DNA from: Proteromonas lacertae
Taxonomy: Eukaryota > Sar > Bigyra > Opalinata > Proteromonadidae
Assembly (NCBI GenBank): GCA_002245135.1
Contig: NGBS01001165.1
Coordinates: 1-64,000 of the forward strand
Length of the DNA: 64,000 bases
Reading direction: 5' to 3'
Shown: piece after piece, positions 1 to 64,000 of the stretch
Numbering within the stretch: the first letter of the stretch is position 1
Layout of the letters: the number at the start of each line of letters is the position of its first letter
The notes under the pieces: model-generated
Told to the model about the DNA's origin: nothing
The model's database searches: none
The model's input: the letters and a program-made list of their open reading frames with translations, nothing else
Position numbers and translations under genes: made by a program

Positions 1-3000
1 AACTCTGATATTATTTTTATAAAGAAATGACCTCTTTTTGTAACTTTAGAATTTTCTGTTGATAATACAATTGAACTATTCAATTCTAAACCTTTCAATA
101 CTTCTTTCACTATAACATCAATAATAGTGTTTGTATTGAAATAATAAATCTTCACTTTAATTGAACTTTTTTCTAGACTTTTTTCTAGATAAGTGTGAAA
201 ACCTTTAAGAGAAGGAGTATCATCTAAAAGTAATATTGTATCACTTGATTCATAATATGAATAACTAATAAAACCAATATAATCGGATATTGATTGTAAT
301 TGATAGATATTTTTGTAACAAACTTGACTTTGAAATGGAAAACCTAAATAGAAGAAATACATATCTTCTTTTTCTAATTCATCATTTATATTGATTATAT
401 CATCTTTCAACATAATACCATAAAACACTGATACTTCTATTTCTTTGAAATATTTTATTACTCCTTCTACACTATGATCACCTTCTTCAATATCATAAAC
501 ATAAAAACAAATAGTTCCATACGACACTAATATATAATTTGCCATATACAACAGTTTTTCAGCTTCATATGGATATGTTTTTGAACTAATAATCAAACCT
601 AATCTAATCTTATATTTCATTTCACATATTGTTATATTCATTAAACCTTCATCAAAACTACTTTCAAATTGAATAAATGATTGATAAAATATTGTATTAT
701 CATCTTCTTTACCAGTGTTTTTAATTACAGAAAGTGGGTTGTTAATCATATGTTTATCATTAAAAGAGAGTATAAATTTATCATTCAATTTAAAAACCAT
801 ATTTTCTAATGATTGTTTTAAGGTATAATTGTTCGATATTTCACTCATTGTCAAACTTCTTCTATACATTTCATTGGATGCATATATCTCATTTACAAAC
901 ATTACTATATCGTATAAAGATCTTTCGGAATTCATTTCTCTAATATTTTCATACATAGGAATAAACAAAATCCTCTTCAGATGGAATATAATCATACAAC
1001 ACTTGATAATTGTTTAAAAAAACGTTATTATCTACAAAGGAAGCATATTTTCTAAGATGGAATATATGAACTTCGTTTAGATTTAGTTTATTTATTTCTT
1101 TTTGTATATCAACAGCATCAAACAGATTAATCATTATAACATTTGGTTGAAATGCATTTATTCTAGTAATAACATCGCTTATTGATTCACTTGCTAAATC
1201 ACCAACTTCATATTGTAAATGAATTGATTTATAGAATTCATAATATCTACTAAACACTGATAATATTCGTGATTGATCAATATTATTACTGTTTGAAATA
1301 TATACTATTTTCTTATTACCAGTAAACAAAAAATCAGGAATTGTAGCTTCCACAAAATCGCTTATTACTTTACCAAAACTGAAATAATTGTCATAACTAA
1401 ATAAAGAATCAATAAAATTTAAATCAAAAAACAAACAATCATACTTTGGTAATATTTTGTCTAATAAATAATGCTTTTCTTTGTTGTCAATATATCCATA
1501 TAATACATCAGGTTTAAAACTCTTAAATATTTCATTCACTATCTCATCATATTTAGCATCATTTAAGGCTGGAAATTCCTTTTTAATAACAAAAAATTCA
1601 GTTCCTGAATCATCTGTTCTTGTGCTTTCATATATTTGAAATAACAAGTCACAAATAGAATTGCCATTCATTCTACTAACACATAATATATTCTTCACTT
1701 TCACTATCTTTCTATAATTTGGAGAATTCCAATCACATAATTCCATTCGATCATACACTCCATTTTCTCCTTTCATTGTTATAAATGATGGAAATTGAGT
1801 CATTTGTTTTGCCAACATATTTCCATAAGTAAAACTACCATCTGAAGATAGTTTATAATCTCTTAAATGTAGTATCAAATAATTATGATGAGTAATTGTC
1901 ATATTACTAATGTTTAGATTCAATCCAATTGTATAAATCGTATTATCAAAAAGTGTTCTATCTGTTGAATTTGTTAAATCAATCAATTTGCATATAAAAT
2001 AGATTGAAACTGTACTAAAATACTCAAAATATGTGAATGATTTGTCTTTATGGTAATTTCTAAACCTAGCAGCAACAGCATCATTATTAAGTATATAATT
2101 TGAAGGATTTACATTGATTGTCCAATATTCAGATAACTATAAAATATCAATAACAATAATAATATTATATACTTGTAGTAGATTACTCACACTTTCATAT
2201 ATATCATCAACTAAATCAAAAATAAATATTTTCAATTTGGGATAGGTAGATTTATACTTTTCAAATTCTTTTATAAATGATATTGTATATTCTTCCCCCA
2301 ATGTGCATAATAAATGAAACTCTTCATTTTTATCGTAATCATTCAAAAATGATTGGATTGCACTATCTGTTACTTGTGATGTTGAAGATTCTACTTTTAA
2401 ACTGGATATTTGAATATTCAAATTTGTGTAATATCTATTAATATAAGAACTACTCTTAATTCCATATCTATGAATATTAATTAAATAAAAATAAATATAC
2501 GGTGTATTTGAATATAGTAAGAACATCGAAACATCAGGATAAAAATAATTATAAAAATGAATTTGACTTGGAATACTACTTCCTATATGAAATATACTTG
2601 GAAAACATATTTCACCACTACTATAACCAAAAGTGAATAAATAAGGATCATTCTCATGTATAATAGGTAATAAATCGTCCAACATATCAGTTGACATGTA
2701 ATAAATAACTACTGACACTTTGTTTGATAATAAATACTGATATTGTTCAGTTATCGATAAAGCGTAAGGTGCAATTATTATTTTCAATATATAGTTAAAT
2801 GAGAAATAATTTCCAGAGTTTGTATAATCAACAGATTCAAATATTCCTCTTAAAACTGTATAATAATGTAAATGATCTACTTTTCCCATATAACCAATTT
2901 CTATAGACTTTACTCTCTTTTCTATACCATTCCTACATACTTTATTTTCAGGATTATGCCATAAATCGTTTATATAAAGAGAACTATCACAATGTAAATC

Positions 3001-3959
3001 ATATTCTTCAACTATTACACCATTATTTACTTTGATTAGATAATTTGGTATAATGAAATTATTATTTAAATACTTAATATTTTTTGTTTTTAAAATTCTC
3101 ATCATTCTTTCTATTGCACTGTTCAATTTGTTCACATCTTTTAGATAATACAATGATATTGTATAATTTGCAAAATATAAACTTAAATATGTTAAATAGA
3201 TTGTATTATCAATTGCTTGATTATTCAATAATTCCTTCAATTTAAATACATCATTTTTTTCTAAATATTGAGTTACTATATATGTATTAGATGTTGCAGC
3301 AGGATTGGTTGCTACATAATCCATCTCCATGAAATATGAAATTACACTTATATCACTCCTATAGGTTAATGATAATAATGAATTAAATAATTCGTCAAAT
3401 TGAGGTTTATAGTAGTAGAAATTGAATATTACTACTTTTGATGATTTTTCCTTATCATAACTACTAAGAAGTACTTTCAATTCTGATTCTGATTTAATTA
3501 TCACACACTCTTTACCAAATTGCTTTATATATGTTTCTAAATTACTTAATTCATTTTTATCATCCTCAGAACCTATGAGAATGAAGATATTTTTCTTTTT
3601 TTGAATCATTAGATAAATACCTAAAGTCTAAAAACAAAACATATACATTTATCAATAACACTGTATATCAAGCTTGTATACATGTAATTTTCTTCACAGA
3701 ATGCATGTAAAAGCCTTCTTGAATATATTGTGGTTGTTTTTGTCTTATAATCTTTTATTCCTGTACTGATAAATAGTGTTTTCTCTTTTAGGGATTTAAC
3801 ATACTCAATATCAAGATGATCTTCGAAAAGAGAAGAGACTTGTATATATATATCTTTTTTTGAGGTTACGGTTTCATCATCTGTATTTAATATAATAGAT
3901 ACATTAAATTTAGAATTACTAAAACACAACAAATATAAAATCAAAAAAACTAATTTCAT
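1..3959 (-). CDS. Secreted/receptor protein with tandem UrtA-like periplasmic-binding domains (3' partial)
   Basis: The protein starts at 3959 with a signal peptide (MKLVFLILYLLCF) and is cut by the window start, so any membrane or signalling part is unseen. Two introns are supported: one near 3611-3636 and one of 36 nt near 2151-2186 (GTATATAA...TAG). The text reads as at least three consecutive type-I periplasmic-binding folds of the UrtA/branched-chain amino-acid type. Recognisable stretches are IAPYALSITEQYQYLLSN followed by IIHENDPYLFTFGYSSGE, and equivalents further on (GYIDNKEKHYLLDKILPKYD; KEDMYFFYLGFPFQSQ). Such folds bind small ligands such as urea or amino acids. A +1 frame change is needed at about 949-955: the frame ends at a TGA, and the next frame stays open to base 1 and continues the third domain. 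Downstream it could be a 7TM, cyclase or kinase receptor. Family is inferred from fold-level resemblance only. Confidence 0.6.
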
Positions 3960-4039
3960 TATTAAAATTTGACCGTTTCATATCTACTTTTTTTTGTATT
4001 TAATGGAATTAATAATCATATACGTTTTATATATATTTA

Positions 4040-4112
4040 AGAAGTATTGGTTAGTGGATATAGTCGCTAATTAGACTTCATAAAATTTGATGAAGTTTAA
4101 TCTAATACTTCT
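4040..4112. repeat. Imperfect long hairpin (nested inverted repeat)
   Basis: Outer arms AGAAGTATT / AATACTTCT enclose an inner stem TTAGACTTCA / TGAAGTTTAA with a short AT loop. It lies between two minus-strand coding regions and has a weak B-box-like stretch, but no anticodon or T arm folds. It could be a small structured RNA, a terminator-like 3' element, or a MITE remnant. Confidence 0.4.
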
Positions 4113-4156
4113 TTTTATTGATAATAATAATAAGTGATAAAGAAATGAATTATGAA

Positions 4157-4452
4157 TTAATCAGCATAACCAAACAAATTAATTTCTTTTCCATAACTAA
4201 ATAAGTCAATTCTCTCACTTTCAGTTTCTTCATCATCTTCTGTTTTGTCATTTGAAATCTTTCCAGAATAAAAACTAGAATTAAAAGTAATATAGAAATG
4301 AATTCTGAATCTATACAACTAAAAACAAAAATTAAGCAATAGAAATTATTATAGTTAAAATTTGAATGAGAACTATTCAAATACTCATCTTTAATCGATC
4401 TTGGAGTTAATTCTAAATCTCCAAGATTGTCATTTACTTCTGGTTGTAATTT
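4157..4452 (-). CDS. Acidic C-terminal exons of an unidentified protein (partial model)
   Basis: On the minus strand an open stretch (ENNKLQPEVNDNLGDLELTP) leads to a GTAT...TAG intron. It then continues in phase as DDFYSGKISNDKTEDDEETE and ends DLFSYGKEINLFGYAD before TAA at 4157-4159. The intron would be about 108 nt, long for this genome. No start codon was found in the same frame upstream, so an earlier exon is missing or the locus is a remnant. Composition is acidic and low-complexity with no known domain. Codon use matches the neighbours. It may belong to the same transcript as the lysine/glutamate-rich stretch at 4656-4838, but I could not join the two. Confidence 0.3.
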
Positions 4453-4655
4453 ATTATTCTCGCCACAAATGAGATTTCACAATTTAATTTAGTTTGGATT
4501 TCTCATTTTCCCATCCTTTCTCAAACTATTGATGAGAATTGGAAATTTTCCTCCCTTGAAAGAATTAAATTATGATTCAAACATTATTTAATAAATAAAC
4601 ACACACCAATTCAATCAAATAAGAATATATTAATTAATAATTAATATTTTAATTA

Positions 4656-4838
4656 TCAATCTTCTTCATCCACATCTACTACGTTAGTTTTATTATTTTT
4701 TAAAAGCATAATTAGCTGCTTCTTATCGTTTTCTTCTTTTTCAATTTCTTCTTTTCTTCTTTTCATTTCATCTTCATCATTTAATCTACTAAAAAATCTA
4801 ATTTGTTTTCTTTTATATTTATCCATCATTACTTTCAC
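4656..4838 (-). CDS. Short Lys/Glu-rich coiled-coil fragment
   Basis: About 56-60 residues (MMDKYKRKQIRFFSRLNDED... ending VVDVDEED, TAA stop) with heptad-like charged composition that suggests a coiled coil. A possible intron acceptor lies just upstream (TTTAG at about 4858), so this may be the last exon of a larger gene, but no donor gives a consistent phase. No family recognised. Confidence 0.25.
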   Translation of the reverse strand: MKVMMDKYKRKQIRFFSRLNDEDEMKRRKEEIEKEENDKKQLIMLLKNNKTNVVDVDEED

Positions 4839-4859
4839 TTCATCTTCTAAACTAAATTG

Positions 4860-5661
4860 TAATCTTATAATGATTTATGGTTTAATAATTGATGAAATAA
4901 TACCCTCATGACAATATAGTATCTCATATTCGAACATAAATGCGGATATATATCATCTATAATTTTATAGTAATATTAACATTCTAGTACTAGCGTAGAA
5001 TCACAACAAACACCACTATAAAAGGTTTATCTACTCCTATACTCCTTAATATTGAATCTATACACTTGATGAGAATTTGCTACAATATTTATGCTCTTTT
5101 ATTAAATTTGACATTATTAAAAGCATTACTCTCTGGATATACTTAAGTATCACTCTATTCCCTGTATCTTGTCATCCTCTTGATAATTTAAATCAAATAA
5201 TGGTAATGTATTGTCATTTTTGCATCTATACACCATATATCCAATTTTAGATCAAATATTTCGATCAAGTTTCAAACCACTCTTTATAGAATAGATATGA
5301 CTTATAATTAATAATTAATGTCTAATTAGCGAACTTAGGAAATTGTTATAAATTATTAAATAAAAATTCTTCTATATAGAAACGGATATATATTTTGAAA
5401 TGATAATAATCTTATATATTTGATAGTACTCACTATTACAATATTTATTTACAATTATGAGAATAATCTTGGAGTGAATATGCAATTAAAAGCAATTGAA
5501 ATATGATTTGTAATAATAAACTTGATATTTCACCTATTTTATCATTATACAGTCAATATTATGAATGTTAGAAGATTTTGAAAGAACTGCTTATATAATT
5601 TTTTGTATTAGAAAGAATTAATCTAAATCAAGAGTTTATTATATAATTAATTTAAATAAAT
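4860..5661. other. Non-coding AT-rich stretch
   Basis: No open frame with protein-like composition on either strand, no repeat and no RNA gene seen. It holds the 3' flank of the Aurora-like kinase gene. Confidence 0.6.
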
Positions 5662-6834
5662 CTACCATAACATATCTTTACCATCTTCATGATGCATAGT
5701 AATAAATGGATGATAAAGACAGTCATGAACACTCATTCTCTTATTCTCATCAACTTCCAACAAACTACCCAGAAAGCTCTTTGCACATATAGAAATAAAC
5801 TTATTAATCCTATATATATAAATATATTGTAAAAATACTTAAATTGATTCTTCACAATATTCACTTTAATTTTCTTATCACTAACATCATCAAATGGTGA
5901 AAATCCAAACAATAATTCATACATCAATACTCCAATACTCCAACTATCTGTTTTATTATTATAACTTTTATTTTGTATAATTTCAGGACTCATATATACG
6001 ACTGTACCACAATATGACTTTCTTCGTTCATTTTCATTTTGTAGTTTTATTGAAGAACCAAAATCTGCTAATTTTAAAATTCCATCTTCCGTAACTAATA
6101 TATTTTCAGGTTTAATGTCTCTATGAATGATTTGATTTGAATGGCAATAATCAACAGCAGAACATATTGAATATAATGTTTTGGAAGTTGATTTTTCATC
6201 TAAGCATTTATTTGGTAATGATTTTAAGATTTTGTAGAAATTTCCTTTCCTTGCTGATTCTAATATTAAATAACATCGTGACTATTAGTAAATACATAAT
6301 ACTACAATAAATATACCTCATCCTCAAATGATCCGTATAATCGAATAATATTGGGATGTTTTAATTCAATATGTATTTGAATTTCTCTTTGTATTGACTC
6401 ATAACAATTCTCTTCATATAATGATTTTGTACATAGCGTTTTTAAAGCAACATTTTGATTATTTGATTTTATGGTTGCTTCATACACATTACCAAAGTGA
6501 CCATGTCCTAAGCACTTCCCAATATTGAAATCATCTACTTTCCAACTCTGATACTACAGAATTATTGATTTTTATATACTCTTAAATTATCTAGATTATT
6601 ATTATTATTGATTTTATTTGTATTTGAGTTAGTTGATTCAGTTGGGATTATATTATCATCTATATCTGTAAGAGGCATTCTTTGGGCTTTCTCTCCATCT
6701 TTGCTAAACTTTTTTTGAATACCAAATAAACTTTTGCGACTTGAAAATGATCTAGATGATTTAAATACCGTTATATACATTCTAGGAACATTATTACTTT
6801 TGTTTTCATCATTTGATAATATTTTTGTAGTCAT
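5662..6834 (-). CDS. Aurora-like serine/threonine protein kinase
   Basis: Four exons. The start is taken at 6834 (MTTKILSNDENK); the in-frame codon at 6852 is TTG, not ATG. Introns of about 25-35 nt splice in phase to give the kinase core: WKVDDFNIGKCLGHGHFGNV (the W-x-x-x-D-F and G-loop pattern of Aurora kinases), catalytic Lys in VALKTL, HPNIIRLYGSFEDE, HRDIKPENILV, DFGSS, an activation-loop segment RRKSYCGTVVYMSPE, and a last exon ending HHEDGKDMLW before TAG. Aurora kinases phosphorylate histone H3 and control chromosome segregation. The N-terminal about 90 residues are disordered, as is usual for the family. The DFG region (DFGSS for the usual DFGWS) and the P+1 loop (VVYMSPE for LDYLPPE) are divergent, so a PLK- or SNF1-like assignment is a weaker alternative. 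It is head to head with the SDR gene. Confidence 0.8.
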
Positions 6835-6944
6835 AGTGTGTATTTTATTCAATAATACAGAAAACCTGTAATAATTACCTAATATAAATCACTACTGTGT
6901 TTAAAATGAAAAGAGAAATTTAAATTTTCAAACTAAAACTTGAA
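6835..6944. promoter_or_regulatory. Shared bidirectional promoter, kinase / SDR
   Basis: Only 110 bp separate the two divergent start codons. It contains AAATTTAAATTTTCAAA and ACTTGAAATG just before the SDR start. TTGAAA/TTTCAA-type words recur upstream of other starts in the window. Function is inferred from position. Confidence 0.4.
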
Positions 6945-7800
6945 ATGTCACAATCGAAAAGAAGAGTAGCAATAATAACTGGTGGTTCTAGAGGTATTGG
7001 TAAAGGTATAGCAATGAAACTAGCACAAAACAATATTGATGTCTTTTTAATTGCAACAAAAGAAGTTCATTTGAAAGAAGTTAAATCAAAAATAGAAAAA
7101 ATGGAAGAACCACACGGAAGATGCGAATTTTATGTGGTAGACGTAAGAAATAGAGAAGAAGTATTAATCACAATATTGTTTAGATGAAAGTAGCAGCAAA
7201 ACAATGTATATCAGTATTTGGTTCAATTGACATACTTGTGAATAATGCAGGTATTATGCCAATATCTTGGGTGAAAAGTTTGAAAGAAGATGAATGGGAA
7301 AGAATGGTTGATATAAACTGTAAAGTATTATAAAAATTATTTTATCATCAATGATAGGGTGTTCTTAATGGAGTTGGAGCATGTTTGCCATATATGATGG
7401 AGAAGAAGAAAGGTCATATTATCTGTATGTCAAGTGATGCTGGTAAGAGAGCATTTCCTGGTTTATCAGTTTATTGCGGTACAAAATATTTCGTTGAAGG
7501 ATTTGTTCAATGTTTAAGACAAGAGATGAAGGAATTTAATATAAAAGTCTCTACAATACAACCTGGAGATGTTGGTACTGATATTGGAATGGATACAACT
7601 GATACTGGTGCATATGATGAAATGTATATAATATTCTATACACATCTTTCGTTCATTTGATTTATTTTCATAGATGTAAAGAGAAACATAAAATATTGAA
7701 AGTAAATGATATAGCAAATGCTGTATATTATGCTATAAATCAACCAGATTATTGTGCAGTAAATGAAATACTAATTGAACCAACAGAATTGCCAATATAA
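6945..7800 (+). CDS. Short-chain dehydrogenase/reductase (classical SDR)
   Basis: Four exons (6945-7160, 7184-7324, 7358-7623, 7674-7800) separated by introns of 23, 33 and 50 nt, all GTAT...TAG, joining in phase to a 249-residue protein, the normal length of a classical SDR. The Rossmann motif TGGSRGIGKG lies at about residues 11-20, NNAG follows in exon 2, and the catalytic Ser (CMSSDAG) and Y-x-x-x-K (YCGTK) are present, as is the PG motif after the active site (IQPGDVGTD). It should be an NAD(P)-dependent oxidoreductase acting on an alcohol, keto acid or carbonyl. The substrate cannot be read from sequence. No targeting signal is visible, so it is probably cytosolic. The 23-nt intron is near the lower limit known for spliceosomal introns. 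Confidence 0.9.
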
Positions 7801-7868
7801 ATAAATAAGTAATCTATTTCTATTTATTTTTTATAAATATCAAATAAATTTCTATTTTAAATGTTTGT

Positions 7869-7884
7869 GGTGCTTAAAAACACC
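7869..7884 (-). promoter_or_regulatory. Histone mRNA 3' stem-loop
   Basis: On the H3 strand it reads GGTGTTTTTAAGCACC, beginning 33 nt after the stop codon: a six-pair stem (one G-T pair) and the four-base loop TTTA. This is the size and shape of the SLBP-bound histone stem-loop that replaces the poly(A) tail in animals and many protists. One stem base departs from the GGYYYU consensus. Confidence 0.75.
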
Positions 7885-7916
7885 TGATTTTTTGTATCAT
7901 AAAAGATTTAACTCAT

Positions 7917-8929
<1,013 letters not shown>

Positions 8930-9632
8930 GGAGGTTGCTTATCATAATATAATAAAACAAGAAATACCAGCAGATTAGAGTAAAACAAGAAACAAATGCT
9001 GAATTATGTGTTAAACTCCCTTTAAAGGGATTAGCATATGTATTTTCATCAAAAGGTTAGTGGAAATATTCAACACTTTAAAACATTTTGTGATGAAATG
9101 TACACTAATACCAGGTGTTGTTTGTTTAGTAATATGTAGTATAAAAGGTGCTTTTAGTAAACATGTATTAAGTAGTTGGTGTATTTATATAAGTTCTAGA
9201 TATCCAGATATTATTAGTGAAGAAACTTTCTTTGGTTAGTTAGAAACATAACAAGATCCAGAAGATATAGGAATGTTAGTCAGAAAGTGTAGAATTAGAA
9301 GATTAAGTATTATCTAAATATGAAGACTATAAAAGTGGAGAGTTAAAGCGTTTGGATTAAACCACTTATGTACCACTACACAGAAAAATAACAAATTGTA
9401 TGTGGTGTATCACTCCATTTGATGAAAATGATAAGAACAGAAGACGTACAAGGCATGACGATCATTTCACAGGTAATAGATAATAGAAAATATAATTGAT
9501 TAGAATACTCATATTTGAATGCTACATCTAAACCATTGTTATTCCATCTTTGGTTATTAATATAAGATTGAGTATTGTACTCAGCAGGATTCTTTCACTA
9601 ACTCATAAACTATTGACTTGTTGTTATATACT
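8930..9632 (+). pseudogene. Decayed gene with Polinton/Maverick-type polymerase B zinc signature
   Basis: Protein-like text is broken by several frame changes and many in-frame TAA/TAG codons. Readable pieces include RVKQETNAELCVKLPLKGLA, LIPGVVCLVICSIKGAFSKH, YPDIISEETFFG, KYEDYKSGELKRLD and HRKITNCMWCITPFDEND, then RRRTRHDDHFTGN and SKPLLFHLWLLI. The order C-x2-C, HDDH-x-TG, then a KPLLFH-like stretch resembles the CxxC...DHDH.TGKYRGAAH..CN...IPVVFHN segment of protein-primed DNA polymerases of Polinton/Maverick elements and their viral relatives. The second CN is already lost (KYN). It abuts the Mutator-like element, which appears to have inserted beside or into it. The assignment rests on motif resemblance alone. 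Confidence 0.35.
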
Positions 9633-9641
9633 GCAATGTAA

Positions 9642-10063
9642 GAGGACATTTTTTTAGAACGGCTGTTCAAATTTTTAACACCCTATTTCTAGTGGCATTA
9701 CAGCCTTTATATTAAATTTCTTCTAGATATAGATAAGTAATTAAGAGTTTCTGAAACTATCTGTGAATTTCGTTTACTTATGATTAATTCATTTTGACAT
9801 TAGTTTTAAAATTGAGGTCCAAACAAAAGTGCATAATATCTGCATTTAGGACCTCCAATTATTTTCGTAATAATATGTTTATTTAATGAAAAAATAAATA
9901 AAACATTTTCACAAAGCAAACCTCAAGTTTGAATGATTTTAAATTTTTTATTTTTTAAGCTCCTTATTTAATAGATGAATAAGAAATATTATTATGTGGT
10001 TTTATGATTAATATACAAAGACACAGTGGTGCTAGAATTAAAATACAGTAAATGTGTTACATG
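9642..10063 (+). repeat. Left terminal inverted repeat of the MULE
   Basis: It reads inward from GAGGACATTTTTTTAGAAC and matches the reverse complement of 11484-11904 with only scattered mismatches. Similarity fades into ACACAGTGGTGCTAGAATT and GTGTTACAT at the inner edge. Confidence 0.8.
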
Positions 10064-10790
10064 TTATTTTATGGTTACTAAACATTATAGATAATTTAAT
10101 TAAAATATGAAAGAGAATATTGTTTTTGGTTGTTACAATTAAATTGAATATGTAGATGAAGTAATATACTAACAATGTTGATGATAAGCATCGAGAATTA
10201 GGAAAGATGTTTGAGAAGAAGATTTATTGGAATTTAAATGGCGAATCTGACACACTCACTGGCTTTTAGTTATTTAGCAAAGGAAAGAAAAATAACAGTA
10301 ACAACAACGCTAGTAATAAACTTAATAACTTATTCTAATAGCCATTAGATTATTATGAAAATATTTTATAGTTTATTGCTATATAAGGATGTAGCATATT
10401 TGATTTGAAGTTAAGAAGCTATAACTGAATATTTCGATTTTATTAGATTAATAAAAAGTGTTAATAAGTGTTTTTAAGCTATGTTAGTTAAAAATTACTT
10501 TAAAAGGATTGAAATTGATATTTTAAATACTATGATAATTTGTTATTGTGATATTAATTTCATTTAATAATAAATTAGTATTAGAAAAGAAGAGAATATG
10601 AGATTATATGATTTATACTTCATAACACCATAAGAATTTAATGAATTAGAATGTGATTAGAGAAGTGTATTATCAATATTGATAATAAGAAATTGTTATT
10701 CAATGAAGATAATAATATTAATAAAACAAAAGAAAATATTAATATATATAATTACAGTTTATCTGAAGAATGTAAATACATGATAAAAGA
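10064..10790 (+). pseudogene. Decayed coding stretch inside the MULE (stops at Gln-like positions)
   Basis: Protein-like segments (LKYEREYCFWLLQLN; HRELGKMFEKKIYWNLNGES; RKEENMRLYDLYFITP) are interrupted by TAA/TAG codons and three TGA codons. Resuming one base after the first T of each TGA keeps the text open. With TAA/TAG read as Gln the text is almost continuous. No domain recognised. In DNA this AT-rich, long frames without TGA arise easily, so the reading is tentative. Confidence 0.3.
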
Positions 10791-10908
10791 ATGAATAAAT
10801 GATTAAATATTGATAGTATAATTGTATAGTATTTGAATAGATATTCAAGATAAAATGATAAAATCGTATAATATAGCCAATATACTTATATAATATAATA
10901 ATTAAAAT

Positions 10909-11378
10909 TTAGTTTATTTTTTTTCTTTTATTCTTTTTTTCGTATGAACATTCAATCCTCTTTGACATATAAATTGTTCTTTTTGTAGAGATATTATTTA
11001 TATAGTTTAAAGTAGCATCATCTTGAATTATTTTATATCCTTCCTCAGAATTACTTATGAATAAATATATTGCTGTTAATATTATCTCTGATGCTTCTTT
11101 TTCAATATTGCTATAATCTTTTGCTATGAATTTATTAGTGATTGGTATATTTCTGTTATTGTATCATCTTTAATACTTTGTAACATAGATGAAAAATATG
11201 ATTTATGAATAGAAGCTTTTAATTTGACAAATTCTTCTTCATCAATGTTTATGTTTTCATAATTAATAATGTTATTATATACCTCTTTTTCATTTAAATT
11301 GTTTTCTACACTGTCTACTACTTCTGTTGGATAATGAATTTTATTGAAATAACAATCTGTAATATGTAACATATTCAC
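10909..11378 (-). pseudogene. Hypothetical helical protein inside the MULE, one frame break
   Basis: A first frame of 84 residues starts at 11378 inside a duplicated 92-bp unit (MNMLHITDCYFNKIHYPTEV) and ends at TAG near 11124. A second frame continues at once with IAKDYSNIEKEASEIILTAI and ends NKRKKIN at 10909. The charged helical text resembles the ARM/HEAT proteins elsewhere in the window in style only. It could be a passenger gene captured by the element (Pack-MULE style), or the element's own gene in decay. Confidence 0.35.
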
Positions 11379-11451
11379 TATATTTTAATTCTAGCACCAC
11401 TATGTCTTTGTATATTAATCATAAAACCACATAATAATATTTCTAATTCAT
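11360..11451. repeat. Direct duplication of the inner TIR edge, copy 1
   Basis: This 92-bp unit (starting TAATATGTAACATATTCAC) is repeated at 11480-11571 with 2-3 mismatches, a period of 120 bp. Copy 2 belongs to the right TIR, so copy 1 marks a local tandem duplication or a slipped TIR boundary. Confidence 0.7.
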
Positions 11452-11483
11452 TTTTTGGACTTCTCTTTGAGATCACTTCTAAT

Positions 11484-11904
11484 ATGTAACATATTCACTA
11501 TATTTTAATTCTAGCACCACTGTGTCTTTGTATATTAATCATAAAACCACATAATAATATTTCTTATTCATCTATTAAATAAGGAGCTTAAAAAATAAAA
11601 AATTTAAAATCATTCAAACTTGAGGTTTGCTTTGTGAAAATGTTTTATTTATTTTTTCATTAAATAAACATATTATTACGAAAATAATTGGAGGTCCTAA
11701 ATGCAGATATTATGCACTTTTGTTTGGACCTCAATTTTAAAACTAATGTCAAAATGAATTAATCATAAGTAAACGAAATTCACAGATAGTTTCAGAAACT
11801 CTTAATTACTTATCTATATCTAGAAGAAATTTAATATAAAGGCTGTAACGCCACTAGAAATAGGGTGTTAAAAATTTGAACAGCCGTTCTAAAAAAAAGT
11901 TTTC
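11484..11904 (-). repeat. Right terminal inverted repeat of the MULE
   Basis: Inverted copy of 9642-10063. The outer end read inward is GAAAACTTTTTTTTAGAAC. The inner part is also duplicated directly (see 11360-11451). Confidence 0.8.
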
Positions 11905-11913
11905 GCAATGTAA

Positions 11914-12421
11914 GGTTCATTAAACTAACCTATATTTTTGTAATACCTACCATACTAATCAGTAATACCTCTCATATACAACTTATACTTCATTTTATCA
12001 GTAATGAAATTGTACAAATTTTCATTATATATATAGGTAATGATATATTTAAATATTGAACAGTTGAATAACTCCATAATAATAGAACCATGATTGATTG
12101 AAAGGTCTCTTCATCTGCAACAACAACAACTCCTATCCACAACTTTTACTTCACTTTTATTGTTTTATAAAAGCATAATTAGTTGCGTATTTTAGTATTC
12201 TTTTAATTGTTGAATATTTAATATATCTATATTTTTGAATAAACTAAAAAATACTAAAAACATTTAACTCTTGTTCTATCATTTCAAATACTGAGCTTTT
12301 TGATATTTGCTATAATTTCATATATTATTCCCCAAATTAACAACAAAGTATCAATAATAATTATTATTTAGTTCTTATACATAACACATATTCATAAATT
12401 CATTTCAACTCTTCTCATCAA
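11914..12421. other. Non-coding stretch between MULE and ABCA gene
   Basis: AT-rich, with no coding frame, repeat or RNA recognised. It serves as 3' flank of the ABCA gene. Confidence 0.6.
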
Positions 12422-15400
12422 TTATACATCTTCTTTCAGTTTATTTCCACTATCATTTTCTTTAACACCTTCATTGTTTTCGATTTCTTCTGGTAATCTC
12501 ATTTCAATTTTTTCCTCTTCCTTCTTAGATCCAACTTTAACTTCTTCATTTTTATCTTTATTTACATTCTTATCCACTTTCACATAACTACTATCATTTT
12601 TCTTCTTCTTACCATTTGGACTATTAACAGATGTTTTACTTTCTCTCATTCCTCTTACAGCACCAGTTTCTTCACTTTGTTGACTTGCAAAATAATTGAA
12701 GATTTGTTCTAATGTTGTTTGACTTAAACTATAATCTTGAATTCCATGTTCTTCTCTCAGTTCTTCAATTGATTTGAATGTTTCAGCCAAACTTAATGTT
12801 TGAACTGGAACTCTATATCTGAAGAATAATGGACCATTTCTTTCATTTAATTCAATATCAGGGAACTTTTCATTGAGTGCATTAAATAATTTATTATATC
12901 GATCTTCACATAACCACCAATCAGCGAATTTCATACTTTCAACAAAACCTTCTTTGTTTAAAGAAGCATCAATATACCAGCCACTTCCAAATTCATTTAA
13001 TTCATTGATTAAATCAGTTGTGTTAAGTAATTTACAATAATCGATTATATCATTTCTGTGTAATCGAGTTGTAGTTGTTGTATTTAATTTACTTAACAAT
13101 GCTTCTTTATCTTTCTCTTCATTATTCACTAATTTGATTTCTAAGGTTAAACCTCTTCCATATTTATTTCTTAAATGTTGAATAGAACCTAAACATCTTA
13201 ATCTTCCACCTACCATTATTCCTGCTCTAGTACATAATGCTTCAGCTTCTTCCATTGAATGTGTAGTTAAAATAACAGAACACTGTTTTCTTTCTGCACA
13301 AATATCGGATATTACTTCCCACATCTTTCTTCTACTTACTGGATCCATTCCTGTTGATGGTTCATCTAAGAATACTACTGGTGGATTTCCTATTAAAGCA
13401 ATTGCTAAACTTAACTTCCTTTGTTGACCTCCTGATAGTGTATAGGATTTCTTATTCTCATGACCAGCTAAATCTAACTGTTTTAGTTTCAATTTAATGA
13501 TTTTATCACGTTTATCTTTAGGAATTCCTTTGATTCGAGCAAATAATTCTAAATGTTCTTGGACAGTTAATAAATCTAATAATGCATCAAATTGAGGACA
13601 ATAACCAATCAATCTTCTCACTTTCAAAGCTTCTTTCAATATATCTAAACCAGCAATAGAAGCAGTACCACTTGTAGGCGTATAATCACCACTTAATATC
13701 TTTAATGTTGTTGTTTTACCAGCTCCATTAATACCTAAGAATCCAAAACATTCACCTTGAGGAATTCCAAACCATAAATCATTGACAGCTACTTTCTTAC
13801 CACCATACACTTTTCTCAATCCTTTGATTAACACAGCATCACCTTTAGCACCAGCTTTAATTCTATTTTCTTCAGCTATTACATCATCATCACTAATATA
13901 ATCTGTTTTCTTAACATCTTGTTTGAAGAAACAAGTTCTACAAGATGGAAAACTATAAGCGACATCAATAAAGATAGTTAAAGCAGAATATATCACAAAT
14001 TCACATAACATATAAATCAAATTCTTTTCAATCGCTTTGAATTGTTCAACTGGAGTTCTCCATTTAAACATCATTAAAATATCCAAGTTTCCTTCTTCAT
14101 ACATACCACAGAAATGATCCATATAATCTAAGAAGTTTAATTGTGATAATCTGATAAGTCCATTTCCTAAAGCAAAACCAGGAAATAACATGAAAATATA
14201 AACTAATTTCTCCATCACTAAACAAACACCTGTTAACATTTGCATAGCAAAAGCTGCAAATATCAAAATAACCATAAAGAAATTCCAAAATAAAGTTGCA
14301 TTTTGTGCTGATGAGTGACTTTGGAATAAATTACATGTAAGATATGTAAATGGTGTAACTGATACAGCATATGCAATAAATAACACGACAGTAGCAGGCC
14401 AACTAGTACTTGCAGTCATACTATCAATACCATAGATTAACATCACTAAGAAAGTACCAATAATTGGAATAACAAACATTAATACATCCCAAATGAAGGT
14501 AGAAGACCAGTAACTAAATATTGTTACACCACTGATTAACTGTTGATGTTTTACACCAGTTTCTCTTTCTCTCACTACAAATACAGCGAAATATGCTGGA
14601 ATAAAAGCCCATGAAATCACTAAGAAGATAGTAACCATAGTACCCATTGTACTATCAATTTGCATATCAGAAGTAGCTGTAGCTGGTAATGGATGTGAAT
14701 GAGTAGTAATTGTTTTATGACGGAATAATTTGGATAGTCCAGAATTGACTAAATTCATTAATATTGCAGAACCATGAACACTTGTTGTATTAGTAAAAGC
14801 AGAATAAGAATATTCTTCATCAACAAATGAAATATTGTAAGAATCAACAGCACCATAACAACTTTCTTCTGTTTTGTTGGTTGTAAGTAATAAGTAGTTT
14901 GACATTGCTAAATCAGTTCTCCAACGAAGTAATTCTGGTTGTGAAGCAGTATTCTATATATGTAAAATAATAAATAAATATATATATTATACATTTGAGG
15001 AACAAAATTCAGGAATACCTCTAAAATATCCATCTTCTAATTGTTCATATAAATGATCTAATCTACACAATCTTACATAGAAATATTCAGTTGCATTGAC
15101 TGGTTCAATAACTACTTGACTTTGATCCATATTTTTAGCCACTTGCATGGCTTCTTCTGATATATTGTGGAATGGAAGTGTAGTTGTTCCTTGACGAGAT
15201 TTCGTTGAAACATAGGGATTGTAATAGGATGTATCTAATTTCATACTATTAAAATAATAAATAAATATATATATATATAATATTATACTCTGGATATTCA
15301 CCAATAGGAATAAATGACAATATCTGACAACAAATTAACAACAAAACAATAGGAATAATTATCTGGAAAAGTAAAGCTTTTATATCTCTCTTTGTATATC

Positions 15401-18400
15401 TCCATCTCTTCAATATCAAAGCATAGAAATGTGACCAAAATAAATTTGGAGTTTCAGCACTCTTTTTTAAGAAATAATCATTGGAAGTATCAAATCGTTG
15501 AAATACTGATGATGATCTACTTAATGTACGTTTTCTAGCAATAATTGATTCTTTATAAAGTTCCTGTGGATCTGGATCTTCATTACTTACACCAGGAATA
15601 CCACTTCTTCTAATAATATCTGGTAAATCTTCCACTACATCATCTGCTTCACTATTATCAGAAGATGGACTTTTTTTATTATCATTTCCTTCTTGTAATT
15701 TTGCTCTTTTAATATCCAATTGGGATGGTTGTGGTAATTCATCTACCATTGTTCCTTTTCTTGATCCTTTCTCTTTTGTATCTGGTTCAGATGGCTTTTT
15801 ATCACTATCTCTACTCTTATCAGAGTTATGGTCTTCATTGGTTGGTTCTTTCGTCATTTCTACTGTTGGTGATACAGGTGGAACTTCACTATTACCATCT
15901 ACTGATTGTTGTTGTTGTTGTTGTTGTTCTAGTGGTGGTGGTGGATTATTATATGCAACTTCCATATTAACTTTCTTATTATTATTACCTTTTCTTTTAG
16001 ATTTATTCTTTCCTTTTATTTCTGTTTCATCTTCACCATTCAATTGTTCTGTTAATTCTGCAGCTTTAATAAACACTTCTTCTAAAGTTGTTACACCAAC
16101 ACCGTAACTTTCAATACCTAATAATTCTCTATTCTCATCAAACTTTGTGAATAAATTATTGAATTTCTTCGTAGCTGTATAAGGTAATTGAAATGATATT
16201 TCTTTACCAACATCACCTATCAAAGAAGCATCTGGTATTTCTCTTCGAATTATATCTGTTAATTCATCTTCTCTACAATCATCATTTTTCACAATTGTTA
16301 AACAATAACCTTCACCAAAAGTTTGTTTTAAGAAATGGCTTGTACCTGAACAGAATAATTTACCATCAGCCATAATAGCAATTCGATCACTTAATAAATC
16401 AGCTTCATCCATAAAGTGTGTTGTCAATATAATAATTCTTCCATTTGTATTATTTTGTATTAAATTCCAAGTGCTTCTTCGTGAATAAGGATCCATTCCA
16501 CTGGTTGGTTCATCTAAGAAAATAACTTTACTATCACCTGTTAATGCAATTGCTACAGACAATTTCCTCTTTTGTCCACCTGACAATGAATCAGATCTTG
16601 AATTTTCTTTTTCAGTTAAACCAACATCTGCAATAATACGTTTAATTTCATCACGTGATTTCTTTGAAGATATTCCTTTTACACCACTGTAGAACTCCAA
16701 ATGTTCTTTCACAGTTAATTCTGGGAATAATACATCATGCTGTGGACAAATACCCATTATCTTCCTTATTTCATGCATTTGTGTAAATACATCATATCCA
16801 TATATCTCAGCTTCACCACTATCTGGTTGTAACATACCTGACATCATACCAATTGTAGTTGATTTACCAGCACCATTGTGACCTAATAATACAAATACTT
16901 GACCTTCGTGCATAGTCATATTTAACTTTCTTACTGCATGATTGATTGTTCCATCTGCTCGTTTGAAATCTTTACTAATTCCTTGGATTTTGATACATTT
17001 CTTTAGTTTTTCTAATTCTAATAGTTCTGCAGAAAGTGGCTCTATTCTTTTACTTGGTTTTAATTGAGTATCTTCTTTTTGTTTATTTGAATCATCTTTT
17101 TTAACCTCTGAATTGAACCAATAAGATGGCATTAAGAAAAACCAAGGTGGATATGTTTTACCAAACTCTTTAGGCCAGACATGATCTAAATACCAACCTA
17201 ATATCCAATATACAATAGTATCACAGATTAACATCCAAAATGATTCATTGAATCTAAAGTTAAAGTGAAATTCATTAGCTGTTTGACTGGTTATTCCAAG
17301 ACCAGCATCTGAGAAGATTATCAAATGGTTTAAACCCAATGAAAATGCAACAGATGGAAGTAAAGATGCTCCCAATTTTGCACTATGAGTTGTATGGTTT
17401 TGATAAACACCATAAAATGGGAAAAATGTAACAAACAATAAAACTGGACCAATAATACAAGCAGTTTTAGCTTTAGAAAAGAAAGTGGATAAGAAATAAC
17501 AGATTGTTGTTAAAGCTATTCCATATAATTCCAATAATAAGAATAAATAACCAGGGCTTGATATATCAAATACTTGCATGAAGATAATCATTCCAACTAT
17601 AGCAACAAAAGTGAATTGTATAACATATATAATAATCCATGAAAGTGGTAATGTAGATTCTACTAATCCCATAATATTCATTTGTTCTCTAATTCTAAGT
17701 TCCTTTTCCACAACAATACTTCTAATTAAGAAGGAACAAGGTACTAGAAATGCTAAAATACAAAGTAATGGTAAGAATGAACCAACTTGAGTGAAGAAAG
17801 GATTATCATCATAAGGTCGAGTTGGAAATGGAGGAATATTCACATCTTGAGGCATTAATCTTTCAGCTTGAACAAAGGCTTCAGCATCAGCCCATATTTC
17901 AGATGTTTCATTAGTAAATTCTCTCTTTATATCATCAAAATAGGCATTAATTACCTGTTCTTGGATTCTATAGGAATGGAAGAATTTGGAGACTATTTTT
18001 TCATGTGAAAGTGGGTTAAAGGCTGTTTTATTGATTAGATATCTGTCCACTAATAATTGCAATGTTAAAAATCCTTGTGAGGAGGTATATAGATCTAATT
18101 CCACTACTTTATTAGTATGATAATCTTCTTCAGGCAAAGGAAAACTTTCTGCTTGCTGCCTGTATTTTTCTATATTTTCACGTGTAATTCCTGAACTAAT
18201 GATATTCACAAAATCTGATGGATAATTGGTTGATGGGATTAAACTGGAATTCATTCGAATTTTGTAATCATACCCATCAACTACCAACGGATTGAAATAT
18301 ATTGCAGCATATATTTCAGGATGTCTTGCAGATCCATAATCAGGTGATAATACATAACTATTAACAATAGAAATTGAAATAAATTATACTCTTCTAATTC

Positions 18401-18974
18401 CCTTTCATTTTTCATCATTTTTATTGCATTTTTAAAACTTGGGACATTCAGCATATCCTTTTCTACTGCATTGTAACTATCTGGAAGGTATTTACTAAAA
18501 TTGAAACCTGGATAGATTTTATCACACTCATCTACAAACCTTCTGGTGAAAGAATTATCTGGATATATTACAATTTTTCTATCTGTATGCCTTAAATGCA
18601 TTGGAAGATCACCAAATGGTATGACATCGTAAGAAAATGCAACATAACTATGAGTAATGTAAATATGCATTGATAATATTATTATACGTATTTTCTACAT
18701 AATTTGTGATTGTTAAAACTTGTTGTATTATATAAACTATAAGAAGCAGCAATATTGGTATAATCTAGCCGATAATAACTATTTCTATTGATACTATTTC
18801 AACTAATGTTCTAATCCAATGTCTCCACTTGATAACAGCTGATTTCCAAAGTAACAAACTTAAATGCAGAAAGAAGTCGTGAACAAAACCTATGGCGTAA
18901 TAGTTAAAATATCCATACCTGTCTTTCTAATCTCAATAGGCTTTTCTTCTTTATCTATAATTACATTTGTCATG
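12422..18974 (-). CDS. ABCA-subfamily ABC transporter (full transporter)
   Basis: Seven exons joined by GTAT...TAG introns of about 29-43 nt give about 2,110 residues. The start MTNVIIDKEEKPIEIRKTG at 18974 is followed in the third exon by the first membrane helix (RTLVEIIIPILLLLIVY in the joined product), as in ABCA proteins. The order is membrane domain 1, nucleotide-binding domain 1 (Walker A LLGHNGAGKST, signature LSGGQKRKLS, Walker B VIFLDEPTSGMDP, H-loop TTHFMDEAD), a disordered linker with a Gln run and Lys/Glu-rich text, membrane domain 2, then domain 2 (FLGINGAGKTT, LSGGQQRKLS, VVFLDEPSTGMDP, TTHSMEEAE). The ABCA C-terminal regulatory part (SLSQTTLEQIFNYFA) and a charged tail follow. 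ABCA proteins move lipids across endosomal, lysosomal or plasma membranes. All catalytic motifs are intact in both halves. Confidence 0.95.
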
Positions 18975-19327
18975 ATTAATTTTTTTTAAAACACTTTATA
19001 AAGTGAGGTGACACAAACATATGAAAAAAGCTTGAAATGTGAAATATTGTCGTATTTTGTTTCTGATCAGTTTTGGCAAAGAATAAAGATCTTAGCTTTT
19101 ATATGTTCATGTTAATATTCGATTAAAGAAGTTAGGGAGAAGAAAGTGAATGTTTGACATTAAGCATCCTTATACAATTCGTTATTTTCACTCTCTGTGA
19201 ATTTATTAACTGTATTAATATCTAACTGTGTAGTAATTTTGTAGTTTTCTTTCTGATTTACTTAATTAACACACAACAAGCGATATAATTTATACAAAAT
19301 AGTAATATAAGTATGTTATATTTGAAT
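18975..19327. promoter_or_regulatory. ABCA upstream region
   Basis: About 350 bp between the ABCA start and the 3' end of the receptor gene. It contains TTTTTTTTAAAACAC just before the ABCA start. No coding frame or structured element seen. Confidence 0.35.
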
Positions 19328-22300
19328 TTACTTAGGAGTTGCCTTTTTTGGCTCTTCCTTTTTTGCTTCATCTTTCTTTGGAGTTGGTGCTTTACCTTCA
19401 GGTTTCTTTGCATCACCACCTTTCTTCACTTCAACCGCTGATTTTTTCATTTCTGGTGATTTAGCTTTCGATGTAGTATCTTTCTTTTCTGATGCATCAC
19501 TAGTATCACTCAATACATAGCTTGCACTGGATCTATTGTTATTGGATTTACTAACAGGTTTAGCATCATCAGTAGAAGGTTTATTATCACTACTTCCATC
19601 TTTCTTTTCACTTCTACTCATCGAACTTTGACTTATAAACTTCTTACTTATTGAACTTGTTTCACTATTTTCCCCATTATCTTTATCAGCAACAGATTCT
19701 GGATTTCTAGCTGTAGAATAAACACTTGATTTAAGTTGACTTTTTCTTTGTTCTGGTTTAGAAATACTATCATCTCCATTACCAAAGTCAGTAGATTCTG
19801 TTTCACTTTGATTTGTATGAGAACCAATATGTGAAATGTGAGTTTCATTTGTGCTCTTCTTTGCCATTGAAGATATTCTACTTTTATTTCTCAATGAGTT
19901 GTTGTAATGAGCTACATATTGTTTGAGTGTATTTGGATCAGCTTCTTGAAGTGTAATTGAGACGAATAAATCCTCCCAAATGGATGTTAAAACGTGAATT
20001 GAATGACGTCTAAATGAATGCATCAATTCTTGATCTTCTTGAAGTAACCAGAAGTAATCTGAATGGATAAATTCTTCGTATAAATGTTTCTCAATAAAGG
20101 AATTCATTAAAGCTTGTTGTAGTTTGGCAAATGCATTATTATTCTAATTGAAAATAATTATATTATATTATATATATATATATATACAGATTTGCCCATT
20201 TCACTATTAATTTCTTCAGTAAGATTTGGATTAGCTTGTGTTAAATCTTTTGCTACATTTGTAGTATAATTTGTAAACAACAACTTTTCATTATCTCTCA
20301 GTTTATTTACATCCATTATTACTTTATGTTTTTCAATATCATCATATAATTCACCACTATTTTAATAATAATAATAATAATATACTATCCAGTATAACTC
20401 TTTCTATTAAGGAATACTGTGAATAAAGCACTATCTAATTTATTTTCTAAAATCATTCTAAGATGTTTCTTGGAATAGTCTGGTTTTAATAAGAAATCAG
20501 ATACTTTTCTATCTCTCATCAATTTATTCTAATAAAAACATATATAAATATATATATATACAGTTGTTAAGAATGGTAATATTACCATCCAACCACAAAT
20601 ATAATTAATAATAAATGCATAAATATAAAAAGACTGTTGATCTTTTTCTAATACAAACATTGGTATTTCTAAACATCCATAAATAAAAGAACATCCAACA
20701 AAGTATAAGTGCAATCTTCTGAAATAAAATGATAATGAGTTTCTGAATCTCCATATACCAATTAATAAATAAAGAACTGATGCATACTATGTAGAAAATA
20801 ATAATTATATATATATATATACCAATTCACATATAATTACATAAATTTGGTCAAAATTTTCACAATAATAATACCATATTGGATTTGGTTCATGAACTTG
20901 ATCCAAATAAGAAACATTGTCAATTGGTGAAGAGATGATATTAAACACTGCAATTAAAAACACCAAAATTAAAATAAAACATAATTCAATTCTATAAAAG
21001 TCCTTAGTATATTCCAATCTCTTAATTCTATTTCTTTCTTCTTGGTAGGCCTGAACTGGAATCATTATCATTGAAAACAACACCAATGTATGGAAGAATG
21101 TAAATGTTCTACACAATCCAATAGTTGGTTTACCAATATAAAACATACCATTTAAAAAGAATAAAATAGAAAGTATTAAATAACTCATATTGATGTATGG
21201 TAAACAAGCAATATCCCAATATCTAATTCTTCTTGCAATCTTTACTATCATTGATAATACAATCAAAATAGTCAAAACTCCAAGTACTATAAAAACTACA
21301 CCAATTGCACTACTTGGACTTATATATATATCAGCAGTATCAGATATATAATCCCAAGATGGTGAATCAACAGATGGACAGTGATTGTCACCATTACAAC
21401 CAGGTAAATCGATTGGACCAATTGCACTGAAGTAAATTCCACCTCTATTAATTCATATATATATTATATATATATATATTATATATACGTATTATTTGGT
21501 AATAATTGTCCTAGTCCTCCTTTCTTTACTGAATTAATCCACAAGTCTTCCTGCACTTCTATTTCTCCATAGAAACTATACCAAGTCTTACATTCACCAC
21601 TACATTGATTAGCATCACACGGTGTAACATCATATTTACTATTAGTAGAACATGTCTTCAAATTGGTCATCTTCTGTACGAATTCTACTACTTTTTGTTG
21701 TTTGTACCATTCATTTCCTTCAGCTCCTTTGGTTACTTCTAATAATCTTTGAATACTTAATCCAATTGCAGTTCCTTCAGCATAATGTTCATAGTCTCCT
21801 TCCATTATTACATCTCCTTCATTAAATAATTCACTGTTATCAAAACTATTTATATAAATATATATATATATATATATATACAAATTGGATGATAATTTTG
21901 ATTCTAAGAATTCTACATAATCGGATGATGTTCCTATATACATTCCTGTAGTTCCATAACCCATAGTACCTGTAAATATAGTAGAAGCGTGATAATATAA
22001 TGTATTTTCATTATTCGCTAATGGATCTATTCAAATAATATTATAAATAAATATATAAATAAATATATATATACATTCAATTGTATTATGATAATCCAAA
22101 CCAACAACAATCCTTGGAGTATATTCAATCTCTTTAATCATTCTAATAAAATTCACTGCATTACTTCCACTAGCAATAAATAAAGCATCAGGTGATAAAC
22201 CTTTGATATAATTCATCCACAATTTCAAATTACTAATTGCTCTATATTTAATAGGAGTGTTAAAATTAACTCGTGGAAATGTACAAGTTTCACCTGTATT

Positions 22301-23162
22301 ACAGTCTTCATCAGCATTACATGTTTTACCATATATATTATTCATACTATTAGAACATCTTAATTGGATTAAATTGATTTTATTATTTTCATCATTACCA
22401 AATAGTTTGATAAAAGCTGTAACTTCATCTACTTTATCTGATTGTAATGTATTATCACCAATTATAAATAATGAATTTACTTTATATTTACTAGTTAATA
22501 CTTCATACAAACCTTTGTGCTTATAATCAATTCTTACCAATCTATTGACATAATAATAGATAATACAGATAAAATACGGTGTATAACCAACAGTTGGTGT
22601 TGTTCTATAAAAATCATCATCTATACTGTATCCTCCTATTGTTAATATCTTGAAATCCTGTTGATCTCTGACTTTGTTAAGTGTACATTCTGTTTCTGAA
22701 TATCCTATTGGACTTATCAGTATATGAGGCTTTTTATCATCACTTAATCTTGAGATTCCTTCAATCCAACTCTTTATTGAGTTGCATATGGCAGTCTTGT
22801 CAGCATCACCATCAAGCAACTTAATTTTCAGACACACTTTCTTTCTTTTTATACATGGACCATCGGAAGCTTTATTCCCATCTATACATATACCACCTAT
22901 TTTATTTATATATTCCTTCCACAAAACTAACCCAGCTGCCTTCTGCTTGTCTAAATGAGATAAAATATAACAACAATACCGTCAAGGGCATATTCACCTA
23001 ATTCATTTATACCAATATCAATTATTAATGAGTCACTATCACAAGTAGTACTAAATAAAGGATTCTGAACTTCACAGTTAGCATTAAATAAGGTAATTAA
23101 CTAAGGTATTAATAGATTATGATATATACAATCATTATAAGTAATTTATGTATGTTATTCAT
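19328..23162 (-). CDS. 7TM receptor with periplasmic-binding ectodomain and RGS domain
   Basis: Multi-exon gene starting at 23162 with a signal peptide (MNNIHKLLIMILITLFNANC) after splicing. The ectodomain is a type-I periplasmic-binding/ANF-receptor-like fold with a Cys-rich insert (KTCNADEDCNTGETC) and a second Cys cluster (TPCDANQCSGECKTW). Seven hydrophobic helices follow at about 20530-21370 (for example VVFIVLGVLTILIVLSMIVK, SYLILSILFFLNGMFYIG). An RGS domain then spans several exons (LRMILENKLDSALFTVFLNR to SFIEKHLYEEFIHSDYFWLL), and a Ser/Lys-rich tail ends KKATPK. A class-C GPCR carrying its own RGS domain should sense a ligand outside and speed G-alpha GTP hydrolysis inside. Exon borders follow GTAT...TAG introns, many of them (TA)n-rich. 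Ligand unknown. Confidence 0.75.
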
Positions 23163-23349
23163 CCTCTAATACAATTAAATATGAATAACGAAAAATGTTT
23201 CTCAAACGAATCTATTTTTAATATCAGATTTTTTTATCTTCTTCAAATGAGCTGTTTACGAAGGTTAAATGTATTGAAGTGTTATTGAAGAATTACAACA
23301 GAACAAAAGGTAAAACAAAGACATGAAATATTTATAACATTTACACTTT

Positions 23350-24152
23350 TTAATAACTATCTAATCCTATAAAACGACGTTTGTAAGAATTATTATCATA
23401 ATTACTATCATCAGTTCTTTTACGCTTAGATTTCTATGGTATAAGTAATATTGAAGAAATACATCGCTTATCGACAAGTTAGACATTTCCTCAATAGCAG
23501 ACGAGGGAGATTTAATGTCTAGTATTGGAGAAATGGAATCACATATTCTTCCAAGCTTTTTAGGAGTTGGAGTAACAGATTCAATTGAACTGGAGGTAGA
23601 TTTATACATTATTGGAGTTTCTAAAGATTGTATTGGGAATTTCTAAAAAAAATTATTCATTGTTTTTATACTGTGAAGTAGTTATCTATTTGATTATTGC
23701 GAAGTGGAGTTTGAAATTCACTTTCAAACTGTCTCTTCAAATGTATTGGACTCTATATTATAATATAACATAAAATCAAAACATACATCTAAACTTTTAC
23801 AACACATTTCTGATAAAAAGGCAACATCTTCATAAACATCACTATCATCTGAAGAATCACCCTCTTGATAATCAAACATTCTATCTATTGATGGAAAATT
23901 GTTTCTATTGTTTGAGGAAGAGAAAGGATTTGATATTTTTATTTCATCCTAATATTTTTATATATTAAACTATGAATACATAATCTTCATCCGAAAATGA
24001 ACTAAAATATATATAAATATTCTTATATACTCTTGAATTGAGAAAGAGTCACAATCGTCTTGAGATAAAAACTCCCTCATCAATACCCTTCTTGAATTGC
24101 GTTTCTGTTGTGCCTGTGGAGATGTGTAATCAGAAAAAAATCCTTTATTCAT
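23350..24152 (-). CDS. Hypothetical Ser/Pro-rich nuclear protein (candidate CDK substrate)
   Basis: Six exons joined by short GTAT...TAG introns give about 215 residues (start MNKGFFSDYTSPQAQQ; end KRRFIGLDSY before TAA). There is no known domain. Features: many S/T-P sites (TSP, SPIH, TPLR, TPIM, TPTPKK, SPIL, SPSS), an acidic Asp/Ser stretch (EGDSSDDSDVYED), two basic clusters fitting nuclear import (KSKRKR and KRRF), and an RxxL near the N terminus (RRVL). This profile fits a cell-cycle-regulated protein phosphorylated by CDKs, but that is inference. The intron chain keeps one frame throughout, which supports a real gene. Confidence 0.55.
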
Positions 24153-24307
24153 TAGTTTATCGTTAAAAATTTGAATTTGAGTTTTTTCAAATTTTTGAAT
24201 TATCTAAACTGTTCAGATATTTAAATTATGTCATTTATTTTTATGTTCAAAGAAATAATTATAAAAGTTACTAAATATTTAAATCAAAAAAAACAAAAAA
24301 AATCTCA

Positions 24308-25434
24308 TTACAATTTCTTTACAATCTGCACAACATCTTCATCCTCTAGTACATGATCCTTCCCAACTTTTTGTGGTTGATACTTTACAGATCTTCCCCA
24401 TACCCAAGCATATTTCTATCAAAATAACACAATAATAAATATACGAATTCCTTCAACAATGTCTTGTGCAACCTATTACAAAATTCTGCTATTGTTGGAT
24501 TAGAAGAGTGTAAAATAACTGGTTCATTATAATCTGGTATTTGTCCTTTAGGTTTAGTGTATATTCTTCTCATATTACACATTTCCCATACTTTTTCCAA
24601 CAACTCATCCATATTCCATTCATGTCCTGCTGAAATTGGCACACAATATGGTATTTGCACTAGTAAGTCCAATTCTTCAATGGATATCTGATCTATTTTA
24701 TTTAATACATACAAACAAGGCATGTACACTCTATTACCTTCAATTACATCAATTAAATCATCAACAGTTGCAGCACAACGAGCAGTAACATCAGCATTGT
24801 GTATTTTATATTCATGCAAAATAGCTGTCACTAAATCTAAGTTCAACTCAGTATCTTGACTTGTTGATTGAAACGAAACTCCTCCTTTATCTCTTTTACG
24901 GAATACTATATGTGGTGGTTCTTTATTTAATCTAATACCAAAACCACTTAGTTCCTTTTCTATTTTTCTTTTATGAGTTAATGGCTTTAAACAGTCTAAA
25001 ACAATCATTAACATGTTGCAAGTTCTAGCTGTACCAATAATCTGTCTACCTCTACCTTTACCATCTTTTGCACCTTCAATAATACCTGGTAAATCTAAAA
25101 TTTGGATTTTTGCTCCTTTATAATGTAACACACCGGGAATACAAGTCAAAGTAGTGAACTCATAATCAGCAACTTCTGAAAATGTTCCAGTCAGCTTATT
25201 AAGAAGAGTTGACTTACCAACTGATGGGAAGCCAATAAGCCCAATACGAGTATCTCCTGATTTAGTTACATCAAAACCCTCTCCAGCACCACCACCACTT
25301 TTAGGCATCATGATTTCTCTTCTCAATTTAGCTAATTTAGCTTTTAAAAGACCCAAGTGCTTTTCAGTTGCTTTATTCTTTTGAGTCCTAGCAATTTCTG
25401 CTTCGATCTCAGCCACCTGTTGAACCAAACTCAT
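24308..25434 (-). CDS. DRG1: Developmentally regulated GTP-binding protein 1 (DRG1)
   Basis: Two exons split by a 29-nt intron (24416-24444). The protein aligns end to end with DRG1: N-terminal [21 protein letters not shown]1 [10 protein letters not shown]3 [17 protein letters not shown]4 LNKIDQIS, and a TGS domain completed by the second exon ([20 protein letters not shown], then [13 protein letters not shown]). DRG1 is a translation GTPase that works with DFRP1/Tma46 to rescue stalled ribosomes. Length (about 366 residues) matches the family. The [20 protein letters not shown] text separates it from DRG2. It shares a 173-bp divergent promoter with the porin gene. Confidence 0.97.
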
Positions 25435-25607
25435 TATTTTTATGAATGAATTTTAAATAATACTTAGTCAAAATAGAATTTAATTGATATAATATTAGCA
25501 AATAAGATCAATTATATCTATTCTGACTTATCTTAGAAGTTTTTGAATTTATCTCTTCGCATTCAATACATTGTATATGTTATAAATATAATTCCAATAG
25601 CATAACA
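25435..25607. promoter_or_regulatory. Bidirectional promoter DRG1 / VDAC
   Basis: A 173-bp gap between divergent start codons, AT-rich, with no other coding frame. The role is inferred from position. Confidence 0.4.
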
Positions 25608-26531
25608 ATGCCAAACCCAGGAAAATATGGAGATATAGGCAACGAAGCCAAAAGTATCAACAAATTATTTTATAACTTCTCCTATAGAGTTAATCGAAGA
25701 TGATTTCTTCAAAGATTTGAAAAGTAAAGTTGTTTACAAACACCCATCTGGAATAGTATGCTTGTTTTTTTTAGTTTTTAGACATTTGAAACAGAATGTG
25801 CATCAAATGGTCAAGTTGATAAGACATTAGCTAAAGGAACATTAAAATACAATATTCCACAAATGGGAATTGATGTCAAGAAATTTTCTTACGATACAAA
25901 ACATAATACTGCATGCGAAGTAGATTTAAAGGGCTTAGTCAAAGGTACAACATTTACTCTTCGTTCAAAATGCTTAGTCCCAGGTGATTTCCAAAAAGCT
26001 GATGTAAAGTTAGGAGCAATTTACAAGGACAGAGCAACAGAAGTAGAAGCAGATTACAATGTCATTTCAAATGTTTTCTCCGCAAATGGTTTCTACAGAT
26101 ATCAAAATTTAGCATTAGGTTGTTCAGGTGAACTTGTCTTATCCAATGAAGCTCCATTAAATCCACGAAAGGTCGTATTCGGCTTATCATATATCGAGCC
26201 AGCTTATGAACTCTCCACTAAGTTTGAAGCTGATAAGAAAGTGTTAAATATCTTAGCATTTTACCAAGTTGATAGATTAACATCCGTTGGTTTAAGATTA
26301 GCTAAAGGATTAGAATCCTCCTCTGATATTCCAGTAGATATCGCTGTTAAACATGCTGTAGGTAAAGGATTTGTTAAAGCTAAAGCTGATAGTAGAATGC
26401 ACTTAGGTTTATATACTGAACAAGCTGTTTCACAATGGATGAAAGTTAAAGTATCTGGTGATGTTGATATGAAGAATGTATCTGATGCTAATGCTTATAA
26501 ATTCGGACTTGGAGTTGAAGCTACATTTTAG
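25608..26531 (+). CDS. Mitochondrial porin (VDAC), eukaryotic porin family
   Basis: Three exons (25608-25653, 25688-25755, 25782-26531) with introns of 34 and 26 nt join to a 287-residue protein, the usual VDAC length. The start MPNPGKYGDIGNEAK fits the short N-terminal helix. Regular alternating strands follow (VVYKHPSGI, TFETECASNG, NTACEVDLKGLVKG, FGLSYIEPAYELSTKFEAD). The last strand (NAYKFGLGVEATF) ends in a beta-signal-like stretch for SAM-mediated insertion. VDAC passes metabolites across the outer mitochondrial membrane, so the organism keeps a mitochondrion or a related organelle. Stop is TAG. Confidence 0.85.
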
Positions 26532-27112
26532 ATAAGAATTCAGAATATATAAAAAAAACAGCTAATATATTCATATTTCAATATTAAATTTTGTTTGTTT
26601 TTGTTATTGAGTAGAAGATTAATTCTTCTATTCTATAATCTTGTAGTATTATCTGTTAATTATTTAATTACGAACAATTCATATTTTGATAATTGTGATA
26701 TACTAAGCATATTTCATTATAAACCTAAAATACAACAAATCAGTTTAATTCCAACATTTTATGAATTGTACCTCTTCATTATGACATAATTACTTGATTC
26801 ATCATAAAAATTAATGAAAATTGACTATATCTCGATTGAACTATCAATTGTGTTTTTATAAGAAGAATGAACTATCACTAATAAGTTGAGCTGCATTTAA
26901 TATGCTAAATAATATTATCGCAAAATCGAAGCATTTGTATCGAAGATTCTAGAACATGTTAATGAGTTTATATAAATGTATATTCTGATGTAATAATGTA
27001 GCTCATTCCAGATTAGTGTGGGATACAAAATAGAATAAATCATAACTCATCAAAATGAAATGAATAAGTCATGTGATTTGTCATATGATTTTTTTTTATC
27101 ATTAAAATTTCA
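26532..27112. other. Non-coding intergenic
   Basis: AT-rich; no supported gene. A short hydrophobic open frame at 26595-26789 has no homology signal and lies in the VDAC 3' flank. Confidence 0.55.
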
Positions 27113-27660
27113 ATGAAACCATCACGTAGCCGCAACAAAAACAAATCAAAATATAACAACAATTATTCCAGCAACTCGTTTTGGAGGGCAGTGAAGAGGG
27201 AGTTGGAATCAGGTAATACTATAAATGAGTTGTCCCTCAAATACAATATACCCTCCAGTACGATACATCGCAAGGTGACTAAGCTTATACAAACCCCTAA
27301 TTTTGATTTTTCTAAAGAACAAAGAGGAAAAGGTAAAAAGAAATTCACAATGGATCAAGAAGCAACTATATGTGAAGTAATGAAATCGATCATAGAAGGC
27401 TCAGGAGGATGTGCTAAAGCATCACAACTTATAACTGGTGTTAATGATTACATTGCCACTCATAAAGACATTTTTCCTAGTGGTGATGCAATTGATAGAA
27501 ACATGCTATACAGGTTTGTGAAAAATCATTCATTTATTTGTACGGGTAAAGGCATTTCTTTCTTTTCAGGCAACCCTGATGGTATGCTTATAATGGCTTA
27601 TATAATGTAGATCTACTTGGGAGGAAAACGAATTATCGGAATAATTTAAAGGATGTGTAA
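27113..27660 (+). CDS. CENP-B/psq-like helix-turn-helix DNA-binding protein
   Basis: Two exons around a 29-nt intron (27582-27610) give about 172 residues. Residues 22-60 form a psq-type HTH (FWRAVKRELESGNTINELSL then IPSSTIHRKV). This is followed by a second module in CENP-B-HTH style (FTMDQEATICEVMKSIIEGS ... MLYRFVKNHSFICTGKGISF). The pair is the DNA-binding half of pogo/Tc-type transposases and of domesticated proteins such as CENP-B. The DDE nuclease domain is absent: the protein ends at RNNLKDV, and the following 700 bp hold no DDE-like text. It may be a domesticated transcription or centromere factor, or the truncated head of a dead transposon. Confidence 0.55.
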
Positions 27661-28377
27661 GTAGATATGTAACTGTAGTAAGGTATTTTAGTCATCTAGT
27701 CTTTTATAACATTCAAATTTTTCTAAATAATTTAATATATAGTATCTTCATTTGAAGATGCATCGATTTTCAATCACATTCATTAAGGTTTGAGAAATAG
27801 TTTGAGATTTGTATTTGTGTTTTGAGGAGGAAGAAAGTAAGGTTTGTTGTGCTATTGATGGTTAATAACCTATTTTAAATTCATTAGGATTAGAATTAAT
27901 ATAGAAATGTGAATATATATAAGATTAAGAAATATATGTACATTTCGTTGAAATCAATTATCAGACCTTTATTTAATTATTTATCAATTATGTAGAAATT
28001 ATCTATCAGATAGATAATTAATAGATTACTTTAAAAAATTCAAAAATAACAAAATATGAATATTATTTAAAATACTATTCTTATTTCGCTTTACATGGAG
28101 ATATGGAAGTTAGTAACACAAAGTCATTTATAAATATTTATAGAAATAAGATATATTACTGTTGAATAAATATTTCAAATCAACCTGAGTGATATTCTTG
28201 TAATAAATTTAAAAAATGTAAGTAAAACAACAAGAAATGTAAATAACTATGTAATTTAACTCAAACAATTCGTATTTTTTCAAATTATTTTAATTTTTAT
28301 GATTTGCAGAATTTTATTGTGTATTGGTGAATAAAAACATAAAACAGTGATTATAAATTAATGAAATTGCAATTAAA
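27661..28377. other. Non-coding stretch with an 11-bp palindrome
   Basis: About 0.7 kb without a gene. At 27997-28019 there is a perfect inverted repeat (AATTATCTATC-A-GATAGATAATT). Nothing else recognised. Confidence 0.5.
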
Positions 28378-30081
28378 TTACAATTCATTATCATTATTAT
28401 ACAATTCATTCATTAATTCTTTATAACCACCACTTGAACTAGAATTATTTATAGAAAATAGTTCTATAAACATTAAACAATCCAACTGCTGTATTTTATT
28501 GTTGTTTAAACTCCTAAACAATTTAATTACATTCTCATTCTCTTTTGAAGTTACAACCAATTGGGTAAGTGTTAAGTAACACTTTAAATCAGAATCATCT
28601 GATGTTACTGGATAAATAATTCCATTTTCTGATATTTCTTCAGCTTTATTCGTTTTGAATGATATTAAATACTTCAAATATTCGTTTTGCTTTTCTATTT
28701 GAATAGGAAATTTTAAAAATGATATAACAACACACACCTTATTGATTAATTCATTATTTTCATCTTCTTTTAACTTATACAACATATTATAACAGCAACA
28801 GAGTATTTGTGAATAAAAATAATGTAAAAAATACCACAATTGTATTTTTTTATACTCAATAGTAACATTTACTCCTTCTAAAAATGTTGATGGATTATTT
28901 ATCCAGTTGTAAATATTATTAATAAAATCATCAATATTATTATAATTATAAATACTCTTTATCATATTCCACCTTGTGTCTACATTTGATATATCATTAT
29001 TAACATATTTCATTACATTGTGATTGTGTAAATACAACAATCTAGAAAGTCTTAAATCATAACTGTTTGTCAATTCTCTAAATTAATAAATTAAAAAAAA
29101 AACATGAATATAAATAAGAATATATATATATATATACTTTTCAATTGCTATTGTAAAGTGATAATATAATTGAAAATATTGACTGTCATTTTGATATGGT
29201 ATAAAATTATCAAACAAATCATTTGGAGATATAAAAGGAATTGATTTGATAATGTTTATCACTTTATCACATATTGAATCAAACAATGATGGATAATCTA
29301 AGCAAATGTTCATTAATATATTATTATTATCACTTTCATTATCACATGATAAAGATTTAAAGATATCTGGAAATAGAATGTTCAAATTTTCTAATGAAGA
29401 TTTTGAAAATATAGTTGTTACAATCATTTCTAAAACCCTATTACTTGATATTACATCATAATTATTCATTATCTCATTGATTGTATCGATTAATACTTCA
29501 AATATTGTCTTACTAATAGTTAAATTATCATAGCATAAACTGTCTAATAACTGCTTAGCTGGAGCAGATATTGCAGCTGTTATATTGTCACTAAAAGGAT
29601 GAGAAAGCTTTAATATGTTACTACTTTGTTTTATTATCCATTTTTCACTGAATTCTATTATTTCTTTTTCATTTTGAGATGTATTAGGTGGTAAATAAGA
29701 AAGAAAACATAAAGCTATTAAAGAATAGAAATATTTATATAAATACCACAACTCATTGAAAGTTGGATTATTTCTTGGTTATACCACAATCTTTGACATG
29801 CGAAAATTGAATTTAATAACGATGGTATAGTATTGAGCTTTTCTACAATATCTTTTGGAGTAAAGTGTGATATAGTCTAAATATATTAAAGAGCTGTCAA
29901 TACATCATTTATATTTTTTAAGAATATTTTCAAACTCTTTATATTATCTGTTGTTGGCATTTCAGTTCTTATTTCTTTTAAATAATCACCTATTCCTTCA
30001 GTTATTTGCTTCACTACATTTCCATGTCAATATATTATCCTTCCAAGTTACACACTGCTTATTTATTTCTTCATAATTCAT
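28378..30081 (-). CDS. Alpha-solenoid (HEAT/ARM-type) protein, importin-beta-like candidate
   Basis: Five exons. The start MNYEEINKQ at 30081 needs a GTGTAA donor, unusual here. Later introns are GTAT...TAG, including a (TA)-rich one near 29085-29140. The product, about 520 residues, is made of repeated amphipathic helices (VEKLNTIPSLLNSIFACQRL; AALCFLSYLPP context; FEVLIDTINEIMNNYDVISS; KVINIIKSIPFISPNDLFDN). This is typical of HEAT solenoids such as transportins and exportins, but no family-specific motif decides it. It starts only 59 bp from the divergent gene at 30141. Confidence 0.45.
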
Positions 30082-30140
30082 TTTTCTTTATCTCAAATAT
30101 AACAAGCTTTTTTTCATTTTAAATTTGAATATTCCTCATT
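30082..30140. promoter_or_regulatory. 59-bp divergent promoter
   Basis: The shortest head-to-head gap in the window. It includes TTTTAAATTTGAATATTCC next to the plus-strand start. It must hold both 5' ends unless the transcripts overlap. Confidence 0.4.
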
Positions 30141-30870
30141 ATGTCATCAGATAACACATATGAAATAAGGTTATGCAAAAATTCCAAATTACTGCCACCA
30201 AATTGTGTATAATGTTTGGTTTCTTTATTCTATAGATATTAATTGAAAAAAATCATCATGAAAATGCATTTACAGTTTGAAAAGGAATGGTATATACTAG
30301 CTATATGTGACAAAAATACTAATGAAGAGTATATTTTGTATTTAATTTAATAGATTTAAACTAACTTCAAGAGTTGTGATGACTTATATAGTAATAGATG
30401 AAATGGATGAACAACATGAACTGTATAAAGGAGTGACTACTGCATATAAAGATGGTTATTTCTATTTTGCGTATTACTAAGTTAAAATATTTACTTTGAA
30501 TATAGACAAATTAATTTTCATATTCCAGGAAGTTATACTATTAAGTTTTTTATAAGTAAAGGTAAAATAGATGTAGATCCTTTGATTCAACACTGTGATG
30601 TTGATTTTAATGAGAAAGAAGAACAAATAGAATCAATTCCCAAAAGAAAAAGAGGTAGAAAGCAGATGAATACTTCCAAAAGAAAACAATATCCAAGTAT
30701 TTTTGTCTTTTTAATTTGTAGATCAAATTGTTCCACAATCAAAAAGACCTCGTAAAGTATCAGTTACAAGATATGAAGAATTACCTGCTAATATGACAAA
30801 GACATTATGGTCAAAGGATGAAGTTATTAAGGAAGTAGGAAAAGAGTTAATAAGTGAAGATAATTTTTAG
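30141..30870 (+). CDS. Hypothetical protein, beta-rich N half and basic C half
   Basis: Five exons deduced from in-phase GTAT...AG introns give about 195 residues. The start MSSDNTYEIRLCKNSK is followed by a beta-rich region (CFEKEWYILAICDK, VVMTYIVIDEMDE, YKGVTTAYKDGYFYFAQINF, PGSYTIKFFISKGKIDVD) that looks like an immunoglobulin- or C2-like sandwich. A basic tail with an AT-hook-like core follows (PKRKRGRKQ; KRPRKVS). The end is KELISEDNF before TAG. I do not recognise the family. The basic tail suggests a nuclear, possibly DNA-binding, role. The first intron is about 70 nt if the chosen acceptor (TTTACAG) is right. Confidence 0.5.
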
Positions 30871-30972
30871 GTTATTATAATCAATAAGAGTGTGTTTTGT
30901 TTTATATTATGTTTGTTTTATAAAATAATAGTTGGCAATAAAATATAATAAATTAATTATGTATTTATTTAT

Positions 30973-33900
30973 TTACTCAGTTAATATCATTGGATGTGCA
31001 TGGAATTTATCATTTCTAAACACTATTGTACAAAATTTATCTTCTTTTAATAATACACACTCATTTGTTCCAAAGATATTTTCCAATAACTCATCATAAG
31101 GTGATATAAAATGTAAAGTACTATTTACTTTAAATCTTGTTGGAGCTGGTCTTGTATTTGATAATTTCACTTTTATTTTGCCTAGTTTTCTTTTGATATG
31201 ATTGAATGGTTCAAGTATTACTGTATCTTTGTCTTGATAGGCTTTAAATCTTCCATTCTCATAATTCTTTGTGTTTAAATCATAATAAACGATTTTCTGA
31301 TTTTCGCTATATCTAAACTCTTCACTATCTAAACCGATAGGAGATAGAGTTGATTTTATTTCTATACTTCTATTCAATTATATTACATATATAGTAATTA
31401 TACGAATTTAAAACTTGAGGTGGTAAAGCAGGATTTAAATTGAACTTATTAAACTGTGTTAAATCTTCTTTCTTCATATGCTTTATATTGTTTCTGATAA
31501 ACTCAGTAACAGGTGGTGTTGGAGCAAGCTGTAACAATCCTCTCAACATGTCAAATAAATTATCAGGTACAATTGGTAAAAGCTTTGATGGAGATTTAAC
31601 CAATGGTTGAGTTGATGACTCTATCTTCGTTTCTACTTCTAATTCTACTTCTGCTTCAATTACATCATCTGGTTTTGGTGTTTCTGTTGGTGTATAATTT
31701 ATTGTCTCATTTATTATACCCTCTACTAACTCATCTACTTTATTATCATTCTCTTCAATTTCTTCTTCATTTTCTTCTAATTCTTGTCCTTGTTGTTCAT
31801 CTTGTAGTAGTTCATCACCTTCTTTTTCATAAGATTCTTGGGATTGAGATTGATCTTCTTCTTCTTCCTCTTGTTGATTTGGCTCTTCTTCACTATTATC
31901 TTCTTCTTGTCTAATTACTTCTTCTGTATTAACATCTTCTTCATTCTCCTTTTTTTCTTCTGGTTGTTCCTTATCTTGTTGATCTAATTCCTGTTGTTGT
32001 TGTTGATGTTCTTTTTCTATTTGTACTTCTTCTTGTTGTACTTCATACTTTTGTGATTGCATTAGTTCATCTTCAGGTTCATATACATATTCTTCTACTA
32101 CTTGTGCCTGCGGTTGAAATTCTACAAATACCGAATCTTGTAGTTGTGACTTTCCTTCTTGCCGGTTTTTATCATTTTGTTCCTCTTTCTTCTGCTGTGG
32201 TATATTTGATTGTATTTCTTCATTATTTTCTGATGTATCATTTTGAGTTTCTATTACATCTCCTGTAGACACTTCATCAACTATTGGCTTAGTATCTGAG
32301 TTTGATTCCAGTGATGTTTCTACTTCTATTATCTCTGATGTAGGTAATGTTGGCTTTTCAACATCTTTTTCTTTTTCTTGATCAGGTTCAGGTTCTTTCT
32401 TTGGGTTTTCTGGAATATCGTTGAATCTCTATTATTAATATAACATATATCTTTATATGTATATATATACTTTATATTCTTCTTCAAACACATTTAAACA
32501 GTATTCTTTCATTTCTTCATCACTTGGTAAACTCATTTCTTCATTATTCTTTACCTTTTCAAGTAGTTCTTCATAAAATTCAATCTTATAAAATGAAGAG
32601 ATTGATTTCTTCATCAAATCAATTACAATATTATCAAATACACTTCTAGAGCTATGTTTATAAATCTCACTTTCAACTTCATTCTTTTTAGCTGCTATTT
32701 TATTTCTCATTAAATCAAATTCAAGCAAACATTGTATATGATGTTTACATACATCTAAACTATAATCATCTAAAGCATTACAATCATTCAATCTGTCTTT
32801 ATCTGAATAATTTACATTGTTTGTAACTGTATAAATAGAGAAAATATTTTCACTTTCTGGATGTTCTAAATTATGATCGCCTTTTGGATAATCATATTTA
32901 AAAATTTCATTTTGTATCATCCAATACACACAACAACCATGAGCTACAGATTCATCCATATTTAATGTCTGAATTAAATTAAGATTGAATTCTTTCTTTA
33001 TTGTTTCTTGGAATAGTGGAATTCTCATACTTCCACCACTTATTATAATTCCATCTATCTTTTTGTCTTTATTTTTATCACCTAATGAATGTCTGATTAA
33101 TTTACATAATAGATCAGGATATTCTATACTCTGTAATAATTCTTCCAATATTTCTTTACTATATTCTCCTTCATAATCTTCATCATCAGGTAATGCTCCA
33201 TCTATTGAAACAGCAATTGTGTCAGCTCCTTGGGCAGATAATTTACACTTTATTTTCTCTACTTCTACAGTAATTTTTGCTCTTAATTTTGACTTAAACT
33301 TGTCAAATGTTCCATCTCCATAATCGGATAAATCTCCATCACTTTCTTTTGCTGTATTATATATCATTTGCGCAATTGAATTACAGAGCAATTTGTCGAT
33401 ATTTTTACCATTCAGTTCTAAACTGTAACTATTGGATAGTATTTCACATTTATCTCGATTGTATTTTACTAAACTAGATGAACTGTGATAATAACCAATA
33501 TCCATTATTATATAATTCTTTTCTTCATCCATTGATGAGTTATTCTCATATCCATAACATAAACATAAGGCTTCATAATCAGGAATTAATCTAACTATTT
33601 TCATTTTATCTATTCATTATTATTAATATATTTATACATTCATCTTTAAATCTATTGAATATGTTACATATGTTCTTGAAATGATTTGGCTGCAAATAAG
33701 GTGGATAACTTAATATAATTTCTTTCTCATTTTCATTTTCATTTATTATATTATGAATTTCTTTCAAATATAAACAATATAGTTCATAACCATTTAAACA
33801 TATCTCCTTTATTTCCTTCTTTATCCAAATTAAAGTATTTTATCTTGCATTTCTTATTCTCCGTTAGTAATTCGGTTAAATTACGATAAACATTGTTACA

Positions 33901-34238
33901 ACAACGAACCAGCTAAAACAAACTATATTTATTCGTTTATACATTATTTTCAGCTAAACTACCAATATATAATTTATTTGTATCAAATACTTCAATCACA
34001 CTATAGAAATAGTAAAAAGAAACATACGGACTCAGTTTCTTCCCCAGACTATTCTCGATTATTTGTGTTTTATAACCATCACTTGTTTCTATTACTTTGC
34101 TTATTCTTAAGTGTTTAGAGCCAAAATCTATTCCATAAGCTTTCTATTGGATAAAAATCATAGAACATTGTATGGAAAAGATAAAGAGATAGATTTAAAG
34201 TGTAAATATTATATAAATATATATACATCTTGAGACAT
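30973..34238 (-). CDS. Hsp110/Hsp70-like ATPase fusion, paralogue A
   Basis: The start is at 34238 (MSQD, then intron, then KAYGIDFGSKHLRISKV). The Hsp70-fold ATPase shows MDIGYYHSSSSLVKY (phosphate 2), KIKCKLSAQGADTIAVSIDG (Hsp110-like), IIISGGSMRIPLFQ (adenosine site) and LNMDESVAHGCCVYW. Instead of a beta substrate domain, the protein passes through about 60 residues to a helical segment like the Hsp110/Hsp70 lid (RNKIAAKKNEVESEIYKH). A Gln/Glu-rich disordered stretch (about 31.6-32.4 kb), the shared motif LLQLAPTPPVTEF, and a terminal barrel-like module (IVYYDLNTKNYENGRFKA; VKLSNTRPAPTRFKV; SPYDELLENIFG) complete it. Relative to paralogue B it carries one extra T at about 33808, which breaks the frame in exon 4. 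The ATPase is probably a chaperone or nucleotide-exchange module. Role unknown. Confidence 0.7.
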
Positions 34239-34410
34239 TGATAAAAAACAGAATTAAAACGTTATAATTTTCAAGCATTTAGCTTGACTTTTTGAAAAAT
34301 TCAAACTGTTAGTGTATATTTTTTACTGAATGTGAGTTAATTGACAGGAATTGCACAATTACACATGTTTTTTATATTAAAAGTTAAAATTTATAAACAC
34401 TAATTTTCTT

Positions 34411-35752
34411 TTACGAGGTTAATAATAACGGATTTGCATGATACTTCTTTCCTTTTATTTCAATTGTACAAAGTTTATCCTCTTTAAGTAGAGTGCATTC
34501 ACTACTACCGAAAATATTCTCAAACAATTTATCATAAGGTGATATAAAATGTAAAGTACTATTCACTTCAAATCTTGTTGAAGCTGGTCTTGTATTGGAT
34601 AATTTCACTTTTACTAACCCTCTCTTTTTGTTATTCGAATAAACATTAATCATAGTATCTGTAATATTACTTACAAACCTTCCTCCTTCATATGTTCTTG
34701 TTTCATAATCATAATATAGGATTTGTTGTCCTTCATAGTAATTCAGTTCATCATTGTTATTATTCATTGAAGATTTCATATTAATTGGAGATATAGTTGA
34801 TCTGATCTTTGAAGTACTATTGATATAATAATAATAATAATACATTGACATTTTCGAAGAAACTGGTTTTAATAAACATTTATGAAATTGAGTTAAATCA
34901 TCACTACTTATATTACCATTACAACTATTAATGAATTCTATTAATGGAGGAGTTGGAGCTAGTTTTAACAATTCTTTATATACATAAGTTGGTTCATTTC
35001 TGTGTGGATTTAGAGATGGAAATAAATGAGTTGAATTGAAATAACCACTACTCTGCGACTTTCCTAATGATGGTAAGCTCTTATTTGAACTAGATGGAGA
35101 ATAACTTTCTTCTTCTTTTGTACTTATATTATCAATACTTGGTAAAGTAGATATATTATATTGACTCTCTACACAGCGTGGAGGTGATCTTACTGGTGGT
35201 AATATTGCTTCTCTTTCTTTCTCTTCTTCTTTCACTTCATTACCTTCGTTTATTTCAACATTTCTGCCTGTATTTTCTGCTGTTGAATGACTTGTACCAA
35301 AATCATTTTCTTCTTCTTCAAAATCACTTTGATGTTGTATTGCATCACTAACTTCAGAATCCAATATATTAGCAACATAAACATTTTCTACTTCTCTAGA
35401 TATTTGAGCTGTTGCTGTTAGTACATCATTATCTCCTTCATCTGATTCTGGTGTAATGTCTTTATTGTCATTTTCTTCAGTGTTTATTATATTCATTTCT
35501 AAATCTCCTAAATATCCATACTGTCCAATTGCTACTCTTTCTGAAAGTCTTCTATTACCACCACTATCATCAAAATTATTATCTTTCTCTTCTTTTTCAG
35601 TTTCATTTTCCTCCTCTTTTTCTTCCTCTTTCTTTTCTTCATTTTCATTTTCTATCTTTGATTCTGATTGATCTACTTCAGTATTTGTTTCTTTCACTTC
35701 CTCTTTTTTCTCTTCTTCTTGTTTTGTATTTCATTGATCATATTATTAATAC

Positions 35753-35851
<99 letters not shown>

Positions 35852-37882
35852 CTTTTTCTTCTTGTTTTGCTATTTCAATCGGATCAATATCTATTAAATA
35901 ACCATATTGTCCTTTTACATTCATTTCACTTAATTCTCTAGTTAATGCATCACTTTGTAATGATTTTATTTCCATTTCTTTTGTTTCTTCTTCTTCTAGT
36001 ATTTCTGTTTTTGATTCTACTACTTCAGATGATTCTGATAATGAATTGAATCTCTATTATTAATATAACATATATCTTTATATGTATATATATACTTTAT
36101 ATTCTTCTTCAAACACATTTAAACAGTATTCTTTCATTTCTTCATCATTTGGTAAACTCATTTCTTCATTATTCTTTACCTTTTCAAGTAATTCTTCATA
36201 AAATTCAATCTTATAAAATGAAGAGATTGATTTCTTCATCAAATCAATTACAATATTATCAAATTGACTTTTACTTCCATGACCAATTAATCTCTTTTGT
36301 TATATTCTCAATTAACAAACCAATCCTACTTATTTTTTCATTATAATCAATTAGACATTTCACATGATTCTTGATACTATTCATCTCTTCTTCACTTAGT
36401 TTTTTACAATCACCAATTTCATCATCTTCATCAGATATAATATAACTCTTCATCACAATATCAGTCAAATAATTATCATTTTTATTACACGAATGACATA
36501 ATTCATATTGAAATACTTCATTTTGTATCATCCAATATACACTACAACCATGAGCTACAGATTCATCCAAATCTAATGAATCAATTATTTCAACATTAAA
36601 CTCTTTCTTAATTGTTTCTTGGAATAACGGAATATTCATATTTCCACCATTTATTATGATTCCTTCAATCTTTAAGTCTTTATATTCATCTCCTATTGAA
36701 TCATGAATTATTTTAACTAAAATTTCTGTTAGTTTACTATCTAATATCAACTTTTCGAAATTGGTTTTACTATATTTATCTTCATATTCAACATCATCAG
36801 GTAAACCATTTTCAATAAAAATATCAGTTGAATCTGAAGTACATAACTCACTCTTAATATTCTCAACTGAAATTAATATCTTTTCTTTTAACTCATTAGA
36901 AAATGTATCAAATGTTCCATCTCCATAAGCTGATAAATCTTCACAGTCATCTGGATCTTCAGCCTGTAATTTGGCTTGTTCTTCACAAGCTTTTGTATAT
37001 ATCATTTGTGCAATTGAATTACAGAGTAATTTGTCGATATTTTTACCATTCAGTTCTAAACTGTAACTATTGGATAGTATTTCACATTTATCTCGATTGT
37101 ATTTTACTAAACTAGATGAACTGTGATAATAACCAATATCCATTATTATATAATTCTTTTCTTCATCCATTGATGAGTTATTCTCATATCCATAACATAA
37201 ACATAATGGCTTCATAATCAGGAATTAATCTAACTATTTTCATTTTATCTATTCATTATTATTATTAATATATTTATACACTCATCTTTAAACAAATCAA
37301 ACAGAATATTTATATTTTCCAAATAATGTTGCTTTAAATATGGTGGATAACTTAATATAATTTCTTTCTCATTTTCATTTTCATTTATTATATTATGAAT
37401 TTCTTTCAAATATAAACAGTATAGTTCATAACCATTTAAACATATCTCCTTATTTCCTTCTTTATCCAAATTAAAGTATTTTATCTTGCATTTCTTATTC
37501 TCCGGTTAGTAATTCGGTTAAATTACGATAAACATTGTTACAACAACGAACCAGCTAAAACAAACTATATTTATTCGTTTATACATTGTTTTCAGCTAAA
37601 CTACCAATATATAATTTATTTGTATCAAATACTTCAATCACACTATAGAAATAGTAAAAGAGAAACATACGGACTCAGTTTCTTCCCCAGACTATTCTCG
37701 ATTATTTGTGTTTTATAACCATCACTTGTTTCTATTACTTTGCTTATTCTTAAGTGTTTAGAGCCAAAATCTATTCCATAAGCTTTCTATTGGATAAAAA
37801 TCATAGAACATTGTATGATAAAAGATAAAGAGATAGATTTAAAGTGTAAATATTATATAAATATATATACATCTTGAGACAT
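34411..37882 (-). CDS. Hsp110-like ATPase fusion, paralogue B (frame-broken, poly-Lys tract)
   Basis: It has the same plan as paralogue A and near-identical DNA, including introns, from the start (37882) through much of the ATPase, so A and B are a recent tandem duplication. It differs by an extra T near 37206 (DYEA|LCLCYGYENN) and a +1 frame change near 36290 (ENIT then RLIGHGSKSQFDNIV). The linker is acidic and carries two GQYGYL-D motifs separated by a poly-Lys run encoded by the 96-T tract. The C terminus keeps LLKLAPTPPLIEF, a module reading ILYYDYETRTYEGGRFV, VKLSNTRPASTRFEV, SPYDKLFENIFG, and an end at LLLTS. Either a decaying copy or one disturbed by sequence indels. Confidence 0.6.
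35756..35851. repeat. 96-bp poly-T (poly-A on coding strand)
   Basis: Uninterrupted run of 96 T inside paralogue B. On the coding strand it would encode 32 lysines (AAA). It is liable to replication and sequencing slippage, so length and frame across it are uncertain. Confidence 0.9.
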
Positions 37883-37980
37883 TGATAAAAAACAGAATTA
37901 AAACGTTATAATTTTCAAGCATTTAGCTTGACTTTTTCAAAATAGATATGAATTTTATCCTTTTAAACAATAAAGAACAA

Positions 37981-40900
37981 CTAAATAAAGTATTTATTGT
38001 ATATTTCTTTTGCTATTTCGCATACTTCTTCATTTGGAGAATTTATCAATTTAGAAATTGGCTTTTTCATCATTTCAGAGTATTTGCTATTCAGACAGAG
38101 TATCTTGCTGTATATATTTAAAATACTTTTTTTTCTTTTCAAATCATCCCACTCATATCCATGAAGATCTATTGTTTCATGTTCAATTAACTCTTTCATA
38201 GTATTAAATATTGCAGGAGTAATAATTACATCAATATCTTCAGAAGTTTTGTTTGAGATACTAGTATCAATACTCTATAAATATAGTAATTACAATTTTC
38301 TATATACATCAATTATATTCTCTTGAATATTTATTGGTAAGATTATATAACTTCTATCTTTTAGTTTATTTTCATTCCACATATCTTTCGATGAACAATA
38401 TTCTAAAATACCAAATAATGCTTCAACATATCCCTTTGAACAAACAATTGCTATTTCTTCTATTTTATATTCACCAGCTATATTTGCTAATACTCTCAAC
38501 TGACTAGATATGTTGAATGACTGTGGATTCTGCAGGTATTTGAAATATTTATCTAAAAACGAATGATTTAATACATATTGTCTAGAATTATCATAACTCA
38601 ATAATCTATCTATTATGTCTATTACATTCTCATTTATTCCTTTATATACTATTTCAACTATTAACACACTTAAGATGTCTTTTTTAATAAACACATCTAT
38701 ATATCTCTCGTCTTCATTAATAGCATTATATACTTCAGCAAGATATTTGTTTCTGCCTTTTTTACCACTTCTTAATAATCTCATATACTCTTTAACATTA
38801 TTTCTGATTATCTCATTATCATCATATTTTAGAATTCTATCAATCAATGAATTTATATGATCATGTCCTTCTCGAATTCTATAACTATTCTTTGAAATTC
38901 TTAAAAAACATAACAATTTTTCACTATCATTTAATATTAATTCTCTTGCGCCTTTGTCTCTTTCAATTAAATCATCTAACACAATAAGAGGAGAAGAATC
39001 TCCCTTTTCGTCTAACACATATTTAATTATATATGGTATATAATTAATATCTACTACTACATCCTGAATCTTTACATTACTATCAGATAAACAGTTCTTT
39101 AGAAATTTAATTACATTTTCTGTTATTCTATCTTCATTTAATTCAAATAATTTCGTAATATTAAATTGAATATGATTATTTATCATTCTGTTGATAAAAT
39201 CATCTCTGATCAATGATATATGAACAACTATGTAGCTCAGAATATAACTTATTATTTCACTATCCATATGATTATTAAATAAGCTTAATGTATCTGATAA
39301 GAGTAAATCTAGATCTGATTTTTTGCTGTTGCTAATAATTAATAACAAAAATGAACATGTTAATATCTCTTTCTCTGTTGGATTAACCTGTAGATAATAA
39401 AAACAATAAATATATACTTCTTTTATTTTATCATCAATAATTCTTTGTATAACATCAATCCTATTACTATCTTCAATTATTACAGTAAAGCGTGATATGT
39501 TTTTATTAAAAACAAATTCATTTCCTTTAATGTCTATTTCGTTAATTATATATGGAAAAAAAGAATCATCAAATAGAAAACAGTTATTAGAAACAGCTAT
39601 CCCAAATAATGTCTCATTATAATAACAACCACCTGAATTTTTGGATAATATACTATCAATTAGTTTTATATTTTCATTAAATTCTTTGTACTTACATAAG
39701 CTTAGAATGAATTGTGATGTTACACAATTATCAAACCCTATATCAATTATTTTCTCTATAATACCACTTTCTAACAACAAATTGACTGGGAAACATTCTT
39801 TTTCTACATGAATTTTAACTATATTAATTGCAGAATAATAATTGTTTTTGAGAATTTTGTATGATAATAAATGAACCTTCTTAATATTTTCTTCATCATG
39901 TAAAGTAACATAAGATGATAATGCTATAAGGAATTTTAATTTTCTACAGAATTTATCTGTTGATTCCGTCTATAAATAGAAATTATTTAATAATATACAA
40001 TTACAAAAAATTCTATTATAATATCTAAAACACCTAATTTGATTAGTCTCTTCATATATCCATCATCTTCTTTTGATACTGTCATTACTATAAAGAAAGA
40101 CTTCTCTCTTATATCTTCGTAATTACATTTCATTAAATTCACAAAAATAACTAGTCGACTTTTTATTTCTTTTTCAAATAATTCCAATACACTTTCTTGT
40201 CTATTATTCATATATTTTATCATTATTTTCATTTCATGTAATACACTTAATGTAGTATAATCATTATTATTTGAAATAACAGTAAGAAAATAGTTGAATA
40301 TGGAAGATACTGTTGTTAACTGTTGATGTTGATCTAATCCTGATAAATAATTAACAGTAAATCTACATATCAGTTTCAAAAACAACTTGTCATCATAGAG
40401 CGGAATAAATTCCATAACTCTTGATAGTATGTTCTGCAATTCTATTTCATCTATCTCTTTTCTATGATAGGCCATAATACTATTAATAAAATCAACTGAT
40501 GAATATATAAGATCTTTATTTGTAGATAACAGGTTATATTTAACTTGCTGTAAAATGTTAACATTAAATAGATCATCAATAGGTTTGTCTCTTTCAATAC
40601 AATTCTTTATTATATCTTGTATATTAGTCATTATTTCTTCATTTTCACATTCATAATATCTATCAGAAAAATATTTTGGTATGTCATTGAAAATTACATC
40701 ATTTCTTTGGTCTGAATCACTAATGCCTGATAAAGCTTTAGTTAAATATCTAATAACATCTAAATCCCAAATATCTAACAACATTTTACATAATTCAGTG
40801 GGTGTACAAATATTACAATCAGCATAATACACATCTCCATCATATCCAAAGACAATACATAGAATAAATGATGCAATCTGCCTTTTATTTATTGAAGAAT

Positions 40901-41874
40901 ATGACTAGAATATAGGAATATATTTATATATATGTATGTATACGTCTTTCACTATTTCTTTCATTTTTAATTTTGCAACAATTTTTGAGTATGACATTGA
41001 AGATAATACTCTAGTTCTATCGCTATAATCATCTAAACATATCATTATCTTTGGAAATATGTATTTATTAAAAATAAATGAAGTATCAGTAAATGCTACA
41101 AAAGTAAGAATTTTACACGTTCCGTAAATAATATCATAATCATCAAATTTTTTAAGAAAAGAGCTTAATCTTTTTAACATTCTTTCTTCATATAATTCTT
41201 TTATATATTCTTTCCTATCTATTGATATAATCACTCTACTCAGGATAACCAAAACTTTATTTAAATTCATAACATCCTCATTCCATATATAACTAATTAA
41301 TTTCGATTGTATTGATGTTTTTGTTAATATATCCTCACAGTAAATACAGATATATTCTTGGTTAATTTTTTTCGTTACAAGTATTTTATTGTCAATTCTT
41401 TTGTAAATACTATCAATCATCGAATTACATGTATTTTTATCATCAAGTATGTTTTCAATAACTTTGCTAATCACTTTAATATCATTTTCAAATGTATATG
41501 AATTACATAACAATTGAAACAAAAAATATGTTGCATTGCTTAACTGTAATAGATTTTTTGACTGCAAAGACTATTAATAATAAAAAATAACACCATACTA
41601 CATGAATTACAACCTCAAGCTCAGAAAGAATAGCAGGATTACTTTCATATAAGTGAAATACACTCTTAAATATTGTATCTATATCATCAAATCCTACAAG
41701 TTTTAATAATATATGGAAATATTTATAATTTATTCTATTATCTACCACAGTTTCTTTAATTAGCTTTAATTTAAATTCTTGTTTATCTTCTGAGTTTTCT
41801 GATGTTGAAATATCTAATTCTTCTTGCTATAATATAAACATAAAACAATTTAATACATTGGTTAATAAATTCAT
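37981..41874 (-). CDS. Large ARM/HEAT-repeat protein of unknown function
   Basis: At least seven exons. The start is set at 41874 (MNLLTN, spliced to QEELDISTSENSED), because a hydrophobic open frame further upstream has no start support. The product, about 1,200 residues, is almost wholly amphipathic helices with Ile/Leu/Asn/Asp-rich text typical of armadillo solenoids (FHILLKLVGFDDIDTIFKSV; LNKVLVILSRVIISIDRKEY; VLSVLIVEIVYKGINENVID style units). One region (FVNLMKCNYEDIREKSFFIV) reads like a canonical ARM repeat. It ends NEEVCEIAKEIYNKYFI before TAG/TAA near 37981. There is no membrane helix, signal or catalytic motif. It sits between two Hsp110-like genes, so a scaffolding role with them is possible but unproven. 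Confidence 0.6.
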
Positions 41875-42064
41875 TACAAAAATAAAGAAATTTATTGGTG
41901 ATATTGAATAGGTTTGATTATGGCTTGAAGTGAAATGAGACACACAATATATAATAGCAGATACTAGTGATAATAGATTTAGCAAAAAACATAAACAAAG
42001 GTATATCAATAAAACTGTAATATAAGAGAATAATATAATATAATTTCAACAAATGAAGGTTTTG

Positions 42065-43588
42065 TTACTTGTATTTTGCTATCAACAATTGATAATTTTC
42101 TTTCCATTGTTTATAATCTGGTGTGTTTTTGTATAATAAACAAAATGCACATGTTTTTTGTATTTTAAGTGTCAATTTCCCATTCTTAACGAAATACTCA
42201 TAAGGTCGACAATGTCCACCATTTCTTTTATTACTACCATTTTTTTTATTACTACCATTTTGACACTTGTACCTTTGCTTTCCTCTAAAATCCTCATCTT
42301 CATCAAATTTTTTAGGTTTTCCTTTACTATCAGTAGGTGTTAAATCATATCTGTGAAATACCTTTATTCCTCCACATTTTTTACATCTATATTTATCATT
42401 TTTCACACATTCATAACAAATATCATCACCTAAATATTTGATGAAGAATATTTTACAATCCCAATTTCCACAATTATAACATTGTTTCATATTATCTTCA
42501 CATTTAATAAACTTTTTATATTCTTTTTGTTTCTCTAAATCATTTTCAAATTCTTTCTGAATATTAGTATTTTTTATTAATGGTGTTTCGGCAGATGAAA
42601 TGAAAGGATATATACTATCCCATTCTCTACGTTTATTTGTATTTACAGCAGGACATATACATGTATGTTTTTTTAATCTTTCAGCAAATTTTATCTCTTT
42701 ACTATTAGATTTCTTTGCTTTTTTATTATCACATCGATCGTCATTGTTACATTCATTATTATGTTTTCTTTTGTTACTTTTTCTACTAACTGTATGATCT
42801 TGAATAAATCCATCACATCCTTCACACAAACTGCTGTCTTGCACAGTTGTTGAAGGATTTTTTGAAAGTTCAACTCTTGCATATGCTTGAGAAGAAAAGC
42901 GTTTTTCTTGACAAATACTACTACTTATAATAGCACTTGTCATTGAGTTTGAACTTCCACATTCAATTGCATTGTTGCCTGGATATACAAGATTATCATA
43001 AACACTGATGTTTGTTGCTGCTGTTGAATGATTTACTGATGACGAAGGCTGTTGATAATCATCTTCAGGTAAAGGACCAATATCTTTTTTAATGCTTGCA
43101 TTAATTCTAAATATGTGATTAAAATAATAATCTGTATCTCTGCTCTCATCTTTCTCATATAATTCACATAGTTGTACTTCTGGCGGTTCTAAAATGTTCA
43201 TATAATCATATTCAAATGCTTGTTGAGGTTGAGGTGGTGATTTTGATTGTAACAGCTGATTCTGTGGAATTGATTGTAGTGGTGATTGCACTTGTACATG
43301 ACGGTTAATATCATCTTCAGGAAGTACAAAATCTATACCACCTGAATCGCTTGTGTCTACATAACTTTCTTCTTCTACACAAATTTCTGGTGGGTTATAA
43401 AATGGATCTGAAAAAAATAAAGAATTACAACAACCATCTGACAAATATCCTTCCTCTTCTGATAGATTTGCTTTGTCTCGATGAGTAAACAGTACTCTAT
43501 CAACAGTGTCGAGTTTGTAATCACCATATTTAACTGTATTTCTTCCTTTTTCATCATGCTCAGCTGTATTAAATGTCTGGTTATCCAT
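42065..43588 (-). CDS. GATA-like zinc-finger protein (putative transcription factor)
   Basis: Single exon of 507 residues, starting MDNQTFNTAEHDEKGR. The first 280 residues are acidic and Ser/Gln/Pro-rich, like an activation region. A basic segment (KSNKRKHNNE, KKAKKS) precedes the zinc finger: CYNCGNWDC...DDICYEC has the C-x2-C-x17-C-x2-C spacing of GATA fingers. A second Cys/His group follows (YRCKKCGGIKVFHRY ... KCQNG ... GGHCRPYEY), and a late pair (CAFCLLY) may bind another zinc. A small repeat (NGSNKKNGSNKRNGGH) sits between. It is probably a DNA-binding regulator of the nucleus. It departs from classical GATA in the loop (KIFFIKYL in place of TPLWRRG), so its target may differ. Confidence 0.55.
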   Translation of the reverse strand: MDNQTFNTAEHDEKGRNTVKYGDYKLDTVDRVLFTHRDKANLSEEEGYLSDGCCNSLFFSDPFYNPPEICVEEESYVDTSDSGGIDFVLPEDDINRHVQVQSPLQSIPQNQLLQSKSPPQPQQAFEYDYMNILEPPEVQLCELYEKDESRDTDYYFNHIFRINASIKKDIGPLPEDDYQQPSSSVNHSTAATNISVYDNLVYPGNNAIECGSSNSMTSAIISSSICQEKRFSSQAYARVELSKNPSTTVQDSSLCEGCDGFIQDHTVSRKSNKRKHNNECNNDDRCDNKKAKKSNSKEIKFAERLKKHTCICPAVNTNKRREWDSIYPFISSAETPLIKNTNIQKEFENDLEKQKEYKKFIKCEDNMKQCYNCGNWDCKIFFIKYLGDDICYECVKNDKYRCKKCGGIKVFHRYDLTPTDSKGKPKKFDEDEDFRGKQRYKCQNGSNKKNGSNKRNGGHCRPYEYFVKNGKLTLKIQKTCAFCLLYKNTPDYKQWKENYQLLIAKYK

Positions 43589-43808
43589 TTATTAATAAAA
43601 CCAAATAAACCAACAGATTTGATTATCATCCAATCCATGTACAGCAGAGTAGGCTAAAATTTTTCTCTACAGAATTTTTTTTCTGTAGAAATTATATACA
43701 TTACATTCATTTTAAATTTAAATTTCAGTATATACAACAAAAAAACAAATATATATTAGTAATAATATTATTACACGTTAAAGTAATTCATTTAATATCT
43801 ATTATCTT

Positions 43809-46800
43809 TTATTCAAACACACCAGGATGAACTCTCTTATACATATTATCACCTACTTCAATAGTGAAACGTTTTTCTCTTTCTCTAAGTATTTCAGCTT
43901 CATTACATCCCACTACTCTATCCAATAAATCAGCATAAGGCTTTTTAAAATGAACTTTGCATCCAGGTAGAAAAGCCGTTTTATAAGGTCTAACATACTC
44001 ACTTTCTATTACCACATCACCCTTATATTTATCATCTGGAGCTATTTGTACATAATTATTCTCTAAATAGCATTTAAATAAACCAGGAGCATATAATTTC
44101 TTCTCCTTATCCAAATAAAACACACTTTGTAGTTCATGATATCTATTACCATTATCATCATTGTTATTTCTTCTCTTTGTGGGTGATAAGGTCGATTCTG
44201 GAGGTCTTAAACTCTTCAACATTTGAAGATCAGGTGTAATTGGACGAACACCAGTTGTACATTTAAATTGTTCAAGTCTTGATTTGGTTAATATACAATC
44301 TGTATCACTTATATACTCCATCAATGCTGGAGTTGGTGCTAATGTTAATAGATATTGAATTGGGTCATTCATTCCTCTATAAATGGAAGTTCTTGAATCA
44401 GTAAATGTCTGATTGGGAGATGGAATACGATTACCAGAACTTAAACTCCATGGTTTATATACTTCTTCTTCAGGTAATTCACAGGATCCAAATGCATAAT
44501 TGAAATCAATTCCTCTTAAAGCTGGATCTAATTCACGTTTCTTCTCTTCTTCTACTGTTCGAATTATATTGCCATCTGCATCTACTATATTACCATCAGC
44601 ATCCATTAATTCACCATCTTCATTTAAATGGTATTTTGATTCATCAATTACTTTTCCATTTTCATCGACTAATTCTCCCTTTTCATTACGATAATATTTT
44701 CCTTGTTTCGCTTTTCTGATGATATTACCATTTGCATCAACTTGATTTCCATCTTTATCTAATAATTCTCCATGATTTCCTAATATATATTTAGTTTCAT
44801 CAATCACATTACCATTCTCATCAACCAATTCACCTCTTTCATTTCGATTATATTTGCTCTTTCTACCTTTAAGAATTGATTTTCTCAATATATTACCATC
44901 TTTATCAACTATATTTCCTTCAGCATCTTCTAACTCACCATCTTCATTAACATGGAACTTTGATTCATCAATTACATTGCCTTCTTCATCAATTAATTCA
45001 CCATCTTTATTTCTATGATAAAGATGAGATTTTCTAAGTATATTTCCATTCTCATCAACTACATTGCCATATTCATCTAATAATTCACCAGCTTGATTCT
45101 GTTTGAATTTCCTACTTCTAATTATATTACCTTTAGCATCAACAATATTTCCATCTCTATCTTCAAGCTCTCCATTCGCATTTAAGTGGTATAAATTTTC
45201 ATCAACTATATTACCATCTTCATCAACCAATTCACCATTCTCATTTCTATGGTATTTACCCATTCTTGCCCTTCTCAATATATTACCATCAGCATCAACT
45301 ATATTACCATCTTGGTCAACTAAATCACCATCTGCAGTGAGATAAAACAATTTTTCATTGATAACATTCCCATTTTCATCAACTAATTGACCATTTTCAT
45401 TTCTACGGTAGTGTTTTTTAACATAAGTTGATTTTCTTAAGATATTACCATGAGAATCGACAATATTACCATATTCATCTTCCAATTCACCATTATTATT
45501 CAAATGATATAAGTTAGAATCAATCACATTACCATCTTCATCTATTATATTTCCATCTTTATCAATCTTATAAAATGGAACATTATTCTTATTATTCTTA
45601 CTGCTATAAGGTCTAATGATATTACCAAATGAATCAACAATATTTCCTTCTTTATCTTCTAACTCACCATCTTCGTTTATATGATAAAGTGATGAATCTA
45701 TAACATTACCATCTTCATCAACTATATTACCATCAGCATCTATATGATACTTTGGTTTTATTAAATTACTACGATTCTCTCTCTTAATAACGATATTTCC
45801 AGCCCAATCTACTATATTTCCATCATCATCGACTAGTTCTCCATCTTCATTCAAATGATATTTGCTTTCATCAATTACATGACCTTCATCATCCATTAAA
45901 ACACCTGCTTCACTTCTGTGATATTTTCCTGCTTTTGCTGTTCGAATTATTTTACCTTTTGAATCTACAATATTACCTTTATCATCGACTAATTCGCCTT
46001 TTTCATTTAAATGGTATTTTGATTCGTCGATTATATTTCCATCTTCATCAACAAGTTGACCATTTTCATTACGATGATATTTTCCTTGTTTTGCTGGTCT
46101 TATGATATTTCCTTCAGAATCTACAATATTTCCATCACTGTCTACCAACTCGCCATTCTCGTTCAATCTATATTTACTTTCATCAATCACATTACCATTC
46201 TCATCAACCAATTCGCCTTTATCATTTCGATGATATTTGCTCTTGGCTCTCCTAATTATATTACCCTGTGAATCGACAATATTACCATATTCATCTTCCA
46301 ATTCACCGCTTTCGTTCAATCTATATTTACTTTCATCAATAACATTACCATCTTCGTCAACTAACTCACCATTCTCATTTCTATGGTATTTCTGTATTTC
46401 TTCTTCTTTAGATTCTGTTATTGGTGTTGGAACAATAATATTACCAAATGCATCAACTATATTTCCTTCATTATCCACCAATTCACCATTTTCATTCAAA
46501 TGATACTTTGATTGATCAATTACATTACCATTTTCATCAACCAATTCACCTTTTGAATTCAAATGATAATTACGGTTCTTCACATCAATATCTGAAGCTA
46601 ATATACTTGTTCTTGCTCTGGAAGATGAAGGAATTGGATTTCCATCTTTATCAACAATATTTCCATTCTCATCTATCAAATCTCCATTACTATTGAGCTT
46701 GTATTTTTCATTCACTAAGTTACCATTTGAATCAACAACTTTACCATCTTCATTAGTAGAATATACTTCAGAATCAGCTCGAGGAGTTGTTTGTTTGCTT

Positions 46801-49156
46801 AAAGCGATTGATTGTCTCTTTATTAATTCTTTCTGTGACTTTTCTGCTACTATTTCAGACTTTCTACAACTTTGAATTAATTCTTTGAATTCTTCTGGAT
46901 CATAGGCAGGTGTAGCTGGTGGTAATATTTGGTCAATCTCTGGATCAGGTGGTTCATATACAGCTTCTGGAAGATTGACCGATATTTCTGTAACTTTCTA
47001 TTTAAAATAGTAATAAATTAATTATAAATCATACTTTATATTGTTCTTCTATAATCTGTAAATAGCAATCATCAGCTAATTCATCAATTGATGGTAAGTT
47101 TCTATTACTTGTCAATTCATCTAATAATCTCTCCATTGGTATTTCATCACCTATCATTATATGTTTCTTTAATTCAATATAAAATGTTTTGGGTAAATAG
47201 TTAGATTCTGGTTTCTTTAAGAATTCTAATACTTTCTTATGATATTCAGTTTGATAAGGCTGTTCATAGACAGTTTTCTCAACATCATTCTTTAAATCAG
47301 CAATTTCTGATCTTGATTCTTCAAAGTTCAATATTTCATTAATTCTAGTTTCTATTGCAGTTAATTGAGCTTCACTCAATGGTTGTGGTGTTAAAATTGT
47401 TTTATCATCTTCATCAATACTTATACATTGAGTTACCATATCTATGATCTTTTCTTCAAATAATTCTTCAGTTGAATTTTCAGGATTTGAGAATGGCAAA
47501 CCCATTGAACCAATTAATGAATAATTCAACCATTTTCTCGATTTTAATAAGTAATAAGCACTACAACCATGTGATACTGATTCATCCATATTTAATGAGT
47601 TAATAAGACTAATATTATATTTATCTTTAATAACATTTTGTAGTAATGGAATTCTTAAACATCCTCCACTGATTATTATACCTAATGGAACATCTTCACC
47701 TATTTTTGAACCTTTGATTGCTTCTTGGATTAATTTTATTAATATTTGTGGGAATTCATTCTGTTCTAATAATGCATTTAATAATGAAACACTATAAGTT
47801 CCTTCATAATCTGTTTCGTTGGGTAAAACACCATCAATTCGTATTTTTATCTATTCAAATATAATAACATACAAATATATATACTGTATCTGCACCTTCT
47901 GAACTTAATTTGCATTTAATATCCTTCATTGCTTCTTCTATTTTAGCTTGAACCACTGGCTTGAATGTTGAAAATGTACTTGGAGTTATTGCTGACTTTC
48001 TTACACTATTACCACCACTCTTCATTTCTTCTTCTCCATCTTTACTATCTTCTTTTCCTTCTATTCCATTACCTCTGCCATGAGTTTCACCATAGATAAC
48101 TCTACTGATATATTCACATAACAATTGATCTATTTTCTTACCACATATTTGTCTAGTATATCGACTTGCTAATATATTTGTTTGAGTTGAAGTATATTGC
48201 ACTATACTACAACTTGTATGAGTATAACCCATATCTAATAACACGTATATTTGTTCACCTTCAGTTGTTATTGAATTTTCATATCCATAACACAAAGCTA
48301 AAGCTTGATAATCTGGTATAACTGACTTTATTAACAAATGATCTATATAAAAACATATATATGTTTATATATATATACATCTTGGTAAAAATTTATGATA
48401 AATTGATTTAACATTGGATATATGATTCTTATTGAAATATGGTGGAACAGCAAGAATACATTCATAACTTTTAATCTCATTCATTGAAGATTCAGGTAAT
48501 GCTGGCATTCCATTCTCTAAATTGTTCATTTTAAATGGGTCAGAACTCTCATCTGGGAAAGCCACTGGAATTCCTGGAATGAATGTCATATCTGGAGCTT
48601 TCTCTTCAGTTTTGGCTATTTCATGAGAAGGATCAATGATTGTTGTTATTTGAGATATATAATATGCATATAGTTCATAACATGTTAGAGTAATCATATT
48701 TTTATTTTCATCTGTTTGAAGGAAGGGGAATATTTTTTCTTCATTTTGTGCAATCATTTCATTTAAATCTGTGAAATAGTTTGGTGCACATCTTATTTTC
48801 TATTTTATGAATAATTCGATAAAATTTATACATTACCTGTTGCATGTAAACCAATATAGGATTTCTCCTTATCAAATACAAGAATAACACTAGAATATAA
48901 ATTTTTGAATTAATACGGAGTCTGTTTTTTACCTAGATTATTATCTACAGTTTGGACATAGCACTTTCCAGCTTTCTCAGTGGATTTTGATATTTTCAAT
49001 GAATCTCCACCAAGATCAATTCCATAAGATAACTAGATACATTATATAAAGAAAGTGAATTAGATTAAGAAATTAAAGAAAAAAGAAATAAGCAAAATTA
49101 ATGAGTATGAATGAATATAATATAAATACCACATCACTGCTTTTCAAATCATTCAT
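43809..49156 (-). CDS. Hsp110-like ATPase fusion, paralogue C, with long D-x-D-G-N repeat array
   Basis: It starts at 49156 (MNDLKSSDV, then a long intron, then LSYGIDLGGDSLKISKS). ATPase landmarks: LAVPPYFNKNHISNVKSIY, DMGYTHTSCSIVQY, KCKLSSEGADT, IIISGGCLRIPLLQ, LNMDESVSHGCSAYY. A lid-like helical part follows (LTAIETRINEILNFEESRSE). From about 46710 to 44560 the protein is a tandem array of roughly 45-50-residue units built on NENGELVDEDGNVIDES-KY and GNIVDSDGNIIR. The end keeps YLLTLAPTPALMEY, STLSPTKRR, and the terminal module (SVFYLDKEKKLYAPGLFKCY; YKTAFLPGCKVHFKKPYADL; AEILREREKRFTIEVG) to HPGVFE. No frame break seen. No signal peptide, so cytosolic or nuclear. Confidence 0.75.
44560..46710 (-). 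repeat. Coding tandem repeat array in paralogue C
   Basis: About fourteen units with the alternating pattern HRNENGELVDEDGNVIDES and G-N-I-V-D-x-x-G-N-I-I-R, each about 45-50 residues. Units are similar but not identical, and synonymous sites differ, so the array is old or under protein-level selection. The D-x-D-G-N core recalls calcium-loop chemistry and the fungal DUF3659-type repeats. Confidence 0.85.
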
Positions 49157-49303
49157 TATAAGGAATTAGATATAAAACGAAAGCCGTTACTAAATAATCG
49201 GCTTGATTTGAAAGATCAGATCTTGTCCGTTTTTTCTTTATTTTTCAAATTTAAACACAAATAAACAAATAAAATCACATGTATTATACATAAATAGAAT
49301 AAT

Positions 49304-52300
49304 CTATGCAAAAATAAGTGCATTTACATCTTTGTACCTTGTACCTTTTATTTTAATACAGTATTTGCCATCACATTACTTTCAATATTTCAGCTTCATT
49401 ACCACCTAATCTCTTCATCAATACTTCACTATATGGACTAATAAAATGGACAATCTGTCCTGGCTCATATCTTGCTGGTTTGTATTTTCTAACATGTCTT
49501 CTTTCAACAGTTCTTTTACCAGTTTCATGATTTACTATTTCCACATATATATCATTAATTTCAGTAGCAAATCGTGCTTTAGTCCAGGATCTATTATATT
49601 CTTCATAATATTCAATCGTTTCATCTCTCTTAAATATCAAATTACCTTTTTCATCATATTCATCTGCATTTGTATTGATGTTATTAAAAGTACTATTAAA
49701 AGTTTCATCTAATGGAGCAGTTGAAGAGAAAGATTCATTGAATGATACATTTGGTAATAATGAATTACTGGTATTATTATTATTATTGTTGTTGTTGTTA
49801 CTCATATAATTATTATTATCTCCATCATTATTGATGTTATTATTATCAAAATTATAAGTATTATTTGCCATTGGTGTTGGTGGATTGGATAGTGTAATTT
49901 TACTACTGCTATAGTGATGTGAATTTCTTCTAAATGATGATGATGATTTTCCTGTACCAAATAATCGTGAAGTAACATTTGTGCTACAAGGTGAGAATGT
50001 AGATCTACATGGTTTTCCTGAACTTATTCTTTCAGATGTAATAGGTGTAAGAGGAGTTGATTTTCTAAACAATTTCAAATTGTCAATAGTTAAACGACAA
50101 TTTGGTTGTTTTAAAAACTCTGTCAAAGCAGCAGATGGTTGCATTTTCAATAGATATTGTATTGGATCATTCCTTTGGCATTTCTTACCAGTTTTATGTG
50201 GTTCTAATTCTGGAGCAGTTGCTGGTCGTTGTGGCATTAATGGCCATGGTTGATATTGTTCCTCTGGTTCTAATGTTGATCCCCACAAATCCCAATTCAG
50301 TCCACTTAAAGCAGCATTCATTCCTTTATCTCTAATCTCTTCAGCACTTACAATTACATTACCATCTTTATCAACAATATTTCCATTTTCATCTTCTAAT
50401 AAACCATTTTCATTTAAGTGGTATTTTGATTCATTGATGATATTTCCATCTTCATCGACTAATTGACCATCTTTATTACGATGATACTTACCTTGTTTTG
50501 CCTTTTTAATTATTTTACCATCTGAATCTACGATATTTCCGTCTTTATCCACTAATTCTCCATTTGCATTTAATCTATATTTACTTTCATCTATCACATT
50601 ACCATTTCCATCAATCAATTCACCTTTTTCATTTCGACTATAATTACCAAGTTTCTCTTTCTTCTTCATAATCTTTCCATTAGCATCAACTACATTTCCA
50701 TCTTTATCTACTAACTCACCATTCTCATTCAATTTGAACTTATCTTCATCAATAACATTCCCATTCTCATCTACTAATTTACCATCTTCATTTCTACGAT
50801 AATTACCTTCTAATGCTCTTCTAATTATATCTCCATATTCATCAACAACATTACCATCATTATCAAGTATTTCATGATTATCATTATATCTATATTTGGT
50901 TGGATCTATTATATTACCATTTTCATCTATGATTTTCTGTCTACCAACTAATTTACCATTTGAATCAACTTCATTTCCATTCTCATCAACAAGAATTCCA
51001 TCTTCAGTTAAGTGATATTTTGATACATCAATCACATTGCCATTTTCATCAACTAACTCACCTTTATCATTTCGTTTGTGTTTTCCTAATTTTTCATTCT
51101 TCTTTTTGATAATTTTACCATCTTTGTCAACTATATTACCATCTTCGTCTTCTAATTCACCATTCTCATTCTCTTTTATCTTCTTTTCTCCTTTCTTTCG
51201 TATTATATTTCCATCTTTATCTACCACATTTCCATCCTCATCTACTAACTCTCCATCTTCATTCAAATGGTATTTATCTTCATCAATTACATTACCATCT
51301 TCATCAACCAATTCACCATTCTCATTTCGATGATATTTCTCTTCATTGTTATCTAACTCAGCTTTAGTAACATTTCTTGATAATTTTGATTTATTATCAT
51401 TTTCATCACCATTTTCACCATCATCACTATCTTTACCAGTAACTGGTGTATTAACTTTGCTCCTTCTTATCTTTTCCATTGTATCTTCAAATATAATCTC
51501 AGACTTTCTCACATTAGTAATCAAATCATCAAACTCTTGTCTATTCAAAGCAGGATAAGGTTTTGGTAAACTATCAACACCATCTTCACCAGCAGGAATA
51601 AATGTAGCACTTGGTAAATTGATTTTGATGTTATTCAACTTATTATATTGATCATTAATCAATTGAATATAACAATCATTTACTAATTCGTCCATTGGAG
51701 GTAAAGGTCTGTTGGTGACTTCTTCTAATAATCTTTCAAGTGATATTTCTTTACCTCTTTCTATATAATCTTCTAATTCTGTATAAAACTTCAATGGTAA
51801 ATAACCAGACATTGGTTTCTTCATAAAATCTAATACTTTTTCATGAAACTCTGTTCTTAACATTTGTTCATAGATTTTACTTTCTACTTTGTTCTTTGCT
51901 GCTGCAATTTCATTTTTTTTACTCTCGAATTCTAATATTTCATTAATTCTTGTTTCTATTGAAGATAACTGAGTTTTATCTAACATTTCAGGTGAAAGAA
52001 TTGACTTATCTTCTTCATCAATGTTTATACAATTTGAGACTCGATCAAATCCTTGTCTTTCATCATCATCATCTTCTTCTAATTGTTCATCTTCTTTTGA
52101 TTTATCTCTCAACTTACCAATCACTGAATAATTATTCCATAATCCATGCAAATTCAACCAATAAGCACTACAACCATTTGCTACAGATTCATCCATATTT
52201 AATGTTTGAATTAACTTCAGATTCAATTGTTTTGTAATTGTTTCTTGTAGTAATGGAATTCTCATACTTCCACCACTTATTATACAACCTTCCACTGTAG

Positions 52301-53838
52301 CTTCTTCACCTATATTTGACTCTTTAATTGCTCTTTTGATTAATGTAATTAATATATCTGGATAATTGTTATTGGTTAGTAAATTATCTAAGATTTCTTT
52401 ACTATAAATACCTTCATAATCTTGATCATCTGGCAATCCTCCTTCTATTGATAAATTCACTGTATCTGCACCTTGAGCTGATAATTTTCTTTTAATGTCT
52501 TCCATTGTTGAAAATATCTTTGTCTTTAATTTATCTTTGAATTTATCTAAATAATTATCATTATCATTATTATTATTACCACCTTCAGAATCAGGTTTTG
52601 GTGTTGAAGTTGTAGATGTGGCAATTGTTGTAGCAGTATCTTTGAAAATTGGTGTATTTGGTGAATCGACACTATCAACTGCCATCTGTTCATTGACTGG
52701 ATTTCCTTCTAAATATATTTCTTTAGCAATTGATTCAGACATTAAATCATCAATCTTCTTACCACAAATCTTTCTTGTAAAACAACTGGAAAGGATATTA
52801 CATCGATTGGCTGTATATTGAACAACTGTTGCTGATGTATGGCTATATCCCATATCAACTATTATATATATTTGTTCTGTTGAACTTGTTATTGTATTTT
52901 CATAACCATAACAGATAGCTAATGCTTCATAATCTGGAATTACACTGTCTATCTTAATTTGATCTATATATTATATTATATTATTAAATATGTATATATA
53001 TATACATACATCTTGATTGAAATTTCTTATACAATCTCAACAAATTCTTCACATGCTTTTCATTAAAATATGGTGGAACAGCTAATACACAGATATAACA
53101 ACTACTATCATTATTAGCACCTAAAACACTAGAATTAAGATCATCAATAGAAGAACTAGCGTAGGATGATTGTACTAAATCAACAAATGATTTATTATTT
53201 GAACTTTCATCATTTACATCAGAAGGAGGTACAGGAACACCTTTTGCTCTCACATCTTCAATGAATGTATTTTCAGTGTTATGTTTGTTTAATATGGATG
53301 GATCTATTATATTAGTGATTTGAGACATGTATAATGAGTAAAATTCATAACATGTCATTGTTATGTAATTGTTACTGGTTGATGTTTGAAGATAAGGGAA
53401 TGTCCTTGCTTGATTCTCAGCGATCATTTCATTTATATCTGAAAAATAATTAGGAGAACATCTCACTTTCTATAGAAAAAGATAAATTGAGTTATTTCAT
53501 ACATTACTTTTAGCAATTTCACCAACATAGGATTTATCTTTATCAAAAGCAATTAATACACTAATTTAAAATAGATTAGCAATGTTATACGGAGTATTCT
53601 TCTTTCCTAAAGAATTTTCAACTATATTAATCGTAAAAGAATCATTAGTTTTATTTATTTTGGAAATCTCCATTAATGAACTTCCTATATCCAATCCATA
53701 TGCCAACTATACCATAAGAGTAATAATAATTAGTAATGAAGAATAACAGACATATTATAACTAATAGCAAGTCAAAACAAAAAAAGATTAGTATATAATA
53801 TCAATATATACAGCTTGAGAACTTTCTGTAGTAGTCAT
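49304..53838 (-). CDS. Hsp110-like ATPase fusion, paralogue D, with D-x-D-G-N repeats
   Basis: It starts at 53838 (MTTTESSQA | LAYGLDIGSSLMEISKI). Four small introns fall near the same places as in C. ATPase landmarks: VLAVPPYFNEKHVKNLL, VDMGYSHTSATVVQY, KRKLSAQGADTVNLSIEGG, IISGGSMRIPLLQETI, LNMDESVANGCSAYW. The lid-like segment (SSIETRINEILEFESKKNEI) precedes an array of about eight NGELVDEDGNVIDE-type units (about 51345-50345). The shared YLLKMQPSAALTEF helix, an Asn-rich spacer, and the terminal module (GRSW context: YNRSWTKARFATEINDIYVE; RKYKPARYEPGQIVHFISPY) follow. The main frame ends at TGA (49371-49373) inside that module. One base over, the text continues DGKYCIKIKGTRYKDVNAL to TAG at 49304, matching the ends of A-C, so a +1 slip or indel is present. 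Confidence 0.7.
50345..51345 (-). repeat. Coding tandem repeat array in paralogue D
   Basis: About eight units of the same D-x-D-G-N family as paralogue C, with some Lys-rich linkers between units (for example IIRKKGEKKIKENENGEL). Confidence 0.85.
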
Positions 53839-54188
53839 TAATTCAATAAAAAAGAATAAAAACGGTCAAAAAAAATAACGAATATTGAAATTGATATTAA
53901 TGGGTGATGCAAATGATGAATTTGATTTATAATTTACCATACATTGCAAAAGTGCAAAAAGAAACGCAAACAAAGAAGTATTAGAGATATTGACATAATA
54001 CCTCTTTATTAATTGATTTTAAATAACTTCATTATATTTTAAATTGATTTTATTTCACTTTTCTTTCTTAAAATCACTACAATTGCTGTTATACTCATTT
54101 ATATTTCTTATACTGGCTTGATATTGGTTCGAGATACTAAGATAAAAATCTTTGCTTTTGTGTTTAATCTGATTAATATTTTGAAATA
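53839..54188. promoter_or_regulatory. Divergent promoter, paralogue D / PPP4R1
   Basis: A 350-bp AT-rich gap between head-to-head genes. It includes AAAACGGTCAAAAAAAATAACG close to the paralogue D start. No coding frame seen. Confidence 0.35.
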
Positions 54189-56791
54189 ATGCAAGTATAT
54201 TTTTAAATGTGATGATATGTCATAGGATGAATTTTGTGAAAAGCTTCCAGATGTAGAATTAGGTAAAATATTGTTAATTTATACTGATAGATGCTTCATT
54301 TGAAGATTTGCTAATTGATGATTCATTACCCTATCCAGAAAGAGTGTTGAAGTATATCCACAGTGATCATTCTCTTCAAAGGTATGTACGAAGATATTAA
54401 ATAAAATATATAGAGTTAAACATGTGAAACTAATAGCTTACTCCATTGAAAACCTTCCATTTTCTAGAATTGAAACATTATTAGATGAAGTATTGCCTTG
54501 TATTTGTAAAGACAAAGAGACATTAATTAGACTGACACTAACTCAAGAATTACGTGAAATAATCAAAATAATCTCAGCTCATAACAAAGAAGGAATAGAT
54601 TATATCGAAAATAAAATCATTCCAATTTTGAAAGATTTATTAAGAGATAATGAAATAAGTGTATATATATATATATATAATAATAATATAATAATAATAA
54701 ATAGATTCGTGAAGAAGCTAGTAATACATTTTGTTATTGTGCTTCAATCTTACCTTGTAGTGAAACATCCACTCATATTTTACCAATATTAATTGAACTA
54801 ACACACGATGATGAAGGAGAAGAAATGAGAAGTCAAATAATCGCATGTCCATTGTTAAATAAAATCTCTAACTATGTAGGACCAGATTATACAATCGAAT
54901 TTTTAGTTCCTGGCTTAATATGTTTAAGCGAAAATTCTCATTTTCAAGTAAGAAAATCAGCTGCCTTATCTTATAATGAGATATGTAATATCACATTTCC
55001 TGATATTGTGTTATATAAATTATTACCATCATTTCGAAGATTATGTAAAGATGAAGTATGGAGTGTTAGAAAAGCTTGTTGTGATTCGTTAATAAAGTTG
55101 AGTAAAGTAATTCCTGTTGATTTGAGATTATATTATTTATGTGATATTGCTATAGAATTTTCGAAAGATTGTAGTAAATGGGTTAAAAGTTCATATTATA
55201 AGAACTTAGGTGAATTTATATCAAATTTACCTGGAAATAAAGTATATATATTTACTTAAATATGATATGATTAGATTCCTAATGCTTTATTAGAACATTA
55301 TTATTCATTTTCTAAACCTAATTTGTTGTTTGTAAATGATATAATAATCAGTTGTGCAGAATCATTCGTGAATGTATTAAATACTTTAGGTAAAAGTAAA
55401 TGGAATGAATTAAAACCAGTTTTACAATTTCTAGTTCGAAATCCAAATGTTTTAGTTCGAAAAGCTATAGCATCAAATCTTCATTATGTATAATAATTGT
55501 TATTATTATTGTGTTTATAGATTGGCAAATTAATTTCACCTGAATATTCTTTAGAATTGAATAGTTATTTGGAATTATTTTTGAATGATTCAATGGATGT
55601 AAAACAAGAAGTAGTAAAACATATAGCAAGTTATATATATTATTTACCAGTTGAAAATAGAGTAAAATATATTGATGTATATTATTATATATTATTATTT
55701 GTAAAAATAGACTCCTAAATCAATAATCTCAACTCCCTCATTAAATTGGAGATTTAGACAATGTATTGCATCTCAATTCAAAGAATTTATATCCTATTTA
55801 CCATTTCAAACAATAGCTGAAGTATTTCTACCACTTTGTATAACTCTCCTATCTGATATTGTATCAAATGTTAGAACTGCAATGTATAATATATAATATA
55901 CTTAATATCTAAATAGTTTATCTTCAATTGGTGAATTATTACTAATATTAAATGATAAAGAGAAAAACAATGGCAATGAAACTCCACTGAATGATTTTAT
56001 CAAACAATTAGTGAAATTTTCAACAATGAATACTTATTTAAAAAGACAAACATACATTGAGATATGTAATTCCATAATTCCAGTAATAGATTCAAATTTA
56101 TTCAATAAATATTTCCTAAATAGTTTAATCGAATTATCAAATGATAAAATCAGTTTAATTCGATTAACAGTGAGTATTCTAATCTCAAAGAATAATAATG
56201 TTGAATGGTTTCGAAGCAATGAAGAAATTGTAAAGATAGTCAATAAATATAAAAATGATGAATGTGAAGATATTCGAAATACAATTCCTTTAATAATTCC
56301 TTCAATTCCTCAATTAATATCAACTAATTCTGCTTATTTACCAACTCCCAAAAGCAATGAAAGTATATCTTCATTAATATCTCCGTCAGATATAATCTCA
56401 CCTCCAGCTACAACACCATGTATATATTATTATTATTATATAAATGTAAATAGCTTCTGCATTTCAAGTTGATCCAAGTTTTGAAGGAATAATCAATCAA
56501 ATGAAAGAAAAGCTGAATAGTTTAAGTATAATAATTGATAAAGATTGGAGTGAGAAATTGAATCGATCTTTATATTATAATTTATATCCTCTAATACCTG
56601 AAGCTCCTCGACCTAAAGTGATGTTTTTGTTTGAAAATTCAATAAAAATAATGGATGTAAAGATTTGTGATAGTGTAGTTAATGGAATAATCGGTGGGTT
56701 AAGTCGTTATATCTCAATTGAACTGACGAAAGAGATATTAATGAAATTTCTACAACTGTTGAATGAGATGTTAGTTCAACTAAATTCTTAA
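54189..56791 (+). CDS. Protein phosphatase 4 regulatory subunit 1 (PPP4R1-like HEAT protein)
   Basis: About ten exons with GTAT...TAG introns. The first exon is only six bases (ATGCAA) before a 29-nt intron. The second intron has a GTAAAA donor. The product is a HEAT solenoid with clear PPP4R1-type text: SLPYPERVLKYIHSDHSLQR near the start, VCPVLIELT-like ILPILIELTHDDEGEEMRSQ, LPSFRRLCKDEVWSVRKACC, IAIEFSKDCSKWVKSSYYKN LGEF. PPP4R1 binds the PP4 catalytic subunit and directs it to substrates in cell-cycle and signalling control. A PP2A A-subunit is a weaker alternative: the acidic insert after the helix pair and the DxVWxVRKAC repeat favour PPP4R1. It ends EMLVQLNS before TAA. Confidence 0.75.
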
Positions 56792-56811
56792 CCTTATAAT
56801 AACTATTGTGT

Positions 56812-56880
56812 TGTTATATATTGTGTTTTGTGGTTATATATATTACTTATATATATGATTTTTTTGTAGAAAAAATGAAA
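56812..56880. repeat. Dispersed 3'-flank repeat, copy 1
   Basis: Starting ACTATTGTGTTGTTATATAT, this stretch of about 70-75 bp recurs just downstream of fibrillarin (60549-60626). Both copies lie within 20-60 bp after a plus-strand stop codon and end GTAGAAAAAATGAAA / ATAGAAAAAATGAAA. Confidence 0.7.
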
Positions 56881-57001
56881 AATGAAATTTCAAAACGACT
56901 CTATTTTTGTTAAGAATAAATTCAAAATAGAATTTTGCTGCTTCAACCAATAGATGTAGATGATATTATATTTTTTTGTATTTATAATTACTATATCTGT
57001 A

Positions 57002-58068
57002 ATGAATATTGTATTTTTCAATCTAATTATACTAAATCAAAGTATAGTAAACGAAGAGTTTAGTAAATGTGAAAATGATAATACATTATATGGAATCAAT
57101 TGTCTTAATTCTATAAATTACAGTTATGTTGGAGTATAGCAGTGGTGGTTTAGGTAATCGTTTAATAGGAGCAGCTAATGTAATAGTATTATCAATAATC
57201 ACGCATAGATATCCTAAGTGTATAATATATACAGTTTATTTTAATAGTAAAAAGTTGGGATGAGTTTGACAATTTCTTTAAAGTTCCGTTTTCCTCATTT
57301 ATTACTCATGCTACATATTCATGTTTATCAATAGATATATGTAATATGAATATTGAAGATATAAAGTCATTGTTAGATAGTAAAACCTCCTATATTTGTT
57401 TTAAAGAAATATGGTGTGATATGTCTTATTTTATAATTAATTTAAACATTTATAATTCATTATTAAGACAGTATCACATTATTAAAACAATAAGTGATGA
57501 TAATCCAACCAATTTAGCTTTAGAAATAAATTATCATTTATTGAATAATGTCATTCAAACAAAAACAAAATATGTTAATCAAATTAATGATATTATTGGA
57601 AAGTACCGTAATTATAATTTGATTGGAATGCATATAAGAACGGGATATGGTGATTTTAGTGATAGAATATATCTAAATGATGAAAATATTCCAGAATTTA
57701 TAAATCAAGCAAAATTATTTACATCACAATACAAAAATGATTCAAAATGGTTCATAGCAAGTGATTCAAGCAAAATAAAGTTAGAAATTCATCGTAGTTA
57801 TTCTGTTAATGTATTAACAACTTCCAGTACTTACCAAAAATCATATCATTACAATAGAAACAAAAGTGATGAATCAAGTTTGATTGATTTTTTGTTGTTA
57901 AGTAAATGTGATAAATTGATTATTACCAATCAGAGTACATTTGGATTAGTTGCTTTATTCAAGAGTGGGATATGTATAAGAGAAACTAATTTTGATAATT
58001 GTATGAAGAGTATAGGAAATGGAATTAAAACTCATAGAATCAAATTATTTGATGGTGAAGTGTATTAA
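57002..58068 (+). CDS. Fucosyltransferase-like glycosyltransferase
   Basis: The start MNIVFFNLIILNQSIVNEE gives a short signal-like N terminus. The donor-binding opening is EYSSGGLGNRLIGAANVIVL, like the GLGNRL motif of xyloglucan- and GT11/GT37-type fucosyltransferases. The characteristic IGMHIRTGYGDF (H-x-R-x-G) follows, then KWFIASDSSKIK and DFLLLSKCDKLIITNQSTFG, the acceptor/donor end of these enzymes. It should transfer fucose from GDP-fucose to a glycan in the secretory pathway. The text between CLNSINYSYV and EYSSGG changes frame near 57130: either a roughly 60-nt intron (GTAAAT...TTACAG) or a one-base frame break. A 30-nt GTAT...TAG intron follows RYPK. Ends GEVY before TAA. Confidence 0.65.
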
Positions 58069-58313
58069 TTTAATTAACAAGTTGATATATATGTTGTTAT
58101 TTATAGAGATTGTTTCAATAAAACTAACAAATAAGGCAATTTATAAAGCATAAGAGATAAATGTTTGTATTTTTATTTTTTACAAAATAATTAGACATTA
58201 ATATGTTGAAGCAATAAATTAAGTATAATATAAACAAAATTTAGCTAATTACTAAATTCTTTCTATTTTAATTCAATTAAATACACAAAAATAATGATTA
58301 AACTAAAATTAAA

Positions 58314-59297
58314 TTAATTAATAACATAATTTGGATAACAACCAAAATAATCTTTTGCTTTAGTCTTTTTGAAAGTGGTATTATTCATTGTATGAGTATA
58401 TGAAATAGTTGAAGCTCTCTGATGTTTGACACAATAATTCAAAAATTCAGATATACTTGATTCTAATGTATATTCATTTTCAAAATATCTTTGAATTATA
58501 TCTGTAAATATATCCATTGTACTTACACCTAATTCTTGATTTTCAGTCAAAGACCAACTACTCTCACCTCTTTTACTACTACTCATCATTATAACATTTG
58601 GAGCATATAACTATTGAATATATATTATATTATATTATACATCTTCATATAGTGTTGCTGCTTGACATGTATCAACCATTAACAATACATCACGATATCT
58701 CTTCTTCAAATACATATCATTTAATGCTCTATATATAGTATATATAAATATAAATACAGAGTTAATTCATTTGTGGTTAATTCTTCTTTATCTTGAAATT
58801 TTAAAAATCCATCTCCTCCATGTCCTCCTAAGTAAATTAATATTGAACTATTTGAATTTGATAATAATCTTTGATTCAAACTGATAGAAGAACTTTGCTC
58901 ATTATCACTTAATACTTTTAATAGATTATGAACGGTTACATCTTTACCTTTATAATCTACTTCAATTTCGTTGTATATATCATTGTTACACCAACTTTCA
59001 TAATACATTGTCCCTTTGTGTGAATTTCTAGCATTACAAGCGAAATCATCAGACAACATTAGAATGATCTATTTTAAAATATTATCAATCCAAATATACG
59101 TGACTATCTGGTACGCCATTATCTCTAAGTATTCTGTAGATGGATAACACATCAGAATTGTGTCTATAATTGAAGTAATATTTTGAAGTTCCAACCTAAC
59201 ACTAAAAACCGATGAAATATACTAGAACAGCCCATGTATTATGTGAAAATTCAGCATAAGTTTGATACAAGAAGAGAAAAACGAGAAAGAAGAACAT
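58314..59297 (-). CDS. PIGK: GPI transamidase catalytic subunit (GPI8/PIG-K), C13 peptidase family
   Basis: Five exons. The start at 59297 gives a signal peptide (MFFFLVFLFLYQTYAEFSHN), then WAVL | VGTSKYYFNYRHNSDVLSIY across a 27-nt intron, DNGVPDSHIILMLSDDFACN, the catalytic His in YLGGHGGDGFLKFQDKEEL, and the catalytic Cys in LLMVDTCQAATLYED. NVIMMSSSKRGESSWS and the family's C-terminal region follow. PIG-K cleaves the C-terminal signal of GPI-anchored proteins in the ER and attaches the anchor. Legumain, the other C13 branch, lacks the KFQD/TCQA pattern seen here. It ends CYPNYVIN. A C-terminal membrane helix, present in yeast and human PIG-K, is not seen. It shares an 85-bp divergent promoter with fibrillarin. 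Confidence 0.92.
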
Positions 59298-59382
59298 GAG
59301 TTTGTTTGGCTTGTTACATTTTTTTGCAAGTCAAACCTTGCATTAAACAAATTCTTTGATTTATTCAAGCAACTAAACACAA
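59298..59382. promoter_or_regulatory. 85-bp divergent promoter PIG-K / fibrillarin
   Basis: Between head-to-head start codons. It contains TTTTTTTGCAAGTCAAACCTTGC, of which GCAAGTCAAACCTTGC is a partial inverted repeat (GCAAG / CTTGC). Inferred from position. Confidence 0.4.
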
Positions 59383-60502
59383 ATGGGTATATATAACAAC
59401 ATATTCTATCTTTTTATTTCATATATTCTCCAATATTCTAATAACTAACCTCTCTTTTTAACAAATTCCTCATTTAATGTAATAGGCTTTGATGGACGTG
59501 GCGGTGGTCGAGGAGGTGGTAGAGGTGGAGGTCGAGGTGGCTTTGGAGGAGGTCGTGGAGGAGGTGGCGGTGGTAGAGGAGGAAGAGATGCTTCAAGAGG
59601 TGGAGGTAGAGGTGGAGGTAGAGGTGGAAGCAGAGGTGGTGGTCGTGGAGGAGGGAGAGGTCGAGGAGGAGGTGGTGGTCGTGGTGGAAGAGGAGGAATG
59701 AAAGGAGGAGCTAAAGTAACAATTGAACAACATAAGTATATACTACAATTCTATCTATTTTTGCTAGACACGCAGGAGTATATATTGCCAGATCCCCCAA
59801 AGAGGATATTCTTTGTACACTCAACCTCGTACCAGGTACAACAGTATATGGAGAAAAACGTATTTCAGTAGATGATGGAACTGGAGAAAAGAGAGAATAT
59901 CGTGCTTGGAACCCATTCAGATCTAAATTAGGAGCAGCTATATTAGGAGGTGTAACAAATATATGGATAGCACCAGGAGCTAAAGTACTATACTTAGGTG
60001 CAGCTAGTGGAACAACAGTATCACACGTTTCTGATATCGTTGGACCAGTATATTTATATATATTATATTACTTATATTTATTTATTAAATATAGACTGGT
60101 GCAGTATATGCTGTAGAATTTTCCCATCGTTCAGGTAGAGATTTAATCAATGTAGCTAAGGTTAGAACCAATATTATACCAATAATAGAAGATGCTAGAC
60201 ATCCATTGAAATATAGAATGTTAGTTCCAATGGTAGATGTTATATTTGCAGATGTTGCTCAACCCGATCAAGCTAGAATTGTCTCAATTAATGCACATTA
60301 CTTCTTAAAGAATGGAGGTCATTTCGTTATATCTATTAAAGCAAGTTGTGTAGATTCAACTGCTGTACCAGAAGCTGTATTTGCTTCAGAAATTAAGAAA
60401 TTACAAGAAGAACAGTTTAAACCAAAAGAACAGTTGACTTTAGAACCATACGAAAGAGATCATGCTGTAGTTATAGGAGAATATAGACCTAGTAAAAAGT
60501 AG
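59383..60502 (+). CDS. Fibrillarin (box C/D snoRNP 2'-O-methyltransferase)
   Basis: Four exons. Exon 1 is only ATGG (59383-59386), followed by a 99-nt intron with a branch-site-like ACTAAC. Exon 2 opens [16 protein letters not shown], a glycine/arginine-rich (GAR) domain of about 75 residues. The methyltransferase core follows: [45 protein letters not shown], the SAM-binding [44 protein letters not shown] and [14 protein letters not shown]. It methylates rRNA in the nucleolus guided by box C/D RNAs and also histone H2A Gln in some lineages. Length and all motifs are typical. End RPSKK, TAG. Confidence 0.97.
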
Positions 60503-60548
60503 AAAGTAAATGATAAAAAAAGTAATTTGTATTAAATCAATAACCCTC

Positions 60549-60626
60549 ACTATTGTGTTGTTATATGTTGTGTTTTGTGGTTATATATATAATTTATATA
60601 TGAATTATTTATAGAAAAAATGAAAT
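60549..60626. repeat. Dispersed 3'-flank repeat, copy 2
   Basis: Near-copy of 56812-56880 (ACTATTGTGTTGTTATATGT...), 46 bp after the fibrillarin stop. Possibly a conserved 3'-end processing element or a duplicated non-coding segment. Confidence 0.7.
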
Positions 60627-60671
60627 AAAAATCATTTCTTATTTCTATTTTAAATATATTAATTATATTTC

Positions 60672-61114
60672 TTATAATATTAATAATCGAGGTAAATTAT
60701 TCATAATTATTATTTCACCATCTAATCTCTTTATACCTACTCCATTTAATACAAAAAAACCTTTCTCAATTGGTAATAATTTCATTTTTATTTCCATCTT
60801 TTCATTTCCTTCTAGTTTATATATCTCATGATTATTTTGTTGAAGTATAAAACTATTATTTTCATTCTTATTAAAATATAAACTAAACTCTATCATTTCT
60901 TCACTTTTATTCTCTACTTTTATTGCCAATTCAAAGTTTTTATTTAGTTTTAAATTGTTCATTTCTTCACTACTTATTTTTATTAATTCTTTCTTATCTT
61001 TTATTGAAATTGGAGGAGTTTGTAATTTGCCACATTCACCACCTAATGTCAACCATTTTATTGATAAATATCCAATATTTTCATTATTCTAAATATAATA
61101 ATAATAATAATAAT

Positions 61115-61147
<33 letters not shown>

Positions 61148-61970
61148 CTGCAGGTATTATAGAAGGATTATCATTGTTATAAACTTGATATAAATATCGA
61201 CGATTTGCTCCTTGAAGTAAATATTTACTTTTCAATTCTTTTAAATGAAATATTTCACTTTCTACACTTAATGGTTTTTCTTTTATTTCATTTTCCAGTA
61301 ATTTCACTTTCCAATTTGATTCTTTTACGCTTACAAATGATATTTCATGAATTAATGGAACTTGAGATATGTTTTTAAATGAAGTCTCTATATACATCTT
61401 TTCTTTTATTCTTTTTGCTTTTACCGTCACTTCTAATGGATTATACACTTCGAATTTGAATGGCTTAACTATATTCTTCTTTATATTTCCTTCTACATAT
61501 TCTATTTTGACATTCAAAGTGTGGAGTCCTACTTCTATTAGTGTTTGGGATATAACCATATTAACTGTGTGATCTACTTCAAGTAAAGGTAAAGGATTTA
61601 GTGGTTCCTAGTAATTTCTATATACTAAAATAAATACTGGTAATTTATCACCTGTTTTATGTGCATGTGATGATCTTCTATCTTTCAATTGATATGTATT
61701 CCTTGGGGTGACCAATTCTACTGAATATGCAACATTTTCTATATCACGCTTTGTTTTGTTTATTATATTCACTATACAACTGAAATTTTGTCCTAAAAAC
61801 ACATTCCTATTGAGATTTAAATAAAATTGTGAATACCCAAAGCCTTTTGGAATATTAGCGGATAAATTAAGGACCATATGCTCACACAAATCGAATGAAT
61901 TAAATAATGGAGTTGATGGTTGGGTTAGTTTCAATTCTGGCTTAAGTAAACGCATGACTAAAAATGACAT
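60672..61970 (-). CDS. TRAPP complex subunit 13 (TRAPPC13)
   Basis: Three exons with introns of about 30 and 60 nt (the second (TA)-rich). The start MSFLVMRLLKPELKL matches the MRLxKP opening of TRAPPC13. Family landmarks follow: LNRNVFLGQNFSCIVNI, DHTVNMVISQTLIEVGLHTL, FKFEVYNPLEVTVKAKR, YIETSFKNISQVPLIHEISF, KYLLQGANRRYLYQVYN, SIKWLTLGGECGKLQTPPIS. It ends NNLPRLLIL. TRAPPC13 is a beta-sandwich subunit of TRAPP III, acting in Golgi and autophagy vesicle tethering. Length about 410 residues fits. It is convergent with fibrillarin and divergent (129 bp) from the gene at 62100. Confidence 0.9.
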
Positions 61971-62099
61971 AAAAAATGCACAATAATACCCTTAATTTCA
62001 AATGGACAACTACTATAATCTACAGACATGTTGATTCTGTTTTGTTTTTGAAAAGAAGAAATGTCTTGAAACGAGTATATTTTTTGAATCAAAAATTAG
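61971..62099. promoter_or_regulatory. 129-bp divergent promoter TRAPPC13 / 62100 gene
   Basis: It holds TTTTTTGAATCAAAAATTAG immediately before the plus-strand start, a TTGAA/TTCAA-type word like those near several other starts. Confidence 0.35.
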
Positions 62100-64000
62100 A
62101 TGTTTAAATCTGTGTTGAAACTAACAAAGCCAGTGACAAAATTTACTCAAGCAGCAGCATCCTGCAATTATGTTCATTGCTGCTCTATTGTAATTCCAAA
62201 AGAATCAACTTGTAACATAAATCAACAATTGGTAAGGTGTTTTGCTAAAGAAACAAAACCAAAACAACCTAAAAAGGAATCAAAGAAAAAAGAAAAGTCC
62301 TTAAAGTCTGAAGTAAAAGCTGATGAAAAAATCACAAAGACTTCTGATCTTGCTAAAAAGAAAGAATCAAATACTGAAAAGAGCAAGAAATTAAGCAAAA
62401 AAGAAGAATATGAAAGAGCAGTTGCAGCAAAGAAAGCAAAAGAGCAAGAAATGTCAAAAGAAAAATCAAAAATAGAAAATCAGGAAGAGAAAGGTGAAGT
62501 TAATGTTACTAAAGAAATAAACAAAGAAACAGTTAATATGAATCAAAATGTTGAAATTGAGAAGGAATTTGTCCCAGATATTAACTCATGGAGTAAGAAA
62601 ATCTTATTAGCGAACTCCTTGAAGCCAGCTATCAGAATATTAGAAGAACATCAGAGTGAATTTCCCTTAAATGAAATCCCTTACATTATAAAGACATTTG
62701 GTGTGTATTTTTCATCTGCACAATCTAAACAAGGATATGCAGATATAAAAAATCTCAATGAATTCAAATCATTTTCAAATTTCTTAGATAAATATTACGA
62801 GAATAATTTCAAAGATAATAATAATACAAAATATCCAGTATATCCAGTATATATAATATAAATTTATAGATAAGTCCAACTCAAATGGTAGATGTCTTAA
62901 TCACATTAAATCGTATGAGTTTCACTAACCATTCACTCTACAACTTGTTATTTAATAAAATACAGACATTAACAAACTCATTAACACCATCACATTTATC
63001 CAAATTACTATGGTTATATGCTTCTAATAAAAGTTCAAATTATTATCATCACCAAGTCACTCCAGTAGTGAGATTATTAAATGATCATTTCAATGAATTA
63101 AGTGAAGAGAATCTATGTAGGTGTTTATGGTCAATTGCTCATTTACATCGATATGATTTTCAAGATATATTGGAGAATGGATTAAACTGTTTAGTGAAAA
63201 TGAATCAAGCCAAACAAATTGATTTGTATATTTATATATTTATATATTTATTTTATATAGACATAAGTTATTATCAATGCTTCCAGAAATACCAAATCGT
63301 AATACTTCTTCTTGTAGATAGTATATATATAAATTTATTTTGTTTTATTTATTAAATAATATAGTTTTAATGCATTATTTCGTATGTTAATCCCTTATAA
63401 TGGTCAATTATCTTATTCTGATGCAGTAACCATATTACATGCATATGTGAATCATAGTGATGATATTAGTTTCAGTACAGTGAGGAAATATGAAGATATA
63501 TTACATAAACCAACACCTGAATTAGAGAATCTATTAAATCAATCATTTATATTAGCATCTGAACAGTATATATATATATATTATTGTGTTTATTATATAG
63601 TATTAATGAATTTAACAAGTCTCAATTAGTGGAGTTTTCATTCTATATAAATCACTCCAAAACAGCTATTCCAGATCATATAATGGCAAATGTATTAAAA
63701 AAGACTTCAGAAATGATTAAAGATTATGGACCAGCTGCATCTTTAATAGCCTTAGATTTATTTGGAACTCACACAAAGGAGTTTATATTAGATAACTTAA
63801 ATGTATATTCAGCAGTATTAGAACAAGTAAAATCACATTTCAATGTAATGTCAGAAACTCAATTGAATATAACAATTGAATTGTTCAGTGTTATACACAA
63901 TATGTTGAGAGAAGAAGATAAGATATTGCCAACTTTAATACCTATTTTATATAAAATCATTACAAAACCTGAGAATAACAATTATTCTACCAGATTAGTT
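62100..64000 (+). CDS. Mitochondrial helical-repeat protein (FASTK/OPR-like candidate), 3' partial
   Basis: The start MFKSVLKLTKPVTKFTQAAA is a basic, acid-free presequence typical of mitochondrial import. A Lys/Glu-rich linker of about 100 residues follows, then helical repeats resembling octotricopeptide/FAST-kinase-type RNA-binding proteins (SPTQMVDVLITLNRMSFTNH; LTPSHLSKLLWLYASNKSSN; LSEENLCRCLWSIAHLHRYD; LSYSDAVTILHAYVNHSDDI). At least five exons with GTAT...TAG introns, several (TA)n-rich, joined in one frame. The window ends inside the gene (last read NYSTRLV). Likely role: organellar RNA processing or translation. No RAP domain can be seen because the 3' end is missing. Confidence 0.5.

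What the first reader, a model, noticed from the sequence alone, without database searches (positions are those of the whole stretch)
30973..53838. Four-member family of Hsp110-type ATPases fused to repeat linkers and a terminal barrel-like module
Genes A, B, C and D share a plan I do not know from any described chaperone: Hsp70/Hsp110 ATPase, lid-like helices, a fast-changing linker (Gln/Glu-rich, poly-Lys, or D-x-D-G-N repeats), a conserved LAPTP-type helix, and a C-terminal module of about 90 residues. The conserved ends with divergent middles suggest the ATPase drives a scaffold that presents variable linkers. This is the best candidate in the window for an undescribed system.
Basis: partly seen in the sequence, partly recalled or inferred. 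Interest (0 to 1): 0.9.

Follow-up and report, generated by a model that had tools for sequence, protein, structure and literature searches.

The report
Clamp-less Hsp110-like proteins with Tudor-like tails
Four neighbouring genes in an unnamed protist encode relatives of the Hsp110 chaperone that lack the usual client-binding part and carry instead a long variable spacer and a small Tudor-like barrel; they are one branch of a larger family in this genome.

Summary
The architecture is real, with corrections. In gene D the second half of an Hsp110-like nucleotide-binding domain (NBD), lid-like helices, repeat linker, LAPTP-type helix and C-terminal module lie in one exon of 1,196 open codons, so they form one protein. 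C is open after joining small introns; A has one frame break and B three, and B's poly-Lys stretch is a 113-base poly-A run beside a break. The C-terminal module begins with a predicted Tudor-like barrel and was found only in these four genes of the 50-Mb genome. The NBD is nearest Hsp105/Sse1, but the client-binding beta-sandwich is missing and the classic catalytic lysine is not conserved. Best reading: they keep the two surfaces with which Hsp110 grips Hsp70 and use the tail as an address, as tethered Hsp70 nucleotide-exchange factors. The anatomy is shown; the function is inferred.

The parts
49371..53753 (-). Gene D: 5 exons (53753-53748, 53706-53591, 53560-53503, 53469-53010, 52963-49371), 1410 aa, open
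   Evidence: GT..AG introns joined by hand give one open frame; no transcript evidence
51636..52961 (-). D: NBD lobe II and lid-like helices, SBD-beta absent between them
   Evidence: PF00012 match ends at profile position 369; Hsp105/Sse1 are the best PDB matches; NBD-to-lid spacing 92 residues
50304..51341 (-). D: linker part with D-x-D-G-N repeats (DUF3659-like), acidic; ends approximate
   Evidence: PF12396 66 bits; tandem repeats; net charge of residues 657-1143 is -40
50058..50174 (-). D: LAPTP-type helical motif (here KMQPSAALTEFL)
   Evidence: alignment; predicted helices in the C homologue
49374..49622 (-). D: C-terminal Tudor-like module, lacking the last two strands predicted for C
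43809..49156 (-). Gene C: 7 exons (49156-49130, 49032-48917, 48889-48832, 48799-48379, 48342-47885, 47850-47035, 46997-43809), 1694 aa, open; the short first exon is the least certain
44529..46769 (-). C: linker part with D-x-D-G-N repeats; ends approximate
   Evidence: PF12396 124 bits
43977..44156 (-). C: first barrel of the C-terminal module, Tudor-like
   Evidence: AlphaFold2 model; VIA-align rows at model residues 72-131
43830..43958 (-). C: second small module (strand, helix, three strands), fold not assigned
   Evidence: barely tested by the rows
34411..37882 (-). Gene B: same plan, three frame breaks (two in the NBD/lid part, one by the poly-A run); pseudogene or badly polished copy
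   Evidence: long branch
35756..35868 (-). B: poly-A run read as poly-Lys
   Evidence: TRF period 1, 113 copies, 92% matches
30973..34238 (-). Gene A: same plan, 7 exons, Glu/Gln-rich linker, one frame break in exon 4

Best explanation
A-D are a tandem clade of clamp-less Hsp110-like proteins. Each keeps the nucleotide-binding domain and lid-like helices, the two kinds of surface with which Hsp110 holds the NBD of Hsp70 open, but lacks the SBD-beta client clamp; the catalytic lysine is lost as well. In their place stand a long acidic linker, a helical motif and a Tudor-like barrel. Most likely they work as tethered Hsp70 nucleotide-exchange factors: the NBD binds but hardly hydrolyses ATP and, with the lid, opens Hsp70; the linker gives reach; the barrel fixes the protein to a ligand (a methylated protein tail, nucleic acid or an RNP), so that Hsp70 cycling is quickened at one place. 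Shown by sequence: domain order, loss of SBD-beta, loss of the lysine in C and D, clade, a C-terminal module confined to this locus in this genome. From a structure model: the barrel fold. Inferred: exchange activity, weak hydrolysis, tethering, ligand.
Confidence: 0.42

Rival explanations
1. Dead-chaperone scaffolds: the NBD is a nucleotide-locked pseudo-enzyme used only as a fold, and the family is a lineage-specific radiation of adaptor or recognition proteins whose tails do the work, with no role on Hsp70.
For: Loss of catalytic positions in D, C and A; divergence and many copies; tails differ between paralogs (Gln/Ala-rich in L053, another conserved tail in L021).
Against: Motifs around the nucleotide are invariant in the 7 sequences of alignment A3, and lid signatures persist in 14 outside rows, which a mere scaffold would not need.
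Confidence: 0.3
2. One reading: an active ATPase drives a scaffold that presents variable linkers.
For: Conserved ends with divergent middles.
Against: Catalytic lysine lost in C and D, its segment missing in A; no SBD-beta or Hsp70-type interdomain linker to transmit ATP state.
Confidence: 0.08
3. SBD-beta replaced in function: the linker, helix and barrel form a new client-binding unit, so the proteins are specialised holdases rather than exchange factors.
For: The C-terminal module is conserved while the linker before it is not; acidic segments also occur in Hsp110 (recalled).
Against: The barrel resembles Tudor domains, not a peptide clamp; linker lengths differ (289 in A, 487 in D, 875 in C).
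Confidence: 0.12
4. A side question, not exclusive of the others: A and B are decaying copies, or an assembly artefact of a recent duplication, and only C and D function.
For: Of the four frame breaks two lie in blocks of 99% A/B identity, one in a block of 81% and one by the poly-A run; B branch 0.67 against 0.055 for A.
Against: C-terminal modules of A and B are open and conserved; breaks could be base-calling errors in near-identical copies.
Confidence: 0.6

Closest known systems
Hsp110 (yeast Sse1, human HSP105)
   Same: Nearest solved relatives of the NBD by sequence; Hsp110-type phosphate loop; lid-like helices; nucleotide-contact motifs
   Different: No SBD-beta; catalytic lysine lost; large acidic linker and Tudor-like barrel added
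HSPA13/STCH
   Same: An Hsp70-family protein without the substrate-binding domain (passages of PMC9691929)
   Different: HSPA13 is an ER Hsp70 whose NBD is 39% identical to BiP (same passages); A, C and D show no signal peptide by eye in the models, are Hsp110-like and keep lid-like helices and tails
Tudor domains (TDRD3, SGF29, UHRF1, SMN)
   Different: No convincing sequence match in Pfam or the PDB (best E 0.38); cage aromatics incomplete; no fusion to an Hsp110-like NBD found in the paper search made
DUF3659 repeats (PF12396)
   Same: C and D linkers score 124 and 66 bits
   Different: These D/G/N repeats also score with unrelated families such as flagellar hook domains, so kinship is doubtful

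Membership tests
Hsp110/Grp170 | Hsp110-type NBD | tested here: met
   HSP105 and Sse1 head the 79 PDB sequences matched; canonical Hsp110 L063 lies nearer the clade than the Hsp70s
Hsp110/Grp170 | SBD-beta sandwich after the NBD | tested here: not met
Hsp110/Grp170 | Lid alpha-helix bundle | tested here: inconclusive
   K/R-N-x-x-E-x-x-Y signature present in A, C, D; alignment to the Sse1 lid only 1.7 bits
Hsp110/Grp170 | Nucleotide exchange on Hsp70 | not testable with these tools
   needs biochemistry
Canonical Hsp70 | Catalytic lysine and GGGT phosphate-2 loop | tested here: not met
   Asn at the lysine in D and C, segment missing in A; DMGYSHTS in D and DMGYTHTS in C
HSPA13/STCH | Hsp70-type NBD close to BiP, no substrate-binding domain | tested here: not met
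   SBD-beta missing as in HSPA13, but the NBD is Hsp110-like; HSPA13 facts from passages of PMC9691929
Tudor domain | Tudor-type barrel fold | tested here: met
Tudor domain | Aromatic cage for methylated residues | tested here: inconclusive
   two of four positions aromatic in all four proteins by hand comparison with recalled SMN positions; no residue-level superposition
DUF3659 (PF12396) | Score over the Pfam cut-off | tested here: met
   66 and 124 bits against 24.8, but composition bias likely

The most novel reading that the evidence does not exclude
This protist has turned Hsp110 into a modular kit: dozens of clamp-less NBD-lid cores, each with its own address tail (Tudor-like barrel, Gln/Ala-rich, acidic and others), acting as place-specific switches of Hsp70 activity, with A-D the branch addressed to Tudor ligands such as RNP granules or chromatin.
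Probability: 0.22. Interest if true: 0.78.

Novelty: new variant of a known kind. Interest (0 to 1): 0.52.

Why it matters
If an Hsp110 can shed its client clamp and still serve, the exchange and holdase functions of Hsp110 are separable by nature's own experiment, and the role of its beta-sandwich, which one review calls unclear (PMC4753570, passages), becomes testable. A large family with varied tails would also be a new way to route Hsp70 to places in the cell.

Tried and rejected
Organism: not identified. The small-subunit rRNA is eukaryotic; EF-1alpha lacks the 12-residue insertion of animals and fungi (marker recalled; sequence), so I set fungi aside. Pelomyxa schiedti was considered for its 52.4-Mb genome and set aside because the paper gives 5337 scaffolds against 1181 contigs here (search listing, passages); this is no proof.

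Relatives: D lobe II to lid as a single query found none at E 0.001 among 7997 scored candidates; the C-terminal part of B found none at E 0.1 among 282; the C-terminal alignment found none in viral contigs or in genome contigs, a bacterial and archaeal set. An alignment of 7 NBD-lid sequences found 455 proteins among 8000 scored. Of the 120 listed, P0001-P0003 (66-67% identical to L021) and P0004 (34% over 39%) look of this kind by eye; the other 116 all carry PF00012 and, where named, are mostly Hsp70, DnaK or BiP, and I did not read them. L021 and P0003 share a tail (52% identity) that shows no kinship with the A-D module. In one search a sixth row, on contig C143 (E 0.006), was checked: it lies in a Pro/Asn/Gln-rich stretch and gives 10 bits, E 18, against the module, so I dropped it. 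No convincing sequence match of the module in Pfam (best E 0.0099, unrelated families) or the PDB. The second beta-module has no fold match; barely tests it.

Literature (open-licence papers only): Hsp110 with gene family expansion and protist, 0 papers; DUF3659, 0; Hsp110, Hsp70, Tudor domain and fusion, 1, a review without such a fusion in the passages seen. Of I saw listings (20 of 71, 3 of 3, 12 of 28, 5 of 5, 8 of 14); of PMC4753570 and PMC9691929 passages only.

Rows dropped: in the spacing count 27 of 47 rows lacked one signature, among them the Hsp70-type rows L005 to L008, so only BiP L003 and Hsp110 L063 serve as controls; L001 was set aside because its motif fell on an earlier site. 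The tree used 40 rows after removing identical pieces and the window's own loci; 13 of 37 inner branches are starred. The 59 loci come from 92 of the 100 rows (8 lie in A-D), include pairs with equal scores that may be two haplotypes, and rest on 67 of 223 candidates scored, so the true number may be lower or higher; I read DNA of only part of them.

Full report
What is there. The region 30973-53838 holds four genes on the minus strand. I joined exons by hand at GT..AG borders that mostly recur at matching places among the copies. D (53753-49371) gives 1410 residues and C (49156-43809) 1694, both open. A (34238-30973) and B (37882-34411) share the plan but do not read through: A has one frame break and B three. 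Linker and barrel are not separate genes there. No transcript was available.

A and B. They are a mosaic: blocks of 99-100% identity (for example about 34240-33743 of A) alternate with blocks of 47-82%, and the linkers align poorly. This looks like recent duplication or gene conversion of the 5' half. Of the four breaks two lie in blocks of 99% identity, one in a block of 81% and one by the 113-base poly-A run, so base-calling errors and pseudogenes are both possible.

The N-terminal part. Pfam finds PF00012 up to profile positions 369-399 of 599 in the pieces. Against the PDB the first 656 residues of D match HSP105 and Sse1 best (4e-11, 9e-11), then Hsp70s (1.2e-7 and weaker). In an alignment with BiP, cytosolic Hsp70 and the genome's own canonical Hsp110 (L063), D and C have Asn where Hsp70 has the catalytic lysine, and A lacks the segment; L063 and L053 keep the lysine, L056 does not. 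The phosphate-2 loop is DMGYSHTS in D, nearer to Hsp110 (DMGEASAY in L063) than to Hsp70 (DLGGGTFD). The motifs GGxxRI and KxxLS are kept in C and D and invariant in the 7 sequences of alignment A3; B has Asn for the Arg. Residue roles are recalled from the Hsp70 field.

The missing clamp. Between the NBD-end motif and the lid signature lie 83, 91 and 92 residues in A, C and D, 49-101 in 14 outside rows, 166 in BiP L003 and 256 in Hsp110 L063 (20 of 47 rows had both signatures). PF00012 stops at 370-378 in 6 of 6 paralogs scanned and runs through in both controls. SBD-beta is therefore absent in every case that could be read.

A larger family. With D as query, 92 rows outside A-D form 59 loci on 41 contigs, with the caveats told under Tried and rejected. 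In a tree of 40 rows A-D are one clade (100/99) within a group of 30 rows (89/85) in which all rows with a readable junction are clamp-less; L021 is the nearest relative (95/87); Hsp70s and the canonical Hsp110 lie outside. Against a single loss: L053, clamp-less, groups with L063 (98/96). Tails differ: L053 is Gln/Ala-rich, L025 and L023 charged. L021-type proteins exist in other public assemblies: P0001-P0003 are 66-67% identical over 84-97% of L021's NBD-lid frame, and P0003 carries a tail 52% identical to that of L021. This suggests, as inference, that such cores and tails are kept by selection beyond this genome. A-D-type C-terminal modules were found nowhere else in the searches made.

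The linkers. Residues 657-1143 of D, 633-1507 of C and the 289-residue A linker carry net charges of -40, -80 and -69, and the 252-residue open part of B's -38. D and C repeats score as DUF3659 but also as flagellar hook domains, so the name says little. The genome search for DUF3659 reported one match, in D, and missed C, so it undercounts and does not show that the repeat is confined here.

How it most likely works. A review (PMC4753570, passages) says that Sse1 faces Hsp70 NBD to NBD, fixes it open by further contacts of its alpha-helix bundle, needs ATP binding but not hydrolysis, and that the client binding mode of its beta-sandwich is unclear. A-D keep the parts needed for the first and lack the part for the last. 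I therefore read them as tethered exchange factors with an address.

Novelty. Hsp70-family proteins without SBD are known (HSPA13; passages of PMC9691929), as are Hsp110s and Tudor domains. The combination, an Hsp110-like core without SBD-beta plus linker plus Tudor-like barrel, and the radiation of such cores, were not found in the listings of my paper searches. I file it as a new variant of a known kind.

Noticed in passing
G000, 59 loci listed: A large radiation of Hsp110-like genes with differing tails; all 14 outside rows with a readable junction lack SBD-beta.
   Followed up: partly
G000: Hsp70 itself is also multiplied: 65 matches with 54 of 365 candidates scored.
   Followed up: no
window 37882-36096 and 34238-32471: A and B are mosaics of 99-100% and 47-82% identical blocks, as after gene conversion.
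   Followed up: partly
window 35756-35868: 113-base poly-A run inside B.
   Followed up: partly
L021 615-1148 and P0003: A different conserved C-terminal tail on the nearest paralog, shared with a protein from another assembly, no Pfam family over its cut-off.
   Followed up: partly
L053 2364-3431: Clamp-less paralog that groups with the canonical Hsp110, followed by a Gln/Ala/Pro-rich frame.
   Followed up: no
L014, minus strand: Another Hsp70-like frame of 288 residues, seen by eye next to the spurious C143 row.
   Followed up: no
G000 C146, C375, C573, C1005, C1155, C102: Tubulin hits in divergent pairs by position; the pair in L035 was read as alpha and beta.
   Followed up: no
window 54367-56472: ORFs of a HEAT-repeat protein next to D on the plus strand (PF02985 in 54705-55259).
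   Followed up: no
window 12422-18383: Two ORFs that by eye look like ABCA-type transporters.
   Followed up: no
window 38290-41570: Three long ORFs between B and C without a Pfam match over the cut-off, by eye alpha-helical.
   Followed up: no
L071 after about 1800: rDNA unit followed by a long stretch of N.
   Followed up: no
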